The notes under the pieces are model-generated. The model saw only the letters and a list, made by a program, of their open reading frames with translations. It did no database searches and was not told where the DNA came from. Positions 1 to 64,000 of a stretch of 64,000 nucleotides of DNA are shown here, piece after piece; within the stretch, counting starts at the first letter, position 1; each line of letters opens with the position of its first letter. The DNA comes from Modestobacter sp. Leaf380 (lineage in GTDB: Bacteria > Actinomycetota > Actinomycetes > Mycobacteriales > Geodermatophilaceae). The DNA lies in the NCBI RefSeq assembly GCF_001424485.1, contig NZ_LMQC01000020.1:310001-374000 (forward strand). The letters run 5' to 3'. A program made the position numbers and the translations under genes.

Positions 1-117
1 GCAGGGGCTCAGGGCAGGCCGGCGCAGGGCGCGGGGGCCGCCGGGCGCAGGGGCCAGGCGGTCAGGAGGAGGCCAGGGCCGCCGGGCGCGGGGGCCACCG
101 GACGGGGGGGCAGGCGG
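1..117. other. GC-rich intergenic edge with imperfect repeats
   Basis: No credible gene. The stretch is built from G-rich, low-complexity DNA in which short blocks recur: CAGGCGGTCAGG at 55 and 111, and GGCCGCCGGGCGC at 36 and 77. The spacing is irregular, so this is not a clean tandem array. It lies downstream of the small leftward gene that follows. Confidence 0.4.
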
Positions 118-426
118 TCAGGTGGAGGCGGGGGCGGACGGCATCAGCGCGTCCAGGTCCAGCACGCGCACGTGGATGACGTTGCGCTGCTGGAGGGCCG
201 CGCGCAGGGCGCGGTGCAGCCCGTCCTCCAGGAAGAGCTCCCGGTGCCACTGGACGGCGTGCGGGAAGAGGTCGCCGTAGAAGGTCGAGTCGTCGGCCAG
301 CAGGGCGTCCAGCTCGAGGGTCCGCTTGGTGGTGACCAGGGTGTCCAGCCGGATCTGCCGGGGCGGGATCATCGCCCAGTCCCGGGTGGAGAAGCCGTGG
401 TCGGGGTAGGGCCGGCCGTCGCGCAC
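118..426 (-). CDS. Conserved actinobacterial hypothetical protein (Rv2375-like)
   Basis: About 102 residues, soluble, no signal peptide. The opening (RDGRPYPDHG), an internal TTKRTLELDALL block and a DSTFYGDLFPH block match a small conserved actinobacterial family that sits divergently upstream of hrcA; in M. tuberculosis this position is Rv2375. Database records sometimes label relatives as antitoxin-like, but I see no toxin partner here and do not assert that. The start used is a GTG; homologues as I recall them have a few extra residues upstream (IFKAV is encoded in frame), so the true start may lie slightly further out. Function unknown. Confidence 0.6.
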   Translation of the reverse strand: MRDGRPYPDHGFSTRDWAMIPPRQIRLDTLVTTKRTLELDALLADDSTFYGDLFPHAVQWHRELFLEDGLHRALRAALQQRNVIHVRVLDLDALMPSAPAST

Positions 427-587
427 CGCTTTGAAGATCAGGTGCCGACTCCCCTCAGACCGTCCCCGTGACCCGGGGCACTCGACGCCCGGACCACCCT
501 AGTGCGACCCGGTCTCGACCCGCCCGGGGACACCTCGGGTCGGCGGTGAACGGTGCACCGGGGGTGCCGCCCGGTCGTATGCTGGAC

Positions 588-614
588 CTGGCACTCGGAC
601 GAGGTGAGTGCCAA
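588..614 (+). promoter_or_regulatory. CIRCE operator for HrcA
   Basis: CTGGCACTC, nine bases, then GAGTGCCAA: an inverted repeat matching the CIRCE consensus (TTAGCACTC-N9-GAGTGCTAA) at nearly every position. It lies just downstream of a possible -10 hexamer TATGCT (578-583) with a weak TGCACC -35 (554-559), and 28 bases before the hrcA start. Binding of HrcA here would block transcription of hrcA-dnaJ until heat or unfolded proteins titrate GroEL. Confidence 0.85.
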
Positions 615-641
615 CCGCGGTGCGAGGAGGGGGTGGTCGGC

Positions 642-1688
642 GTGGCGCACGACGAACGCCGCCTGCAGGTCCTGCGGGCCATCGTGCAGGACTACGTCTC
701 GACCAACGTCCCGGTCGGCAGCAAGGCCCTGGCGGCCCGGCACGACCTGGGCGTCTCCTCGGCGACCATCCGCAACGACATGGCGGTGCTGGAGGAGGAG
801 GGGTACATCACCCAGCCGCACACCAGCGCCGGGCGGGTGCCCACCGACAAGGGCTACCGCTTCTTCGTCGACCGGCTCTCCCAGGTCAAGCCGCTCTCGG
901 TCGCCGAACGGCGGGCGATCGAGCGCTTCCTGGACGGCGCGCTGGACCTCGACGACGTCCTGGGGCGGACCGTGCGCCTGCTGGCCCAGCTGACCCGCAA
1001 CGTCGCGGTCATCCAGTACCCGACGCTGGCCCGCTCCGCCGTCCGGCACCTGGAGGTCGTGCAGCTGGCGACCAACCGGCTGCTGGTCGTGCTGATCACC
1101 GACACCGGCCGCGTCGAGCAGCGCGTCGTCGAGGTGCCCGCGGTGACCGACGCGCCCGCGGGCGCGGACCCGGTCGCCGAGCTGCGCACCCTGCTGAACT
1201 CCGCCTTCGTCGGCGCCAAGCTGGCCGAGGCCAGCGTCGCCGTCGCCGACCTGCTGGAGACCGCGCCCCCGCACCTGCGCGGGCTGGTCGCCGCGGTCAG
1301 CGCGACGCTGGTGGAGACCCTCGTCGAACCGGGGGAGGACCGGTTGCTCATCGGTGGCACGGCCAACCTCACCCGCGGCGGGGCACTGGACTTCCCGGGC
1401 AGCCTCCGGCCGTTGCTGGAGGCCCTGGAGGAGCAGGTCGTCGTCCTGAGGCTGATGGGCGAGGTGGCCCCCAGCCACGTGCTGGTCAGCATCGGCGAGG
1501 AGAACGAGCACGAGGGCCTGACGGGCGCCTCCCTGGTCTCGGTGGGCTACGGGTCGGTCGGTGGCACCGGCGACCTGGCGCTCGGCGGACTGGGCGTCGT
1601 CGGACCCACCCGGATGGACTACGCCGGGAACATGGCCGCGGTACGAGCCGTGGCCCGCTACGTCGGCCAGCTGCTGGCCGAGAGCTGA
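642..1688 (+). CDS. hrcA: Heat-inducible transcription repressor HrcA
   Basis: 348 residues, normal for HrcA. The N-terminal winged helix (about residues 1-75) includes the family pattern [23 protein letters not shown] and [16 protein letters not shown]; the rest is the dimerization/GAF-like region. HrcA represses class I heat-shock genes through CIRCE, and a CIRCE palindrome lies directly upstream, so autoregulation is expected. GTG at 642 is preferred because GAGGAGG ends 11 bases upstream; an in-frame GTG at 633 is too close to it. dnaJ follows after 15 bases, as in other actinobacteria. Confidence 0.95.
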
Positions 1689-1703
1689 GGACTGAGAAAC
1701 CGC

Positions 1704-2843
1704 ATGGCAACGGACTACTACGGCGTGCTCGGGCTGGCCCAGGGGGCCACCGACACCGACATCAAGCGCGCCTACCGCCGCAAGGCCCGCGACCTGCACC
1801 CCGACGTCAACCCCGACCCCGGGGCCAAGGAGGAGTTCCAGCAGGTCAGCCGGGCCTACGAGGCGCTCACCGACCCGGACAAGCGGCGCATCGTCGACCT
1901 GGGCGGCGACCCGTTCGAGACCGGTGGCGGCGGGGGCGGCAACCCCTTCGGCGGCGGGGCCGGCTTCGGCGGCCTGGGCGACATCATGGACGCCTTCTTC
2001 GGCGGCGGCGGGGCCACCCGATCGCCGCGCAGCCGCACGCGGGCCGGCGGCGACGCGCTGATCCGCGTCGAGCTGGACCTGGACGAGACCGTCTTCGGGA
2101 CGACGACCGACATCACCGTGGACACCGCCGTGCTGTGCACCATGTGCACCGGCGCCGGCACCGCCCCGGGCACCCACCCGACCCAGTGCAGCACCTGCAA
2201 CGGCCGCGGCGAGGTGCAGAGCGTGCAGCGCTCGTTCCTCGGCCAGGTCGTCGCCTCGCGTCCCTGCCCCACCTGCGCCGGCACCGGCCAGGTCATCCCC
2301 GAGCCGTGCCCGCAGTGCGCCGGCGACGGCCGCGTGCGGGCCCGCCGCACCATCCCGGTGAAGATCCCCGCCGGCGTCGAGGACGGCATGCGCATCCGGC
2401 TGTCCGGGCACGGCGAGGTCGGCCCCGGCGGCGGGCCGGCCGGTGACCTGTACGTCGAGGTGCACGAGCGCCCGCACGACGTCTTCACCCGGGACGGCGA
2501 GGACCTGCACTGCCGGGTCACCCTGCCGATGACCGCGGCCGCGCTGGGCACCACGCTCACGCTGAAGACCCTGGACGGCGACGAGCCGCTGCAGGTCAAG
2601 GCCGGCACCCAGTCCGGCAGCGTGCTCACCCTGCGCGCGCACGGTGCCCCCCGGCTGCGGGCCACCGGCCGCGGCAACCTGATGGTGCACATCGACGTGC
2701 AGACCCCCACCCGTCTGGACGACGAGCAGGAGGAGCTGCTGCGCAAGCTCGCCGCCGTCCGCGGGGAGGACCACCCCGAGGCCAGCCGCGCCCAGCACAA
2801 CGGCCTGTTCTCCCGGGTCCGCGACGCCTTCAACGGGCGCTGA
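1704..2843 (+). CDS. dnaJ: Molecular chaperone DnaJ (second actinobacterial copy)
   Basis: 379 residues. Order of domains: J domain with the HPD triad (in DLHPDVNPD, about residues 32-40), a Gly/Phe-rich linker (about 70-110), four CxxCxGxG zinc motifs ([32 protein letters not shown]), and a C-terminal substrate-binding region. It stimulates the DnaK ATPase and delivers clients. Position directly after hrcA identifies it as the hrcA-linked DnaJ2 rather than the dnaK-operon copy. It is likely controlled by the same CIRCE. The next gene starts after 5 bases. Confidence 0.95.
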
Positions 2844-2848
2844 GCGGC

Positions 2849-3616
2849 GTGGCCGAGGTCGTCACCGACACCACCGCACCGCCGCTGGACGGCACCCCGC
2901 TGTTCCTGCTCGACACGCTGCCCGAGGGCCCCGAGGTGCTCGTCGACGGCGGTGAGGGCCGGCACGCCGTCGACGTGCTGCGGCTGGCCCCCGGCGAGCG
3001 CGTCCGGGTCGGGGACGGCGAGGGCACCCTGCTGGAGGGCGAGGTCACCGCGGCCGGCCCCGGCGGCCTGCGGGTCCGGGTGACCGCGCGCCACGAGGTG
3101 CCCGCCCCCGAGCCCGAGCTGGTGCTCGTGCAGGCGCTGCCCAAGGGCGACCGGGGCCCGTTGGCCGTCGAGCTGGCGACCGAGCTGGGCGTGGACCGGG
3201 TCGTGCCGTGGACCGCTGCGCGCTGCGTCACCAAGTGGCGCGAGGACCGGGTGGACAAGGGCCTGGCCAAGTGGCGCTCGGCGGCCCGGGCGGCCAGCAA
3301 GCAGGCCCGCCGTCCCCGGGTCCCCGAAGTCACCGACCCGATGAGCACCCGCCAGGTCTGCGGCCTGCTGGGCGACACCGACCTGTCGGTGGTGCTGCAC
3401 GAGCAGGCCCGCCGTCCCTTCTCGGTGCTGGAGGTGCCGGCCACCGGTGTCATCGCCGTCATCGTCGGGCCCGAGGGCGGGCTGACCGACGGCGAGGTCG
3501 TCGCCTTCCGTGCCGCCGGTGCCGTCTCGGTCCGGCTGGGTGCCGAGGTGCTGCGGACGTCGACCGCCGGTGCCGCGGCGCTGGCGGCGCTGGCCGCCCG
3601 CACCCGCTGGAGCTGA
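2849..3616 (+). CDS. rsmE: 16S rRNA (uracil1498-N3)-methyltransferase RsmE
   Basis: 255 residues. SPOUT/trefoil-knot methyltransferase that methylates U1498 of 16S rRNA. Visible signatures: an N-terminal PUA-like barrel with RHAVDVLRL, ALPKGDR and ELATELGVDRVVPW in the middle, and the knot with VGPEGGLTDGEV followed by LGAEVLRTSTA, close to the family IGPEGG and LRTETA motifs. It begins with GTG 5 bases after dnaJ, so it probably belongs to the hrcA-dnaJ transcript, as in Mycobacterium (Rv2372c). Confidence 0.92.
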   Translation: MAEVVTDTTAPPLDGTPLFLLDTLPEGPEVLVDGGEGRHAVDVLRLAPGERVRVGDGEGTLLEGEVTAAGPGGLRVRVTARHEVPAPEPELVLVQALPKGDRGPLAVELATELGVDRVVPWTAARCVTKWREDRVDKGLAKWRSAARAASKQARRPRVPEVTDPMSTRQVCGLLGDTDLSVVLHEQARRPFSVLEVPATGVIAVIVGPEGGLTDGEVVAFRAAGAVSVRLGAEVLRTSTAGAAALAALAARTRWS

Positions 3617-3648
3617 GCGGGCGGCACGACGGCCCTAGGGTCGCGGCC

Positions 3649-4008
3649 ATGACCGACTGCCTGTTCTGCGCGATGGTCGCCGGGGACATCCCGGCCGACG
3701 TCGTCCACGAGACCGAGCGCACGTTCGCCTTCCGGGACATCGCCCCGCAGGCCCCCACGCACGTGCTGGTGATCCCGAAGGACCACCACGCCACGGCCGG
3801 GCTGCTGGTGGGCGCGGACCCGACCCTGCTGGCCGAGGTCGTCGCGGCCGCGCACGCCGTCGCCGTGCAGGAGGGCCTCGCCACCGAGGACGGCCCGGAG
3901 CCGGGCTACCGGCTGGTCGCCAACACCGGTCCGGCCGCCGGCCAGACCGTGCACCACGTGCACCTGCACGTGCTCGGCGGTCGCGACCTGGCCTGGCCGC
4001 CCGGCTGA
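3649..4008 (+). CDS. HIT family nucleotide hydrolase/transferase
   Basis: 119 residues. Carries the histidine triad HHVHLHV (about residues 103-109), the N-terminal CLFC and the IAPQAPTHVLVIPKDH block typical of HINT/PKCI-type HIT proteins, which cleave nucleoside phosphoramidates or similar adenylated substrates. ATG at 3649 fits the family length. It follows rsmE by 32 bases and may be co-transcribed. The exact substrate cannot be read from sequence. Confidence 0.88.
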   Translation: MTDCLFCAMVAGDIPADVVHETERTFAFRDIAPQAPTHVLVIPKDHHATAGLLVGADPTLLAEVVAAAHAVAVQEGLATEDGPEPGYRLVANTGPAAGQTVHHVHLHVLGGRDLAWPPG

Positions 4009-4041
4009 CCGGTCACGGCCGGTCCGGCCTCCGGCCCGGGC

Positions 4042-5097
4042 TCAGGTCCGGCGTGGCCAGGCCCGGACCGGGCCGTGCACCTGCAGCCGCACCCGGTCCC
4101 CGGGCCGGCGGTGGATGCTCCGCTCGCGGACGGCGACCAGACCCAGGCCCGCCACCCGCACGGTGAGCACGGTGTCCGGCCCGCTGAACCGCACGCCCTC
4201 CACGACGCCGGCCGTGCCCGTCCCGTCGCCGTCCCCTGCCCGCAGGTCCTCGGGGCGCACCAGCACCTCGACCTCGCTGCCGGGCCGCCCCGGGACGTCG
4301 AGCTCGTGCCGACCCAGCGGGGTCTCCACGGCCGAGTGCCCGGTGACCGTGCCCGGCAGCAGCACCGCGGTGCCCAGGAAGCCGGCCAGCTCGGCGTCGA
4401 CCGGGGAGCGGTAGAGCTCGCGCGGCGCGCCCGCCTGGACCAGTCGGCCGGCCCGGAGCACGGCCACCCGGTCCGCGGTCGACAGCGCCTCCTCCTGGTC
4501 GTGGGTGACCAGCAGGGCGGTGGCACCGTCGGCGGCCACCGCGGCCCGGACGTCGTCCCGCACCGCGACGCGCAGCCCGGCGTCCAGCGCGCTGAACGGC
4601 TCGTCCAGCAGCACCAGGGCGGGCCGGGGTGCCAGCGCCCGGGCCAGCGCCACCCGCTGCTGCTGCCCGCCGGAGAGCTCGTGCGGCATACGGGCGCCCA
4701 TCCCGCCCAGGCCCAACAGGTCCAGCAGCTCGTCGGCGCGGCCGTCCCGGCGGCGGGCGCGCGGCAGGCCGAACGCCACGTTCGCCCGCACGTCCAGGTG
4801 CGGGAACAGCGAGCCGTCCTGCGGCACGACCCCCACGCCGCGCCGGTCCGGGGCGACCCGGTGACCGTGCCCGGCCACCGGCCGGCCGGCGATCGTCACC
4901 CGGCCCGACGTGGGCGTCAGGAAGCCCGCGACCACCCGCAGCAGGGTGGTCTTGCCGCAGCCCGAGGGGCCCAGCAGGGCGGTGAACGACCCCGTCGGCA
5001 CGGTCAGCGAGACGCCGTCCAGCGCCGCGACGGCACCGAAGCGGACCGTCACGTCGGCGACGTCGAGGGCGTGGGTGCTGGGGCTGGACGCGGTCAC
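4042..5097 (-). CDS. Iron(III) ABC transporter ATP-binding protein (FbpC-like)
   Basis: 351 residues. ATPase subunit of a binding-protein-dependent importer. Seen in order: Walker A GPSGCGKTT, Q-loop, signature LSGGQQQR, Walker B LVLLDEPF, switch VTHD, then a C-terminal TOBE-type region. The GTG start overlaps the permease stop by four bases (GTGA), so the two are translationally coupled. The ferric substrate is inferred from the neighbouring permease and lipoprotein and from the iron box upstream of the operon; spermidine or other FbpC-type cargo is a weaker alternative. Confidence 0.85.
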   Translation of the reverse strand: MTASSPSTHALDVADVTVRFGAVAALDGVSLTVPTGSFTALLGPSGCGKTTLLRVVAGFLTPTSGRVTIAGRPVAGHGHRVAPDRRGVGVVPQDGSLFPHLDVRANVAFGLPRARRRDGRADELLDLLGLGGMGARMPHELSGGQQQRVALARALAPRPALVLLDEPFSALDAGLRVAVRDDVRAAVAADGATALLVTHDQEEALSTADRVAVLRAGRLVQAGAPRELYRSPVDAELAGFLGTAVLLPGTVTGHSAVETPLGRHELDVPGRPGSEVEVLVRPEDLRAGDGDGTGTAGVVEGVRFSGPDTVLTVRVAGLGLVAVRERSIHRRPGDRVRLQVHGPVRAWPRRT

Positions 5098-6596
5098 CGG
5101 GCGCCCCGCTCGCGCTGCAGCAGGTGCGCGGGCACCGCGGCGAGCACCACGATCAGCGCGGCGTAGGGCGCCGCCGCCGCGTACTGGCCCGACGTCGTCG
5201 AGCTCCACAGTCGCATCGCCAGCGTCTCCGTCCCGGTCGGGTGCAGCACGAGGGTCGCCGTCAGTTCCTTGACGCAGGACAGGAAGACCAGCAGTGCCGC
5301 GGTCAGCACGCCCGGGGCGGCCAGCGGCAGGGTCACCTCGCGCAGCACCTGCCAGGGCCGGCGGCCCAGCGAGCGGGCCACCTCCTCCAGTGCGGGCGGG
5401 GACTGCGCGACCGCCGTCCGCACCGCGCCGACCGCCAGCGGCAGGAAGAGGACGGCGTAGGCCAGCACCAGCACCGGCGCCGTCAGGTAGGCCGCCGGTG
5501 CCACCCGCAGCGTCAGGTAGACCAGGGACAGCGCGACCACGATGCCGGGCACGGTGTGCGACAGCCAGCTCGCGCCCTCCAGGGCCCGCGCCAGCCGGCC
5601 CGAGGACCGTCCGGCGACCACCCCGATGGGCAGCGCCAGGGCCACGGTGAGGAGGGCGCCACCGGAGGCCAGCAGCAGCGTGGACGTCGCGGTGTCCCAC
5701 AGCCGCGCCGGGTCGAAGGTCGCCGACGTCCCCACGGCGAGCCAGCGGGCCAGGCTGACCACCGGGACGCCGAGCGCCGCCGCGGCGAGCGCCCCGAGGC
5801 CGGTGACGACGGCGGCAGCGGGCAGCGGGGCGAGGCGGACCCGGGGCGCCCGGCGGCGGGCCCCGCTGCCGGTGCGGGCGTAGCGGGCGCGGCCCCGGCT
5901 GCGCAGCTCGCCGGTGACGACGAGTGCGGAGACGACGACCAGCAGCAGCGAGAGGGTGACCGGGACGAGCCGGCCGAAGCTGTTCTCCAGGGAGACCGCG
6001 ATCGCCCGGGTCAGGGTGGTCACCCGCAGGATCGACACCGAGCCGAAGTCGGCCAGCACGTAGGTCGCCACCAGCAGGCCCCCGGCGGCCAGTGCGGGCC
6101 TCAGCTGGCGGACCGTGACGGTGCAGAAGACGGCGAGGGGACGCCGGCCGGTGGCCCGGGCGACCTCGGCGAGCCCGGGGTCCAGCCCGCGCAGCGCGCT
6201 GCCGGCCAGCAGGTGCACGTAGGGGTGGCAGCACAGCGTCAGGACCATCGCGGCCCCGGCGGGCCCCGCCACCGCGGGCGTGAGGGCCACCCACGTGTAG
6301 GCGGCCACGTAGGACGGCACGGCCAGCGGCAGCCCGGCCAGCACGGCGAACACCCGCCGGCCGGGGAAGTCGAAGGCGTGCAGGACGTAGGCGGTGGCCA
6401 GGCCCAGCAGCACCGAGGCGGTGGTGACCGTGCCGGCCAGCAGCAGGGTGGTGGCGAGCAGCTGGCGGGTGCGCGGCTGCAGCAGCACCTCGGCGACCTG
6501 CCCGGCGTCCAGCCCGGCCAGGGCGATCCCCAGGTAGACCAGCGGGACGGCGCTGACCGCCGCGGCCAGCACGGCCGCGGCGGTCAGCGGTGTCAC
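5094..6596 (-). CDS. Iron(III) ABC transporter permease, fused double-domain (FbpB-like)
   Basis: 500 residues, about twelve membrane segments. Two permease halves sit in one chain, each with an EAA-type loop (EVARATGRRPLAVF near residue 150 and EVARSLGRRPWQVL near residue 405), as in SfuB/FbpB ferric permeases. The N-terminal half begins with a hydrophobic segment and PLVYLGIALAG. It forms the channel used by the adjacent ATPase and receives iron from the lipoprotein encoded 47 bases upstream. Confidence 0.88.
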   Translation of the reverse strand: MTPLTAAAVLAAAVSAVPLVYLGIALAGLDAGQVAEVLLQPRTRQLLATTLLLAGTVTTASVLLGLATAYVLHAFDFPGRRVFAVLAGLPLAVPSYVAAYTWVALTPAVAGPAGAAMVLTLCCHPYVHLLAGSALRGLDPGLAEVARATGRRPLAVFCTVTVRQLRPALAAGGLLVATYVLADFGSVSILRVTTLTRAIAVSLENSFGRLVPVTLSLLLVVVSALVVTGELRSRGRARYARTGSGARRRAPRVRLAPLPAAAVVTGLGALAAAALGVPVVSLARWLAVGTSATFDPARLWDTATSTLLLASGGALLTVALALPIGVVAGRSSGRLARALEGASWLSHTVPGIVVALSLVYLTLRVAPAAYLTAPVLVLAYAVLFLPLAVGAVRTAVAQSPPALEEVARSLGRRPWQVLREVTLPLAAPGVLTAALLVFLSCVKELTATLVLHPTGTETLAMRLWSSTTSGQYAAAAPYAALIVVLAAVPAHLLQRERGAR

Positions 6597-6643
6597 CGTC
6601 CAGGAGCGCCGGCCCGGGTGGACCGGCGCCCCTGCGGCGTCGA

Positions 6644-7765
6644 TCAGGCCAGCCCCGAGGCGGTGATCATCTGCAGCGTGACCGACAGCGACGCCAGGTC
6701 GTCCAGGTCGATGGTCGGGGCGTCGAGGTCCTCCAGCGAGGGCAGCTGGTCGGCCACCGGCACGCCGGAGACCATCGGGTACTCGTAGGTCTCCTGGGCG
6801 AAGTACTCCTGCGCCTGGGTGCTGAGCAGGAAGTCCACCAGCGTCAGGCCGTCCTCGGCGCGGTCGGAGGAGCTGACCACCCCGGACCCGCTGACGTTGA
6901 CCAGCGAGCCGGCCTGCCCGTCACGCAGGTAGTGCAGTTGGGAGCGCATCGCGTCGGCGCCGACCTCGGCGGCCTGCTCGAACCAGTAGTAGTGGTTGAC
7001 CAGGCCCATCGGGACCTCGCCGGCCTCCACGGCGTCCAGGATCGCGCCGTTGCCGTCGTAGACCGGTGCCGCGCCGTCGACGAGGCCCTGCAGGAACTCC
7101 TCGGCGGTGGCGTCGTCCTCCAGCACCCGCATCGCGGTGACGAACGCCTGGAAGGAGGCGTTGCCCGGGGCGATGGCGACCTGGCCGGCGTAGGCCGGGT
7201 CCACCAGGGCCGCGGTGTCGGCCGGCAGGTCGGCCTCGGCGACCTGCTGCGGGTCGTAGAGCACCACGCGCGCCCGGCCGGTCAGCGGCACCCAGCGGCG
7301 GTCGTCGTCGGCGTACTCGGCGAAGGTCTGCCCGACGGTCTCGTCGGGCAGCTCGGCCAGGCAGTCGGCGTCGGCCAGCGCGCCCAGCGCGCCGGCGTCC
7401 TGCAGCAGCACGACGTCGGCGGGGCTGTCGGCGCCCTCCTCCAGCAGCTGCGCGGTGATGGAGGACGTCGAGCCGTACCGCACCGAGACCTCGATGCCGG
7501 TCTCCTCGGTGAACTGCTCCAGCACCGGGGCGACGAGCTCCTCGTCGCGGCCGGAGTAGACGACCAGCGCCTCGTCGTCGACCGTGCTGGCCTCGACCTC
7601 GGGGTCGGTCTCGCCGTAGGCGACCGTGCCGGCCTCGCACGTGGACGCGGGCGCGGCGGCCGCCGTCCCGGTGTCGTCGGTGGCCTCGCCGCAGCCGGCG
7701 ACGGCCAGGACGAGGGTGCCGGCGGCCAGCACCGCGGTCCGTCGGGGGCTCCAGTACGAGCGCAT
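6644..7765 (-). CDS. Iron-binding ABC transporter substrate-binding lipoprotein (FutA/FbpA-like)
   Basis: 373 residues. Lipoprotein signal with lipobox LAVAGC (Cys near residue 25), then a bilobed periplasmic-binding fold of the ferric class: LVVYSGRDEELVAPVLEQF, a GIEVSVRYGSTSS strand, and tyrosine-rich NHYYWFEQ and YEYPMV segments of the kind that coordinate Fe(III). ATG at 7765 has GGAGAGG just upstream; a longer reading from 7807 would place the lipobox too deep. First gene of the importer operon, with an iron box in its promoter region. Confidence 0.88.
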   Translation of the reverse strand: MRSYWSPRRTAVLAAGTLVLAVAGCGEATDDTGTAAAAPASTCEAGTVAYGETDPEVEASTVDDEALVVYSGRDEELVAPVLEQFTEETGIEVSVRYGSTSSITAQLLEEGADSPADVVLLQDAGALGALADADCLAELPDETVGQTFAEYADDDRRWVPLTGRARVVLYDPQQVAEADLPADTAALVDPAYAGQVAIAPGNASFQAFVTAMRVLEDDATAEEFLQGLVDGAAPVYDGNGAILDAVEAGEVPMGLVNHYYWFEQAAEVGADAMRSQLHYLRDGQAGSLVNVSGSGVVSSSDRAEDGLTLVDFLLSTQAQEYFAQETYEYPMVSGVPVADQLPSLEDLDAPTIDLDDLASLSVTLQMITASGLA

Positions 7766-7804
7766 GTGTCCACCTCTCCGGCGGCCCCTGGTGGGCCGCG
7801 GCGG

Positions 7805-7823
7805 CAAAGCTAGCCTGCCCTAA
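7805..7823 (-). promoter_or_regulatory. IdeR/DtxR-type iron box
   Basis: On the minus strand the site reads TTAGGGCAGGCTAGCTTTG. Compared with the actinobacterial consensus TTAGGTTAGGCTAACCTAA it keeps TTAGG, AGGCTA and several right-arm bases (13 of 19). It sits 40 bases before the lipoprotein ATG, where an iron-loaded IdeR/DmdR would shut off the importer. It also lies about 75 bases upstream of the divergent crotonase gene. Confidence 0.7.
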
Positions 7824-7896
7824 CTCGTTGCTGCACGCCGCCTACCTGCGCTTTCGCCGACGGATGGCGGATCGGCACGGCTGGGAGCATGGGGTG

Positions 7897-8721
7897 GTGA
7901 CCGAGAGCAGTGCAGCCCCCGTCCGGATCGAGCGCGACGGCGACGTCGCCGTGCTGGTGGTCGACGCCCCGCCCCTCAACCTCTTCGACGCGGCCGTCTT
8001 CGACGCCCTGGAGGCCCGGGTCGCCGAGCTGGCCGAGCTGACCGACCCGGCCCGGGAGGACCGGGTGCGGGCGGTCCTGGTGCGCGCCGAGGGCCGGGTG
8101 GTCTCCGGTGGCGTGGACGTCGCGCTGTTCGGCGAGATCGCCGAGGGGCCCGACGCCGCCGCCGTGGGCGGGGCCCTGTGGGCGCGGTTGTTGCGCACCG
8201 TGCAGACCCTGGAGGACCTGCCGGTGCCCACCGTCTTCGCCGCGCACGGGCTGACCCTGACCGCGGCGTTCGAGCTGGCCCTGGCCTGCGACCTGCTGGT
8301 GGCCACCGAGCAGGCGTCGTTCGGGCTGGTGGAGATCGTCGTCGGTCTGACCCCGTCGATGGGCGGGCCGCAGCGGCTGGCCGAGCGGGCGGGGACCGCG
8401 CGGGCCAAGGAGCTGGTCTTCACCGGCGAGCGGTACCCGGCCCGGACCCTGCAGGAGTGGGGCGTGGTGAGCCGGGTGCTGCCCGCGGAGGGGTTCACCG
8501 AGGCCGCGCTCGCACTCGCGCGGCAGGTGGCCGCCGGGCCCACCCTGGCGCACGCGGCGACCAAGACCCTCGTGGCGACCAGCGCACGGCAGGGGGTCCG
8601 GGCCGCGGACGCCGTGGTCCCCGAGGTGTCCGGTGAGCTGTTCGACAGCGAGGACCTGCGCGCCGCCGTGGCCTCCTTCCTCAGCGAGGGCCCGGGGAGG
8701 GCCCGGCACCGAGGGCGCTGA
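7897..8721 (+). CDS. Enoyl-CoA hydratase/isomerase family protein
   Basis: About 274 residues, crotonase fold. Visible: N-terminal VAVLVVDAPPLNLFD, the oxyanion-hole region with VSGGVDVALF, the HGLTLTAAFELALACDLLVAT block and the SFGLVEIVVGLTPSMGG block. The catalytic acidic residues of classical hydratases are not clearly placed, so hydratase versus isomerase activity is open. Start at GTG 7897 (MTESSAAPVRIERDG) matches family N-termini; earlier in-frame starts at 7828 and 7864 would add an unlike extension across the iron-box region. Confidence 0.82.
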   Translation: MTESSAAPVRIERDGDVAVLVVDAPPLNLFDAAVFDALEARVAELAELTDPAREDRVRAVLVRAEGRVVSGGVDVALFGEIAEGPDAAAVGGALWARLLRTVQTLEDLPVPTVFAAHGLTLTAAFELALACDLLVATEQASFGLVEIVVGLTPSMGGPQRLAERAGTARAKELVFTGERYPARTLQEWGVVSRVLPAEGFTEAALALARQVAAGPTLAHAATKTLVATSARQGVRAADAVVPEVSGELFDSEDLRAAVASFLSEGPGRARHRGR

Positions 8722-8814
8722 CCCCGCCTGGGGAAACCGGGCGCCGGGCGGGTGCGCTGCGCGTAGGCTGGGAGACGTCCCACCCCCGTCGCAGGAAGGC
8801 AGGGTCGAGCGTTC

Positions 8815-9963
8815 TTGCCCGACACCTCACCGAGCTCCCCGCCCGTCGCGGGCGCCCAGCCCGGTGCCAGCGCGTCCCGAGAGGCCTCGGCCCGCGCCGC
8901 GGGCCTGGGTGACGCCGGCACCGCGGTGACGGCCCCCGCCGCCGAGGCAGGCACCGAGCCCGTCCGCACCTCGATCACGGTCCCAGAGTCGGTCTCCATG
9001 GTGTCCCTGCTGGGATCCGGGGACGAGCTCCTGCGCCTGGTGGAGACCGAGCTCTCCGCCGACGTCCACGTGCGGGGCAACGAGATCACGCTGACCGGGC
9101 AGGCGGCCGACAACGCCTTCGCCGTCCGGGTCTTCGACGAGCTCATCGCCCTGGTGCGCACCGGCCAGGCGCTGCGCCCGGACTCGGTGCGCCGGGTCGT
9201 GGGGATGCTGCGGTCCGGGGGCAGCGAGCGGCCCGCCGAGGTCCTCAGCCTGGACATCCTCAACCGTCGCGGGCGGACGATCCGGCCCAAGACGCTGAAC
9301 CAGAAGCACTACGTCGACGCCATCGACCAGCACACGGTGGTCTTCGGCATCGGCCCTGCCGGCACCGGCAAGACCTACCTGGCGATGGCCAAGGCCGTGC
9401 AGGCGCTGCAGACCAAGCAGGTCGACCGGATCATCCTCACCCGCCCCGCGGTCGAGGCCGGCGAGCGGCTGGGCTTCCTGCCCGGCACGCTCAGCGAGAA
9501 GATCGACCCCTACCTGCGGCCGCTGTACGACGCGCTGCACGACATGGTCGACCCGGAGTCGATCCCGCGGCTGATGGCCTCGGGCACGATCGAGGTGGCC
9601 CCGCTGGCCTACATGCGCGGCCGCACGCTCAACAGCGCGTTCGTCATCCTCGACGAGGCGCAGAACACCACCGCCGAGCAGATGAAGATGTTCCTCACCC
9701 GGCTCGGCTTCGGCTCCAAGATGGTCGTCACCGGCGACGTCACCCAGGTCGACCTGCCCGGCGGCGCCCAGTCGGGCCTGCGGGTGGTCCGGGAGATCCT
9801 CACCGGGATCGACGACGTGCACTTCTCCCTGCTCACCAGCTCCGACGTCGTCCGGCACCGCCTGGTCGGGGACATCGTCGACGCCTACGAGCGCTGGGAC
9901 ACCGCCCAAGCCACCCGCCCCGCCGTGCACAACCCCGGCCCGCGCCGGCAGAAGGGCAGCTGA
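8815..9963 (+). CDS. PhoH-like ATPase
   Basis: 382 residues. Walker A in [17 protein letters not shown] (about residue 180), Walker [10 protein letters not shown], and the [17 protein letters not shown] and ARGRTLN-like ([12 protein letters not shown]) PhoH motifs. PhoH-family proteins are predicted RNA-linked ATPases or helicases and lie immediately upstream of ybeY across bacteria, as here (2-base gap). Start is a TTG at 8815 preceded by an AGGAAGG-like ribosome site; the first roughly 55 residues are low-complexity Ala/Pro, so a shorter form is possible. Confidence 0.9.
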
Positions 9964-9965
9964 CC

Positions 9966-10463
9966 GTGGCCGTCGAGGTCGCCAACGAGTCCGAGATCGC
10001 CGTCGACGAGACGTCGCTGACCGGCATCTGCCGCTACGTGCTGGGGGAGCTGGACGTCAGCCCGCTCGCCGAGCTGTCGGTGCTGTGCGTGGACGTGGAC
10101 TACATGGCCAGCCTGCACGAGCGGTGGATGGGCGAGAAGGGCCCCACCGACGTGCTGGCCTTCCCGATGGACGAGCTGGACACCGCCCGGCCCGACGACC
10201 CCGACCCGGGCCCCGAGCTGCTCGGTGACGTCGTGCTGTGCCCGGCCGTGGCGATCCGCCAGGCCCGCGCCGCCGGCCACACCATGGACGACGAGCTCCT
10301 CCTGCTGGCCACCCACGGCGTGCTCCACCTGCTGGGCTACGACCACATGGAGCCCGAGGAGGAGAAGGAGATGTTCGGTCTCCAGTCCTCGCTGCTGGAG
10401 GGCTTCCGCGCCGTCCCACGGGACCAGGTGACCGGCGCGCCCGTGGAGACCGACGGACGATGA
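9966..10463 (+). CDS. ybeY: Endoribonuclease / rRNA maturation factor YbeY
   Basis: 165 residues. UPF0054 metalloprotein with the three-histidine zinc site [11 protein letters not shown] (about residues 118-128) and the [12 protein letters not shown] block. It takes part in 16S rRNA 3'-end processing and ribosome quality control. It lies between phoH and a CorC-like CBS protein, the standard order, and its stop overlaps the next ATG (ATGA). Confidence 0.95.
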
Positions 10464-11809
10464 GCTCCACCGCGGTCACCCTGCTGGTGATCGCCGTCCT
10501 GCTGGTCCCGGTGGCCGGGGTCTTCGCCGCGATCGACTCCGCGCTGGCCGGGATCTCCCGTGCCCGCGTGGAGGAGATGCGCCGCGACGGCGCCCGCAAC
10601 GCCGACGCGCTGCTCGCCGTGGTCGACGACCGCGCCCGGCACGTCTCGCTGCTGCTCCTGCTGCGGATCGCGTGCGAGATGACCGCGGCCGTGCTGATCG
10701 CGGTCATCCTCTTCGTCGTCTTCGACGGGGTGGGCGGCGGGGTGGTCACCGCGGCCGCGGTCATGACGGTGGTCAGCTACGTGCTCATCGGGGTCGGCCC
10801 GCGCACCCTGGGCCGCCAGCACGCCTACCCGGTGGCCCTGCGGACGGCGGGGCTCACCCGGCTGCTGGGCCGCCTGCTCGGCCCGGTCTCCACCCTGCTG
10901 ATCCTGCTGGGCAACGCCATCACCCCCGGCCGGGGCTTCCGCGAGGGCCCGTTCTCCACCGAGGTCGAGCTGCGCGAGCTGGTCGACATGGCCGAGGAAC
11001 GCGGCGTCGTGGAGTCCGGCGAGCGGGCGATGATCCACTCGGTGTTCGAGCTGGGCGACACCATCGCCCGCGAGGTCATGGTGCCGCGCCCCGACGTCGT
11101 CTACATCGAGCGCACCAAGACCCTGCGCCAGGCGCTCGCGCTGGCCCTGCGCAGCGGGTTCAGCCGCATCCCGGTCATCGGGGAGAACGTCGACGACGTC
11201 GTCGGCGTCGTGTACCTCAAGGACCTGGTCCGACGGACCCAGGGCGACCAGGACGTCAGCCGGATCAAGGTCGAGGACCTGATGCGCCCGGCGGCGTTCG
11301 TGCCCGAGTCCAAGCCCGTGGACGTGCTGCTGCGCGACATGCAGGCCCGCCGGATCCACATGGCCGTCGTCGTCGACGAGTACGGCGGCTTCGCCGGGCT
11401 GCTGACCATCGAGGACATCCTCGAGGAGATCGTCGGCGAGATCGACGACGAGCACGACACCGTGCAGCGCCCGCCGGTCGAGGAGCTGCCCGACGGCGCC
11501 TACCGGGTGACCGCGCGGCTGCCGGTGGAGGACCTCGCCGACCTGTTCAAGGTCCAGCTGCCCGAGGACGACGACGTCGAGACCGTCGGCGGCCTGCTGG
11601 CCCGGGAGATCGGCCGGGTGCCCATCGAGGGCTCGGAGACCGTGGTCGGCGAGCTGCACCTGCTGGCCGAGTCCACCGGGGGCCGCCGCAACCGGGTGGA
11701 CACCCTGCTGGTGACCCGCGTGCCGCAGGGCACCGACGTCGACACCCCCGACCCCGACGACGCCGCGCAGACCGCCCGGGCCGACCAGCCCTCCGCCGTG
11801 GCAGGCTGA
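10460..11809 (+). CDS. Hemolysin C/CorC-type membrane protein (DUF21, CBS pair, transporter-associated domain)
   Basis: 449 residues. N-terminal DUF21 domain with about four membrane segments (residues 5-140), two CBS domains ([11 protein letters not shown] and following; [15 protein letters not shown] and following), and a C-terminal CorC_HlyC domain ending about residue 420. The family is linked to magnesium/cobalt homeostasis. Its start overlaps the ybeY stop by four bases, so it is translationally coupled in the phoH-ybeY-era cluster (M. tuberculosis Rv2366c equivalent). Confidence 0.9.
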
Positions 11810-11815
11810 CCGACC

Positions 11816-12157
11816 GTGAGCGCACCCGACCTGCAGCCCGAGGACGCCAAGCTGGTCACCCTGGCCCGGTCGGCCCGGGGCCGCACCGGGGCCCCGGAGG
11901 GGGCCGCCGTGCGGGACACCGACGGCCGCACGTACCTGGCCGCGACCGTGTCGTTGCCCTCGATGCGGCTGTCGGCCCTGCAGGCCGCCGTCGCCGCCGC
12001 CGTCAGCAGCGGGGTGGAGGGCCTGGAGGCCGCCGCCGTGGTCAGTGCGGCCGGCGAGGTCGAGCCGGCCGGGCTCGCCGCGGTGCGCGACCTGGCCGCC
12101 GCGGCCCCGGTCCACCTGGCCGGGCCCGACGGCGTCCTGGTGTCGACGCTCAGCTGA
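11816..12157 (+). CDS. Cytidine-deaminase-fold small protein
   Basis: 113 residues. Its place between the CBS protein and era, and its pattern (ARGRTGAPEGAAVRDTDGRTYLAATVSLPS), match the small actinobacterial cytidine-deaminase-like protein (Rv2365c position). The HAE and PCxxC zinc motifs of active deaminases are absent, so catalysis is doubtful. GTG start 6 bases after the previous stop. Its 3' end overlaps the convergent membrane-protein gene by 8 bases. Confidence 0.7.
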   Translation: MSAPDLQPEDAKLVTLARSARGRTGAPEGAAVRDTDGRTYLAATVSLPSMRLSALQAAVAAAVSSGVEGLEAAAVVSAAGEVEPAGLAAVRDLAAAAPVHLAGPDGVLVSTLS

Positions 12158-12746
12158 GCGGGCGGTCCAGGGCGTCGGCGAACCCGTCGGCGTCCCGGAC
12201 CCAGACGCTGAAGGCCTTGTCGGCGACCCCGTCGCCGCCCAGGTGCCGGACGACGACCCGGGTGCGCCCGGGCCACCAGCCGCCGCGCCGCTTGGCCCGC
12301 GGCCAGTCCGCCGGCGCGGGGGCCACCGCGACGTCCTCGACCAGCACCAGGGGCACGATCCCGAACGAGGAGGTCTGCCGGATGCCGGCGATGTCCCCGG
12401 ACAGCCCGTGGTCGGACACGGTGAACCGGCTGGTGGCCAGCACCAGGACCAGCAGGCCCAGCCCGACGGCCAGCGGGGCCTCGTCCCGGGCGGCGGCCGG
12501 GCCGTCGATGAGCGCCAGCACCCCCAGCCACACGGCGACGACGACCACCGCCAGCGCGGCCACCGTCGGGCTCACCGGGTTGTACTGCCAGTAGCGCAGC
12601 GGGGCCGGCTGCACGGTCGTGGAGCGCTTGGGGCCGCGGCGGGCGAGGAAGCCGTAGCTGGTCACCTGGCTGACGTGCCGCTCCCGGTCCCGGGCGGCCC
12701 GGACCGCGGGTGGCTCGTCGTTCTCTCGTCGCTGTCGGCGGGCCAT
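12150..12746 (-). CDS. Two-pass membrane protein of unknown function
   Basis: 198 residues. A charged N-terminus (MARRQRRENDEP) is followed by two hydrophobic segments (about residues 60-82 and 93-112), then a cytosolic region of beta-strand character (RFTVSDHGLSGDIAGIR, RTRVVVRHLG) that could be a PH-like domain. I do not recognise the family. It is divergent from era (71 bases) and convergent with the preceding small gene. Confidence 0.65.
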   Translation of the reverse strand: MARRQRRENDEPPAVRAARDRERHVSQVTSYGFLARRGPKRSTTVQPAPLRYWQYNPVSPTVAALAVVVVAVWLGVLALIDGPAAARDEAPLAVGLGLLVLVLATSRFTVSDHGLSGDIAGIRQTSSFGIVPLVLVEDVAVAPAPADWPRAKRRGGWWPGRTRVVVRHLGGDGVADKAFSVWVRDADGFADALDRPLS

Positions 12747-12816
12747 GTGCCCATCGTCCCAGGCCCGGGACGGCGCACCGGCGGGGAACGTCGGTGGCCG
12801 GTGGGAGACTGGTCGC

Positions 12817-13731
12817 GTGAGCACCCCCGCCCCGCCGCACCGCAGTGGCTTCGTCGCCCTCGTCGGCCGCCCCAACGCGGGCAAGACCACGCTCACCAAC
12901 GCCCTGGTGGGCGACAAGGTCGGCATCGTCAGCAACCGCCCGCAGACCACCCGGCACGCCATCCGGGGGGTCGTGCACCGCCCCGAGGGGCAGTTGGTGC
13001 TGGTCGACACCCCCGGTCTGCACAAGCCCAAGAGCCTGCTGGGCCAGCGGCTCAACGACGTCGTGCGGGACACCCTGGCCGACGTCGACGTGATCCTGTT
13101 CTGCATCCCGGCCGACCAGCCGGTCGGCGCCGGTGACGCCTTCATCGCCCGCCAGCTCAAGAACGTCAGCACCCCGGTCGTGCTGGTGGTGACCAAGACC
13201 GACGTGGCGTCCAAGAAGGCGATCACCAGCCAGCTGGTGGCGGCGTCTGAGCTCGTCGAGGCCCGCGACATCGTCCCGGTGAGCGCGGTGGCCGGTGACC
13301 AGGTCGAGCTGCTGGCCGGGCTGCTGATCGGGATGCTCCCCGAGGGCCCCGCGCTGTACCCCGAGGACCAGCTGACCGACGAGGACGTCGAGCGCCAGAT
13401 CGCCGAGCTGGTCCGTGAGGCCGCGCTGGAGAAGGTGCGCCAGGAGGTCCCGCACTCCCTGGCCGTCAGCGTCGAGGAGATCATCCGCAAGCCCGACCCG
13501 CGCGACCCCGAGGCCGTGTTCACCGAGCTGCACGTGCTGCTGCACGTCGAGCGGGCCAGCCAGAAGCCGATGCTGCTGGGCAAGGGCGGGACCACGATCA
13601 AGGCGATCGGCTCCGAGGCGCGGGTGGGCCTGGAGCACCTGCTCGGCGGCCGGGTGCACCTGGACCTTCACGTGACCGTGCTGGGGGAGTGGCAGGACGA
13701 CCCGAAGAAGCTCAACCGACTGGGCTACTGA
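12817..13731 (+). CDS. era: GTPase Era
   Basis: 304 residues. G1 GRPNAGKTT (about residues 15-23), G2 in the RPQTTRH loop, G3 DTPGLHKP, G4 TKTD, and a C-terminal KH domain with LLGKGGTTIKAIG. Era binds the 3' end of 16S rRNA during 30S assembly. GTG at 12817 is chosen because it leaves the short N-terminus typical of Era; the longer reading has no family support. recO starts on the base after its stop. Confidence 0.95.
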   Translation: MSTPAPPHRSGFVALVGRPNAGKTTLTNALVGDKVGIVSNRPQTTRHAIRGVVHRPEGQLVLVDTPGLHKPKSLLGQRLNDVVRDTLADVDVILFCIPADQPVGAGDAFIARQLKNVSTPVVLVVTKTDVASKKAITSQLVAASELVEARDIVPVSAVAGDQVELLAGLLIGMLPEGPALYPEDQLTDEDVERQIAELVREAALEKVRQEVPHSLAVSVEEIIRKPDPRDPEAVFTELHVLLHVERASQKPMLLGKGGTTIKAIGSEARVGLEHLLGGRVHLDLHVTVLGEWQDDPKKLNRLGY

Positions 13732-14478
13732 GTGTCCACGACACCGCAGGCGCTCTACCGCGACGAGGGGGTCGTCCTCCGGGTGCAGAAGCTCGGGGAG
13801 GCCGACCGGATCGTCACCGTGCTCACCCGCCGCACCGGCAAGGTGCGCGCCGTGGCCAAGGGCGTCCGCCGCACCAAGAGCAAGTTCGGCGCCCGGCTGG
13901 AGCCCTTCAGCCACGTCGACCTGCAGCTCTACACCGGCCGGAACCTGGACATCGTCAGCCAGGCCGAGTCGCTGCACTCCTACGGTCCGCGGATCGTGGG
14001 GGACTACCCCTGCTACACCGCCGGCACCGCCGTGCTGGAGACCGCCGACCGGCTGACCGCGGAGGAGAAGGAGCCCTCGCTCCGGATGTTCCTGCTGGTC
14101 ATCGGGGCGCTGCGCTCGCTGGCCGACCGGGCGCACCCGCCCGGTCTGGTGCTGGACGCCTTCCTGCTGCGCGCCATGTCGGTGGCCGGCTGGGAGCCCG
14201 CGCTGGCCGACTGCGCCCGGTGCGCCGAACCCGGGCCGCACCGGCACTTCTCGGTCCCCGGCGGCGGGATGGTCTGCCCGTCCTGCCGGCCCACCGGCTC
14301 CCAGATGCCCAGCCCGGTCACCATCGGGCTGCTGGACTCCCTGCTGACCGGGGACTGGGCTGCGGCCGAGGCCAGTCAGGGGACCAACCGTCGGGAGGGC
14401 AGCGGCCTGGTCGCCGCCCTCCTGCAGTGGCACCTGGAGCGCGGCCTGCGCTCGCTGCCGCTGGTGGAACGCACGTGA
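13732..14478 (+). CDS. recO: DNA repair protein RecO
   Basis: 248 residues. N-terminal OB fold ([26 protein letters not shown], split over residues 6-32), then the helical domain with a four-cysteine zinc site (CARCAEPG and VCPSC near residues 161-182). RecO anneals strands and loads RecA together with RecR at gaps. It begins with GTG directly after the era TGA, the common era-recO pairing. Confidence 0.93.
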
Positions 14479-14488
14479 GGGAGTCGCA

Positions 14489-15253
14489 GTGAAGCGCGAG
14501 GTCAGGGCACCGAACCCGCACCCCTCCGGTGCCCGGCCGCCGGACGTGCCGGCCGACAAGGTGCCGCACCACGTCGCCGTCGTCATGGACGGCAACGGCC
14601 GGTGGGCCAAGCAGCGCGGACTGCCCCGGACCAAGGGCCACGAGGCGGGGGAGTCCAGCCTCTTCGACTGCGTCGAGGGCGCCATCGAGATCGGCGTCAA
14701 GGCGATCAGTGCCTACGCCTTCTCCACGGAGAACTGGAAGCGCAGCCCCGAGGAGGTGCGCTTCCTGATGGGCTTCAACCGCGACGTCATCCGCCGCCGC
14801 CGCGACGAGATGCACGAGCTCGGGGTGCGGGTCCGCTGGGCCGGTCGCCGTCCCCGGCTGTGGCGCAGCGTCATCGACGAGCTGCAGGTCGCCGAGGAGC
14901 TGACGAAGGACAACGACGTCCTCACCCTCACCATGTGCGTCAACTACGGGGGGCGGGCCGAGATCGCCGACGCCGCGGCCGCCATCGCCCGCGAGGTCGC
15001 GGCCGGCCGGCTGAACCCGGACAAGGTCACCGAGAAGACGGTGGCCAGGTACCTGGACGAGCCGGACATGCCCGACGTGGACCTCTTCCTGCGCAGCTCG
15101 GGGGAGAACCGCACCAGCAACTTCCTGCTGTGGCAGTCCGCCTACGCCGAGCTGGTCTTCCAGGACACCCTGTGGCCGGACTTCGACCGCCGGCACCTGT
15201 GGGCCGCGGTCGAGGAGTACGCCTCCCGGCAGCGCCGCTTCGGTTCGGCCTGA
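14489..15253 (+). CDS. uppS: Isoprenyl transferase (undecaprenyl/decaprenyl diphosphate synthase)
   Basis: 254 residues. Cis-prenyltransferase signatures: [17 protein letters not shown] with the catalytic Asp, [16 protein letters not shown], and the C-terminal [20 protein letters not shown]. It builds the polyprenyl carrier lipid for cell-wall synthesis. Ten bases after recO, consistent with the recO-uppS operon of actinobacteria. Whether the product is C50 or C55 cannot be read here. Confidence 0.93.
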
Positions 15254-15256
15254 GGG

Positions 15257-16870
15257 TCAGCCGAAGCGGCTGTTGGCCTCGTCCTCCCACCAGTCGGTGA
15301 GGTCGTCGAGGCCGTCCTGCCCGCCGCCGGGCACGGTGAGGACGGTCAGCGTGGCGTTGTCGCTGGAGGTCCAGAAGAGCACCGCGTCGCGGCCCCCGGC
15401 CACGGCGCAGCCCACCCGGCCGGCGACCTGACCGTCGCTGGACCAGTAGGCGTAGCCGGTCTCGTCCGGGCAGCTCTCGTCGCTGGACAGCGGCGGCAGG
15501 TCGCGCCGGTCGACCTCCAGCAGGAACTGGTCGTCGGCGGCCGCACCGTCGGTGTAGCTGCGGACCTCCACGCTCTGCGGGCCCGGCTGCACCGGTGAGG
15601 GACCGCAGGTCAACGCCGCCGTCTGGTCGCTGTCGGTGAGCTCGGCGGAGCTGCACTCCGCGACGCCGGCCGGCAGCACCGCCCGCAGGCCCGCCTCGGC
15701 CGCCGAGGTCGTCGGCGCCGCGGTCGAGGTGGGTGCGGCGGTGCCGCCGGAGGAGCCGCGGTCGACCAGGAACGCGACGCCGACGACGACGAGGGCCACG
15801 AGCACGGACCCGGCCAGCACCCAGGGCACCCAGCGTGGGGTGGCGGGCGAGGTGGGCACCGGTGCCGACGGTCCGGTCGGCGGCGAGCCCCACCGGCCGG
15901 CGTCGGGCAGCGGCGTCCCCGGCCGGGCGGGGCCGCCCCACACCCCGGGCGGGCCGGGGTCGGAGAAGCCCACGGACTGGGGCCGCGGCGGGGGTGGGCC
16001 CGGCGCGACGGCGGACTCGTGCTGGGGGGTGACCCCGCCCGAGGTCAGCGCCGCGCGTGCGGCGGTCGCCATCGCGCCGGCGCTGGGCCACCGGTCGGCC
16101 GGGGACTTGGCCAGTCCGCGGGCCACCACGTCGTCCAGCGCCGGGGGCAGGCCGCCGCGGACCGAGGACACCCGTGGTGCCGGGGTGTTGAGGTGGGCGT
16201 ACATCATCTTCGCCAGCCCCTCCCCGGTGAAGGGACGGCGGCCGGTGAGGCACTCGAAGAGCACGCAGGCCAGCGCGTAAACGTCGGTGCGGGCGTCCAC
16301 CGGGGCCTCGGTGAACCGCTCGGGCGCCATGTAGTCGAAGGAGCCCAGCGCCGAGCCCGTCTGGGTCAGCGAGGGGCCCTCGGTGCTGGCCGAGGACCAC
16401 GCGATGCCGAAGTCGACCAGGTAGACGAACTCGTCGCCGGGCTCCCCGGTGACCAGCACGTTGGAGGGCTTGACGTCCCGGTGCACCAGGCCCTCGGCGT
16501 GCGCGGCGTCCAGCGCGCGCGCCACCTGGCCGGTGATGGACACCGAACGGGCCGGGTCCAGCGCGCCCTGGGCGTGCAGCAGGTCGCCCAGGTCGGACCC
16601 GGTGACCAGCCGCATGTCCAGGAACAGCCGGCCCTCGACCTCGCCGTAGCGGTGGATCGGCACGACGTGCGGCTCGGACAGCCGGGCGGCGGCGTGCGCC
16701 TCGCGGCGGAACCGCTCGCGGTACGCGGCATCCCCGGCCAGACCGGCCGACAGCACCTTCAGCGCGACCGTGCGGCGGTGCTCGGTGTCGTAGGCGCGGT
16801 AGACCTCGCCCATCCCGCCGCGGCCGATCAGCCCCTCGATGCGGTAGGCACCGAACTGACCTGACTCCAC
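15257..16870 (-). CDS. Transmembrane Ser/Thr protein kinase
   Basis: 537 residues. Complete kinase domain (about residues 8-275): glycine loop IGRGGMGEVYRA, Lys in VALKVL, catalytic HRDVKPSN, DFG, and the APE motif in FDYMAPERF. A proline-rich linker leads to one membrane segment (about residues 345-367) and a roughly 150-residue extracytoplasmic domain with paired cysteines, without PASTA repeats. The next kinase upstream is a close paralogue, so the pair arose by tandem duplication. Substrates unknown. Confidence 0.92.
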   Translation of the reverse strand: MESGQFGAYRIEGLIGRGGMGEVYRAYDTEHRRTVALKVLSAGLAGDAAYRERFRREAHAAARLSEPHVVPIHRYGEVEGRLFLDMRLVTGSDLGDLLHAQGALDPARSVSITGQVARALDAAHAEGLVHRDVKPSNVLVTGEPGDEFVYLVDFGIAWSSASTEGPSLTQTGSALGSFDYMAPERFTEAPVDARTDVYALACVLFECLTGRRPFTGEGLAKMMYAHLNTPAPRVSSVRGGLPPALDDVVARGLAKSPADRWPSAGAMATAARAALTSGGVTPQHESAVAPGPPPPRPQSVGFSDPGPPGVWGGPARPGTPLPDAGRWGSPPTGPSAPVPTSPATPRWVPWVLAGSVLVALVVVGVAFLVDRGSSGGTAAPTSTAAPTTSAAEAGLRAVLPAGVAECSSAELTDSDQTAALTCGPSPVQPGPQSVEVRSYTDGAAADDQFLLEVDRRDLPPLSSDESCPDETGYAYWSSDGQVAGRVGCAVAGGRDAVLFWTSSDNATLTVLTVPGGGQDGLDDLTDWWEDEANSRFG

Positions 16871-16951
16871 GACCGCCTCCCCGCACCGGACGGGTGCCCG
16901 GGCGCTCCGGGGGAGTCTAGGTGCGGTACCGGTGCGTGCCGGGACCCCGGC

Positions 16952-18622
16952 TCAGACCGTGAAGTCGCTGAGCGCCGGGTCGTTCCACCACTCCCACAGT
17001 GCGTCGAGGTCGTCGTCGGTGCCGTCGGGCAGCTGGGCGAACCCCTCGGCCCGGGCGTCGAGCTGGGTCCAGACCAGCGTGGCGTCGCCCGTGGGCCCGA
17101 TCGTGCAGGCGACCTCGCCGGCCCGGACCCCGTCCTGGGTCCAGTCGCGGTGGCCGTACGCGCCGTCGTCCCCGGGGCAGGGCGAGCCGGAGGGCAGCGG
17201 GTCCAGGCCGAGGCCGCCGACGTCGGCGGCGAACACGTCGGAGAGGGTGCCCTCGTCGGGGTAGAGGTAGAACGCTGCGTACGCCGGGCCCTCCCCGGAG
17301 ACGGTGGCGCCACAGTCCAGTGCCGCGATCGCGCCGTCGTCGGGCAGGTCGCGGGTGGTGCAGGAGTCGGCGTCGAAGTCGGCCGGCAGGGCGGCCCGCA
17401 GCTCGGCCTCGGCGTCGGACCCGGCCGGGGTGCTGCCGGTCTGCTCCGCCGACGTCGTGGACGGCGCGTCCGTGGTGGACGTGGTGGCGACGGTGGGGGT
17501 CGGGGTGGGGTCGGCGCTGCTGCCGGACCCACCACCCCGGGTCAGCACGACCGCACCGACGACCAGCAGCGCGACGACGACGGTCACCACCAGGGCCACC
17601 ACCAGCGCCGGGCTCGTGCCCCGGGCGGGCGGGACGGCGGTCGGCGGCGGCGCGGTCGGCCAGCCGGGTCCGCTGGGGACCGGGTGCCAGGGGGCGGGGG
17701 TGTGCGGGGGCCCGGTGAAGCCGATGGTCTGTGCCCGCGGGGGCACCGGCGGGCCGGGCGCCGGGGCGGCGGGGACCGGCCGGATGCCGGCGGACCGCAG
17801 CGCCGCCCGGGCCGCTGCGGCCAGCTCACCGGCCCGGGCGAACCGCTGGGCGGGGTCCTTGGCCAGTCCGCGGGCGACGACGGCGTCCAGTGCGGGCGGC
17901 ACCCGCGGGTCGAGGGTCGACGGCGCCGGGGCGACGGCGTTGAGGTGTGCCCACATCAGCGCCGGCAGCCCGGTGCCGGTGAAGGGACGCCGGCCGGTCA
18001 GGCACTCGTGCAACACGCACGCCAACGCGTAGACGTCGGCCCGGGCGTCGACCGGGGCGTCCAGGAAGCGCTCGGGGGCCATGTAGTCGAAGGAGCCCAG
18101 CGCGGCGCCGGTCTGGGTGAGGGCGGTGGCCTGCGCGTCGGCGGTGGACCGGGCGATGCCGAAGTCGACGAGGTAGGCGAACTCGTCGTCCCCGGTGCCG
18201 GTGAGCAGCACGTTGGAGGGCTTGACGTCGCGGTGCACCAGGCCCTCGTCGTGGGCGGCGTCCAGGGCGGCGGCGACCTGGCTGACCAGGGAGACCGCCC
18301 GCTCGGGGCTGGTGCGTTCCCGCTCCAGGACGGTGGCGAGGTCCGCGCCGCGGACCAGGCGCATGTCCAGGAAGAGCCGGCCCTCCAGCTCGCCGTAGCG
18401 GTGGATCGGGACGACGTGGGGTTCGGCGAGGCGCGCGGCGGCGTGCGCCTCGCGGCGGAACCGCTCGCGGTAGTCGGGGTCGGCGGCCAGGTGCTCGGGC
18501 AGCACCTTGAGGGCGACGACGCGCTGGTGCTCGGTGTCCTGGGCGCGGTAGACCTCGCCCATCCCGCCGCGGCCGATGAGCCCCTCGATCAGGTAGGGAC
18601 CGAACTGCCGGCCTGGCTCCAC
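16952..18622 (-). CDS. Transmembrane Ser/Thr protein kinase (paralogue)
   Basis: 556 residues, same layout as its downstream neighbour: glycine loop IGRGGMGEVYRA, HRDVKPSNVLLTG, DFG, YMAPERF, a Pro-rich juxtamembrane linker, one membrane helix (about residues 340-365) and an outer domain with cysteines (SCTTRDLPDD, DCGATV, PCPGDD). The kinase halves are very similar while the outer domains diverge, suggesting different signals feeding similar outputs. Confidence 0.92.
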   Translation of the reverse strand: MEPGRQFGPYLIEGLIGRGGMGEVYRAQDTEHQRVVALKVLPEHLAADPDYRERFRREAHAAARLAEPHVVPIHRYGELEGRLFLDMRLVRGADLATVLERERTSPERAVSLVSQVAAALDAAHDEGLVHRDVKPSNVLLTGTGDDEFAYLVDFGIARSTADAQATALTQTGAALGSFDYMAPERFLDAPVDARADVYALACVLHECLTGRRPFTGTGLPALMWAHLNAVAPAPSTLDPRVPPALDAVVARGLAKDPAQRFARAGELAAAARAALRSAGIRPVPAAPAPGPPVPPRAQTIGFTGPPHTPAPWHPVPSGPGWPTAPPPTAVPPARGTSPALVVALVVTVVVALLVVGAVVLTRGGGSGSSADPTPTPTVATTSTTDAPSTTSAEQTGSTPAGSDAEAELRAALPADFDADSCTTRDLPDDGAIAALDCGATVSGEGPAYAAFYLYPDEGTLSDVFAADVGGLGLDPLPSGSPCPGDDGAYGHRDWTQDGVRAGEVACTIGPTGDATLVWTQLDARAEGFAQLPDGTDDDLDALWEWWNDPALSDFTV

Positions 18623-18687
18623 GACCCGCCCTCCCGCGCCGGAGGGGCCCGGCTGGCAGGGAGTCTAGGGGTGGCGGGCGGCGGTGA

Positions 18688-19074
18688 TCACCCTGCTGCG
18701 CGGCAGGCGGCGCAGGTGCCGAAGATCTCCAGCGTGTGGCTGACGTCGGCGAAGCAGTGCTCGGCGGCGACCCGGTCGGCCCAGTTCTCCACGGCGGGCC
18801 CAGCGACCTCGACGGTCCGCCCGCACCCGCGGCACACCAGGTGGTGGTGGTGCTGGGTGCTGCAGCGGCGGTAGAGGGCCTCGCCGGAGTCGGTGCGGAT
18901 GGAGTCCAGCTCGCCGTCGTCGGCCAGGGCCTGCACGGCGCGGTACACGGTGGACAGGCCCACGGAGTCCCCGCTGGCGCGGAGCTTGGCGTGCACCTCC
19001 TGGGCGCTGTGGAAGCCCTCGAGGTCGTCGAAGACCGCCGCGACGGCGGTGCGCTGGCGCGTGGTGCGGACCAT
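18688..19074 (-). CDS. zur: Zinc uptake regulator Zur (Fur family)
   Basis: 128 residues. Winged-helix N-terminus (RQRTAVAAVFDDLEGFHSAQE, with helices to about residue 75), then the metal-binding segment HHHHLVCRGCGR (CxxC) and C-terminal CAAC: the structural zinc cysteines of the Fur family. Translation is coupled to smtB by a TGATG overlap. The smtB-zur order equals Rv2358-furB (Rv2359) of M. tuberculosis, which supports Zur rather than Fur or PerR. Confidence 0.9.
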   Translation of the reverse strand: MVRTTRQRTAVAAVFDDLEGFHSAQEVHAKLRASGDSVGLSTVYRAVQALADDGELDSIRTDSGEALYRRCSTQHHHHLVCRGCGRTVEVAGPAVENWADRVAAEHCFADVSHTLEIFGTCAACRAAG

Positions 19075-19487
19075 CAGCCGATGGTGGCACGGCGCGGGCC
19101 GGCCGGTGCGGTGGCGTGGGTGTGGTCCTGGTCGTGCGCGGTCTCGCCCACGGTGTCCGCGGCGGGGGCGTCGTCGTGTGCGGCGTGCTCGATGGCGTCG
19201 CGGACGATGTGCCCGACGTGGTTGTCGACCAGCCGGTAGTGGACCTCGCGGTGCCGGCGGTCGCCCACCACGAGGCGGGCCCCGCGCAGCACCCGCAGGT
19301 GCTGGGAGACCAGCGGCTGGGGGACGCCGAGGGCGTCGACGAGCTCGTGCACGCAGCGGCTGCCGTGCTCGTCGAGCAGCGCCACGATGGACAGCCGCAG
19401 CGGGGAGGCCAGTGCCGACAGCAGCTCGCTGGCCGCGGCGACGTCGGCGGTGGTGTGCCGGGTGGCGGGGAGGGGGGCGACCGACAT
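19074..19487 (-). CDS. ArsR/SmtB-family zinc-responsive repressor
   Basis: 137 residues. Winged helix-turn-helix: SELLSALASPLRLSIVALL, then RCVHELVDALGVPQPLVSQH and LRGARLVVGDRRHREVHYRL. The C-terminal helix holds DNHVGHIVRDAIEHAAHDD plus a His/Asp tail (HDQDHTHA), the alpha-5 type metal site of SmtB sensors. First gene of the smtB-zur operon. In mycobacteria the SmtB homologue represses zur when zinc is low. Confidence 0.88.
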   Translation of the reverse strand: MSVAPLPATRHTTADVAAASELLSALASPLRLSIVALLDEHGSRCVHELVDALGVPQPLVSQHLRVLRGARLVVGDRRHREVHYRLVDNHVGHIVRDAIEHAAHDDAPAADTVGETAHDQDHTHATAPAGPRRATIG

Positions 19488-19507
19488 GACACCATGATCC
19501 CTGCATG

Positions 19508-19522
19508 TGAGAACCATTGTCA
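19508..19522. promoter_or_regulatory. Zur box
   Basis: TGAGAACCATTGTCA, a 15-bp imperfect palindrome fitting the actinobacterial Zur pattern TGANAANNNTTNTCA at every fixed position. It lies 20 bases upstream of the smtB start and 13 bases upstream of the GTG of the divergent small monooxygenase-like gene, so it could control one or both. Confidence 0.72.
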
Positions 19523-19535
19523 ACAGGAGGTGGCC

Positions 19536-19814
19536 GTGTTCGCGGTGACGAGGTTCCGGGTGTCCGAGGACGACGCGGCCGGGCTGGTCGCCGACGCCGA
19601 CGCCCTGCTGGCGGTGCTGCGCGCGCGACCGGGGTTCCGGGACGGCGCCTTCGGCCGGGCGGCCGACGAGGACGGTCTCTACGCGCTGGTTACCACCTGG
19701 GAGGGCGTCGGGGCCTACCGCCGGGCGCTGTCCGCAGCCGAGGTCAAGGTGGCCGGCGCCCCGGTGTGGCTGCACGCCGTCGACGAACCCGGGGCCTACC
19801 TGACGGGGGAGTGA
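19536..19814 (+). CDS. ABM-fold (antibiotic biosynthesis monooxygenase-like) small protein
   Basis: 92 residues, ferredoxin-like ABM fold: [15 protein letters not shown] at the start, [19 protein letters not shown] and [16 protein letters not shown] in the middle. Members degrade heme or act on small aromatic compounds, but the substrate is not deducible. AGGAGG at 19525-19530 sets GTG 19536 as start; GTG 19530 overlaps that site. Divergent from smtB-zur across a Zur box. Confidence 0.7.
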
Positions 19815-19876
19815 GAGCCGCGGGCGACTACCGTCGTCGGGTCCCCCGCCGACCGCCAGCCGGATGGAGCCCTCCC

Positions 19877-21301
<1,425 letters not shown>

Positions 21302-21326
21302 CCCACGCCCAGCCGGTCACCTGGCA

Positions 21327-21360
21327 GGGACCCGGTCACCGCACCCGGTGACCGGGTCCC
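21327..21360 (+). terminator. Strong hairpin terminator after glyS
   Basis: Perfect 14-bp arms GGGACCCGGTCACC and GGTGACCGGGTCCC around a 6-base loop, 26 bases beyond the glyS stop. No long T-run follows, as is common in high-GC actinobacteria. Confidence 0.75.
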
Positions 21361-21379
21361 TCCGGGGTGACCGGCTGGG

Positions 21380-21580
21380 TCGACGGCCGGCCTGCGCGAG
21401 GATGCCCGGGTGCTGGTCGCGTAGCGCTCGTTCGAGGAGTACTGCGCCTTCTCCGGGCTCACCGAGCGCGACCTGGCCGACCGGGTGCTCGACTGCTCGG
21501 CCGGTGCCTGGTCCGACGTGCTCGACCGTGGCTGGCACGAGGAGGCGCTCCTCGATCTGCTCCTGCGCCACGTCGGGTGA
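21380..21580 (+). pseudogene. Degraded fragment, methyltransferase-like
   Basis: One frame reads LREDARVLVA, an in-frame TAG at 21422-21424, then RSFEEYCAFSGLTERDLADR and VLDCSAGA, and stops at 21580. The RSFEEY...RVLDC.AGA pattern resembles the N-terminus of actinobacterial SAM-dependent methyltransferases, with VLDC.AGA as the SAM-binding loop. The remaining roughly 200 residues are missing, and the last 20 residues look joined from elsewhere, so this is probably a relic with an internal deletion. Confidence 0.4.
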
Positions 21581-21706
21581 GGGCAGACTCCGGTCCTCCA
21601 GGGACGCAGTCGCCCTGCAGCGGCACAGCGTCCCTGGACGGCGGGAGTCCGGGGCGGGTGGACGACGGCCGGCGGCGGGTCGGAGCGGCCCGCCTACCCT
21701 GGAGCG

Positions 21707-22870
21707 GTGACCGCCGTCCTCGATGCCCGCCCCGCAGGCGCCCTCGCGCCGCTGCGGCTGGGCGCGCTGACCGTGGACCCCGCCGTCGTGCTCGCCCCGA
21801 TGGCCGGGATCACCGGCCCGGCCTTCCGCACGCTGTGCCGGGAGTTCGGGGCCGGGCTCTACGTCTGCGAGATGATCACCACCCGCGCGCTGGTCGAGCG
21901 CAACGAGAAGACGCTGCGGATGGTGCGCTCCACCACCGAGGAGCACGACGCGTTCTCGGTGCAGCTCTACGGCGTGGACCCGGCGACCGTGGGCCGGGCG
22001 GTGGAGCTGCTGGTCGACGAGTGCGTGGCCGGCACCCGGCCCGCGCACATCGACCTGAACTTCGGTTGCCCGGTGCCCAAGGTGACCCGCAAGGGCGGGG
22101 GAGCGGCACTGCCCTGGCGCCGACGGCTGTTCGGCGACGTCGTCTCGGCGGCCGTGCGTGCCGCCGGCGACGTGCCGGTGACGGTGAAGACGCGCGTGGG
22201 CATCGACCCGCAGCACCACACCTACCTCGAGGCCGGCGCGATCGCCCAGGACGCCGGGGCGGCCGCGATCACCCTGCACGGTCGCACCGCCGACCAGCTC
22301 TACAGCGGCACCGCCGACTGGACGCACATCGCCCGCCTGGTCGAGGCCGTGGACATCCCGGTGCTGGGCAACGGCGACGTCTGGGAGGCCGACGACGCGC
22401 TGCGGATGGTGGCCGAGACCGGCTGCGCGGGTGTCGTCGTCGGGCGTGGCTGCCTGGGGCGGCCCTGGCTGTTCGGCGACCTGGCCGCCGCCTTCGCCGG
22501 GTCGACGCAGCGCGCGCTGCCGACCTTCCGGGAGGTGGCCGCCGTCATGCACCGTCACGCCACCCTGCTGGCCGCCGAGCACGGCGAGACCCACGGCTGC
22601 TCGGACTTCCGCAAGCACGTCGCCTGGTACACGAAGGGCTTCTCGGTCGGCTCGGACACCCGCCGGGCACTGGCCATGGTCAGCTCGCTCGACGAGCTCG
22701 CCGAGCTGCTGGCGGGCGTGGAGGACCAGCCCTACCCGCTCGCCGTCCTCGGCGCCCCCCGCGGCCGGACGACGCCGCCCCGCCCGGTCGCGCTGCCCGA
22801 GGGCTGGCTGGACGACCGGGACGACCCGCGGCCCCCCGCGGGCGCAGAGCTGGAGACGAGCGGCGGATGA
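21707..22870 (+). CDS. dusB: tRNA-dihydrouridine synthase (DusB type)
   Basis: 387 residues. Flavin-dependent TIM barrel: VVLAPMAGITGPAFR (FMN site), VQLYGVDP, the DLNFGCPVPKVTRKGGGAAL block with the catalytic Cys, and HGRTADQLYSG with GNGDVWEADDA near the C-terminus. Reduces uridines in the tRNA D-loop. Its stop overlaps the next start (ATGA). Confidence 0.92.
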   Translation: MTAVLDARPAGALAPLRLGALTVDPAVVLAPMAGITGPAFRTLCREFGAGLYVCEMITTRALVERNEKTLRMVRSTTEEHDAFSVQLYGVDPATVGRAVELLVDECVAGTRPAHIDLNFGCPVPKVTRKGGGAALPWRRRLFGDVVSAAVRAAGDVPVTVKTRVGIDPQHHTYLEAGAIAQDAGAAAITLHGRTADQLYSGTADWTHIARLVEAVDIPVLGNGDVWEADDALRMVAETGCAGVVVGRGCLGRPWLFGDLAAAFAGSTQRALPTFREVAAVMHRHATLLAAEHGETHGCSDFRKHVAWYTKGFSVGSDTRRALAMVSSLDELAELLAGVEDQPYPLAVLGAPRGRTTPPRPVALPEGWLDDRDDPRPPAGAELETSGG

Positions 22871-23319
22871 GCACCGAGGGCCCCTTCCTCTACGACGACG
22901 ACCCGCAGCCGCTGCACGCTGGTGCGGGACGGCCCCGCAAGGGCCTGCTGCTGGCCCTGGGCGGCGGCACGCTGGCCGTGGCGCTGGTCGCGGTCTTCTC
23001 CCTCAACGCCCTGCAGGGCAGCCCGGAGGAGCAGGTCGAGCAGGTCGCCGACGTGTTCACCCGGGCGCTCGTCGCCGGGGACGACGAGACGGCGTGGGGC
23101 CTGTTGTGCAACGCCGAGCAGGAGCGCCTGCAGCCCGCCGAGGTGGCCGGGGACTACCTGCAGGCGGGCACCCCCGACGTCGGGACGGCGACCGAGACCG
23201 AGCTCGACGGTGTCGACGCGCGGCTGGTCCCGGTCCGCTGGGACGACGACGGTGCGGTCACCGAGACCGAGCTGACCCTGGTGGCCGAGGACGGCCCCAA
23301 GGTCTGCGCAGGCAGCTGA
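22867..23319 (+). CDS. Single-pass membrane protein, unknown function
   Basis: 150 residues. Short acidic N-terminus (MSTEGPFLYDDD), one membrane helix (about residues 25-47), then an outer domain of NTF2/DUF4878-like character (EEQVEQVADVFTRALVAGDD, two cysteines). Coupled to dusB by an ATGA overlap. Not recognised beyond this; a lumazine-binding-like or DUF4878-type fold is a guess. Confidence 0.6.
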   Translation: MSTEGPFLYDDDPQPLHAGAGRPRKGLLLALGGGTLAVALVAVFSLNALQGSPEEQVEQVADVFTRALVAGDDETAWGLLCNAEQERLQPAEVAGDYLQAGTPDVGTATETELDGVDARLVPVRWDDDGAVTETELTLVAEDGPKVCAGS

Positions 23320-23377
23320 CCCGCCGGCGCCCGGTGCGGCACCGGTCCTGACAGGGGCGTCTGGTACCCATGACGCC

Positions 23378-23998
23378 ATGGTCGGTGGCTTCGTGGGACG
23401 CGCGCTCGGTGCCGCCGTGCTCGCCGCCGCGCTGGTGGCCGTGTCCACGGCCACCGCGATCTGGTGGACCGCGCGGCAGGACGCCCAGCCCGAGTCCGAC
23501 GCGATCGTCGTGCTGGGCACCGCGCAGTACAACGGCGTCCCCAGCTCGATCTTCGAGGCCCGGCTGGAGCACGCGCTGGCCCTCTGGGAGGACGGCGTCG
23601 CCCCGGTCGTGGTGACCGTCGGGGGCCGGGCCGACGGCGACGTGTTCAGCGAGGCCGAGGCCGGTGCCGACTACCTGGCCGACGCCGGCATGCCCGCCGA
23701 CAGCCTGCTGGTCGTGCCGGAGGGCGTGGACACCCTGGAGAGCATGCGGGTCGTCGCGGCCGCGTTCGACGAGCGCGGCTGGTCCACCGCGGTGCTGGTG
23801 ACCGACCCGTGGCACGCGATGCGGGCCGAGCGGATGGCCGAGGACTCCGGCATGGACGCCAGCAGCTCGCCGACCCGGCAGGGGCCCGCCGTGCAGACCC
23901 GGGCCACCCAGTTCCGCTACATCGTGCGGGAGACGGCGGCCTACCTGCTCTACCGGGCGACCGGCGAGAGCGTCGCCGGCGCCCCGGGCATCGGATGA
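23378..23998 (+). CDS. YdcF/SanA (ElyC, DUF218) family protein
   Basis: 206 residues. N-terminal signal or anchor helix (residues 8-30), then the DUF218 fold: DAIVVLGTAQYNG, PVVVTVGGRADGD, the EGVDTLESMRV turn and TDPWHAMRAERMA. Relatives act at the envelope (SanA in vancomycin resistance, ElyC in carrier-lipid metabolism), but the reaction is unsettled. Its stop overlaps the next ATG. Confidence 0.82.
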   Translation: MVGGFVGRALGAAVLAAALVAVSTATAIWWTARQDAQPESDAIVVLGTAQYNGVPSSIFEARLEHALALWEDGVAPVVVTVGGRADGDVFSEAEAGADYLADAGMPADSLLVVPEGVDTLESMRVVAAAFDERGWSTAVLVTDPWHAMRAERMAEDSGMDASSSPTRQGPAVQTRATQFRYIVRETAAYLLYRATGESVAGAPGIG

Positions 23999-24501
23999 CC
24001 GTCTACACGTTGACCGCCCCCGGCCACCGGGGTCAGGGACCCGGGGTGCGGGCCGTCGTCGTCGGCGGGGAGGGCGACAAGGAGGCCGCGGGCGGGCTCG
24101 TGGTCGCCACCCTGCAGCCCGGCTACTGGCGGGAGCGCGCGCGGGCCCTGGTCGAGGGCTCCGAGTGGGTCTTCGGCAAGGAGAGCGGTTACCTCGGGGG
24201 CCGGCTGTCCGCCGAGCCGGAGGGCACGACGCGGTTGCGCGCCGTGCGCACCTCGTTCTGGACCTCGCGGCACGACGTGGACCTGGAGGGTCTGCTCGTG
24301 CAGGTCCAGGGCGGGGCGCGCAACCGGGTCTGGACCCTCGCCGACGGGAGCCAGCTGGGCAGCAGCGGCCGCATCGGCTTCTGGAACCCGGTGCCCACCC
24401 TCACCCTGCGCGACGACGTCCCGCTGCACCACGCCGTCTTCCTCCTGTGGCTCGAGCACACGTTCACCCGGCGCAACCAGGCTGCCGCGGCTGCTGCCTG
24501 A
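23995..24501 (+). CDS. Unknown beta-rich protein, first of a tandem paralogue pair
   Basis: 168 residues, no signal or membrane segment apart from a hydrophobic C-terminus (HHAVFLLWLEHTF). Repeating strand-turn pattern: VVATLQPGYWRERARALVEG, SEWVFGKESGYLGGRL, DVDLEGLLVQV, GSSGRIGFWNPVPTL. It is clearly paralogous to the next gene (VVATLQ..W; W.F; VDLEG; G..G.W.P.PTL). The overall look is that of tubby/LURP-like barrels, which is only an impression. ATGA overlap with the gene before. Confidence 0.6.
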   Translation: MTVYTLTAPGHRGQGPGVRAVVVGGEGDKEAAGGLVVATLQPGYWRERARALVEGSEWVFGKESGYLGGRLSAEPEGTTRLRAVRTSFWTSRHDVDLEGLLVQVQGGARNRVWTLADGSQLGSSGRIGFWNPVPTLTLRDDVPLHHAVFLLWLEHTFTRRNQAAAAAA

Positions 24502-24590
24502 GTGCGGTGGACACCGCCGTGACGCCGTCCCCCCGCAGCGGGATGATGGTGTCGGGGCGGGCAGGTCGGCCGCCCGGACGAGGGGGAGCG

Positions 24591-25103
24591 GTGCTCGAAC
24601 TGGGCAAGGCCGGAGAGCACGGGACCGGCGGGGGTGTGGTCCCGGTGCTGGCCGACGGGCGGGTCGTGGCCACGCTGCAGACGTCGAACTGGCGGACGCA
24701 GGCGGTCGCCGTGGTCGGTGACCGGTCGTGGACCTTCGACCGGCGCAAGCAGGAGCTCGTGGGCCGTTGGACGCCCGAGCCCGCCGACGCCGTCCGGGTG
24801 CGTGCCCGGCAGACGTCGATGTGGAAGGGCACCTGGGAGGTCGACCTCGAGGGGACCGTCGTCACCGTCGAGAGCGACTCGTACTGGAAGGGCACCCACC
24901 GGGTGCTGGCCGGGGGGCGGCAGGTCGCCGGGTCCGGCACCGTGGGCACCTGGTCGCCTCGCCCGACGCTGACCGCCGACCCTCAGGTGCCGCTGGACCA
25001 CCAGGTCTTCCTGCTGTGGCTCCTCGTGGTGATCAGCCGCCGCAACACCTCCACGATGGCCGCCGCCACCGGCGCGATCGTCATCGCCGGGGGGAGCAGC
25101 TGA
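24591..25103 (+). CDS. Unknown beta-rich protein, second paralogue, coupled to dnaG
   Basis: 170 residues. Same architecture as its upstream neighbour: VVATLQTSNWRTQAVAVVGD, RSWTFDRRKQELVGRW, WEVDLEGTVVTV, GSGTVGTWSPRPTLTA, and a hydrophobic C-terminus (HQVFLLWLLVVI). GTG at 24591 has AGGGGGA just upstream. The stop TGA shares its last base with the dnaG ATG, so primase translation is coupled to it. Confidence 0.6.
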   Translation: MLELGKAGEHGTGGGVVPVLADGRVVATLQTSNWRTQAVAVVGDRSWTFDRRKQELVGRWTPEPADAVRVRARQTSMWKGTWEVDLEGTVVTVESDSYWKGTHRVLAGGRQVAGSGTVGTWSPRPTLTADPQVPLDHQVFLLWLLVVISRRNTSTMAAATGAIVIAGGSS

Positions 25104-27943
25104 TGGTGGGCGAGCGCCGCGGCCGCATCCGCGCCGCCGACATCGCCACGGTGCGCGAGCGCAGCAAGATCGACGAGATCGTCGGTGAGCACCTGCAGCT
25201 CAAGCGCGCCGGTGGCGGGTCGCTGAAGGGCCTGTGCCCCTTCCACGACGAGAAGTCCCCGTCCTTCCAGGTCACCCCGACGCGGAACCTCTTCCACTGC
25301 CTGGCCGGTGAGACCGGTGTGCTCACCGAGAACGGGACCGTCCCGATCCGTGAGCTCGCCGGCAAGACCATCCGCGTCCTCAACGGCTCGGGCGGGTGGG
25401 TCGAGGCACCCTTCAGCGCTTACGGGGTGCAGCGCCTCATGCGGGTCACCCTGACCCGCAACGGCCGCACCAAAGAGCTCCACGCCACCGACGAGCACCG
25501 CTGGTTCGTCCCGTCCGGTGCCTTGCGCCAGCACCGCCGCGAGAAGCTGACGCGGGACCTGCGCCCGGGGGACCGGCTGTCGCACTCCTTCCCGATGAGC
25601 CGGGTGCTGAACCCGGCGACCCGACCCTCGCCGTTCGGCATCGGGCGTGGGGTCGTCTACGGCGACGGCACCCGGGCTGGTGCCGGGTCCATCGCCGTCC
25701 TGTACGGCGAGAAGGACCTCGAGCTGGCCCGGTACTTCGACGGCTGCCGCTCGTGGACCGAAGAGCGCGGGACGCGTTACTACGGCATGCCGGCCTACTT
25801 CAAGGACGAGCGGCCGGCTCTGGACGAAGACGCGTCCTACCTGCTGGGCTGGTTGGCCGGGTACTTCGCCGCAGACGGATGCGTCGCCGAGGACGGCGAC
25901 GCCATCCTGAACTCCGCGCGTCAGGAGGACCTCGAGTACGTCCGGGTGCTGTGCACCCGGCTGGGCATCGGCACGTTCGGCGTCGCCAAGCAGACCCGCA
26001 TGGGCATCGACGGCGTCATGAGCGACGTCTTCAACGTCCGTTTCATGACCAAGGGGTTGCCCGTCTCGTTCTTCCTCCTGGCCCACCACCGAGAGCGGCA
26101 CCTGGCGAGGACGAAGGCGCACGAGCGGGAGAACTGGGTCGTGCAGTCGGTGGAGTGGTCCGACCGTGTGGAGGAGGTGTACTGCGCGGAGGTCCCCGGG
26201 ACCCACGCGTTCACCCTCGAGGACAACATCCTCACCGGGAACTGTTTCGGTTGCGGGGAAGGCGGCGACGTCATCTCCTTCGTGCAGAAGATCGACCACC
26301 TGTCCTTCTCCGAGGCCGTGGAGCTGCTGGCCGGTCGGGCCGGGGTGCAGCTGCAGTACGAGGACGACGGTGGTCGGCCCACCGGTGCCCCGAACCGGGC
26401 AGCGGCCGGGCAGCGGGCCCGGCTGGTCGCGGCCAACACCGCGGCCGCGGACTTCTACGCCGCCCAGCTGATGACGCCCGATGCGGCGATCGCCCGCACC
26501 TTCCTGGCCGAGCGCGGCTTCGACAAGCAGGTCGCGCTGGACTTCGGCTGCGGGTTCGCCCCGGCCGGCTGGGACACCCTCACCAAGCACCTGCGGCAGG
26601 CCGGGTTCAGCCAGGAGGAGCTCGAGCTCGCCGGGTTGAGCAAGCAGTCCAGTCGGGGCAGCTACATCGACCGGTTCCACCGCCGGCTGCTGTGGCCCAT
26701 CCGGGACATCACCGGCGACGTCATCGGGTTCGGGGCCCGCAAGCTCGCCGACGACGACCCCGGGCCCAAGTACCTCAACACCCCCGAGACGCCGCTGTAC
26801 AAGAAGTCGACCGTGCTCTACGGCGTGGACCGGGCCAAGCGGGACATCGCCCGCCGGCACCAGGCCGTCGTCGTCGAGGGCTACACCGACGTGATGGCCT
26901 GCCACATCGCCGGGGTGACCACCGCCGTCGCCTCCTGCGGGACGGCGTTCGGAGCCGAGCACATCAACGTCCTGCGCCGGCTGCTGATGGACCAGGACGA
27001 GTTCCGCGGGGAGGTCGTCTACTGCTTCGACGGCGACGCCGCCGGCCAGGCTGCCGCGATGAAGACCTTCGCCGAGGACCAGCGCTTCGTCGGCCAGACC
27101 TTCGTCACCGTCGAGCAGGAGGGCCGGGATCCCTGCGAGCTGCGCCAGGCCCACGGCGACGCCGCCGTCCGCGACCTGGTCGCCCGCCGGGTCCCGCTGA
27201 TCGCCTTCGTGCTGAAGACGACGCTGGCCGGCTACGACCTGGACACCGTCGAGGGCCGGGTGCAGGCGCTGGAGAAGGCCGCCCCGATGGTCGCCGGCAT
27301 CAAGGACCACGCGTTGCGCCCGGCCTACGCCCGGCAGCTGGCCGGGATGCTGGGCAACACCGACGAGGCCGAGGTGCTGGCCAAGGTGCGGGCGATCACC
27401 GGGGAGGACCAGCCGACCCGCGCCCCCAAGCGGCAGAAGGCGCCCTCCCGCTCGGCCGACGACGCCGCGTTCTTCATCGAGCGTGAGGCGGTGAAGGCCG
27501 CGCTGCAGTCCCCGGAGCTCGCCGGGCCGGTGTTCGACGCCGTCCCGGAGGCGGCCTGGACGCACCCGGACTACGCGGCGATCGCGGCGGCGGTGGCGGC
27601 TGCCGGTGGCGCTGCGGCCGCGACGGTCACCGGCATGGCGTGGCTGGACCTCGTCCGGGCCCACTGCGACCGGGAGAGCGCGCAGGCGCTGCTCACCGCA
27701 CTCGCCGTGGAGCCGATGATGGCCCCGGGCGAGGAGGTCGACAGCGGTTACGTGCAGGCCGTCGTCGCGCGGTTGCAGGAGATGGCGGCCGTCCGCCGGG
27801 TCGCCGCGGTGAAGGGGAAGCTGCAGCGGATGAACCCGGTGGAGTCCCCCGACGAGTACACCCGCACCTTCGGCCAGCTCGTGGCCCTGGAGCAGGAGGC
27901 CCGGTCACTGCGGGAGCGGGCGATGGGCGGCCTGGGCCGGTGA
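25103..27943 (+). CDS. dnaG: DNA primase DnaG with in-frame intein
   Basis: 946 residues as translated, 631 after removal of the intein, the normal actinobacterial DnaG length. N-terminal CHC2 zinc finger: CPFH at about residue 46, then NLFH, the intein (residues 66-380), then CFGCGEGGD. The TOPRIM catalytic domain follows with VVVEGYTDVMA and CFDGDAAGQ, and a C-terminal DnaB-interaction domain ends the protein. It makes RNA primers for replication. The reading frame is continuous through the insertion, so an active protein needs protein splicing. Start ATG overlaps the previous stop. Confidence 0.95.
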   Translation: MVGERRGRIRAADIATVRERSKIDEIVGEHLQLKRAGGGSLKGLCPFHDEKSPSFQVTPTRNLFHCLAGETGVLTENGTVPIRELAGKTIRVLNGSGGWVEAPFSAYGVQRLMRVTLTRNGRTKELHATDEHRWFVPSGALRQHRREKLTRDLRPGDRLSHSFPMSRVLNPATRPSPFGIGRGVVYGDGTRAGAGSIAVLYGEKDLELARYFDGCRSWTEERGTRYYGMPAYFKDERPALDEDASYLLGWLAGYFAADGCVAEDGDAILNSARQEDLEYVRVLCTRLGIGTFGVAKQTRMGIDGVMSDVFNVRFMTKGLPVSFFLLAHHRERHLARTKAHERENWVVQSVEWSDRVEEVYCAEVPGTHAFTLEDNILTGNCFGCGEGGDVISFVQKIDHLSFSEAVELLAGRAGVQLQYEDDGGRPTGAPNRAAAGQRARLVAANTAAADFYAAQLMTPDAAIARTFLAERGFDKQVALDFGCGFAPAGWDTLTKHLRQAGFSQEELELAGLSKQSSRGSYIDRFHRRLLWPIRDITGDVIGFGARKLADDDPGPKYLNTPETPLYKKSTVLYGVDRAKRDIARRHQAVVVEGYTDVMACHIAGVTTAVASCGTAFGAEHINVLRRLLMDQDEFRGEVVYCFDGDAAGQAAAMKTFAEDQRFVGQTFVTVEQEGRDPCELRQAHGDAAVRDLVARRVPLIAFVLKTTLAGYDLDTVEGRVQALEKAAPMVAGIKDHALRPAYARQLAGMLGNTDEAEVLAKVRAITGEDQPTRAPKRQKAPSRSADDAAFFIEREAVKAALQSPELAGPVFDAVPEAAWTHPDYAAIAAAVAAAGGAAAATVTGMAWLDLVRAHCDRESAQALLTALAVEPMMAPGEEVDSGYVQAVVARLQEMAAVRRVAAVKGKLQRMNPVESPDEYTRTFGQLVALEQEARSLRERAMGGLGR
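25298..26242 (+). mobile_element. DnaG intein with LAGLIDADG-type homing region
   Basis: 315 residues from Cys66 to Asn380. Block A CLAGETGVLTENGTVPIREL; block B ELHATDEHRW with TxxH; block F VEEVYCAEVPGTHAFTLEDN; block G ILTGN followed by Cys381. Between them are GVVYGDGT and YLLGWLAGYFAADG, the paired DOD endonuclease motifs. The penultimate residue is Gly instead of the usual His. It splits the zinc finger so that the +1 Cys is itself a zinc ligand. Bounds are exact if the first and last conserved residues are read canonically. Confidence 0.92.
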
Positions 27944-28494
27944 ACCCGCTGCGCCGGCTCACCCAGCGCTTCGGCCGCCCCCCGGACCAGGTGGCGGCCG
28001 CCGCGGGCGGGGAGGACGTGCTGGCCTGGGGTGAGCGGGCCGGTGGCGGCTGGCTGGCGGCCACGTCGGCGGGGCTGCGCGGCGTCCCCGCCGGGCCGGA
28101 CGACGGTGCACCGGACCTGCTGCCCTGGCACCTGGTCGGGCACGCCCGGTGGGCGGCCGCGGAGACCGGCGGGACCTTCACGGTCACCCCGCTGGTCGAG
28201 GTGGAGCCCGGCGTCCAGGCGCGCGGGCCGATGACCCGGCACGTGCTCACCGACGCGGGGGAGCTGCCCGCGGTGCTGCGCCGGCGGGTGGACCAGACGG
28301 TGGTCGCCAGCCAGCGGCACCCGCTGCCCACCGGCGGTGGCGTGGTGCTGGTGGCCCGGCGGGTCCCGGGACAGGAGGCCCGGGAGTGGAGCGTGGTCTT
28401 CGACGACGACGCCGACCGGGACGACCCGGCCGCGCGTCAGGTGGCGCGGGACCGGCTGGCCGCCGCCCTGGACTCGGACGACGCCAGCCGCTGA
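27940..28494 (+). CDS. Conserved actinobacterial hypothetical protein downstream of dnaG
   Basis: 184 residues, cytosolic. Visible blocks are EDVLAWGERAGGGWLAAT, LPWHLVGHARW and LRRRVDQTVVASQRHPL. A protein of this kind often follows dnaG in actinobacteria; its function is not known. GTG start overlaps the dnaG stop by four bases, so it is coupled to primase expression. Confidence 0.7.
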   Translation: MNPLRRLTQRFGRPPDQVAAAAGGEDVLAWGERAGGGWLAATSAGLRGVPAGPDDGAPDLLPWHLVGHARWAAAETGGTFTVTPLVEVEPGVQARGPMTRHVLTDAGELPAVLRRRVDQTVVASQRHPLPTGGGVVLVARRVPGQEAREWSVVFDDDADRDDPAARQVARDRLAAALDSDDASR

Positions 28495-28495
28495 C

Positions 28496-28708
28496 TCAGG
28501 GGCGCCCGGGCTCGCTGCCCAGCCGGGTCTTCACCGAGCTGATCGCGGCGTCGGCCGAGGCCTGCACCATGCCAGCCGCGGACTGCAGTCGGGGGTCGTC
28601 CTTGGCGTGGTCGTAGGCACGCCGGATCTGGTCGTACCGGCCGCGGCCGGCCTTGGCACCCAGCACGTAGCCGGCACCGAAGCCGGCGAGGAAGGACAGC
28701 TTGGCCAC
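28496..28708 (-). CDS. Small YtxH-like protein
   Basis: 70 residues. Glycine-zipper N-terminus KLSFLAGFGAGYVLGAKAGR followed by an amphipathic helix (YDQIRRAYDHAKDDPRLQSA), the layout of YtxH-type small membrane-associated proteins. GTG start. It is convergent with the previous gene, one base apart, and divergent from the tRNA gene. Role unknown. Confidence 0.65.
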   Translation of the reverse strand: MAKLSFLAGFGAGYVLGAKAGRGRYDQIRRAYDHAKDDPRLQSAAGMVQASADAAISSVKTRLGSEPGRP

Positions 28709-28823
28709 GAGGACCTCCGGGGTGTGGGGGAGTGGGAACCGCCGACGCTACCGGCCCGACACGCCCGGTACCCCGTGGGAGCCCGGCCGTGGGTTGGGGT
28801 AGTCTGGCTGCCGCACGACGCGG

Positions 28824-28899
28824 TCCCCCGTAGCTCAATTGGCAGAGCATTCGACTGTTAATCGAACGGTTTCTGGTTCGAGTCCAGACGGGGGAGCCA
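28824..28899 (+). tRNA. tRNA-Asn (anticodon GTT)
   Basis: Acceptor arms TCCCCCG and CGGGGGA pair fully; D-arm GCTC/GAGC; anticodon stem TTCGA/TCGAA with loop CTGTTAA (GTT at 28857-28859); T-arm with GGTTCGAGTCC. Discriminator G and an encoded CCA end the gene. Confidence 0.95.
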
Positions 28900-28905
28900 G
28901 CACCC

Positions 28906-28942
28906 ACAGAGCCCGGCCGGACGACGTCCGACCGGGCTCTGT
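28906..28942 (+). terminator. Hairpin terminator after tRNA-Asn
   Basis: Arms ACAGAGCCCGGCCGGAC and GTCCGACCGGGCTCTGT pair with one mismatch around a GAC loop, 7 bases beyond the tRNA. It probably also serves the convergent esterase gene that ends at 28956. Confidence 0.75.
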
Positions 28943-28955
28943 GCTGTCCGGTCGC

Positions 28956-29846
28956 TCAGGTGCCCGGCAGCAGGTGGGCGCGCAGGAACGCCACGGTCCG
29001 GGCGAGTGCCTCGTCGGCTGCGGCGGGGGTGCCCAGCCACATGTGGTCCGCGCCGGCCAGCAGGTGCAGCTCCACCGGGGCGCCGGCTGCCTCCAGGGCC
29101 CGTGCCAGGGCCACGCTCTGGGTGTGCGGGACCAGCCGGTCGGCGTCCCCGTGCAGGAGCAGGAACGGCGGCGCGGCCGGCGTGACGTGCGTCAGCGGGC
29201 TGGCCTGGGCGGCGAGTGCGGGCACCGTGGCGGGCGGGGCGCCCAGCAGCTGTGCCTCCCGGGTGGTCGGGTCGGTCGGGTCGGCCGGCACGGTCGCCAC
29301 GTCGCTGGGGCCGTACCAGGCGACGACCGCGCCCACCGCGCTCGAGGGGCCGGTGACCCCCACGTCGCCCTCCAGGTCGGGGCCGGCGAGACCCACCATC
29401 GAGGCCAGGTGACCGCCGGCGGACTCGCCCCAGGTGGCGACCCGGTCGGCGTCCAGACCGAGCTCGTCGGCCCGGGACCGCAGCCACCGGACGGCGGCCC
29501 GCACGTCGTGCAGCTGCGCCGGCCACACCGCCTCACCGGACAGCCGGTGGTCCACCGAGGCGACCGCGATGCCGGCGGCCGCGACGACCTCGAAGGGGGA
29601 GGGGGAGGCACCGGCGTAGGCGGGGCCGACCGAGTGCCGGCTGCCCAACCGCCACCCACCGCCGTGCACGAAGGCGACGACCGGCACCGGGCCCGCGGGG
29701 TCGGCCGGGAGCCAGAGGTCCAGCTCCAGGGGCCGCGCCCCGGGCAGGTCCGCGTAGGGCACCCCGGCGAGCACCCGCACCCCGCCCGAGGCGAGCCGGG
29801 CCGGGGGCAGGGCGGCGGCGTGCGCCGGTGGGGGAGCGCCCGTCAC
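28956..29846 (-). CDS. Alpha/beta-hydrolase esterase (HSL/carboxylesterase type)
   Basis: 296 residues. Oxyanion motif HGGGW (about residue 61), nucleophile elbow GESAGG, Asp in HGDADRLV, and the C-terminal His in ADHMW: a complete Ser-Asp-His triad for a hormone-sensitive-lipase-like esterase. No signal peptide. The start overlaps the cupin gene stop by four bases, so the two are one operon and may act on the same small molecule. Confidence 0.85.
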   Translation of the reverse strand: MTGAPPPAHAAALPPARLASGGVRVLAGVPYADLPGARPLELDLWLPADPAGPVPVVAFVHGGGWRLGSRHSVGPAYAGASPSPFEVVAAAGIAVASVDHRLSGEAVWPAQLHDVRAAVRWLRSRADELGLDADRVATWGESAGGHLASMVGLAGPDLEGDVGVTGPSSAVGAVVAWYGPSDVATVPADPTDPTTREAQLLGAPPATVPALAAQASPLTHVTPAAPPFLLLHGDADRLVPHTQSVALARALEAAGAPVELHLLAGADHMWLGTPAAADEALARTVAFLRAHLLPGT

Positions 29847-30409
29847 GACCGCGGCGCCGCGTCGGGCCAGGTGTGCCCGGGGAGGAAGCGCATGGCGTGC
29901 TGCTGCGCCGCGGCCTGCATGCGGGGCAGGTCGGGGACGAACGGCGGCTGGTCGGTGGTGGCGTGGTCGGTGACCTGGCCCATGTGCTGGAAGAACCGCT
30001 CGAACCCGCCGGACAGCACGCCCATCATCCGGGCGGATTCGACCACCTGGTAGGCGTGGGTGAACCCGGCGGGCACGAACCCGAAGTCGCCGGCGCGCAG
30101 CAGCTGGGTCTGCGCGACGCCCTCGGCGTCCTCGAAGAACAACCGGACGGCGCCCTCCAGGACGGAGAACGTCTCGTGGGTGGACTCGTGGGAGTGCGTC
30201 GGGATGACGTCGCCGGCGGGGGACTCGCTGGTGACGATGCCGAACTGGCCGCCCGTCTCGTCCCCGGACAGCAGCACGGTGAACAGGTCACCGAACAGCA
30301 CCGCGTGCTCGCCCTCCCCGCGGCGCAGCACGTAGGGCTGGGGCCGTCCCGGCAGCACGCCCTGCCAGCGCGGTCCGTCGCTGGGGTCGATCAGGTACTC
30401 GAAGCTCAT
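29843..30409 (-). CDS. Cupin, quercetin 2,3-dioxygenase-like
   Basis: 188 residues, one clear cupin core: THSHESTHETFSVLEGAV with the metal His/Glu pattern (HxH...E), then GDFGFVPAGFTHAY. Matches the metal-dependent quercetin-dioxygenase-like group, but the substrate is open. First gene of a two-gene unit with the esterase; an IclR regulator encoded upstream on the same strand could control it. Confidence 0.78.
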   Translation of the reverse strand: MSFEYLIDPSDGPRWQGVLPGRPQPYVLRRGEGEHAVLFGDLFTVLLSGDETGGQFGIVTSESPAGDVIPTHSHESTHETFSVLEGAVRLFFEDAEGVAQTQLLRAGDFGFVPAGFTHAYQVVESARMMGVLSGGFERFFQHMGQVTDHATTDQPPFVPDLPRMQAAAQQHAMRFLPGHTWPDAAPRS

Positions 30410-30504
30410 GGCTGCTGCTCCCGGGTCGGGTCGTCGTCGACACCCCTGAGCATCGGGGACGACGCCCTGTCAGCCCAGCCTGCTGCCATTGGCCGGCACG
30501 GCGG

Positions 30505-31248
30505 TCAGCCGACGCCGATCGACCGCCGCGCACCCAGGCCCCGGGAGACGGCCCGGGCCGCGGTGCGCACGGCGGGCCCGAGCAGCCGGCCCTCGGCGTC
30601 CCCCCGGGGGACGACGACCGACAGGGCGGCCACCACCTGGTCCTCGGCACCGAAGACGGGCGCCGCGACGCTCACCAGCGGCTGTGGCTCACCGCGGTGC
30701 AGCACGTGCAGCCCGGTCCGCCGCACCTCGGCCAGCGTCCGGCGCAGCTCGGACGCCGACACCGCCACCTGCTCCGGTTCGTGCACCAGCGGGCGCCCCA
30801 GCACGTCTTCCTGGACGTCGGCCGGTGCGTGCGCCAGCAGCACCAGGCCGACACCGGTGGAGTGCAGCGGCAGCCGCCCACCGACCTCGTAGAGCACCGG
30901 CAGGGCGTGGTGGGCCGACACCCGCTCGACGAGCAGGGCCTGCTCGCCGTCCCGGACGGCCAACAGCACGTGCTGCCGGGTGACCTCGCCGAGGTCGCCC
31001 AGGTGCGGCATGGCCACGGCCCGCAGGCCCTGTGCGCGGGGGGACAGCGAGGCGACCTCCCACAGCCGCAGCCCGATGGAGAACCGGCCGTCGACACCGC
31101 GCTCCAGCGCGCCCCACGCGGTCAACCGGCCGGCCAGCCGCAGCGTGGAGCTGGTGGGGATGCCCGACCGGCGGGCGAGGTCGCCCAGGGTCAGCGACCG
31201 GTGGTCGGCGTCGAAGGCGTCCAGCAGCCGCAGCGCATGGTCGACCAC
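30505..31248 (-). CDS. IclR-family transcriptional regulator
   Basis: 247 residues. N-terminal winged helix (VVDHALRLLDAFDADHRSL, then LGDLARRSGIPTSSTLRLAG) and the C-terminal effector-binding GAF-like domain (HVLLAVRDGEQALLVERV, GRLPLHSTGVG, VSVAAPVFGAEDQVVAALSV). GTG start at 31248 gives the normal family length. It is upstream of the cupin-esterase unit on the same strand, with 95 bases between, so it is a candidate local regulator. Confidence 0.88.
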   Translation of the reverse strand: MVDHALRLLDAFDADHRSLTLGDLARRSGIPTSSTLRLAGRLTAWGALERGVDGRFSIGLRLWEVASLSPRAQGLRAVAMPHLGDLGEVTRQHVLLAVRDGEQALLVERVSAHHALPVLYEVGGRLPLHSTGVGLVLLAHAPADVQEDVLGRPLVHEPEQVAVSASELRRTLAEVRRTGLHVLHRGEPQPLVSVAAPVFGAEDQVVAALSVVVPRGDAEGRLLGPAVRTAARAVSRGLGARRSIGVG

Positions 31249-31301
31249 GGGCTCGCCGCGCGGTGGCCGGTGGCCGCGTGGCCGTGCCGCGGGCAGGGGG
31301 C

Positions 31302-31832
31302 TCAGAGGGACTTCTCGAACGCGTAGAGCCGGTCCAGCACCGGCATCGCCCGGAGCTCCTCCACGTCGGTGGGCCGCAGCCGGTCGAACAGCGGCGTCCA
31401 CCCCGCGCGCAGGTACAGCTCGCGGGCCTCGGGCTGCAGCGGTCCCGTCGTCAGCGTCATCCGGGTGTACCCGGCGGCTGCGGCCTGCTGCTCCAGCTCG
31501 GTGAGGACCCGGCGGGCCAGGCCGCGGCGGCGGTGGTCGCGGTGGGTCCACATCCGCTTGACCTCCGCCGTCCCGGGGTCCTCGTGGGCCCGGTAGGCGC
31601 CGCCGGCGACGGGTTCGCCGTCCTCGAGCAGGAGCAGGAAGAGCCCGGCCGGTGGGAGGAACTCGGCCGTCGGGTAGCGCTCCATCTCCTGCGCCGCGCT
31701 GCCGAACAGGTCGCCGTAGCGGGCGTCGTACTCGGCGAGCAGGTCGGTGAGCAGCGGTTGGGCGCGCGGGTCGTCGGGGGAGACGACGACGGTGACGATC
31801 GGGTCGTCGGGGGCGGCGGCGGACACGTCCAC
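31302..31832 (-). CDS. GNAT family N-acetyltransferase
   Basis: 176 residues. The acetyl-CoA loop RDHRRRGLARRVLTELE (Q/RxxGxG/A motif), EVKRMWTHRDH before it, and a C-terminal GPLQPEARELYLRAGW typical of GNAT enzymes. The acceptor substrate cannot be named. GTG start. 53 bases upstream of the IclR gene on the same strand. Confidence 0.87.
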   Translation of the reverse strand: MDVSAAAPDDPIVTVVVSPDDPRAQPLLTDLLAEYDARYGDLFGSAAQEMERYPTAEFLPPAGLFLLLLEDGEPVAGGAYRAHEDPGTAEVKRMWTHRDHRRRGLARRVLTELEQQAAAAGYTRMTLTTGPLQPEARELYLRAGWTPLFDRLRPTDVEELRAMPVLDRLYAFEKSL

Positions 31833-31902
31833 CGACGGTAGGCGACGTGATCTGCCGCGGAATCGGTGTTAGTCAGACTGTGTCGCAGGGCACACCAGGA
31901 CC

Positions 31903-32157
31903 GTGGACAGCTACGCAGTCGGGTTCTCCCGACCAGACCGTTGGACGCCGGGCCGACCGGCCGAGAACCGCAGCCCCTGGCACGCCGTCGAGGCGCACCG
32001 CCCCGCGGGCGAGCTCGACGGGGAGGTCGAGCTCGCCGCGTGCGGGGCGATCGTGCAGGTGTGGGGCTCGCAGCGCTGGGAGCGGGTGGGCGCCCGGGAC
32101 AGTGCCTGCCCCGAGTGCCGGCGGATCACCACCCGCCAGCTCAGCCGCGCGAGCTGA
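31903..32157 (+). CDS. Small hypothetical protein with CPEC motif
   Basis: 84 residues. ACGAIVQVW and DSACPECRRIT give three cysteines that could bind zinc. A similar pattern (C...C plus W and CxxC) appears in the 90-residue protein at 56868-57140, so both may belong to one actinobacterial small-protein type. GTG start. Function unknown. Confidence 0.55.
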   Translation: MDSYAVGFSRPDRWTPGRPAENRSPWHAVEAHRPAGELDGEVELAACGAIVQVWGSQRWERVGARDSACPECRRITTRQLSRAS

Positions 32158-32173
32158 CCGCCGGCCGCGGAGG

Positions 32174-33379
32174 TCACTCCCTGCGGGGACGCCGACCGGT
32201 GATCGCCGACAGCCCGGTGACCTCGCGGCCGACGATGAGCGCCTGCACGTGGTCGGTGCCCTCGAAGGTGTAGATCGCCTCGATGTCGGCGTGGTGGCGG
32301 GCGATGTGGTGCTCGAGCAGGATCCCGTCGCCGCCGAACAGGTCGCGTGCATCGGCGATGATCGTGCGGGCCTTCTTGCAGCAGTTCATCTTGGCCAGCG
32401 AGGCCATCGCCGCGGTCATCCGGCCCTCGTCGGCCAGCGTGGACAGCCGCCAGCACATCAGCTGCATGGTCGTGATCTCGGCCAGCATCCGGGCGAGCTT
32501 CTCCTGCACCAGCTGGTAGCCGGCGATCGGCTGGCCGAACTGCTCGCGCTGCAGGGTGTGCGCCAGGGCCAGCTCGTAGGCCGACTGCGCGACGCCCAGC
32601 GCCCGCCAGGCGACGGTGTACCGGGTGCGGTCGAGCACCTGGGAGACGTCCTTGAAGTTGTGGCAGTTCGCCAGCTTGTCCTCCGCGCCGACCCGGACGT
32701 TCTCCAGCGTGATCTCGGCCTGCCACACCGCCCGCAGCGCCGTCTTGCCGGTCATCACCGTGGCGGTGAACCCGGGCGTGCCCTTCTCCACGACGTACCC
32801 GCCGACGTTGCCGTCCTCGTCGCGCGCCCAGATGAGCACGATGTCGGCGATCGACCCGTTGCCGATCCACTTCTTGGCCCCGTTGAGCACGAAGCCTTCG
32901 CCGTCGCGGGTGGCCGTCGTCCCCAGCGCGACGGCGTCCGAGCCGTGGTCGGGCTCGGTGAGGCCGAAGGCGCCGATGGTCTCCATCCGGGCCATGCCCG
33001 GCAGCCAGCGCTCCTTCTGCTCCTCGCTGCCCAGCAGGTCGATCGACTGCATGGCCAGGAAGCTGTGCACGCCGTGGAAGGTGCCCATCGAGCCGTCGGC
33101 CCGCGCCCACTCGGCGGCCACCAGCCCGGCGGCGACGGCGCTCATGCCGGCCGAGCCGTGGCCCTTGACCGTGCCGCCCGCGATGCCCAGGTCGGCGAGC
33201 TTGGGCACCAGGTGCGCCGGGAACTCGGCCCGCTCCCAGTAGTCGTTGATGATCGGGGTGACCTCGGCCGCGCAGAACGCGCGCACCCGGTCCCGGATCT
33301 CCAGGTCACCGGGGTCGATGAGGTCGTCGACGGCGTAGAAGTCGGTGGCGGGGGCGAGGGTGTCGGCGTCGGTGCTCAC
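32174..33379 (-). CDS. Acyl-CoA dehydrogenase, glutaryl-CoA dehydrogenase-like
   Basis: 401 residues, full flavoprotein. Seen: GAFGLTEPDHGSDA (FAD/substrate loop), LNGAKKWIGNGSIADI, QREQFGQPIAGYQLVQEKLA, and near the C-terminus YTFEGTDHVQALIVGREVTG, where the Glu matches the catalytic base of glutaryl-CoA dehydrogenases. GTG start at 33379. Likely role in lysine/tryptophan or dicarboxylate breakdown, by family inference. Divergent from the glycerate kinase gene. Confidence 0.87.
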   Translation of the reverse strand: MSTDADTLAPATDFYAVDDLIDPGDLEIRDRVRAFCAAEVTPIINDYWERAEFPAHLVPKLADLGIAGGTVKGHGSAGMSAVAAGLVAAEWARADGSMGTFHGVHSFLAMQSIDLLGSEEQKERWLPGMARMETIGAFGLTEPDHGSDAVALGTTATRDGEGFVLNGAKKWIGNGSIADIVLIWARDEDGNVGGYVVEKGTPGFTATVMTGKTALRAVWQAEITLENVRVGAEDKLANCHNFKDVSQVLDRTRYTVAWRALGVAQSAYELALAHTLQREQFGQPIAGYQLVQEKLARMLAEITTMQLMCWRLSTLADEGRMTAAMASLAKMNCCKKARTIIADARDLFGGDGILLEHHIARHHADIEAIYTFEGTDHVQALIVGREVTGLSAITGRRPRRE

Positions 33380-33419
33380 GACCTCGGACGCTAGGCCGGT
33401 GTCCGGCATGCTGCTCGTC

Positions 33420-34538
33420 GTGCGCATCGTCATCGCCCCGGACAAGTTCAAGGGCACGCTGGACGCCGACGGCGTGGCCGACGCGATCGCGGCCGGGGTC
33501 GTCCGGGTCCACCCCGACGCCGAGGTGCTGCTGCGCCCGGTCGCCGACGGCGGGGACGGCACGGTGGCCGCGGCGCTGCGCGCGGGCTGGACGCCGCTGG
33601 CCGTCCGGGTCGCCGGTCCCGACGGCGAACCCCGGCAGGCGGTCCTCGCCCTGGACGGCGGCACCGCGCTGGTCGAGCTGGCCACCGCGGCCGGCCTGCA
33701 CCTGGCGCCGCCCGCGCCGCTGACCGCGACCACCCGCGGCGTGGGAGACCTGCTGCTGGCCGCGCTCGAGGCAGGGGCCCGCCGGCTGGTGGTCGGCATC
33801 GGCGGCAGCGCGACCACCGACGCCGGCACCGGGATGCTGACCGCGCTCGGCGTCCGGTTCCTCGACGCGGCCGGCGACGCGCTGCCCCCCGGGGGCGCCG
33901 CGCTCGCCCGGCTCGACCGGGTCGACGTCACGGGCCTGGACCCGCGGCTGGCCGGCGTCGACGTGCTGATCGCCACCGACGTGGACAACCCGCTGACCGG
34001 CCCGCGCGGCGCCGCGGCGGTGTTCGGCCCGCAGAAGGGGGCCACGCCCGACGACGTCGCGGTGCTGGACGCCGCGCTGGCCCGGTTCGCCGCGGTGGTC
34101 CGCCGCGACCTGGGCGTGGAGGTGGACGCCGTGCCCGGCGCCGGGGGAGCGGGCGGGACGGCGGCCGGGGCGCTGGCCGTGCTGGGCGCGCGGGTCACCT
34201 CGGGCGCGGACCTGGTGTGCGACCTGGTGGGCCTGGACGCCGCCCTGGCCGGGGCCGACCTGTGCCTCACCGGCGAGGGCGCGCTGGACGAGCAGACGCT
34301 GTCGGGCAAGGCGCCCGCCGTCGTCGCCCGTCGGGCCGCGGCCGCCGGCGTCCCGTGCGTCGGGATCGCCGGCGTCGTCCGGCTGGCCCCCGCGGAGCTG
34401 GCGGCCGCGGGGTTCGCGGCCGGGCACGCGTTGACCGAGGTCGAGCCGGACGTGGCGGTGTGCCTGGCCGAACCCGCCCGGTTGCTGGCCGACCTGACCG
34501 AGCAGGTGCTCCGGGGCGCCGCGCCGACGATCAGCTGA
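33420..34538 (+). CDS. Glycerate kinase (GlxK/GarK family)
   Basis: 372 residues. Starts RIVIAPDKFKGTL, the hallmark of type II glycerate kinases; RPVADGGDGTV, VGIGGSATTDAGTGML and LTGEGALDEQTLSGKAP follow. Phosphorylates D-glycerate. GTG 33420 gives the canonical N-terminus; ATG 33408 would add four residues. Its last 8 bases overlap the convergent GyrI-like gene. Confidence 0.9.
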   Translation: MRIVIAPDKFKGTLDADGVADAIAAGVVRVHPDAEVLLRPVADGGDGTVAAALRAGWTPLAVRVAGPDGEPRQAVLALDGGTALVELATAAGLHLAPPAPLTATTRGVGDLLLAALEAGARRLVVGIGGSATTDAGTGMLTALGVRFLDAAGDALPPGGAALARLDRVDVTGLDPRLAGVDVLIATDVDNPLTGPRGAAAVFGPQKGATPDDVAVLDAALARFAAVVRRDLGVEVDAVPGAGGAGGTAAGALAVLGARVTSGADLVCDLVGLDAALAGADLCLTGEGALDEQTLSGKAPAVVARRAAAAGVPCVGIAGVVRLAPAELAAAGFAAGHALTEVEPDVAVCLAEPARLLADLTEQVLRGAAPTIS

Positions 34539-35136
34539 CGGGCTGGCGGAGGATGGTGCGCTGCTTCTCCGGGGCGGTGCGGCGGGGGTCGGTCAGGTAG
34601 ACCTCGTGGTGCCTGCCGGACGGCCGGAGCCCGGCGCCGGGCAGCACCTCGTGGTGCAGGCGGTGCAGCACCGGGCCCTCGTCGTCGAAGGGTCCGACGT
34701 GCAGCGTCTGCAGGCATCGCCCCTCCGACAGCACCTCGACCCGGACGTCGTCCAGCCGCTCGGGCGCCTTGGGCCGGGTCCGCTCGACCGCGGCTCCCAC
34801 CTCGTCCGGCCCGAGCCAGTCGGGGACGAGCAGCAGCAGCGTCCACTCCCAGCGCGCCTTGTCCCGGCGCCGGGTGAAGGTGTCCATGTCCTCGGCCCAC
34901 CACAGACCCTCCAGCGGCGGGACGACGTAGTCCCGTCCGGCGGCCTTGCTGGCGAACTTGAGCGCGTACGCCACCGGGTACAGCGCCTGCACCGCGGTGC
35001 CGAAGGCCTCGGTGTTCGGGTCGCCCTGCCCGTCCACGGCCAGGTAGGCGCGGTCGGGGATGGTCAGCGTGCGGAACTCGCCGCGGTGCGCCCGGTAGGT
35101 GTCGTCGTCCTTCGGGTCGACCTTCGGTGCGGTCAC
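34531..35136 (-). CDS. GyrI-like small-molecule-binding domain protein
   Basis: 201 residues. DYVVPPLEGLWWAEDMDTFT, RWEWTLLLLVPDW and CLQTLHVGPFDDEGPVLHRL match stand-alone GyrI-like (SHS2) proteins, which bind or hydrolyse small toxic compounds. No DNA-binding part. GTG start overlaps the stop of the DinB gene, so the two form an operon. Confidence 0.82.
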   Translation of the reverse strand: MTAPKVDPKDDDTYRAHRGEFRTLTIPDRAYLAVDGQGDPNTEAFGTAVQALYPVAYALKFASKAAGRDYVVPPLEGLWWAEDMDTFTRRRDKARWEWTLLLLVPDWLGPDEVGAAVERTRPKAPERLDDVRVEVLSEGRCLQTLHVGPFDDEGPVLHRLHHEVLPGAGLRPSGRHHEVYLTDPRRTAPEKQRTILRQPVS

Positions 35137-35636
35137 ACGGAGAGCAGACCACGGACGTAGGCCGCCTGGCCCGCGTGCTGCAGGTCGTCGGTGACCACGC
35201 TGACCAGCCGTACGCCCAGGGTCACCGGCGGGTCCCAGTCCTCGTCGACGACACGGTCCAGGTCGTCGTCGGACAGCGTGGCCAGGTACGCAGCCGTGGC
35301 CTCGTGCACCGCGGAGTGGTATGCCAGCAGCAGTTCGGCGTCCGCGCGCACCTTCCCGACGTCCTCGGCGTCCATGCCGTAGCCGGTCTCGGCGTCGTCG
35401 AAGGGGAGCCCGAAGCGGGGGGCGAAGCCCTGCGCGGTGTAGACCTGCTCGTTGCCGGCGACCTCGGAGACGTGGTCGTCCTGCACCCGGGTGAGGTGCC
35501 AGACCAGCCAGGCGATCGTGTTCGTGCCCGACGGCGGGGCGGTGGCCAGCTGGTCGGCCGTCAGGCCGTCCAGGGCCCGGGCGACGGCGCCCTCGATGTT
35601 GTCGAAGGCGGCGGCGAGCAGTTCGTCGGTGCGCAT
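35133..35636 (-). CDS. DinB/mycothiol-transferase-like protein
   Basis: 167 residues. Four-helix DinB fold with the metal histidines spread over WLVWHLTRVQDDH, YHSAVHEAT and DDLQHAGQAAYVRG. In actinobacteria such proteins include mycothiol-dependent S-transferases; that assignment is inferred. First gene of the pair with the GyrI-like protein. Confidence 0.82.
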   Translation of the reverse strand: MRTDELLAAAFDNIEGAVARALDGLTADQLATAPPSGTNTIAWLVWHLTRVQDDHVSEVAGNEQVYTAQGFAPRFGLPFDDAETGYGMDAEDVGKVRADAELLLAYHSAVHEATAAYLATLSDDDLDRVVDEDWDPPVTLGVRLVSVVTDDLQHAGQAAYVRGLLSV

Positions 35637-35667
35637 GCGTCCGGGCCTACCCGGGGCGGCGGTGGCG

Positions 35668-36882
35668 TCAACCGCCGAGCAGCTGCCCGCCCTCGGCGAC
35701 CAACCAGACGCCCCCGGCGACCAGGGCGATCACCGCCAGCAGGAGCAGCAGCGTGGGGATCACGACCCACCGGCGCTTGAACCGGAACCGGGGCCTGGCG
35801 GGGGCAGCAGGCCGGCCCGGGGTCGGCGCCGTGAGCTGGTCGGACAGTGCGCGGAGCTTGACCTTGGCGTCGTGGGCGCGGCGGCGCAGGTCGGCTGCGT
35901 CGAAGCGCTGCACCTGGACGCCGGCGGCGGCCTCCGGTGAGCGACGGGGCTCCGGGGCCGGTCGTGCGCCGGGATCGGGGGCCTGTTGCGGGGCTGCCTG
36001 CTGCGGGGCCGCCTCGTGCGCAGGGGCCGACTGCTGTGCGGGTGCCGGCTGTTCCGCGGGGGGAGCAGCGGGGGCCGCCAGGGCGGCGGTGAACGCCGTC
36101 CGGGCCTGACCGGGTGTCGCGCGCTGCTGCGGGTCGCGGGCCAGCATCGCGGCCAGCACCGGCTGCAGCGCCCCCGAGCGCACCATCGGCGCCGGGTGCT
36201 CGGTGACGACGGCGAGCAGGGTGGCCATCGGCTCGCCGCGGTCGAAGGGCGGCCGGCCCTCGGCGGCGGTGTACAGCGTGGCGGCCACCGACCACAGGTC
36301 GTCCTGGGGCTGTGGGTCCTGGCCGGTGGCGCGCTCGGGGGACATGTAGGCCGGCGAGCCCAGGATCATGCCGGTGCTGGTGAGCGTGGAGTCCCCGGTC
36401 GAGGTGGCGATGCCGAAGTCGGTGAGGTGCGCGCGGCCGGCGTCGTCGACGAGCACGTTGGCCGGTTTGACGTCGCGGTGCACGATGCCCGCGCGGTGGG
36501 CGGCGGCGACGGCGTCCAGCAGGTCCAGGCCGATCCTGGCGACCAGGTCCACCCGCAGCGGCCCGTGCTCCTCGACCAGCTGCAGCAGTGTGCGGGAGCG
36601 GACGTGCTCCATCACCAGCCAGGGCTTGCCGTCCTCCTCCACCACGTCGTGCACGGTGGTGACGGCGGGGTGGTCCAGGCGGGCGGCGGCGCGGGCCTCG
36701 CGGAACGTGCGCTCGCGCAGGACGGCCCGCTCGGCCTCGGAGACGTCGCTGCCGAAGGTGATCTCCTTGACCGCGACCTCGCGGCCCAGCAGCTGGTCGT
36801 GCGCCAGCCACACGACGCCCATCCCGCCCCGGCCGATCTCGTCGCGCAGCTGGTAGCGACCTGCCAGCACCCGCGACTCCAC
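35668..36882 (-). CDS. Ser/Thr protein kinase with C-terminal membrane anchor
   Basis: 404 residues. Kinase domain about 1-265: IGRGGMGVVWLAHD, VAVKEITF, HRDVKPANVL, DFG and YMSPERA. A Pro/Ala/Gln-rich stretch (about 270-330) precedes a single hydrophobic helix at the extreme C-terminus (VVIPTLLLLLAVIALVAGGV), with only a short tail beyond, so unlike the two kinases at 15-18 kb it has no outer sensor domain. Confidence 0.9.
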   Translation of the reverse strand: MESRVLAGRYQLRDEIGRGGMGVVWLAHDQLLGREVAVKEITFGSDVSEAERAVLRERTFREARAAARLDHPAVTTVHDVVEEDGKPWLVMEHVRSRTLLQLVEEHGPLRVDLVARIGLDLLDAVAAAHRAGIVHRDVKPANVLVDDAGRAHLTDFGIATSTGDSTLTSTGMILGSPAYMSPERATGQDPQPQDDLWSVAATLYTAAEGRPPFDRGEPMATLLAVVTEHPAPMVRSGALQPVLAAMLARDPQQRATPGQARTAFTAALAAPAAPPAEQPAPAQQSAPAHEAAPQQAAPQQAPDPGARPAPEPRRSPEAAAGVQVQRFDAADLRRRAHDAKVKLRALSDQLTAPTPGRPAAPARPRFRFKRRWVVIPTLLLLLAVIALVAGGVWLVAEGGQLLGG

Positions 36883-36926
36883 GGCAGGAAGCTACGCGGG
36901 CCGGGGCGCCGGGGCAGGTCGGGAGC

Positions 36927-37034
36927 TCAGTCGGTCTCGGGGTCGCTCTGCTCCTCGAGGTCCTGGGCCTGCACCTCGGTCTCCTGCTCCAGGGCGATGT
37001 CGCGGGGCTGTGGCTGGTCCTGCGGTGCGGTCAT
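36927..37034 (-). CDS. Possible small acidic protein, 35 residues
   Basis: Reads MTAPQDQPQPRDIALEQETE and continues VQAQDLEEQSDPETD. Highly acidic and Gln-rich, no hydrophobic segment. It fills the gap between the kinase and the gamma-carbonic-anhydrase gene, with a weak GGGG ribosome site. No homologue comes to mind; it is listed because frame and codon use look coding. Confidence 0.35.
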   Translation of the reverse strand: MTAPQDQPQPRDIALEQETEVQAQDLEEQSDPETD

Positions 37035-37090
37035 GTCCCCGACTGTGCCCCGGGTCACCGGCGTCCGCGAGCTGTGTGAGGCTGCGCGGC

Positions 37091-37615
37091 ATGCCGATGT
37101 TCTCCTTCGAGGGCAAGCACCCGCAGGTGCACCCCGACGCCTGGATCGCTCCGACCGCGACGCTGGTGGGGGACGTGACCGTGGAGGCGCACGCCTCGGT
37201 CTGGTACGGCGTGGTGTTGCGCGCGGACTTCGGCGCGATCGTCGTCCGCGAGGGGGCCAACATCCAGGACAACTCGGTCCTGCACGGGGGAGAGGACCCG
37301 GTCACCGAGATCGGCCCCGGCGCGACCGTCGGCCACCTGTGCGTGGTGCACGGCTGCGTCGTCGGCGCCGAGGCGCTGATCGGCAACGGCACGACCGTGC
37401 AGGACGGCGCCCGGATCGGGGCCCGCGCCCTCGTCGGCGCCGGGTCGCTGGTGCCCCCGGGGATGGTCGTTCCCGACGAGGTGCTCGCCCTCGGGGCGCC
37501 GGCCCGGGTGCGCGGGCCGCTCACGGCCGGCGCCGCGCAGTGGGTGGACGGGAACCCCGCGATCTACCAGGAGCTGGCCCGGCGGCACGCCGCCGGGATC
37601 GTCGCGCTGGACTGA
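37091..37615 (+). CDS. Gamma-carbonic anhydrase family protein
   Basis: 174 residues. Left-handed beta-helix made of hexapeptide repeats (VGDVTV, ASVWYG, ANIQDN, ATVGHL, CVVGAE, TTVQDG, ARALVGAG). The metal-type residues appear in QDNSVLHG and GHLCVVHG (three His). Family members are carbonic anhydrases or relatives such as PaaY/YrdA. ATG at 37091. Confidence 0.87.
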   Translation: MPMFSFEGKHPQVHPDAWIAPTATLVGDVTVEAHASVWYGVVLRADFGAIVVREGANIQDNSVLHGGEDPVTEIGPGATVGHLCVVHGCVVGAEALIGNGTTVQDGARIGARALVGAGSLVPPGMVVPDEVLALGAPARVRGPLTAGAAQWVDGNPAIYQELARRHAAGIVALD

Positions 37616-37621
37616 ACCCGC

Positions 37622-38110
37622 TCAGCCGCCGAGGCGGCGGGTGAGTGCGTCGGCCTCCCTGGAGAGCACGACGACGGCGAGCTCGTCGACGCCCTTCTCG
37701 GCCTGGCGGCCCACGATCGGGGCGTCCACCGAGGAGTGCCCGTTGCTGCTGACCCGGGTGCCCTCGGGGGCGGCCTCGAGACGGCGGTGCCCGTCGAGCC
37801 GGACGTCCCGCCCGAAGAGCTTGGTGGTCACGACGACGGTGCCGCTGGCGCCGTCGCCCTCCGCCGTCCAGGTGCGGACGTCGAGGACCTCGACCCGGTC
37901 GCCGACGAACTTGGCGAACGCCGGCGGGATGCCCTGGGTGGGCACGCTGTAGCGCGCGGTGGTGCGGGTGCCCTCCACGGTCACCTCGCGGACGTCGGCG
38001 CCGAGGGCGGCGAGCGCCTCCCGGACGAAGGACTCCTCGGTCAGCGTGGCCAGGACGGTGGCCGGGTCGGCGGGCAGGGTGGCGTCGTGGGTGAAGGACA
38101 CAGCCTCCAT
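37622..38110 (-). CDS. DUF2505 family protein
   Basis: 162 residues. START/SRPBCC-like fold: FTHDATLPADPATVLATLTE, SFVREALAALGADVREVTVE, PPAFAKFVGDRVEV and GRQAEKGVDELAVVVLSREA at the end, as in actinobacterial DUF2505. Function unknown, presumably ligand binding. Convergent with the gene before it. Confidence 0.8.
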   Translation of the reverse strand: MEAVSFTHDATLPADPATVLATLTEESFVREALAALGADVREVTVEGTRTTARYSVPTQGIPPAFAKFVGDRVEVLDVRTWTAEGDGASGTVVVTTKLFGRDVRLDGHRRLEAAPEGTRVSSNGHSSVDAPIVGRQAEKGVDELAVVVLSREADALTRRLGG

Positions 38111-38223
38111 GGTCGCTGGGTGCGTACGGACCGCGCGAGGCGGCACCGTCCTCACCGGCGGCGGCGGCGGCGGCGGTCGCGAGACGCTACGGTCCGGCCA
38201 CCACACGACATCGGGGGATCGTC

Positions 38224-38781
38224 ATGCGCCGTTCCGTCCTGCTCCTGCCTGCGGTCCTGCTGCTCGGCGCCTGCTCGTCGGGGACACTGGGATCGGCGTC
38301 CCCGGCGGTCGCGTCGTCGGCGGGCGCACCGGGGGCCCCGTCGGCCCCGAGCTCGTCGGGGGCGGCACCCTCGGCCGGGGAGGACCTCGTCCTCGACCAG
38401 CAGCTGACCCGGACGTTGTACGAGAGGCTCTCGTCGTCGTCCGAGGCCGGTGTCGACGCTCTCGCCGCTGCTCAGGTCGCCGGCAACCACCCTGACTACG
38501 CCTACTCGGTGGAGGAGTGCCAGGTCTTCCTGCGCGACAGCGGCATCACCGACGACTTCCGCCTCGATGCCCAGCCCGACGTGGCGTCGATGGCCCTGGA
38601 CGACGGGTGGGCACTGCCCGACGGTCGGTACGCGGGCCTCGTGCCGACGGGGCGGGTCTACGCCCTGACCGTCACCTTCACCGAGTCCGACGTCACGGGC
38701 GGCGCCCCGCAGGGCCAGGACACCCCCGTGCACGTCGCGGTCCTCGACGGTGAGGCCTTCTTCTTCCAGCCCTGTGAGTGA
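38224..38781 (+). CDS. Secreted lipoprotein, unknown function
   Basis: 185 residues. Lipobox LLLGAC (Cys near residue 17), a Ser/Ala/Pro-rich linker (20-52), then a globular part with one internal Cys (EECQVFL) and a C-terminal CE. No known domain recognised. It is the last host gene before the integrated element. Confidence 0.7.
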   Translation: MRRSVLLLPAVLLLGACSSGTLGSASPAVASSAGAPGAPSAPSSSGAAPSAGEDLVLDQQLTRTLYERLSSSSEAGVDALAAAQVAGNHPDYAYSVEECQVFLRDSGITDDFRLDAQPDVASMALDDGWALPDGRYAGLVPTGRVYALTVTFTESDVTGGAPQGQDTPVHVAVLDGEAFFFQPCE

Positions 38782-38800
38782 GGCACCCACCCGGCGGGTG

Positions 38801-38843
38801 GTGGGGCGGGTGGGGCTCGAACCCACGACCGAGGGATTATGAG
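38801..38843. repeat. attL (43-bp tRNA-Met fragment)
   Basis: Begins GTGGGGCGGGTGGGGCTCGA and ends GAGGGATTATGAG; identical to 56174-56216. It holds the tRNA 3' half (acceptor 3' strand, T-arm, variable loop and part of the anticodon arm) but continues into element sequence instead of the tRNA 5' half, so it is the non-functional copy. Confidence 0.93.
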
Positions 38844-39059
38844 ACCGGCCGACCGGGTGTCGTTGATAAGCGGCTGTGAGCGCGGCCGTCCGTTCATGCA
38901 GGTCAGTGCGTCGCATTGGATCGCCCGCGGTCGGCCCCACGCGCTGAGGTCTCGCGCGATCGTGCTCATCATGTGCCCACGCCGGGCGATGTCACATCGC
39001 CCGATGTTGGGTGTCGGATGCGGTTACAGACAGGGGGGTCTGTTGGTAGCTGATGTTCT

Positions 39060-39239
39060 ATGGCCGCCGACAAGCTCCTGACCGTGCCCCAGACCGCAGA
39101 GTTGCTCGCCTGTTCCCGCTGGCACGTCTACGCGATGATCTCGGCCGGCAAGTTGAAGACCAGGCCGATCGGGTTGGGCGCTCGGCCCATCACTCGCGTG
39201 CTGCGCTCCAGCGTGGACGCCTTCATCCGCAACGGATGA
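39060..39239 (+). CDS. Small helix-turn-helix protein, candidate excisionase
   Basis: 59 residues: LLTVPQTAELLACSRWHVYA, then MISAGKLKTRP and ITRVLRSSVDAFIRNG. This is the MerR/HTH_17 excisionase pattern (tVpEaAelLg.sr..vy.li..g.L...r). It is the first gene inside attL, a normal place for an excisionase that cooperates with the integrase. No strong ribosome site is visible. Confidence 0.72.
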   Translation: MAADKLLTVPQTAELLACSRWHVYAMISAGKLKTRPIGLGARPITRVLRSSVDAFIRNG

Positions 39240-39290
39240 GTTGGGCGTGTCGGCTTGCCTCTCGGCATCGTGTTTAGCATCATTCTTGGC

Positions 39291-39530
39291 ATGGCACTCG
39301 ACCAGGCGGGCAAAGTTCGAGAGAACCGCCTCCGCCGTATGGCCGACCGCCAGGGTCTCAAGCTCGTCCGCAATCGCCGCATCGATGTGAGAGCTATCGA
39401 CTACGGGCTGTACTGGCTGAGGACCCAAGACGGCGAGGCCGTCACCGACCCTGAGGGCGTCTCCGTCGACGTCATTGAAGAGCGGTTGACCAACCCGCCA
39501 CCCCGAAGCACGTCTTCGCCGTCCGGCTGA
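39291..39530 (+). CDS. Small actinophage-type hypothetical protein
   Basis: 79 residues. ENRLRRMADRQGLKLVRNRR, then DVRAIDYGLYWLRT, a basic helix followed by the DYG.Y.L pattern of small proteins seen repeatedly in actinobacterial integrative elements. Function unknown. A hairpin terminator follows 9 bases after its stop. Confidence 0.6.
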   Translation: MALDQAGKVRENRLRRMADRQGLKLVRNRRIDVRAIDYGLYWLRTQDGEAVTDPEGVSVDVIEERLTNPPPRSTSSPSG

Positions 39531-39539
39531 GACACAGAC

Positions 39540-39574
39540 GGGCCCGACAGGTGCTACCAACACCGGCCGGGCCC
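39540..39574 (+). terminator. Hairpin terminator
   Basis: Outer arms GGGCCCG and CGGGCCC pair perfectly; inner GGTG and CACC pair around a CTACCAA loop, with a small internal loop. Lies just after the 79-residue gene. Confidence 0.6.
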
Positions 39575-39605
39575 TAGATCCCCACCCCCTTGGAGGGCGA
39601 GGACC

Positions 39606-39851
39606 ATGAAGAAGAACGCTACCGGTACCCACCGACAGACTCTTCACCGCGAGGCCGCAGCTGCCCCGTCCGGGTTGAGTCGGCACCGCGCCACCCACAC
39701 CCCGACGCGGCTCACCCGCCGCGGGCGCATCGTCCGCGACATGGCCGCCGGCGTCGTCATCCTCGGCGCCACCATCGTCGCCCAGCCCGTCAGCGTCGCG
39801 TTCTTCACCGCGGTCGTGTGGGCCGGCAACGTCTCCGGGCTGTCGGCATGA
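39606..39851 (+). CDS. Small membrane protein
   Basis: 81 residues. Basic N-terminus (MKKNATGTHRQTL and on, many Arg/His) and one or two hydrophobic segments near the C-terminus (about residues 45-75, VVILGATIVAQPVSVAFFTA). Overlaps the next gene by ATGA. Unrecognised; a phage-encoded membrane or superinfection-type protein is possible but unsupported. Confidence 0.5.
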   Translation: MKKNATGTHRQTLHREAAAAPSGLSRHRATHTPTRLTRRGRIVRDMAAGVVILGATIVAQPVSVAFFTAVVWAGNVSGLSA

Positions 39852-40306
39852 CCGCGGCTGTGCTGCTCGGTGGCCTTGAGCTGCTCGAGCTTCCCGAGGC
39901 GCGCCTGCAGATCACCAGCCCCCTCGGCGGCGTGCTGGTCACCTCACGAGACGACTTCTTGGCTCTGCTCAGCGACGACCACCGAGCCCGTGTCATCACC
40001 GCCCTCGTCGGGGCGCACGAGCCTTGGTGCGACCCCGCTACGCACGCCCAGGTGGCCGAGGAGGACCCGAACAGTGTCGTCGGCTGCGTCGGCCTGCCCA
40101 TCGGCGCCGAGGGCGGCGTGGGGGGCTGGTGGCGTCAGGTGACGCCAGCTAGTCCTGTCACGTTCGTCCTCGACGGGCGCAGCGGCCTGTCTGAGTTGTC
40201 CGCCGCTGACGTCCGCCAGGCAGCGGGCGGGCACCCGATTGACGACCTCATCGTCGATCAGGAGACCCGCCAGGTGCTGGTTCTCGCCGCGACGGCCCGC
40301 GACTAG
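39848..40306 (+). CDS. Hypothetical protein of the element
   Basis: 152 residues, soluble, acidic. LELPEARLQITSPLGGVLVT and VTFVLDGRSGLSELSAADVR are its clearest blocks. No known family. Coupled to the small membrane protein gene. A terminator lies 21 bases after its stop. Confidence 0.5.
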   Translation: MTAAVLLGGLELLELPEARLQITSPLGGVLVTSRDDFLALLSDDHRARVITALVGAHEPWCDPATHAQVAEEDPNSVVGCVGLPIGAEGGVGGWWRQVTPASPVTFVLDGRSGLSELSAADVRQAAGGHPIDDLIVDQETRQVLVLAATARD

Positions 40307-40326
40307 GCGCCCAAGGAAGTAGGCAA

Positions 40327-40363
40327 CGGGCCCCCTTCGCCGCAGCAACGGCGAGGGGGCCCG
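40327..40363. terminator. Bidirectional hairpin between convergent genes
   Basis: CGGGCCCCCTTCGCCG and CGGCGAGGGGGCCCG pair except for one bulged T, with a CAGCAA loop. It separates the rightward 152-residue gene from the leftward HEPN-like gene that ends at 40426. Confidence 0.72.
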
Positions 40364-40425
40364 TCTCGTGCGTGGAGCCGTTGCTCCGGGGCTACGCGGA
40401 GCGCAACGGCAGAGCTACCGACGAC

Positions 40426-40815
40426 CTACTTGCCGGACCCAAGGACGAAGCCTCGGACCACCTCGTAGTCGTCCCACAGGCGCTGACCGTCTCCCTTGAG
40501 TGGCGAGCTGTACCTCGTGCTGTACCCGGCCTGGAACAGGCTCGAGTAGGCGCGAGAAACGACCGGCTGATAGTGCTCCCGGACGACGTCAGTGGTACCC
40601 CAGGAGACGATTTGGCCGTCCGTCCGTCGGTGCACGTGGCCAGACGGGTGTCGCGGACCCTCGGGGAGATAGTCCCTGTCGAACTGCGCGTGCATCAGGT
40701 GCATGGCGCTGTAGAAGAGGGGAACAAGTGCCCACGCGGGGTGCTCGGGGCGCAGCATCCTCGCGGCACTCACCGCGTCCTCTGCCCGGATCAGATGGAC
40801 AGACTCACTTGGCAC
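40426..40815 (-). CDS. HEPN-like protein
   Basis: 129 residues. HLIRAEDAVSAARMLRPEHP, then WALVPLFYSAMHLMHAQFD, and RHPSGHVHRR. The FYSAMH helix followed by the His/Arg cluster resembles HEPN-fold proteins (FYaalH...H...HR), some of which are RNases or toxins. An RxxxxH spacing occurs in RHPSGH, but its structural place is unsure. GTG start immediately after the stop of the upstream gene, so the two form a tight operon. Function inferred weakly. Confidence 0.45.
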   Translation of the reverse strand: MPSESVHLIRAEDAVSAARMLRPEHPAWALVPLFYSAMHLMHAQFDRDYLPEGPRHPSGHVHRRTDGQIVSWGTTDVVREHYQPVVSRAYSSLFQAGYSTRYSSPLKGDGQRLWDDYEVVRGFVLGSGK

Positions 40816-41088
40816 TTACGCGGTGTGAGCAAGCGGCACGTCGGCCGCGTCTAACACGTCGAGCACCACGCTGATCTCATCGATCATCGATCGGGCGAAG
40901 TCGTCCACTGCCGCCACGACCTCGGCCCGGACGTCCCAGTCGAACGGGGCGAGACCAACCTCGACAAGCATTTCCCGGGCCACAACCTGCTTGATGGACA
41001 CACAGGCGACGCCCTCGATCATGGTCAGCTCGTGGTCGAACTTGTAGAGACGATCCTCCACAGTCACGGACACCTCCTGCTCTCCCAT
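40816..41088 (-). CDS. Small partner protein of the HEPN-like gene
   Basis: 90 residues, all-helical look and acidic: VTVEDRLYKFDHELTMIEGV, MLVEVGLAPFDWDVRAEVVA, FARSMIDEISVVLDVLDA. No DNA-binding motif. It precedes the HEPN-like gene with no intergenic base, a toxin-antitoxin-like layout. Identity unknown. Confidence 0.45.
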   Translation of the reverse strand: MGEQEVSVTVEDRLYKFDHELTMIEGVACVSIKQVVAREMLVEVGLAPFDWDVRAEVVAAVDDFARSMIDEISVVLDVLDAADVPLAHTA

Positions 41089-41275
41089 ACGGATAACGTC
41101 CCACGACTCACGGATCCCGGAGCACCGATGGACGCTGTGTAACGAGGCTTATCGGCGTGTTACCAACCGAACGTGACCGACTGTCACCCCACAGGGTGAC
41201 TCCGGGTGACTTCAGCCTCGTGCGCCACATCCGCCTCGGGCGCCCCTGGAGCGTGCTGTTCCTGCAGTGTGGCCG

Positions 41276-41572
41276 CTACGGACGGCGATCCTCCGGAGTC
41301 AGACCACCCCACACTCCGAACCGCTCGTCGGCGGCTAGCGCGTAGGCCAGACATGCGCCCGCGGCGGGGCAGCGGAGGCAGCCGTCAACGGCAAGCTCAA
41401 TGTCTTGCGGGGGCGTTCGCCGCTCCGGCCACCACAGGTCTGGATCGGTCTGCTGGCACGGCACCGGATGGTGCCTCTCCACGACTCGGCGTAGCTCGTC
41501 GGCCTCCGCGGCTGCGACGTCCAACCTGAGACCTGGTGGTCCTTCCGTCACTATCGAATCGGGCGTGCTCAC
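41276..41572 (-). CDS. WhiB-family iron-sulfur protein (element-encoded)
   Basis: 98 residues. Four cluster cysteines in WhiB spacing: PCQQ, then GCLRCPAAGAC, followed by the GVWGG turn and a short basic tail (LTPEDRR). WhiB proteins bind a 4Fe-4S cluster and sigma factor. Phage copies such as WhiBTM4 can interfere with host WhiB2; whether this one does is unknown. GTG start overlaps the stop of the preceding gene. Confidence 0.85.
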   Translation of the reverse strand: MSTPDSIVTEGPPGLRLDVAAAEADELRRVVERHHPVPCQQTDPDLWWPERRTPPQDIELAVDGCLRCPAAGACLAYALAADERFGVWGGLTPEDRRP

Positions 41573-41952
41573 GCGTACTTCGTGATGGCCCGCTGGTAGG
41601 TCGCCACCCGCTGTCGCTGGTCGGGCAGCCGCTCCGTCATCAGCTCAACGACGTGCCGCCCCTGCGCGTAGATCCGGGGGATGTGCTGGTTCGGGTTGTT
41701 GGCTTCTGCCGCGTGCTGCCGCAGCTCGGACTGCCGGTCCATCGCAGACACCCGCCGAGCCGCCGGCAGCCCGGCAGTGATTTCAGCGGCGAGCGTCTGC
41801 AGGCAGGCGCTGAGCATGATCTTGTCCTCCAACGTGGGCACGTGCCGCCACAGTCCAGCGAGCTTGTCGCCGTCCCCGGTCTCGAGCAGACCCAAGAGGA
41901 CGTTGGCCTGGGCCAGGCCGCGTGTGATGTGTGGGGGCAGGTTGTCGGTCAG
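41569..41952 (-). CDS. Hypothetical protein after the tape measure gene
   Basis: 127 residues. HITRGLAQANVLLGLLETGD, MLSACLQTLAAEITAGLPAA and RQRVATYQRAITKY suggest a helical bundle. There is no ATG or GTG near the expected start; a CTG at 41952 overlaps the tape measure stop (CTGA) and has GAAGGTG five bases upstream, so I use it. A TTG about 20 codons later is the alternative. Confidence 0.5.
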   Translation of the reverse strand: MTDNLPPHITRGLAQANVLLGLLETGDGDKLAGLWRHVPTLEDKIMLSACLQTLAAEITAGLPAARRVSAMDRQSELRQHAAEANNPNQHIPRIYAQGRHVVELMTERLPDQRQRVATYQRAITKYA

Positions 41953-44900
41953 GAGTACACCTTCGATCGATAGATGTCTTCGAGTCGGCCGTTCGTGACC
42001 TCGGTGGCCATCGAGCGGAACTGCTTGCCGTCGATGTAGTTGTTGACCACGACGACGGGGGTACTGGACGCGCCGTAGCCTGGCATCGTCTGCGGGTTGA
42101 GTGCCCGCGAGATCGCTGCTGCCTGCGCCTCGGTGAGCGCCTGCCCGGCGGCTATGCGCCGCTGAGCCGAGGACAGCAGAGTTCCCTCGGACGGTCCGGC
42201 GGTGCGGCTGTAGAACGACTCCGGGACCATGGATCCGTCTTCGGCGCGCACCATGCCGCCCGACGCCATCGACAGGACCCACTCCGGCCGGCTGAGCCCG
42301 TTGTAGGTGTAGCCGGGCAGTAGCGGCCCGCCCTGGTCCCGCACGTGTGGGTTGAGGATGGATCCGGGGCCGACGTAGCCGCCGTTGGCGAACGTGTCGG
42401 CGTGCACGTGGTCGTAGTGGTTCTGGGTGGGCGACCCGCGGTCGGCCATCCGCTTGAACGGCCCACCCCTGGAGGAGATGGACTGCTGCCAGATGACGTT
42501 CTCGATGTTGAACCGGGACTTGGCGGCACCGAACGCCAGGTCGTTGGCGATCGCCCAGCCCAGCGTCTTGTCCGACGTCATCACGTCGATGGCCTTGCCG
42601 AGGGCGTGGTCGGACAGGGTGTTGGTGCCGGCGATGTTGCGTCGGGCGAACCCGCCGATGTTGCGCACCCCGTACGTTTCGGCGACGTAGGCGCGGGCGG
42701 CGGCCATGATGGGCAGCAGCCCGTTCGCGGAGCCCCCGGAAGCGGCAGCGGGCGGCTGCTCCAGGTTGGCGCCCAGCCAGGCCGCCACGGCGTCGTAGCC
42801 GGCCTGCATGGTGGCGTCGGCCCCCGAGGACAGGGGCGGCGCGAACGGTGCCGTGGAGCGCGGCTTGGGCACCGCACCGACCGAGGCGAACCCGCCGGTG
42901 GCGAAGCGGGAAACCGAAGCGCGACCCTCGTTCAGGTCGTTCAGCGCGGAGACGCCATTGCGGGCTACCGAGGACGCCTTCAAGACGTACTCGCCGTTGG
43001 ACAGCCACGCCGGGATCGAGTCCGACGTGGCGGTCCCCGCACCCCAGATGGGTCCACCGTCGGCGTGTCGCCCGCCAGTACCGGGAACCGCCCGGGGTGC
43101 CGCCGCAATGACTGCGTCTCGTCCCAGGGACCTGAGAACGGGGTTCACTCCGTCGGCGAGGACGATGCCGTACTGGGCGGCGATCGCAGCGATGGTCGTC
43201 GTGCCGGCGGCCAGCTGGGCGGCGAGGGAGTCGGCGACGCCCTGGCCGGCCGTGGCAGCGATCTGCGAGAGCACCGGCTGCGCCTGCTGCAGGGTCAGGC
43301 CCCACGCACCGGTCGCGTTGGCTGCCCGCTGGGCGAAGACCCCTTCGGCTTCCGCGAGCTCGGCGTCGGTGAAGTCGACCATGTCGGCGACCAGCTGGGC
43401 GCCTTCGGGGCCCATCCGGGCGAGCTCGTCGATGGTGCCCTGCGACACCCGCGACGCGAGGATCAGCATGTTCGTCTGCCACTCGTCCTGGGCGGTGACC
43501 TGGTCACGCAGGATCTGCAGGTACTCCTGCGCCGAGACGGTGACGTCCCCGACGTAGTCCTCCCAGGAGTCCGACTGGTCTGCGGTGGCGTCGGCCGTGG
43601 CCTGAGCGGACTGCCGCTCAGCTTCCTTCTTGGAGTCCAGTAGCCCGGTGTAGGCGCCGAGGGGGGAGATGAACTCACCGAGGGACTCACCGAGTTCATC
43701 GGTGCGCTTCCGCAGATCCTCCGCGGCCTCATCGGCCAGTCCCAGCGCCGCGGCGTAGGCGGTGAAGCTCTCGTAGCCGGTGGCCGCCGAGCCGCTCGCA
43801 ACACCCATGCTCGTGGCGGCCATCCCGGAGGCCTCGGCCAGGCGCATGAAGTCGGTCTGCACGATCTGCAGGGACCCGGACAGGTCGATGCCGTGCGCGT
43901 CGGCGAAGTCCTCCACCTGCGACCGGGTCAGGTCGTAGCGGCGGCCCAGGACCTCGACGTTCTGCCCGTTGCGTTCCTGCTTGTCCTCCAGGTCGTCCAG
44001 GGCGTCCTGGTAGACCTCCAGGCTCTGCCGGGCGTCCTCCACGCCGCTGGTGACGGGGATGAACGCCCGTTCGAACCAGGACCGGTTCTCCTCCGACCAG
44101 GACTCGACGACCGGGGACAGTTCATTGATCTTGTCCCGGACCTCGTCGAGGCTGCCGGTGACGTTGCCGAACCGCTCGGTGTTGCCGTCAGCGTCGTCGA
44201 TGGCGTCATTCATCCGCTTCACTGACGCGGTGGCGTCGTCGCCTGCGTTGGAGAAAGCCACGAGCTCGGTGACCGCGTAGGCCAGCCCGGCAACGATGGC
44301 CAGCGGGACGGCCGCGGTGACCAGTCCGATGGCAGCGGTGCGGGCGGCGACCAGGGATCCGGTGAGGGCGCTCACGCTGCTGACCGACCCGAGGGCGCGA
44401 CCGGCAAGACCGGCCATGTTCGACCCGGCAGTCAGCAGTACCCCAGACAGGGGGCCGGTGGCCAGGTACATGGCAACGACCGCAGCCGCAGCGGCCTGCA
44501 AGGGACCGGGAAGGTCCGCGATCCACGTAACGACGTCCCCGCCGACGTCGATCAAGTCGGTCAAGCCCTGCACCAGGAACCGCAGGGTGCCCTGGGTGAA
44601 GCCACCAACCACGGTCATCGTCGAGTCGAACGCCCCACCGAGCTTCTCCAGGTCGCCGCGCAGGTTGTCGTTGAGGATGCCGGCCTGCTCGGCTGCATAG
44701 CCGGCGTCGTTGACGTTGCTTGTCCACAGCTCGACCCCGGCCGCGCCACCGCCGTACAGGGCCTGGGCGGCGCCTAGGGCTTCGTTGCCGAAGATCTGGG
44801 CGAGGGCAGCGTTGCGCTGCTCCACTGTCAGGTCACCGAGGCGCTGCTGCAGCTGCCCGGCGACGCCCTCCATGCCAATGAACTGGCCCTGCCCGTCGAA

Positions 44901-45914
44901 GAACGACAGGTTGAGGTCGTCCATGAGTTCCCGGGTCTTGCCGACCGGGTTGGTCATCGACACCAACATGCCGCGGAACGACGTGCCGGCCTTCTCCCCG
45001 ACCAGGCCGTTCGAGGCGAACAGGCCCAGGGTGCCGGCGGTCTCCTCAATCGACAGGCCCAGCCCGGCGGCCGGAAGGCCGGCGTACTGCATAGCCAGTG
45101 CCATGTCCTGCACGGAGCCCTGCGCCTTGCCCGCGCCAGCGGCCATCAGGTCAGCGACGTGGGACACCTGATCCCCTGCGAGACCGAACACCACCATCTG
45201 GGTGGCGGCGATCTCCGCGGCCTGCCCAACCTCGAGCTGACCGGCGGCGGCCAAATCAAGAGCGCCAGCCAACCCACCGTTGAGGATGTCGGCGGTGGAC
45301 ACACCGGCCTTGGCGAGCTCGGTGATGCCCTGCGCGGCTTCCTCGGAGCTGTACTGAGTCGCCGCCCCCGCCTCGATAGCGAGGTCACGCAGGTCCCCAA
45401 GCACCGAGCCCGTCGCCATCGTCGCGGCCTGAACCTGCGACATCGCGGACTCGAACGCCGCACCACGGAACGCGGCGTAGCCGAACCCCAGGGCGACGGC
45501 ACCAAGACCGGCCGTCAGCGGGGACATCGATGTGCCCAGCAGCCCGTTCGACGCCGTCAGACCGCTGATCGCGGCCTGCTGTGCGCGAGCGGACACTGTC
45601 ATCGACTCGGCCGCACGAGCGTGAGCGCGGGACTGAGCCGTTGCCGACGCCGCGGCAGCCTCGGCGGCGCGGGTGTTCGCCCCGATGATCTGGCCCGACG
45701 CTGCGGTCTGCGTGCGGGCGCCGGCTTCCGCACTTCCACCGGCTCGGCCCGCCGCCGCAGCCTGGGCCTGCGCAGAAGCGCCCATCGCGGCGGAGACCCG
45801 AGTCAGAGAGCCTGTGACGGCCTGCTCGTAGGCGCGGGTGGATGCCGCAGCCTTCGTATAGACCGGGGACAGCAGGTCCCGGCCTAGCAGGATCGTCTCA
45901 AGGGTCCTGGCCAT
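41949..45914 (-). CDS. Phage tail tape measure protein with embedded M15-like peptidase motif
   Basis: 1321 residues. N-terminal Ala-rich helical part (1-110), then the conserved tape-measure core (FESAMSQVQAATMATGSVL, SSEEAAQGITELAKAGVSTA, NPVGKTRELMDDLNLSFFD), a hydrophobic block (about 455-560), and a C-terminal region with SDHALGKAID (His1103, Asp1110) and HYDHVHA: the SxHxxGxAxD...HxH zinc pattern of M15/VanY-type peptidases. It would set tail length and open the cell wall at DNA entry. TGATG links it to a mini-ORF upstream. Confidence 0.9.
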   Translation of the reverse strand: MARTLETILLGRDLLSPVYTKAAASTRAYEQAVTGSLTRVSAAMGASAQAQAAAAGRAGGSAEAGARTQTAASGQIIGANTRAAEAAAASATAQSRAHARAAESMTVSARAQQAAISGLTASNGLLGTSMSPLTAGLGAVALGFGYAAFRGAAFESAMSQVQAATMATGSVLGDLRDLAIEAGAATQYSSEEAAQGITELAKAGVSTADILNGGLAGALDLAAAGQLEVGQAAEIAATQMVVFGLAGDQVSHVADLMAAGAGKAQGSVQDMALAMQYAGLPAAGLGLSIEETAGTLGLFASNGLVGEKAGTSFRGMLVSMTNPVGKTRELMDDLNLSFFDGQGQFIGMEGVAGQLQQRLGDLTVEQRNAALAQIFGNEALGAAQALYGGGAAGVELWTSNVNDAGYAAEQAGILNDNLRGDLEKLGGAFDSTMTVVGGFTQGTLRFLVQGLTDLIDVGGDVVTWIADLPGPLQAAAAAVVAMYLATGPLSGVLLTAGSNMAGLAGRALGSVSSVSALTGSLVAARTAAIGLVTAAVPLAIVAGLAYAVTELVAFSNAGDDATASVKRMNDAIDDADGNTERFGNVTGSLDEVRDKINELSPVVESWSEENRSWFERAFIPVTSGVEDARQSLEVYQDALDDLEDKQERNGQNVEVLGRRYDLTRSQVEDFADAHGIDLSGSLQIVQTDFMRLAEASGMAATSMGVASGSAATGYESFTAYAAALGLADEAAEDLRKRTDELGESLGEFISPLGAYTGLLDSKKEAERQSAQATADATADQSDSWEDYVGDVTVSAQEYLQILRDQVTAQDEWQTNMLILASRVSQGTIDELARMGPEGAQLVADMVDFTDAELAEAEGVFAQRAANATGAWGLTLQQAQPVLSQIAATAGQGVADSLAAQLAAGTTTIAAIAAQYGIVLADGVNPVLRSLGRDAVIAAAPRAVPGTGGRHADGGPIWGAGTATSDSIPAWLSNGEYVLKASSVARNGVSALNDLNEGRASVSRFATGGFASVGAVPKPRSTAPFAPPLSSGADATMQAGYDAVAAWLGANLEQPPAAASGGSANGLLPIMAAARAYVAETYGVRNIGGFARRNIAGTNTLSDHALGKAIDVMTSDKTLGWAIANDLAFGAAKSRFNIENVIWQQSISSRGGPFKRMADRGSPTQNHYDHVHADTFANGGYVGPGSILNPHVRDQGGPLLPGYTYNGLSRPEWVLSMASGGMVRAEDGSMVPESFYSRTAGPSEGTLLSSAQRRIAAGQALTEAQAAAISRALNPQTMPGYGASSTPVVVVNNYIDGKQFRSMATEVTNGRLEDIYRSKVYS

Positions 45915-45997
45915 CAGCCCGTCACCCCCGGACGGGGTGCGGGCGACAGCCAGCGAGGTCGCGTCTCAACTGACTGCCGCCCGGGGGAACCACTCAC
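45914..45997 (-). CDS. Leader-like mini-ORF before the tape measure gene
   Basis: 27 residues starting MSGSPGRQSVETRPRW. Its GTG lies in a 57-bp element that is repeated at the start of the spike gene, and its stop shares TGATG with the tape measure ATG. It could be a translational-coupling leader or the stump of a deleted gene; coding evidence is thin. Confidence 0.3.
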   Translation of the reverse strand: MSGSPGRQSVETRPRWLSPAPRPGVTG

Positions 45998-46046
45998 AAC
46001 AGCAGCCTTAGGTGCTGTCGTACGTGGTGCGGTCGTCCTGTCCTAC
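45990..46046 (-). repeat. Start-associated repeat, copy 1
   Basis: On the minus strand it ends AGGCTGCTGTTGTGAGTGG, with GTG as the mini-ORF start. Aligns without gaps to 48640-48696 at 47 of 57 positions; the 19 bases nearest the start are identical. Probably a translation or transcription signal copied before two genes. Confidence 0.65.
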
Positions 46047-46112
46047 ACAGGTAGAGCGGTAGCACTCAATCGGTCAGCCACGTCAGCACCTATTCAGTTG
46101 TGAGGGTTGCCA

Positions 46113-46220
46113 TCAGGCCCAGGTCTCGACGGTGAAGCTGGTCATCCGCAGTACCGCCGCGGCTGCGGCCCGGGTGGTGATCTCGACGGCCACGGTCATT
46201 GGGCCGGTGTTCCACCGTGG
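46113..46220 (-). other. In-frame coding-like tail after the spike stop
   Basis: After the TGA at 46221-46223 the same frame continues for 35 codons: PRWNTGPMTVAVEITTRAAA, AAVLRMTSFTVETWA, then TGA at 46113. An internal ATG (46199) could also start a 28-residue ORF. It looks like the C-terminus of a tail protein: readthrough extension, nonsense truncation of the spike, or relic of a neighbour. Confidence 0.35.
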
Positions 46221-48647
46221 TCACCTCTTGTCGGCCACGATCGTCGGGGCAGCGCTGTAGGTGACGGTGGCGGACTCGCCCGGGGCCAGTCGCACCATGC
46301 GGTTGGTCGTGGTCGCCACGGTTGTTGCGCCCTTGGCGATGGTTGCCACCGTCCCGCCGTCCACGTACAGGTCCTCGGGGGCGTTCCCTGCTGTGTAAGT
46401 GAACGGGCTAGCCGTGACGGGCACAGCGGTGGGCCCAGCAGGCGGCAGGCCCAGGTTGTCCACGATGACCGAGGTGGCGTCCAGCAGCCCAGCGGCCGAG
46501 TACCCGACCGAGGTCGGGGATCCGATGAAGTTGTTGTCCTTCATCACCAGCCCAATCTGGGCGTAGGTGACCACTCGCAGGCCGATCGTCTGGGTGGGGG
46601 TGGTCTGGTCGTCGTAGAAGCGGTTGTCGGCCACCTCGAGGCCGGTCGTTGCGACCGCGAGCCGGATGCCGTAGGTGTCGTTCGCCGAGGCCCGCACCCC
46701 GTTGTTGACGATCGTGTTCCCCCGGATGCGGCAGTTGTAGACCCGCTTGCTGACGCCGCCGTTGAAGCCCAGCAGCATCCCGGACTGACCGTTGCCGCGG
46801 ACGTGGTTGTCGCTGATCTCCACGCCGTAGGAGTCGACGGTGTAGATCTGGTAGACGATCCCGTAGCCGCGGTTGCCGAGGACCTGGTTGTTGGTGACGC
46901 GGCAGCGGATGACCGACTTGCTGGTGTGGCTTGAGGTGCCCTGGTCGGAACCGTCGATCCAGATGCCGTGGCCAGCGGCGTTGGTGACGCCGTTGCGGCA
47001 GATGTTGCCGGTGATCAGGGTGTCGATGCCGGGCACCCCGGCGGGGATGGTGCCGCCGCCGATGGCGATCTGGGCGAGGGTGTTGCCCTCGCAGATGTTG
47101 CCTTCGATGACGGTGCCGAGGGCGCCGGCGTCGAGGATGCCGAAACGCATCCCGCTGACGTAGTTGCCGATGATCCGGACGCCGGAGGTCATCGTGGCTG
47201 CGGTGCCGGACTGGGACTCGACGAAGATGCCGTTGTTGCCGTTGGGCGCGATCGTCGAGGTGGCGACGCCGAGGATGACGTTGCCGATGACGAGGACCTG
47301 CTCGGCGTTGGTCGTGGACAGGGTCCCGATGCCGATCCCGGACCCGCCTGGCAGGTTGCCGGCAGCGGCGCAGCGGCCGGGGTTCACGATGAGGTTGAAC
47401 CCCAGGGTGCACTGGTCTCGGGAGTTGTCGTACGGGATCGCGGTGGCGGGGGAGTCCCAGATGGCGATGTTCATCGTGGACGACTGGCCCATGTTGAACA
47501 GGTTGTAGGGCTTGGTCGAGGACGAGTAGGAACCGCCGCAGTTCATGTTCCCGGCTTCGATGCCGAAGTCCCGGTCGTGGACCGCTGAGATCTGACCGCC
47601 GGCGGCCCGCATCCAGCCCCCGGAGGCGGTGATGGGGCAGATCAGGGAGATGCTGCGGCCGTCGCCGAAGTAGGAGACGTAGGAGTAGCGGTTGAGCTGG
47701 GCGGTGGTGATGGACCGGCCAGCGGGGATGAAGACCCGGCCACCGCGGGTGGAGAACTGGCCCAGGGCCCGGGCTGCGTCCTGGGCGGCGTTGAACGCCG
47801 CGTCGTCAGATGTGCCGAAGGTGGCCCGCCCGGCGGACACGGTGCTGATCGCGTTGTTGTTCAAGGTGGCGGTGTTGCCAGAGACGGACACGATCGTGGA
47901 CTGCAGCACGGTGTTGATGGCGCTGGTGGTGGTGCCGGCACCTTCGACGCCGATGACCTTGCCGATGTCGGCGGAGATGAAGGTGTAGGCCGTGGAGGTG
48001 AGGACCGCGGAGCCAGCGGTCATCGACACGTCCTCCAGGCGGATCCCGTCGCACTTGGCTCCGTAGTCCTTGATGCTGAACACCCGCTGCCCGGCCAAGC
48101 CACCGCTGCCGCTGCCGCCGGAGGCGGTGACGACCAGGTCGACGCGGTTCGCTGCGTCGTTGTAGGCGGCTGTAATCCCGGTGTGCTGGCCGTTGACCAG
48201 CAGTGCCGCCGCGGCGTCCTGAGCCTGCTCGTCGGTGTAGCTGACGCCACCGCCGCCAGTGGGCAGTGCGTCGGTGACAGCCTTGAGGCCTGCTGGAGTA
48301 ACAGCCCGAACTGCGTCTGTGCCGGTGATCGTCTCGGCGTTCGTCGCCAGCTCGACGATGCCGCGGGTGGTCGTGGATGCGTTCTCAACTGACCCACCAC
48401 CCCCGCCAGAAGCTCCAATCAACCCGCGGACCGAGGACCCAGTGGTGGATCCCGCGTTGTTGACCAGGCCTGCGACCTCGGTGTCCAGAGACGCGTTGTT
48501 CACCGGCGGTTCCGGGTCGGCCGGGTTGACCAGCACCCAACCCTTCCCCTGCCAGTACAGGATCACGTCCGGCCGGTTCGGGTAATCCCGGGTGGCGTTC
48601 AGGGCGGCATTGAACATGGGCACGGTGTCGGTTGCAGGACCACTCAC
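46221..48647 (-). CDS. Right-handed beta-helix tail spike/fibre protein
   Basis: 808 residues. N-terminal tail-association part with ILYWQGKGWVLVNPADPEPP and a Gly/Ser linker; then FSIKDYGAKCDGI, the classic start of a pectate-lyase-like beta-helix; then many short strand repeats (VIGNVILGVAT, IIGNYVSGMRFG, ITGNICRNG, VTNNQVLGNRGYG, ISDNHVRGNGQ, IRGNTIVNNG). Likely binds or cuts a surface polysaccharide. GTG start lies in a repeated 57-bp element. Confidence 0.85.
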   Translation of the reverse strand: MSGPATDTVPMFNAALNATRDYPNRPDVILYWQGKGWVLVNPADPEPPVNNASLDTEVAGLVNNAGSTTGSSVRGLIGASGGGGGSVENASTTTRGIVELATNAETITGTDAVRAVTPAGLKAVTDALPTGGGGVSYTDEQAQDAAAALLVNGQHTGITAAYNDAANRVDLVVTASGGSGSGGLAGQRVFSIKDYGAKCDGIRLEDVSMTAGSAVLTSTAYTFISADIGKVIGVEGAGTTTSAINTVLQSTIVSVSGNTATLNNNAISTVSAGRATFGTSDDAAFNAAQDAARALGQFSTRGGRVFIPAGRSITTAQLNRYSYVSYFGDGRSISLICPITASGGWMRAAGGQISAVHDRDFGIEAGNMNCGGSYSSSTKPYNLFNMGQSSTMNIAIWDSPATAIPYDNSRDQCTLGFNLIVNPGRCAAAGNLPGGSGIGIGTLSTTNAEQVLVIGNVILGVATSTIAPNGNNGIFVESQSGTAATMTSGVRIIGNYVSGMRFGILDAGALGTVIEGNICEGNTLAQIAIGGGTIPAGVPGIDTLITGNICRNGVTNAAGHGIWIDGSDQGTSSHTSKSVIRCRVTNNQVLGNRGYGIVYQIYTVDSYGVEISDNHVRGNGQSGMLLGFNGGVSKRVYNCRIRGNTIVNNGVRASANDTYGIRLAVATTGLEVADNRFYDDQTTPTQTIGLRVVTYAQIGLVMKDNNFIGSPTSVGYSAAGLLDATSVIVDNLGLPPAGPTAVPVTASPFTYTAGNAPEDLYVDGGTVATIAKGATTVATTTNRMVRLAPGESATVTYSAAPTIVADKR

Positions 48648-48696
48648 AACAGCAGCCTCAGGGGTTGTCCTACGTAGTGAGTTCGCGTTGTCCTAC
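48640..48696 (-). repeat. Start-associated repeat, copy 2 (spike gene)
   Basis: Contains the spike GTG (48647), GAGG eight bases before it, and two direct copies of CGTAGGACAAC (minus strand, about 22 bases apart) further upstream. Partner copy at 45990-46046. The 118 bases beyond it (48697-48814) hold no gene that I can see. Confidence 0.65.
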
Positions 48697-48814
48697 GTGA
48701 GAGGGAAGTGCCGGGACGCAGGTGACCCCGCCTTCCTCCGGCGGACATCAATCACCTTGGATCCAGCGGCGACAGAGAAGCGCCGCCGGTGACTTTGACG
48801 CCCCGGCACAAGTC

Positions 48815-49852
48815 TTATGAGCTGATCGCCGCCGCGTGCTTCGTCATGTCGACGTCGCAGCCGTTTTGGCACGCAATGGCCAACACTGCGCCCTTCGTGG
48901 CATCAGAGGATTCAGTCTTGGCCCGCTTCGTCACCGGCGCAGTGCTGCGGCAGCTTGGACAACGGCTGTAGTCCACCCACACAGACTGGGTGCCATTGGC
49001 CATCAAAGAGCCCGGGCGCACCTCTCGGGCCAGCACAGCCCCGCCGCAGGTCACCTTTGCGCTACCCCCGCCGGCCTGCAGCTTGACCCGCTTGCCCCAC
49101 ATGCGGCTCCCGTCCTGGTCGGGCAGGGTGACAACTTCAATGCCGCCGTACTGGCCGCTGGTCGAGACCTCGAAAGTGGCGGATCCGACGCCTTCACTGA
49201 TCCGGCAACTGACCTGGCTCTCGCTGTCCACGTCGTCCCAGGCGGGCACCAAGATGGAGGCGGTGGGCACGACCGGCGCCACAGCCCGCGCCGCAGCGGC
49301 ACGTTCAGCGGCCACACGCTGCTCCAGGCGGCTGGCCTCATCGAGGAGGGGCTGTACCGGATCCCACAGAACGGTCCCGTGAGGAACCTCCCAGGAGAAG
49401 TGGCCGTCGTTGAACATCCCGGACTGGATGTCCTCCTTCGAAGGCTCGAACGGGACGTAGTCGACACCGTCCAGCTCGCGCAGTTGCGCTAGCAGCGTGG
49501 TGACCTTGGCCTGATGCGCCTCGGCCGTAGCCGTGAACTTCGCGGCCTGGTCACGCATCTCCACGGCCCGTGCCTCGTCGAGGTCCCACCGAGCAAGGAC
49601 AAGCTGCTCCTCGGCAGCCGCAGACGCACCCTGGGCACCAACGATCCACGTCCGCAGATCCATCTGCCGGATGGTCAGCTCACGAACGGCAGAGGCCGGG
49701 TCGTGGGCCAGCACAGCCGCACCGGAGTCGCGCTCCAAGTCAGCGAGCTCACGCCTGCGGTTCTCCGCTTCGGTGGTCCAGCGGGCAACCTCTCGCTCAA
49801 GCCGCTCAACCTCGGACTCGGCACCCCGCAACGTCCTCAGGATGTTGCTCAT
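48815..49852 (-). CDS. Coiled-coil protein with C-terminal cysteine motif, after capsid protease
   Basis: 345 residues. N-terminal third is a long coiled coil (ESEVERLEREVARWTTEAEN and on, to about residue 125). The middle is beta-rich; the C-terminus has CPSC and CQNGC cysteines that could bind zinc. The position after the protease is where scaffold or capsid genes usually lie, but it does not look like a capsid protein. ATG at 49852 overlaps the protease stop. Confidence 0.5.
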   Translation of the reverse strand: MSNILRTLRGAESEVERLEREVARWTTEAENRRRELADLERDSGAAVLAHDPASAVRELTIRQMDLRTWIVGAQGASAAAEEQLVLARWDLDEARAVEMRDQAAKFTATAEAHQAKVTTLLAQLRELDGVDYVPFEPSKEDIQSGMFNDGHFSWEVPHGTVLWDPVQPLLDEASRLEQRVAAERAAAARAVAPVVPTASILVPAWDDVDSESQVSCRISEGVGSATFEVSTSGQYGGIEVVTLPDQDGSRMWGKRVKLQAGGGSAKVTCGGAVLAREVRPGSLMANGTQSVWVDYSRCPSCRSTAPVTKRAKTESSDATKGAVLAIACQNGCDVDMTKHAAAISS

Positions 49853-50610
49853 GCGTCCCACCGGGACCTCCACGACGACTCGATGACCTCATAGGAGCCG
49901 CCGCGTCCGGCGCGAGTCACGAAGTCCACCGACTGACCGTCCACGATCTTGGTAGCGATGCGTCCTCGCCGGCCCTCGGCCTCACCGATCTCCAGCTCAG
50001 CCGACGCCCGGATCGACATCCCGATCGACCGGGCCATGTCCGGCTGACCCAAGGTCTGGGCCCAACCCGGCAGCAGCTGCGCCTCCGCGACCACCGCCGA
50101 CCCAGACCAACGGGCATCAGTCGTCAACACCGCAGCCAGATCACGCACCGACCGCTCCGGCCTGTCGTTGAGCTCCCGCTGCGTGGGGTGATCAGCGAAG
50201 CAATGTGTGCCAGCCGGCCACACCTTGTCGCGCACCGCGGCCTCAAGCACCTGAGCTGAGTAGTAGCAAGACGAACCCCACCCCGGGCTGATCAGCGTGA
50301 CCCGCAGACGGCCGGCGCTCGTCACCACGGGGGCGACTGTCGTCGACTCCTGCAGCTGCGTGAGCCCCCGCGTCAGCGTCCCCGCCGATTCCGAGACACC
50401 AGTCGCCGCCCGGCGGGCCTCCTCCGCCTCCCAGAGGGCCGTCTGCCGAGCGTGCTCGAGGTACTGGGCGTTCGAGTGCATCGCCGGCAGCCAGTTGGGG
50501 CGCGAGACGACCTGCTCACCCGCGCCCTCCCGCAGCCGCGGGGAGCGCCCCAACGCCTCATCCATCTCCGCCAGCTGACGCCGGGCCACATCCTGCTGCG
50601 AAATGCTCAC
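49849..50610 (-). CDS. Capsid maturation (prohead) protease-like protein
   Basis: 253 residues. RVTLISPGWGSSCYYSAQVL, then PAGTHCFADHPTQRE, RPERSVRDLAAVLTTDARW and IGMSIRASAELEIGEAEGRR follow the order seen in actinophage capsid maturation proteases, with a His (ADHPT) and a Ser (GMSIRA) at the usual catalytic places. VDFVTRAGRGG ends the fold. A protease without a visible capsid gene nearby is odd. Confidence 0.75.
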   Translation of the reverse strand: MSISQQDVARRQLAEMDEALGRSPRLREGAGEQVVSRPNWLPAMHSNAQYLEHARQTALWEAEEARRAATGVSESAGTLTRGLTQLQESTTVAPVVTSAGRLRVTLISPGWGSSCYYSAQVLEAAVRDKVWPAGTHCFADHPTQRELNDRPERSVRDLAAVLTTDARWSGSAVVAEAQLLPGWAQTLGQPDMARSIGMSIRASAELEIGEAEGRRGRIATKIVDGQSVDFVTRAGRGGSYEVIESSWRSRWDA

Positions 50611-51035
50611 GACGCCACCGCCTGCCGGTACGCCAGCACAGACGCCCGCGTCACCAACGTCTTCCGCGGCGAGACAGCCCGACCGCGCAACACACCCTCG
50701 ACCACCAAACGGAGCACCGTCCTCGAACTCACATGCAGCACGTCAGCCGCCTCCCTCGTCGTGAACTCATGAGGCAACCCTGAGCCCGTGTCCGACACCG
50801 CGGCCGCCGCCTGTCCTACCTCCGCCCCAGCGAACGCCCGCTGCCAGTTCGCCACGTAACCCAAATCGACCAAGTCGTCATCAACAGCAAGCTGGTCCTC
50901 AACGGGGAGGTCACGCTTCACCCGGTTCATCCAGCCCACGAACCCGCTTTTGTCCGCCTCCAAGTACATGACCAGCAGCCGAGCCGTGGCCGGGGACAAC
51001 GTGGCACGCAGAGGGCGCCGCCCTGGGCCGTTCAC
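50607..51035 (-). CDS. Hypothetical protein with C-terminal HTH (excisionase-like) domain
   Basis: 142 residues. N-terminal half LSPATARLLVMYLEADKSGF and DLVDLGYVANWQRAF; C-terminal half EFTTREAADVLHVSSRTVLR plus LRGRAVSPRKTLVTRASVLA, a MerR-like HTH_17. Its start (GTG) and stop both overlap neighbours (GTGA, TGA/CAT), so it is in a tightly coupled leftward operon. Probably a regulator; not recognised further. Confidence 0.6.
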   Translation of the reverse strand: MNGPGRRPLRATLSPATARLLVMYLEADKSGFVGWMNRVKRDLPVEDQLAVDDDLVDLGYVANWQRAFAGAEVGQAAAAVSDTGSGLPHEFTTREAADVLHVSSRTVLRLVVEGVLRGRAVSPRKTLVTRASVLAYRQAVAS

Positions 51036-51454
51036 GAAGCCTCCCCGTAGACAGTGGCCTCGCAGCCGGCGCAGGAACGTCCTGTGACCAGCAGCGTCCG
51101 CAGGTGGAAGCCGAATACCTCGAGCGGGGCCACGGCCCGGCACACGTCGCACCGCGGGCCGTCCAACGACCCCGGCAAGGCCTTCGCCGCCCGCCCCGCG
51201 CACGCCTTGCACAGGAGCTGCTCCGCGTGGGCGGGCAACAGCACCAAGTCAGAGCCCTCCCCCGGCCAGTGCGGGCAGCGGTTTCGCCGTGCCCGCTTCA
51301 CCAGCCGCACAACCCACGCCGACGGCTCGCGCGTGTAGTCGGTGCCACGGGCACCCGCCATCGCTACAAAGCGGTCAGCGGCCTCCTCAAGGGCACCAGC
51401 GGCCTGGTCAGCAAGAAACGTCGTTCGGGCGTGGTTCAAATCAATCCGGGTCAC
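51032..51454 (-). CDS. Hypothetical cysteine-rich (zinc-ribbon-like) protein
   Basis: 140 residues. Helical start (LADQAAGALEEAADRFVAMA), then three CxxC pairs (CKAC, CDVC, CAGC). GTG at 51454 has AAGGGA upstream; ATG at 51463 is also possible. Overlaps the HTH gene by GTGA. Unknown function. Confidence 0.5.
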   Translation of the reverse strand: MTRIDLNHARTTFLADQAAGALEEAADRFVAMAGARGTDYTREPSAWVVRLVKRARRNRCPHWPGEGSDLVLLPAHAEQLLCKACAGRAAKALPGSLDGPRCDVCRAVAPLEVFGFHLRTLLVTGRSCAGCEATVYGEAS

Positions 51455-51557
51455 GCGGCACATCCCTTGACCAGGCCCGACCCAGGGATTGCAGATCCCA
51501 CACTGAGGCCCTGAGCTGCGCTGATGTCGGCCGTGGTCACACGGTGAGCACCAGCCC

Positions 51558-52148
51558 TCATGCCTGCAACTCCCGCAGTCGAGTCGAGACGACCTGCAGA
51601 ACACGGCGGTCGCTCAGGCTGTGCCCGAGGTCGCTCAAGATGGCCCGGATAGCGGCAGCGACCTGCGCCCCCTGCTGCTCGGCGATACGAACGCGGCGCT
51701 CGTCCACGCCCGCATCCAGCACGGCCTTCGAAAGCCGGCTGACGAGCTCCATCCATGTGCGCAGCGCATCCAGGTCGTGAGCGCGCAGCTCGCCCGAACG
51801 CTCCACCCGCTGCTGCAGCGAACGCAGCACCTGGTCCGCGTTCACTGCCGCCGCAGCCAGCGCCTCCCCCGGATCCCGTGGCACGTACTGGTCGGAGAAC
51901 ATCGCGACCGCCTCGGCAGCAGCCAAGCGCGCCTCCCGCTGCCGCCGCACCTGTCTCGCGCTGCCGCCATGCCAGCCACAGACACCACCACCAGGTACAC
52001 GCTGCCCGCACTGCTTGCCTGTGCGCTTCGACGTGGCGGTGCAACGGGATGAGCTGTTCAGATGGCTCATGAGCTTGGGCCCGCTCAAGAGGTCAAAGCC
52101 GTCCGCGGGCTCTGCCTGGCCGTCCGTGGCTGCCGAGATGCGGCTCAT
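51558..52148 (-). CDS. Terminase small-subunit-like protein
   Basis: 196 residues. RCTATSKRTGKQCGQRVPGG, then GVCGWHGGSARQVRRQREAR, the CTA.sKRtG.qC..........C..HGG motif found at the N-terminus of small phage proteins usually annotated as small terminase. The rest is helical (AAAAVNADQVLRSLQQRVE and on). No large terminase follows. DNA-packaging role is inferred. Confidence 0.55.
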   Translation of the reverse strand: MSRISAATDGQAEPADGFDLLSGPKLMSHLNSSSRCTATSKRTGKQCGQRVPGGGVCGWHGGSARQVRRQREARLAAAEAVAMFSDQYVPRDPGEALAAAAVNADQVLRSLQQRVERSGELRAHDLDALRTWMELVSRLSKAVLDAGVDERRVRIAEQQGAQVAAAIRAILSDLGHSLSDRRVLQVVSTRLRELQA

Positions 52149-52345
52149 CGGGGGTTCCCTTCGAGCTGGTAGGTGAGGTTGTGGCTGCGGTTTGCGAGGT
52201 GGGGGCGGCAGGTGAGGCAGGGGACGGCGAGCCCGTCGGGGGTGTCGGGCAGCCAGCCGGCGACGCAGCGAGGGTCGTGGGGGAGGGGGTCAGCAGTCCT
52301 GACCCGCTCGTCCTCGATGAGGTCGCCGTAACGGTCATGAGGCAT
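52145..52345 (-). CDS. Small hypothetical protein
   Basis: 66 residues with three cysteines (RCVAGWLPD, PCLTCRPHL). Start and stop overlap neighbours (10 bases with the upstream gene, ATGA with the next). Unrecognised. Confidence 0.5.
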   Translation of the reverse strand: MPHDRYGDLIEDERVRTADPLPHDPRCVAGWLPDTPDGLAVPCLTCRPHLANRSHNLTYQLEGNPR

Positions 52346-53009
52346 GTCGTCGGGCTCCCTTGGTCTCGCTGGCGCAGGCGGTGCACGGCCATCCGCTGAA
52401 CTCGTGTCCGTGCTTGTTGCATCGCGGGTTCGCGCGTGCGGTCTGTGGGTGCGTTGGGATCTGAACCACGGTTGTTCTGGTCGTTGTGCTGGTAGGTGGT
52501 TGGTCTCTTAAGTGATGGGCGGCAGCTGCTGCCGGTTGGGGTGCGTGAGCTGCCGGTTGGGAGGAAGGAGCTGCCGGTTGGGGTGCGCTCAGCTGCCGGT
52601 TGGGACTCGACGTACCGGCAGCTGCTGCCGGTTGGGAACGGGGGCCAGGCGGCAGCTGCTGCCGGTTGGGAACGACTTCCTCGTCAGTGGTGAGGAGGTC
52701 GAATCGCTCGAGCAGGTCGGCTGGGATCTGCAGCTGGTAGACGTCGGCGAAGGCGTGGGTGCCACGCATCCCGCCCTTGACGGTTCGGTGGACAAGCCCC
52801 AGGTCCCGAAGGTTGGTGAGGGCGCCGCGGACGGACCGCTCCGACAACCCGGTGACGGCCGCTAGCCGGGCTGCGCCGGGGTAGATGCGCGACCCGTCGC
52901 CGTCTGCGTACGTGGCCATCGCGAACCCGACAGCCTTGGTCGTTGAGGGCAGCCGACAGCGACGGAACACCCGTTCCCACTCGAAGCGGCCGGCGTTCTC
53001 GACGCTCAC
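52335..53009 (-). CDS. Winged-helix replication-initiator-like protein
   Basis: 224 residues. N-terminal helix-turn-helix of the phage replication O/DnaD-like type: VFRRCRLPSTTKAVGFAMAT, IYPGAARLAAVTGLSERSVR and ALTNLRDLGLVHRTVKGGM. A low-complexity Gln/Pro/Ala linker (about 113-168) is encoded by an iteron array; a CNKHG...CTAC zinc-like motif ends the protein. This matches the lambda O plan, where the origin lies inside the initiator gene. GTG start. Confidence 0.65.
   Translation of the reverse strand: MSVENAGRFEWERVFRRCRLPSTTKAVGFAMATYADGDGSRIYPGAARLAAVTGLSERSVRGALTNLRDLGLVHRTVKGGMRGTHAFADVYQLQIPADLLERFDLLTTDEEVVPNRQQLPPGPRSQPAAAAGTSSPNRQLSAPQPAAPSSQPAAHAPQPAAAAAHHLRDQPPTSTTTRTTVVQIPTHPQTARANPRCNKHGHEFSGWPCTACASETKGARRHAS
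52528..52670 (+). repeat. Six iteron-like repeats inside the replication gene
   Basis: GCTGCCGGTTGGG occurs exactly at 52528, 52549, 52570, 52592, 52624 and 52658 (start-to-start 21, 21, 22, 32, 34 bases, near whole helical turns). The gene reads the repeat in two frames (PNRQ in two copies, QPAA in four), so DNA, not protein, appears conserved. Probable replication origin. Confidence 0.75.
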
Positions 53010-53055
53010 CAGGCGAAGCCGCCCTCACACGGCGTCGTGTCGATTGTCAGAGCGG

Positions 53056-53433
53056 TCACCTGACACCCGACCCGACCCAAAGCCGCTGAACACCGTTGCG
53101 TCGACTGCCGCGCCGGCTAGGGGTGTAACCGACTGGCTCGATCTGCCCAGCTGAGCGTGCAGCGAGGAATAGGCCGCCGACCGCGTTTGGGTGGTCCGGC
53201 ATCGGCGCACCGAGGGCGTGGCAATCGTCGCTGGTGAACGGCCGTCCCGTGCTGGCCAGGAAAGCGATCGCGGTGCGCCAGGCGGAGATGGCCCAGGGAT
53301 CCGCGGCTTCGACGGCCTGACGAGGGCCTAAAGATCCGGTACCTTTCGGGGTGAGACCCAGCGCGTTGGTGGCGACGTTCTCAGAAGAGCCGGTCGGGAT
53401 GCCCCCCGCCGGCTCTTCGCCTGTCTGGCTCAT
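53056..53433 (-). CDS. Actinophage-type hypothetical protein
   Basis: 125 residues. C-terminal half RPFTSDDCHALGAPMPDHPN, then AVGGLFLAARSAGQIEPVGY and SRRNGVQRLWVG, a winged-helix-like pattern common in early regions of actinobacterial prophages. ATG overlaps the stop of the upstream gene. Role unknown, possibly replication accessory. Confidence 0.6.
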   Translation of the reverse strand: MSQTGEEPAGGIPTGSSENVATNALGLTPKGTGSLGPRQAVEAADPWAISAWRTAIAFLASTGRPFTSDDCHALGAPMPDHPNAVGGLFLAARSAGQIEPVGYTPSRRGSRRNGVQRLWVGSGVR

Positions 53434-53681
53434 GTCGTGCTCCCTATTGAGTTGTGGGTCGTCTGGGGCTCAAGCTCCAAACCGAGAAACCTGCATAGGG
53501 ATGCGACCGGGACGACGACGCGGTTCCCGACACGCACGGCCGGGAAGTCGAGCTCGCCGCGACGGAACAGCTCGTAGGCCTTGGTGCGCTTCGCCCCGTA
53601 GGCCGCATCGCACGCCGTCACGAGGTCGGTGCGGACACCGAGTGCCCTTAGCCGCTCGGGAGTCCACGGCTCAGGCAACAT
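53430..53681 (-). CDS. Small helix-turn-helix protein
   Basis: 83 residues. TACDAAYGAKRTKAYELFRR, then GELDFPAVRVGNRVVVPVAS, a MerR/excisionase-type DNA-binding layout. Start lies 11 bases inside the preceding HTH gene, so the two are co-translated. Possibly a regulator. Confidence 0.6.
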   Translation of the reverse strand: MLPEPWTPERLRALGVRTDLVTACDAAYGAKRTKAYELFRRGELDFPAVRVGNRVVVPVASLCRFLGLELEPQTTHNSIGSTT

Positions 53682-53886
53682 GAGAGGCGTTGGCGGTGGC
53701 CCCGACGTGGCTGGAACGTGCTCCGTCCACCAACCACTCCTCGACGTCGGATGGGCGGTAACGGACCTGCCGGCCGACCCGAACGAACGCCGGCCCCTCA
53801 CCCAGCGCCCGCCAACGGCGGAGGGTCGACTCGGATACGTCCAGACACTCGCTGAGCGTGGAAGGACTGAGGACGGTCTGACTCAT
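53671..53886 (-). CDS. Excisionase/HTH_17 DNA-binding protein
   Basis: 71 residues. TLSECLDVSESTLRRWRALG, then GPAFVRVGRQVRYRPSDVEE and WLVDGA, the standard AlpA/excisionase fold. First gene leftward from the divergent repressor, the place of a Cro/AlpA-type activator. Which of the HTH proteins in this element is the true excisionase is unresolved. Confidence 0.75.
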   Translation of the reverse strand: MSQTVLSPSTLSECLDVSESTLRRWRALGEGPAFVRVGRQVRYRPSDVEEWLVDGARSSHVGATANASHVA

Positions 53887-53902
53887 GACTCATCTCCTAC
53901 GG

Positions 53903-53956
53903 GTTGGATCTCCAACACGAAGGAATCATCAACGCCACGCGCGGTTGCAAGCAACC
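53903..53956. promoter_or_regulatory. Paired palindromic operators between repressor and early genes
   Basis: GTTGGATCTCCAAC (53903-53916) and GGTTGCAAGCAACC (53943-53956) are two related palindromes (GGTTG..CAACC), about 40 bases centre to centre; a half site TCCAACC follows at 53973. They lie between the starts of the divergent HTH gene (53886) and repressor gene (53983). Confidence 0.65.
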
Positions 53957-53982
53957 ACAAGCGGCATTAAGCTCCAACCCAA

Positions 53983-54750
53983 ATGAATGGGACCGAGAGT
54001 GACCAGCCGTCAGCCACCGTCGAGGACGTCCTCGCCCGGGCCAACGCGCAGATAGAGCGAGCTCAGGCCGAGCAGCTTCGAGATCAGGGCTACGAGTCCA
54101 TGGACGAGCTGCTCGCAGCGGCCGAGACGCAGGCGCGCGAGCAGGCCCTGGGCCAACCGTCCTGGGCCGATCTTGAGGAGTCGCTGACCAGCCTGGCTGC
54201 CGAGGACCACATCGCTCGCAGACTTGAGTCGCTGCGGACACGTGCGGGCCTCTCACAGGAGGCGCTGGCAGCACGGCTGAGGGCGCTCGGAGTTCAGATG
54301 CCCCAGTCGTCGATCTCGAAGATCGAGGGACCCGTGAGGCTCGGCCGCGGCAAGCGCCGAGACATCACTGTCGACGAAGCCATCGCTCTCTCGAAGGCCC
54401 TCGGAGTGAGCCTCACCGAGCTGTTGCTACCCGATGATGCGCTGGATGACCTGCATCTCCACCGGATCATGGCGAGCGCAGGCAAGCTGTGGCAGGCGCG
54501 CCAGGTAGCGCAGCTGGACTACGAGTACGCCGTCGGCAAGTTGGTGCAGGCCGCTCAGGAACGACCGGAGTGGCGCAGCCGGTTCGCCGAGGACCTGGAC
54601 CTTCTCTGGCGCATCGAGAAGGGTACGGACGACGAGGGGACCCCCCTCACCGACCTGCCTCTGCCCTCCATGGAGACGACCTGCGTGCGAGAGGTGCTTG
54701 CGGACGTCACGAGCCGCCTCGAGGCCAAGGCCAGCGAGGGTGAAGCGTGA
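53983..54750 (+). CDS. XRE-family phage-type repressor
   Basis: 255 residues. N-terminal coiled coil (ARANAQIERAQAEQLRDQGY), then an HTH (HIARRLESLRTRAGLSQEAL, about residues 75-120, with PQSSISKIE as the recognition part), and a helical C-terminus. No peptidase domain, so not LexA-type. Likely keeps the element silent by binding the palindromes just upstream. Its stop overlaps the integrase start (GTGA). Confidence 0.75.
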   Translation: MNGTESDQPSATVEDVLARANAQIERAQAEQLRDQGYESMDELLAAAETQAREQALGQPSWADLEESLTSLAAEDHIARRLESLRTRAGLSQEALAARLRALGVQMPQSSISKIEGPVRLGRGKRRDITVDEAIALSKALGVSLTELLLPDDALDDLHLHRIMASAGKLWQARQVAQLDYEYAVGKLVQAAQERPEWRSRFAEDLDLLWRIEKGTDDEGTPLTDLPLPSMETTCVREVLADVTSRLEAKASEGEA

Positions 54751-56237
54751 AGGGCTCCACCCACAAGCGCTGCGGCTGTCGGGACGAGAACGGCCGTCAG
54801 TACGGGGCTCGCTGTCCCAAGCTGGGCAGGAAGGGCCACGGCGCCTGGTGGGGTCGCTACGACGCCCCACGGGCCGTCGACGGGCGGCGCCGGCAGGAAA
54901 AGCTCGGACCGTTCGCGACGAGGGCGGAAGCAGAGACCGCTCTGGCTGATGCCGTGCAATCGGTCAGCCGCGGGACGTACCTGCGCCCGGAGCGCGACCT
55001 CACCGTCGGCCGCTACCTCGACGAGTGGCTGGAGGGGAAGACGCGCCTCAAGGCCTCGACGCGCCACGGCTACGACCAGCACATCCGGCTGTACCTGCGG
55101 CCGGCCCTGGGGCACCTGCGACTGTCGGACCTGCGCGACGTCGATCTAGACGCCTTGTATGCCGCGATGCGGCACATCGGGCGCCACGTGGATGCCCGGC
55201 CCTCGCCTCTGCTGCGCCGGCTGCTCGAGGTTCGCACTGACACCGCTGCGGCCCGCCGACCTCTCTCGGACGCCACCATCCGCCGTGTGCACGCCACCGT
55301 CATGTCCGCTCTCAGCGCGGCCGTGAAGCGTCGGAAGATCGCGGTCAACCCTGGCGAGCATGTCGAGCTTCCCGCCGGCCGCGCAGACCGCCCCCTCGTC
55401 TGGACGGACCACCGCATCGAGTCCTGGCGCCGAACGGGGAAGCGCCCGGCCACGTCGATGGTCTGGACCCCGGAGCAGGCCGGCGCGTTCCTCGACTACG
55501 CCGCGGCAGACGAGCTCGCGCCCATGTGGCACCTCATTGCCTTCCGAGGACTCCGCCGCTCCGAGGCAGTCGGCCTGCCATGGTCCGACGTCGACCTTGA
55601 CAGAAGGACGCTGACGGTTCGGGAGACCCTCGTGCAGGTCGGGCGAGACGTTGTCGGGGGTGACACCAAGACCGAGGCCAGCGCCCGGACGGTGAGCCTC
55701 GACGCCGGCACCCTCGAGGTGTTGCGCGCCCACCGGCGGCGTCAGACCGAGCTGAGGCTGCTCCTCGGCAAGGCGTGGACCGACACCGGGCTTGTCTTCA
55801 CCAAGGCCGACGGAACCGCCCTGCTGCCCAACAGCGTCTCCCAGCGCTTCGACCGGCTCGTGGTGCGGTCAGGGTTGCCACCCGTCCGCCTGCACGACCT
55901 CAGGCACCTCGCCGCATCGCTGACGTACCGGGCCACCCGGGACATCAAGCTCACGAGCAAGCTGCTCGGCCACGCGTCCACGGCCATCACCGAGCAGGTC
56001 TACCTGTCGGTGTTCGAGGACGTCGAGCGCGACGCCGCCGAGTCGGCCGCCGCCTTGGTGCCGCGGGCCCCCCGGCGGTCCGCGGGCGATTCAGTGCCCA
56101 CTATGTGCCCACCTGCCAGTCCGACGATGGGCCAGGTCAGCAGCCTGCCGGGCGAACCCGCAGGTGAGGAGGAGTGGGGCGGGTGGGGCTCGAACCCACG
56201 ACCGAGGGATTATGAGTCCCGTGCTCTGACCGGCTGA
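54747..56237 (+). CDS. Tyrosine recombinase integrase
   Basis: 496 residues as integrated. N-terminal Arm-binding part with CGCRDENGRQYGARCPKLGR (Cys-rich), core-binding SAM-like domain about 90-180, catalytic domain with Arg270 (GLRRSE), HDLRH (His383, Arg386), His in LLGHAST and nucleophile Tyr419 (QVYLSV). The reading frame runs through attR into the tRNA gene, ending SRALTG. In the excised circle the tail would be TGRPGVVDKRL. Recombines attP with tRNA-Met. Confidence 0.93.
   Translation: MKGSTHKRCGCRDENGRQYGARCPKLGRKGHGAWWGRYDAPRAVDGRRRQEKLGPFATRAEAETALADAVQSVSRGTYLRPERDLTVGRYLDEWLEGKTRLKASTRHGYDQHIRLYLRPALGHLRLSDLRDVDLDALYAAMRHIGRHVDARPSPLLRRLLEVRTDTAAARRPLSDATIRRVHATVMSALSAAVKRRKIAVNPGEHVELPAGRADRPLVWTDHRIESWRRTGKRPATSMVWTPEQAGAFLDYAAADELAPMWHLIAFRGLRRSEAVGLPWSDVDLDRRTLTVRETLVQVGRDVVGGDTKTEASARTVSLDAGTLEVLRAHRRRQTELRLLLGKAWTDTGLVFTKADGTALLPNSVSQRFDRLVVRSGLPPVRLHDLRHLAASLTYRATRDIKLTSKLLGHASTAITEQVYLSVFEDVERDAAESAAALVPRAPRRSAGDSVPTMCPPASPTMGQVSSLPGEPAGEEEWGGWGSNPRPRDYESRALTG
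56174..56216. repeat. attR (43-bp tRNA-Met core)
   Basis: Identical to 38801-38843. Here the repeat lies inside the complete tRNA-Met gene, so integration restored the tRNA. It also codes for part of the integrase C-terminus. Confidence 0.93.
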
Positions 56238-56248
56238 GCTACCGCCCC
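56175..56248 (-). tRNA. tRNA-Met (anticodon CAT, elongator-like)
   Basis: On the minus strand: acceptor GGGGCGG pairs with CCGCCCC, D-arm GCTC/GAGC, anticodon loop CTCATAA, T-arm GTGGG/CCCAC with TTCGAGC. No CCA is encoded. Resembles actinobacterial elongator tRNA-Met rather than initiator; tRNA-Ile2 (lysidine-modified CAT) is the alternative. Confidence 0.88.
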
Positions 56249-56299
56249 CGCTGTCGCGCAGCGCGTGCGGACAGCCTGCCATGCGGGTTGACTCGCACC

Positions 56300-56803
56300 A
56301 TGGACGCCGCCGCCCTGCGTGAACTGCAGGCCCCGCTCAAGCAGAAGTACAAGGACGACCCGGCCACCGCGATGGCGCACCTGCATGCGGAGGGCGACTT
56401 CCGTGACGGCGGGATCACCGCCACCGTCGACACCTGGTCCGGGCCGCAGCGCGCCGGGTTCCACGAGACGACCGGTGGTGACGGCTCGGACGCCTGCTCC
56501 GGCGACATGCTGCTGCAGGCGCTGCTGGGCTGCTCCGGGGTGACCCTGCGCAGCGTGGCCACCGCGATGGGCATCGAGGTCCGCAGCGCGAAGCTGTCGG
56601 CCACCGGGACGATGGACGCCCGCGGCACTCTCGGTGTCTCCCGGGAGGCCCCGGTCGGCATGACCGGCATCGAGGTCGTCATGGAGCTGGACACCGACGC
56701 CGACGACGCGAAGCTCGTCAAGCTCGCCGAGCTGACCGAGCGGTACTGCGTGGTCGCCCAGACCCTGGCCGAGAAGCCGACGATGACGGTCCGCCGCGCC
56801 TGA
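56300..56803 (+). CDS. OsmC family peroxide/redox protein
   Basis: 167 residues. OsmC fold with the reactive Cys in DACSGDMLLQALLGCSGV (two Cys-containing turns) and ERYCVVAQTLAE, the standard second Cys of Ohr/OsmC proteins. Closest to the OsmC/YhfA-type rather than Ohr, which is a judgement. ATG 56300 is preferred over TTG 56288. A strong terminator follows. Confidence 0.82.
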   Translation: MDAAALRELQAPLKQKYKDDPATAMAHLHAEGDFRDGGITATVDTWSGPQRAGFHETTGGDGSDACSGDMLLQALLGCSGVTLRSVATAMGIEVRSAKLSATGTMDARGTLGVSREAPVGMTGIEVVMELDTDADDAKLVKLAELTERYCVVAQTLAEKPTMTVRRA

Positions 56804-56812
56804 CCCCCGACG

Positions 56813-56851
56813 CGAACGGCCCCCGTCCTGGACCAGGACGGGGGCCGTTCG
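56813..56851. terminator. Long perfect hairpin terminator
   Basis: CGAACGGCCCCCGTCCTGG and its exact complement CCAGGACGGGGGCCGTTCG meet around a single base, giving a 19-bp perfect stem. It lies between the OsmC gene and the convergent 90-residue gene and can serve both. Confidence 0.85.
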
Positions 56852-56867
56852 TGTGTGTCGGGGTGCG

Positions 56868-57140
56868 TCAGTCGAGCGCGAGCTCCGCGCAGACCACGCA
56901 GGCCGGCGTGCGGTGGGCGTCGGGCCAGACGGCGGCGCGCTCGGCGCGGGCCACCTGTCGGCCGCACAGCGCGAAGGTGACACCGGTCGGGCCGGGCTCG
57001 ATGGCGTGCCACGGGCCGCTGGAGTCGACGATCCCGGTGCCCAGGCCGCCGTCCCAGAGCACCTGGATGGCCGCCTGGCCGCAGACGAACGTCTCGAGGT
57101 CGATGGAGGCGTGGCGTCCTCTGCGCTGCGTCGAAGTCAC
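56868..57140 (-). CDS. Conserved small actinobacterial hypothetical protein
   Basis: 90 residues. TFVCGQAAIQVLWDG, TFALCGRQVARAER and ACVVCAELALD give four cysteines that may hold zinc; WHAIEPGPTGV lies between. Similar in plan to the 84-residue protein at 31903. Function unknown. Confidence 0.6.
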   Translation of the reverse strand: MTSTQRRGRHASIDLETFVCGQAAIQVLWDGGLGTGIVDSSGPWHAIEPGPTGVTFALCGRQVARAERAAVWPDAHRTPACVVCAELALD

Positions 57141-57636
57141 GCAAGCAGGTTTGCAGTGTCACGCAGGGTCATCGGGGACGACGCGCGGTGCGTCGGTAAC
57201 GAGATAGTCACGGTCCGCCATCACGGCTCGATCGGGCCATCTGCTCGTCAGCAAGTGCCAAGTCGCGCCCCTGTGGAGGTGACATCTGCCGTGACGCTTC
57301 CTGGCGAAATGGCGGGTCTCGGCGTGACCTGCCATGGCCCGCTCGCAGGAGTCCTGACTCGCCCGGGCGGATCCCGAGCCGCCCGTTGTGCCTCACCGCG
57401 CTGCGTCGGCTACTGCAGGTCAGCAGGCCGCGGACCGGACGACTCGTCCCACCAGTCACATGGACAACATCTGGCACATCTTCCCCAGCGATCCTGCCCA
57501 GAGCTGGCGTTGAGCCGTGGTAGTCGGGCAGACTGTCCGAGAACTGCAGAGCTGTCATTCGTACGACGCACCGCCAGAGATCGAACAGGTTCCGTTGGGG
57601 AAGACGAAACCCGTCTTGATCTGATGGAGGTGCACT
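57141..57636. other. 496-base intergenic region without recognised gene
   Basis: I see no coding frame with family support on either strand and no tRNA or clear ncRNA. Base composition looks slightly less GC-rich than the flanks. The right end holds GGAGGTG, the ribosome site of the next gene, so promoter elements of both divergent genes should lie here. Confidence 0.5.
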
Positions 57637-58137
57637 GTGCAACGACGGTCGACGCAGGGTGTGGTCTTCGTGCACGCGTGCCCGAAGGCCCTGTGCCAGC
57701 ACGTCGAGTGGGCCCTCGAGAGGGTCATCGGCGCGCCGGTCACGTTGTCCTGGGCTGAGCAGCCCGCGGCCCACGGGTCCTATCGTGCCGAGATCGCCTG
57801 GACGGGCGGGACCGGGACGGGCTCGAAGCTGGCGGCTGCCCTGAAGGCGTGGCCGATGCTGCGCTTCGAGGTGACCGAGGACGCGAGCCAGGGCAACGAC
57901 GGAGAGCGGCTGGCCTACGTGCCCGGTCAGGGCATCTTCCGCGCGCCCGTCTCGGCGAACGGCGACCTCGTCGTCACCGAGCAGCAGCTGCGCCACCTGG
58001 CCGCCACCGCCACCTCGCCCGAGGGCTTCCGGCACGGTGTCGACCAGCTCCTGGGCGCTGCCTGGGACGACGACCTCGAGACCTACCGCCACGCCGGCGA
58101 CGGCGGCCCGGTGACCTGGCTCCACCAGGTCGTCTGA
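57637..58137 (+). CDS. DUF3145 family protein
   Basis: 166 residues. GVVFVHACPKALCQHVEWAL at the start, then YRAEIAWTGGTGTGSKLAAA and the long RFEVTEDASQGNDGERLAYV block are typical of this actinobacterial family, whose function is not established. GTG start with GGAGGTG eight bases upstream. Convergent with accD. Confidence 0.87.
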   Translation: MQRRSTQGVVFVHACPKALCQHVEWALERVIGAPVTLSWAEQPAAHGSYRAEIAWTGGTGTGSKLAAALKAWPMLRFEVTEDASQGNDGERLAYVPGQGIFRAPVSANGDLVVTEQQLRHLAATATSPEGFRHGVDQLLGAAWDDDLETYRHAGDGGPVTWLHQVV

Positions 58138-58214
58138 GCCCCACACCAGCCACCGCGTCCGCACTCCGTCGGCCCCCTGACCCGGACCGACCCCGAGACG
58201 GACCAGCACGCACC

Positions 58215-58246
58215 GCGGCCCGACACCCACCAGGGTGCCGGGCCGC
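58215..58246. terminator. Hairpin between convergent DUF3145 and accD genes
   Basis: GCGGCCCGACACCC and GGGTGCCGGGCCGC pair with one mismatch around ACCA. It is 77 bases after the DUF3145 stop and 33 bases beyond the accD stop. Confidence 0.7.
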
Positions 58247-58278
58247 AGTGCTGCGTGCTCGGAGAGTGCTCGGAGCGA

Positions 58279-59691
58279 TCAGAGCGGGATGTTGCCGTGT
58301 GCTCCCCGGCCCGAGGGGGCCTCGGCCAGGGCGCCGACGAGGCGGCGCCTGGTCTGGCTGGGCTCGACGACCTCGTCGACGACGCCGATCTCCTGCGCGC
58401 GGGCGACCCCGCCGGCGATCCGCTCGTGCTCGGCGGCCAGCTGCGCGTGCAGGGCCTCCCGCTCACCGGGCTGGGCCGCGGCGAGCTTCTTGCGGTGCAG
58501 GATGCCGACGGCCGCCTTGGCGCCCATCACGGCGACCTCGGCACCGGGCCAGGCGAAGACCGCCGTGGCACCCAGGGAGCGGGCGTTCATCGCGATGTAG
58601 GCACCGCCGTAGGACTTGCGGGTCACCAGCGTCACCCGGGGCACGACGGCCTCGGCGAAGGCGTGCAGCAGCTTCGCGCCGCGCCGGACGACACCGTCCC
58701 ACTCCTGGCCGACGCCGGGCAGGTAGCCCGGGACGTCGACCAGCACGACCAGCGGGACGCCGAACGCATCGCACATGCGCACGAAGCGGGCCGCCTTCTC
58801 CGCAGAGGGGGAGTCCAGGCAACCACCCAGCCGCAGGGGGTTGTTGGCCACGACGCCCACGGTGCGCCCGGCCATCCGGCCCAGCGCGGTGATGATGTTG
58901 GGCGCGTAGCGGCTCTGCAGCTCCAGCGGCAGGCCGTCCAGCAGCGAGGCCACCAGGGGCTTCACGTCGTAGGCGCGCTGCTTGGCCTCGGGCAGCAGGG
59001 CGGACAGGTCCACGTCCGGCTCGCCCTCGGCAGGGGCGAAGGTGCCCTGCGCCGCGAGCAGGTCGACCGCCTGGCGGGCGGTGTCCAGGGCGTCCTGCTC
59101 GGTGTCAGTCACGATGTGCACGACGCCGGAGCGACGGCCGTGCGTGTCGGGACCGCCGAGGGCCTCCATGTCCACCTGCTCGCCAGTCACCGAGCGGACG
59201 ACGTCCGGACCGGTCACGAAGACCCGGCCCAGCGGGCCCATGATCACCAGGTCGGTGAGGGCCGGGCCGTAGGCCGCGCCACCGGCGGCCGGGCCGAGCA
59301 CCACCGAGATCTGCGGGATGCGACCGGAGGCGCGGATCATGCCGGCGAAGACCTCGCCCACCGCGTGCAGGGCGGTGACGCCCTCGGCCAGCCGGGCGCC
59401 GCCGGAGTGCCAGATGCCGATGACCGGCACCCGCTCGCGCAGCGCCGCGTCGATGGCGTCGACGATGTGCCGGCAGCCGTCCAGGCCCATCGCCCCGCCC
59501 ATGATCGTGGCGTCGGTGCAGTAGGCGATCGCCGGCGTGCCCTGGACCAGCCCGCGGGCCGCCATCACCCCGGAGGTGTCCCGGGCGGCCAGGGGCTGCA
59601 TGGTGCCGGGGTCGAAGAACCGGACGAGCCGGTCCTCGGGGTCACGCGGGTCGGGCGCGGTGAGCGTCGGCGAGGGGTGGACGGTGGTCAT
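58279..59691 (-). CDS. Acyl-CoA carboxylase beta subunit (AccD6-like carboxyltransferase)
   Basis: 470 residues. Carboxyltransferase with N- and C-terminal crotonase-type halves: SGGARLAEGV and VLGPAAGGAAYGPAL in the first, VDVPGYLPGVGQEWDGVVR, RKSYGGAYIAMN and WPGAEVAVMGAKAA in the second. Transfers the carboxyl group from biotin to acetyl- or propionyl-CoA to supply malonyl-CoA. The last gene of the fab cluster, as accD6 is in M. tuberculosis. Biotin carboxylase subunit is encoded elsewhere. Confidence 0.9.
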   Translation of the reverse strand: MTTVHPSPTLTAPDPRDPEDRLVRFFDPGTMQPLAARDTSGVMAARGLVQGTPAIAYCTDATIMGGAMGLDGCRHIVDAIDAALRERVPVIGIWHSGGARLAEGVTALHAVGEVFAGMIRASGRIPQISVVLGPAAGGAAYGPALTDLVIMGPLGRVFVTGPDVVRSVTGEQVDMEALGGPDTHGRRSGVVHIVTDTEQDALDTARQAVDLLAAQGTFAPAEGEPDVDLSALLPEAKQRAYDVKPLVASLLDGLPLELQSRYAPNIITALGRMAGRTVGVVANNPLRLGGCLDSPSAEKAARFVRMCDAFGVPLVVLVDVPGYLPGVGQEWDGVVRRGAKLLHAFAEAVVPRVTLVTRKSYGGAYIAMNARSLGATAVFAWPGAEVAVMGAKAAVGILHRKKLAAAQPGEREALHAQLAAEHERIAGGVARAQEIGVVDEVVEPSQTRRRLVGALAEAPSGRGAHGNIPL

Positions 59692-59722
59692 GCAGGCCTC
59701 CAGGAGACGGGGCGCAGGGGGG

Positions 59723-60964
59723 TCATGCCCGGGTGAAGACGAGGGCGATGTTGTGGCCGCCGAACCCGAAGGAGTCGTTGACGGCGGCGGAGAAGGTCGC
59801 CTTGCGGGGCGCGCCGCGGACGATGTCCAGCTTCTGGACCGCGGGGGCCTCGTCGAGCTGCTCGATGTTGGCGGTGCCCGGGACGACCTGGTCGCGCAGG
59901 GCGAGCAGGCAGAAGACCGACTCCAACGCGCCGGCGGCACCGAGCAGGTGGCCGGTCTGGCTCTTGGTGGCGGTCACCGCGGCGTGGTCGCCGACGGCGC
60001 CCAGGATCGCGGCGGCCTCGGCGACGTCGCCGACGGGGGTGGAGGTGGCGTGGGCGTTGACGTGGCCGATGTCGGAGGCGGACATGCCGGCGTCGCGCAG
60101 CGCGGCACCGATGGCGCGCTGGGCGCCCTCGCCCTCGGGGTGCGGGGCGACCAGGTCGTAGCCGTCGGAGGTGGCGCCGGCGCCGGCGACCTTGCCGTAG
60201 ACGGTGGCGCCGCGGGCCTTGGCGGCGTCCTCACGCTCGAGCACCAGGCAGGCTGCGCCCTCGGCGAGGACGAAACCGTCGCGGCCGGCGTCGAAGGGCC
60301 GGGAGGCGTGCTCGGGGTCGTCGTTGCGGGTGCTCATGGCGCGCATGGAGGCGAATCCGGCCATCGGCAGCGGGTGCACGCAGGCCTCCGCGCCACCGAC
60401 GAGGACGACGTCGGCGCGGTCCAGGCGCAGCATGTCCAGGCCCCAGCGGATCGCCTCGGCACCGGAGGCACAGGCGCTGACCGGGGCGTGCACGCCACCG
60501 CGGGCGCCGATCGCGAGGCCGACGGCGGCGGCCGGGCCGTTGGGCATGAGCATGGGGATGGTGAAGGGGGAGACCCGCTTGGGGCCCTTCTCCTCCAGGA
60601 TGTCGTCCTGGCCGAGCAGGGTCATCGCGCCGCCGATGCCGGTGCCGATGACGACGGCGATGCGCAGCGGGTCGTAGCCGGCCTCGCCCGCGCCGGAGTC
60701 GGCCCAGGCCTCCTCGGCGGCGACCACGCCGACCTGCTGGCTGCGGTCCAGCCGGCGGGAGCGGACCCGGTCGATCTTCTCGCTGGGCTCCTGGGCGAGC
60801 CGGGCGACGAGCTGGGCCGGGAAGGGCTGGATCCACTCGTCGGTGATGCGGGTGACCCCGGACCGCCCGGCCAGCAGTGCGTCCCAGGTGGAGGCGACGT
60901 CGGCCCCGAGGGGCGTGGTCGCGCCGAGACCGGTGACGACGACGTCGGTGGTGTTGACGGGCAT
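59723..60964 (-). CDS. fabF: Beta-ketoacyl-ACP synthase II (KasA/FabF)
   Basis: 413 residues. Thiolase fold with nucleophile Cys in VSACASGAEAI, His in HVNAHATSTPVGD (His of TxxGD region), Lys in ATKSQTGHLLGAAG and the final NSFGFGGHN. Condenses malonyl-ACP with growing acyl-ACP. 31 bases upstream of accD and about 84 downstream of acpP in the leftward fab operon. Confidence 0.93.
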   Translation of the reverse strand: MPVNTTDVVVTGLGATTPLGADVASTWDALLAGRSGVTRITDEWIQPFPAQLVARLAQEPSEKIDRVRSRRLDRSQQVGVVAAEEAWADSGAGEAGYDPLRIAVVIGTGIGGAMTLLGQDDILEEKGPKRVSPFTIPMLMPNGPAAAVGLAIGARGGVHAPVSACASGAEAIRWGLDMLRLDRADVVLVGGAEACVHPLPMAGFASMRAMSTRNDDPEHASRPFDAGRDGFVLAEGAACLVLEREDAAKARGATVYGKVAGAGATSDGYDLVAPHPEGEGAQRAIGAALRDAGMSASDIGHVNAHATSTPVGDVAEAAAILGAVGDHAAVTATKSQTGHLLGAAGALESVFCLLALRDQVVPGTANIEQLDEAPAVQKLDIVRGAPRKATFSAAVNDSFGFGGHNIALVFTRA

Positions 60965-61048
60965 GGCAGTTCCTCCGGGACGGTGCTGGCCGGGTGGGCC
61001 GGGATCAGGTCGAACGGGTCCGCCGCGCGTGGCGGCGGGATCCGTCAG

Positions 61049-61294
61049 TCAGCCGTTGTTCTTCTCGATGAAGGAGATGGCGTCGCCGACGGTCTTGATG
61101 CCGCCCAGCTCGTCGTCGGGGATCGCGACGCCGAACTTGTCCTCGACGGCGGTGGCGATCTCGACCATCGACAGGCTGTCGACGTCGAGGTCCTCGGTGA
61201 AGGACTTCTCCGGGGTGGCGTCGGCGGGGGCGACCCCAGCGACCTCCTCCAGGATCTCGGCCAGGCCGGACTGGATCTCCGCGGTGCTGCTCAA
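61049..61294 (-). CDS. acpP: Acyl carrier protein
   Basis: 81 residues. Phosphopantetheine site Ser in DLDVDSLSMVEI (about residue 40) in a four-helix, acidic protein. Carries fatty-acyl intermediates between the enzymes of this cluster. TTG start at 61294 with GAGAGAGGA upstream; there is no ATG or GTG in a sensible place. Confidence 0.93.
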   Translation of the reverse strand: MSSTAEIQSGLAEILEEVAGVAPADATPEKSFTEDLDVDSLSMVEIATAVEDKFGVAIPDDELGGIKTVGDAISFIEKNNG

Positions 61295-61379
61295 GGCGTG
61301 GTCCTCTCTCGAGTGTGGGCCGGCAGCGGGGTGCTGCGCGACGGTCCGGGACGGGTGCCCCGGGGGTCTGTGGGGTCGA

Positions 61380-62348
61380 TCAGGGCAGCCGCAGGACCTG
61401 GCCGGCGAAGGTGAGCCCCGCGCCGTAGCCCAGGACCAGGCACAGGTCACCGCTCTTGGCCTCGCCGGACTCCAGCAGCGCGGCGATCGCCAGCGGCACC
61501 GAGGCCGAGGAGGTGTTGCCGGCCTGCACGACGTCCCGGGCGATGACGGTGCTGGCGGGCAGACCCAGCCGCTTGGCCATCAGCTCGATGATCCGCAGGT
61601 TGGCCTGGTGCGGGGCGAAGACGTCGATGTCGGCGGCGGTGACCCCGGCGGCGTCGATGGCGGCCTGCAGCGTGTCGGTGAGCTTGGTCGTGGCCCAGCG
61701 GTAGACCGCCTGGCCGGCCATGGTGAGCGAGGAGTCCGGGTCGGGGATCGCGATGGCGTCGCGCTGGTCGCCGTCGCTGCCCCAGACGACGGGGCCGATG
61801 CCGGGCTCCTCGGCCGGGCCCAGGACCATCGCGCCGGCGCCGTCGGCGAAGATCACCGCGGTGGCCCGGTCGGTGAGGTCGGTGACGTCGGTGAGCCGCT
61901 CCGCGCCGACGACGAGGACGGTGCGGGCGGAGCCGGCGCGGATCGCGTCCGACGCCGCGGACAGGGCGTAGCAGAACCCGGCGCAACCGGCGTTGACGTC
62001 GTAGGCGCCCGGGCGGAGTGCGCCCAGGCGGTGCGCGACCTCGGGGCCGGCGCCGGGGATCTGGGTGTGCAGGCTGGCGCTGGCGACGATGACCAGGTCG
62101 AGGTCCTCGCCGGCGATCCCGGCGGCGGCCAGGGCCTTGCCGCCGGCGGCCACCGACATCTCCACCAGCGTCTCGTCGGGCTCGGCCCAGCGGCGCTCGG
62201 CGATGCCGACCCGGCTCTGGATCCACTCGTCGTTGGTGTCCATCGTCTGGGACAGCTCGTCGTTGGTGACCCGGCGCCGGGGACGGTAGGCGCCGACGCC
62301 CAGGACGCGGGCCCCGGGGGGACCGACGGGCAGCTGGATGGTGGTCAC
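61380..62348 (-). CDS. fabH: Beta-ketoacyl-ACP synthase III
   Basis: 322 residues. Starts condensation of acyl-CoA with malonyl-ACP. Cys in NAGCAGFCYAL, His in FAPHQANLRII, Asn in GNTSSASVPLA: the FabH Cys-His-Asn triad. WIQSRVGIAERR at the N-terminus is the family CoA-site pattern. GTG start overlaps the fabD stop (GTGA). In actinobacteria it decides straight versus branched starters. Confidence 0.94.
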   Translation of the reverse strand: MTTIQLPVGPPGARVLGVGAYRPRRRVTNDELSQTMDTNDEWIQSRVGIAERRWAEPDETLVEMSVAAGGKALAAAGIAGEDLDLVIVASASLHTQIPGAGPEVAHRLGALRPGAYDVNAGCAGFCYALSAASDAIRAGSARTVLVVGAERLTDVTDLTDRATAVIFADGAGAMVLGPAEEPGIGPVVWGSDGDQRDAIAIPDPDSSLTMAGQAVYRWATTKLTDTLQAAIDAAGVTAADIDVFAPHQANLRIIELMAKRLGLPASTVIARDVVQAGNTSSASVPLAIAALLESGEAKSGDLCLVLGYGAGLTFAGQVLRLP

Positions 62349-63550
62349 GCGGAGACCTCCGGGTAGAGACGGGCCAGGGGGTCGCCGGCGTCGACCAGGT
62401 CGCCCTCGGCGACCAGCCACTCGGCGAGCACGCCGTCGTAACCGGCGGCGACGTCGACGGTCTCGCGGCGGCCGGTGACGGTGGCGAGCTTGGTGCCGGC
62501 GGGCAGGTGGGTGCCCTCGGCGACGTCGGCGGGGGAGACCGAACCGCGGGCGGGGGAGACGACGACCCGCCAGTCCGGGGAGTGCTCGGCCTCGTTGCGG
62601 CCGCGCTCGGCGGCGATCAGCTCACGGGCGCGGTCCAGGTCGGCGGGTCCGGTGATGGCCAGCACCTCGACGTCGTGGACGCCCTTCCAGTCGCGCTTGG
62701 CCAGCCCGGCCAGTGCGCCGGCCGGGGGCAGCTCGATGACGGCGGTGACGCCCAGGCCGCGCAGGGTGTCCAGGCAGGCGTCGAAGCGGACCGGGTTCGT
62801 CACCTGGCTCACCAGCCGGTTCAGCACCCCCGCGCCGGTCTCCACGGCGGACCCGTCGGCGTTGGACAGCAGCAGCCGGGAGGGCTGGGCCGGCCGGAGG
62901 CCACCCACCAGGCCCTCCAGTCGGGTGCGGGCGGAGGCCATGTAGTCGGTGTGGAAGGCGCCGGCGACAGACAGCGGCATGACCCGGGCCTTGGCCGGCG
63001 GGTCGGCCTTGAGGGCGGCGAGGCCCTCGAGCGAGCCGGCGGCCACGACCTGGCCGGCGCCGTTGCGGTTGGCCGGGGTGAGCCCGTGCGCCTCGATGGC
63101 GGCCAGCACCTCCGCGGGGTCACCGCCCAGGACGGCGGACATGCCGGTCGGCGTCTGCGCGCAGGCCTCGGCCATCGCCCGGCCACGGACGGCGGTCAGC
63201 GCGATCGCCGCCTCGATGCTCAGCACCCCGGCGAGCACCGCGGCGGTCAGCTCGCCGACGCTGTGCCCGGCGATGACGACGTCCCGGCCGGTCTGCGGCG
63301 TGTGGGCGACCGGACCGGGCAGGCCGCCCAGCTCGCGGGCCACGAACAGCGACATCGCGACGACGAGCGGCTGGGTGACCGCGGTGTCCTTGATGGCCTC
63401 GGCGTCGCCGGCGGTGCCGAGCTCCAGGAGGTCGGCGTCGGCGATGGCACCGGCCCAACGGAAGAAGGACTCGGCGCCCGGCAGCGTCAACCAGTCGGTG
63501 AGCATCCCGGGCTTCTGGGCCCCTTGACCAGGGGCGAGGACGGCGAGCAC
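62345..63550 (-). CDS. fabD: Malonyl-CoA:ACP transacylase with C-terminal biotinyl/lipoyl-like domain
   Basis: 401 residues. VLAVLAPGQGAQKPGM at the start, nucleophile Ser in IAGHSVGELTAAVL, Arg in ALTAVRGRAMAEA, His in VAGAFHTDYM, up to about residue 310: a complete FabD. An extra domain of roughly 75 residues follows (VVSPARGSVSPADVAEGTHL, AAGYDGVLAEWLVAEGDLVD, ARLYPE), shaped like a biotinyl/lipoyl domain, with ETV where the modifiable Lys would be. GTG 63550 starts the canonical FabD N-terminus. Confidence 0.9.
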   Translation of the reverse strand: MLAVLAPGQGAQKPGMLTDWLTLPGAESFFRWAGAIADADLLELGTAGDAEAIKDTAVTQPLVVAMSLFVARELGGLPGPVAHTPQTGRDVVIAGHSVGELTAAVLAGVLSIEAAIALTAVRGRAMAEACAQTPTGMSAVLGGDPAEVLAAIEAHGLTPANRNGAGQVVAAGSLEGLAALKADPPAKARVMPLSVAGAFHTDYMASARTRLEGLVGGLRPAQPSRLLLSNADGSAVETGAGVLNRLVSQVTNPVRFDACLDTLRGLGVTAVIELPPAGALAGLAKRDWKGVHDVEVLAITGPADLDRARELIAAERGRNEAEHSPDWRVVVSPARGSVSPADVAEGTHLPAGTKLATVTGRRETVDVAAGYDGVLAEWLVAEGDLVDAGDPLARLYPEVSA

Positions 63551-63698
63551 GGGACAACCGTGCCAGTCCCGACCCTCCGGTGGGTCGGTGGCAGCCACGA
63601 AGAACACCGGTGTTCCTTTGGAGGATCCCCACAACCGGGGCCGTGTCCACCCGGGACTGCACGGTGTGTCGGTGGGGGAGTTCACAGCGCCGGGCGGG

Positions 63699-64000
63699 TC
63701 AGCTCCAGAGCGAGCGCTGCCCCTCCAGCTCGGCCAGGGCCAGCGCGACCTGCAGGGTCCACCCGCCGCGCGGGTCGGTGGCCGACCAGCCGGTGAGCTC
63801 GGTGGCCCGCTTCAACCGGTACCGGACGGTGTTGGGGTGCACGAACAACGCCCGTGAGGTGGCCTCCAGGTTGCCCCCGCTGGCCAGCACTGCCCGCACC
63901 GTGTCCAGCACCTCGCCGCCGGCGGCCTGCAGGGGCAGCGAGACCCGCTCGGTGAGAGCCGCCCGGGCCAGCGGGTCGCCGTCCAGCGCGCGCTCGGCCA
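63699..64000 (-). CDS. PucR/CdaR-family regulator, C-terminal part (FasR-like), cut by window end
   Basis: About 100 residues visible: DTVRAVLASGGNLEATSRAL and FVHPNTVRYRLKRATELTGW, the helix-turn-helix that ends PucR-type regulators. Streptomyces FasR has the same HTH and lies upstream of fabD, activating the fab genes, so the same role is likely. The N-terminal part is outside the window. 148 bases separate it from fabD. Confidence 0.85.
   Translation of the reverse strand, partial: AERALDGDPLARAALTERVSLPLQAAGGEVLDTVRAVLASGGNLEATSRALFVHPNTVRYRLKRATELTGWSATDPRGGWTLQVALALAELEGQRSLWS

Follow-up and report, generated by a model that had tools for sequence, protein, structure and literature searches.

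An integrated element with an initiator-like gene

The window analysed here, a 64-kb stretch of Leaf380 DNA, carries two copies of a 43-bp repeat of the 3′ end of a tRNA-Met gene, at 38801 and 56174, which therefore delimit an integrated element of ∼17.4 kb (∼38801–56248; Table 1). Besides integrase, repressor-like, excisionase-like and WhiB-type genes, the element encodes tape-measure, tail-fibre/pectin-lyase-like and head-protease-like proteins. A 352-residue protein encoded between the protease-like and tail genes (48815–49873) has no Pfam or PHROG match. Among the 18 ORFs that were scanned, a part of the element's ORFs, no family of large terminases, portals or major capsid proteins was recognised, and the element may therefore be a remnant or satellite. 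No ParA-type family was found in the same 18 ORFs, and no P-like helicase-loader gene was recognised among the neighbouring element ORFs scanned. The gene at 51558–52148 has a weak terminase small-subunit match (0.028, below the cut-off). The small ORF downstream of the initiator-like gene is 46% identical over 67 columns (E 2e-16) to the ORF that follows the initiator gene of a related locus, L011.

Table 1. Features of the integrated element and its initiator-like gene, in window coordinates; iterons are numbered in gene order.
Feature	Position	Strand	Basis or remark
att repeat, 43 bp, 3′ end of tRNA-Met	56174..56216	.	tRNA-Met at 56174-56248
Second att repeat	38801..38843	.	Repeat search
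Tyrosine integrase	54747..56237	+	Pfam/PHROG; gene ends in tRNA-Met
HTH_3 repressor-like gene	53983..54750	+	Pfam/PHROG
HTH_17 / excisionase-like gene	53671..53886	-	Pfam/PHROG
Initiator-like gene, 224 aa, HTH_36	52335..53009	-	Pfam HTH_36 8.9e-9; PHROG initiator matches
Winged-helix DNA-binding domain as modelled, residues 3-106	52692..53003	-	AlphaFold2, pLDDT 94.0
Iteron 1, CCCAACCGGCAGC	52658..52670	-	With inverted half-site, arms CGGCAGC / GCTGCCG at 52650-52664
Iteron 2	52624..52636	-	Inverted half-site, 9-bp arms ACCGGCAGC / GCTGCCGGT at 52614-52632
Iteron 3	52592..52604	-	Half-site only
Iteron 4	52570..52582	-	Half-site only
Iteron 5	52549..52561	-	Half-site only
Iteron 6, adjoins low-stability region	52528..52540	-	Inverted half-site, arms CGGCAGC / GCTGCCG at 52520-52534
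Candidate DNA unwinding element	52458..52517	.	Least stable 60-mer of 52301-53060 (computed)
C-terminal Cys/His motif CNKHGHEFSGWPCTAC, residues 197-212	52374..52421	-	CxxH..CxxC pattern
Small ORF downstream of initiator, 66 aa	52145..52345	-	L011 counterpart; no Pfam/PHROG family match
WhiB-type regulator gene inside element	41276-41572

The initiator-like gene contains an HTH_36 domain (PF13730) that scores 35.5 bits against a gathering cut-off of 25. It matches PHROGs 1032, 391 and 270, all labelled 'replication initiation', at 9.6e-11 to 3.7e-9; the match to PHROG 391 ('O-like') is at 2.4e-10, and the top match, PHROG 26991, is without function. The domain is modelled as a confident winged helix (pTM 0.83), with Arg-61 and Gly-62 (alignment columns 56–57) in the recognition helix. 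In a Foldseek search of the PDB, the Rep–DNA complex of a RepA_N initiator (5kbj) ranks first (E 1.7e-3, TM 0.52) and 4pql and 4pt7 are within the first 14 matches, all of these PDB matches having E values above 0.001 and TM scores of ∼0.5, as for many winged helices. In BFVD, the O protein of phage Min27 ranks tenth (TM 0.67, rmsd 1.9). Solved structures searched by sequence returned general winged-helix regulators. The modelled fold resembles those of RepA_N plasmid initiators and of a phage O protein. The C-terminal Cys/His motif is a possible zinc knuckle; a CxxH-x(4-25)-CxxC pattern follows the domain, on its C-terminal side, at 8 of the 58 divergent loci described below, Leaf380 included.

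Six identical iterons read in two frames

The plus strand of the window carries six exact copies of GCTGCCGGTTGGG, spaced 21, 21, 22, 32 and 34 bp apart and lying within the initiator-like gene. The word occurs nowhere else in the 4,764,686-base genome, in which the reversed word has no copies. With up to three mismatches the window has 92 matches, against 66.6 ± 8.1 expected and a maximum of 87 in 100 shuffles. On the gene strand the word reads CCCAACCGGCAGC; with frames counted from the start codon at 53009, two copies (52658 and 52592) are translated in the PNRQ frame and the other four in the QPAA frame. The number, strand and spacing of the copies, their two reading frames and their place inside a replication-initiator gene had all been proposed in the first-pass annotation; the exact word search, the translation and the domain and PHROG matches bear out each of these points. 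Several exact direct repeats at helical spacing, beyond chance expectation, place the Leaf380 array among origin-type iteron arrays.

Arrays at the same place in relatives

The Leaf380 protein was matched in 8 of 112 genomes of the same family, its own counted, and at nine loci in viral contigs. It found no match at 1e-5 among phage records, and neither did the L016, L029 and L427 proteins; in genome_contigs, none of 296 pattern matches was confirmed. Several relatives carry a different word at the same place, with copies 21–23 bp apart, namely AAGTCTAAGTGACAT in L016 and its kin, AAAGGGTGCAA in L024, ATGTCCCCCCGC in L011 and GACCACAGGCACT in L008. In the L016 kin a stop codon lies inside the first iteron and the remaining copies are beyond it.

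Profile searches covered 394 genomes of the class, 396 of the phylum and 397 of the order (samples of larger groups, partly overlapping), and together with further retrieved genomes and viral loci gave 220 distinct domains. An array lies directly 3′ of the domain at 81 of the 211 distinct homologous domains with enough DNA. The control regions gave 2 of 217 directly 5′ of the domain and 1 of 204 at +500..950, scored by the identical criterion, which itself includes 20–25 bp spacing. Spacings of 30–36 and 43–48 bp were added to the array criteria in the course of the analysis. The detector found no array at 136 of the 220 domains, some of which may be other HTH proteins and some of which may have degenerate arrays. 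Five of 84 arrays (L091, L112, L125, L130 and L180) were dropped by hand, leaving 79 loci, of which 72 are under 85% and 58 under 60% identity. Genome G000 has a second HTH_36-like gene (G000:C21:160178-160612, L015) at which no array was detected.

Of the 58 loci under 60% identity, 54 have the entire array inside the ORF, three have part of it there and one has it outside. Among the 54 arrays with at least three copies in the gene, 51 are read in more than one frame. This bears on the view that selection keeps the repeats for their protein product, a low-complexity linker, with DNA identity as a by-product. Selection of that kind would suit the three arrays read in a single frame, including L203 with its five spacings of 24 bp; exact 13-mers in two frames in Leaf380, the multi-frame arrays of the relatives and the copies beyond the stop codon in the L016 kin make it extremely unlikely, and these last two observations uphold the earlier proposal that selection acts on the DNA. 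Comparison of the relatives, a check suggested at the outset, showed that the place of the array and its helical geometry are kept while the iteron sequence changes and the frames are mixed; a conserved linker without the DNA repeat is therefore a case that was not seen.

The six copies are identical, as they would be after a recent duplication. However, their flanks differ, and their spacings are unequal yet helically phased; the same layout recurs with other words in many relatives, and the control regions are near-empty (2/217 and 1/204). Chance or a recent duplication without function thus has a negligible probability as the source of the array.

Helical spacing and dyad-like end copies

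Across the 58 loci the spacings peak at 22, 33 and 45 bp, and some lie at 55–58 and 66–70 bp. When phase zero is required, the 215 spacings taken together fit 11.3 bp best and the 98 outside 20–25 bp fit 11.4 bp best; 10.5 bp fits poorly. The 11.3-bp period holds only under that requirement; if the phase is left free, the best fit to the 88 spacings of 26–75 bp is 12.05 bp, and none of 2000 random sets fits as well. In L070 and L074 the middle copies follow one another at just 12 bp, roughly one turn, and are flanked by more widely spaced copies that are dyad-like by eye and not by the per-copy score used below.

The inverted-repeat scores of the six Leaf380 copies are 6, 6, 3, 2.5, 2.5 and 6 in gene order. 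The detector had first added a seventh copy with two mismatches, 55 bp before the array (dyad score 4.0); it is probably due to chance, and the final scoring used six copies. In the 49 of 58 loci with at least four copies in one chain, the dyad excess over shuffled flanks is 1.58 for the first copy, 0.78 for middle copies and 1.47 for the last (Wilcoxon, 2.6e-4 for first and 2.1e-3 for last copies). This per-copy score replaced, after the first result had been seen, an earlier score with one fixed centre per array, by which first copies exceeded middle ones (p 6.6e-5) and last copies did not (p 0.49). The earlier score was applied to 39 of 51 arrays: eight had been removed by hand because they were weak or were GC-rich coding repeats, and arrays of three copies or fewer had also been excluded. 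On average, the first and last copies of an array are more palindromic than those between them; the Leaf380 array follows this rule, and many single arrays deviate from it.

A low-stability, strand-specific stretch adjoins the array

The candidate unwinding element directly adjoins the last iteron and belongs to the ∼0.05% least stable 60-mers of the integrated element; the minimum starts at 53873, away from the array. Its gene strand carries GACCAACCACCTACCAGCACAACGACCAGAACAACC (52505–52470). In 56 loci, the motifs ACCAAC, AACCRYC, CCAACC and AACCAC, a list drawn up after inspection of the sequences themselves, occur 85 times on the gene strand and five times on the other in the 110 bp after the array, compared with 7 versus 2 in a control stretch further on and 13 versus 3 in the domain. 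At least two such motifs are found in 22 of the 56 loci; Leaf380 has three, with one on the other strand. A CGCGCG-rich stretch follows the ACC-rich motif at some loci, for example L038, L048 and L609, and 16 of 55 loci have CGCGCG within the 98 bp that follow the array.

There are 15 DnaA boxes (TTRTCCACA) in the 11.4 kb of array DNA and two in 193 kb elsewhere. They lie in or beside 15 of 55 arrays (L017, L021, L026, L053, L095–L100, L112 and L138–L141), which are not independent because they are mostly kin of L016, L026 and L100. The Leaf380 array has none.

Two other functions for a bound repeat array have to be weighed against these observations. An HTH_36 transcription factor could repress or time its own operon through the array, with replication starting elsewhere; the Leaf380 protein does have weak Pfam matches to GntR and CggR_N, below their cut-offs, and its PDB matches by sequence and by fold include many MarR and ArsR regulators. 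Such an operator would be unlikely, given that the arrays lie 3′ of the domain and seldom 5′ (2/217), that a low-stability ACC-rich stretch adjoins, that DnaA boxes accompany 15 of 55 arrays and that the protein matches PHROG initiators. The array may have an additional regulatory role beside an origin function. Repeat arrays are also typical of centromeres, and the terminase small-subunit match nearby, weak as it is, could point to packaging. That the protein binds a partition (centromere-like) or packaging site is nonetheless very unlikely: the 18 element ORFs scanned, not all of those present, include no ParA-type or large-terminase family, and the low-stability stretch and DnaA boxes of the relatives fit replication better.

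The recognition helix co-varies with the iteron

Iteron similarity was compared with identity in the 13-residue recognition helix, corrected for the rest of the domain. Over 72 loci the partial rank correlation for the helix is 0.109, which none of 500 permutations reaches, and that for the rest of the domain given the helix is 0.046 (18/500). In the 58 loci under 60% identity the values are 0.080 (2/300) and 0.046 (19/300). In absolute size the helix correlation is small, and it still includes part of the effect of shared ancestry. Among 65 single columns, 57 (z 4.5) and 56 (z 3.6), neighbours in the recognition helix, give the strongest signal. Columns 73 (in the wing, z 2.7), 22 (2.7) and 29 (2.5) were discounted because columns 19 and 30 fall to −3.0 and −2.3. 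In a sliding scan the highest value, 0.321, came from a sparse N-terminal window, set aside because it comprised few pairs (171); the helix window follows with 0.169 (2556 pairs) and a wing window with 0.122 (820 pairs).

Loci with Gln/Lys-Arg at columns 56–57 have a GGGG core in 7 of 11 cases, against 6 of 47 others (p 0.0012), the GGGG/CCGG grouping having been fixed after the table had been seen. A test from the DNA alone was performed by scanning viral contigs for GGGGTGACA occurring twice at iteron spacing. At least 120 stretches were found, against four in all for the reversed word. Among the matches listed, 89 of 114 chains of at least three copies have the domain directly 5′ on the same strand, none has it directly 3′ on the same strand, and 11 have it beside the chain on the other strand. 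The 46 distinct domains under 80% identity among these matches all have Arg at column 57, and 35 have Gln/Lys-Arg (QR 25, KR 10, RR 3, TR 2, NR 2, IR 2, VR 1 and HR 1); the profile that found them was built from the 79 loci, and part of the 46 may share descent. Of those 79 loci, eight contain GGGGTGAC (seven as GGGGTGACA) and have QR in seven cases and RR in one, while the 71 loci without it have QR in 5, QR or KR in 15 and Arg at column 57 in 37.

With ACCGGCAG as the word, the test yielded 55 chains in viral contigs, of which three have a domain (RD, QD and YE; the QD and YE chains are spaced 24, 24), and 55 chains in genome_contigs, none with a domain, an outcome that lends weight to neither side. 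Leaf380 and L203 are 33% identical and share both RG and ACCGGCAG, a pair weakened because the L203 copies, all 24 bp apart, may be coding repeats. Taken together, the co-variation and the DNA-only test with GGGGTGACA support the view that the array is read by the winged helix of the very protein encoded there. Binding by the winged-helix N-terminus, as the first-pass annotation had it, thus gains computational support from the helix–iteron co-variation and the GGGGTGACA test.

A putative origin and a possibly readable protein–DNA pairing

The position and geometry of the array, the adjoining stretch, the modelled fold and the co-variation all point the same way: the six-copy array is very probably the replication origin of the integrated element, bound by the product of the gene in which it lies, as had been proposed at the outset. 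One winged helix would read one half-site; the outer copies, with their inverted half-sites, would take up subunits in pairs, and copies about two or three turns apart would hold stacked subunits on the same face of the helix. The complex may then open the low-stability ACC-rich stretch at 52458–52517, where host helicase and primase could enter, perhaps with the help of the Cys/His tail or of some other factor. The array-encoded linker would be a passenger.

A broader reading joins three parts, and we give it an even chance of being right as a whole: self-labelled protein–DNA pairs, a two-residue helix code (Arg-61 and Gly-62 in Leaf380) and a polar origin design with ∼11.3 bp per turn. Each DNA-binding domain would be encoded close to the DNA that it binds, at a distance of a few dozen up to a few hundred bases, and two adjacent helix residues would set the iteron core, making thousands of natural winged-helix specificities readable from sequence. 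The origin would run from one or more dyad copies through half-sites two turns apart to a last dyad, followed by a loading region, ACC-rich and strand-specific, and its DNA would have ∼11.3 rather than 10.5 bp per turn. One layout with changing words recurs at many actinobacterial prophage-type loci and in viral contigs, and the pairing of a domain with its probable target can therefore be compared without experiment. This renders both the winged-helix recognition code and the reason for the end dyads directly testable. It also supplies a search rule for origins in unannotated prophages, namely the domain, a phased array and an ACC-rich stretch.

Relation to known in-gene origins

A few model systems are known to have their origin within the initiator gene. 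The arrangement seen here is known in kind, from lambda O and pSK41, and its domain is shared with pPR9. What appears to be added is the polar dyad tendency, helical phasing across loci, a strand-specific motif and, above all, a readable pairing of helix and iteron. Among the matches listed in a literature search, with subscription journals mostly outside its range, no title or abstract opening concerned the arrays or helix code of this family.

The lambda iterons are imperfect inverted repeats in the O gene, bound by O dimers and adjoined by an AT-rich region, and in Stx phages with six iterons O has 13 extra residues, according to the accessible part of one account (PMC7466680). As in ori-lambda, the Leaf380 iterons lie in the initiator gene 3′ of the DNA-binding domain, and a region computed, from stability only, to be prone to unwinding directly follows them; the starts of the annotated lambda iterons are separated by 20, 24 and 23 bp. 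All lambda iterons are inverted repeats, whereas three of the six Leaf380 copies are. A P-like loader was not recognised among the scanned Leaf380 neighbours, and the Leaf380 protein has a Cys/His tail. The A2 profile found no match to lambda O even at E 1000. The earlier 'lambda-like' label is therefore best taken to mean that the system works like lambda: the in-gene iterons and their layout in relatives agree with it, and it does not imply demonstrated kinship in sequence.

In RepA_N initiators (pSK41 and pTZ2162) a winged-helix N-terminus binds Rep boxes inside rep, and in pSK41 the boxes are central in the gene and the linker encoded by the origin is dispensable, as described in the accessible part of PMC5703833. 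The likeness extends to the fold, since the top PDB match of the Leaf380 model is 5kbj. The families differ, PF06970 as against PF13730, and PF06970 is absent from the Leaf380 Pfam matches to E 0.1. The C-terminal domain of the pSK41 protein binds DnaG, whereas no such domain was recognised in the Leaf380 protein. By the same account (PMC5703833), pPR9 is a working replicon whose Rep protein has a PF13730 N-terminus and is similar to a putative replication protein of a phage. Relative to pSK41, both the N-terminal domain of this Rep and the origin region have been exchanged. The likeness of Leaf380 to pPR9 is drawn from this published description and lies in the shared Pfam domain, pPR9 being a staphylococcal plasmid with a pSK41-type C-terminal half.

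In mycobacterial prophages with RepA, the accessible text places the origin within or next to repA and identifies no repeats (PMC7157519). HTH_36 proteins are also described in phage replication regions, in reports whose main text, so far as accessible, does not contain the word 'iteron' (PMC8951638, PMC4936722).

The 'DNA replication protein O' of Bordetella phage vB_BbrS_PHB09 (MN103401) shares both the domain and an in-gene array, of AAAGGGTGC. It differs from the Leaf380 protein in its long C-terminal part and in its recognition residues, QY rather than RG. The PHB09 copies are 84, 21, 21 and 22 bp apart, the first and last look like dyads, and AACCRTC repeats lie behind them. The L024 protein, 40% identical to that of PHB09, likewise has QY, and its locus carries AAAGGGTGCA.
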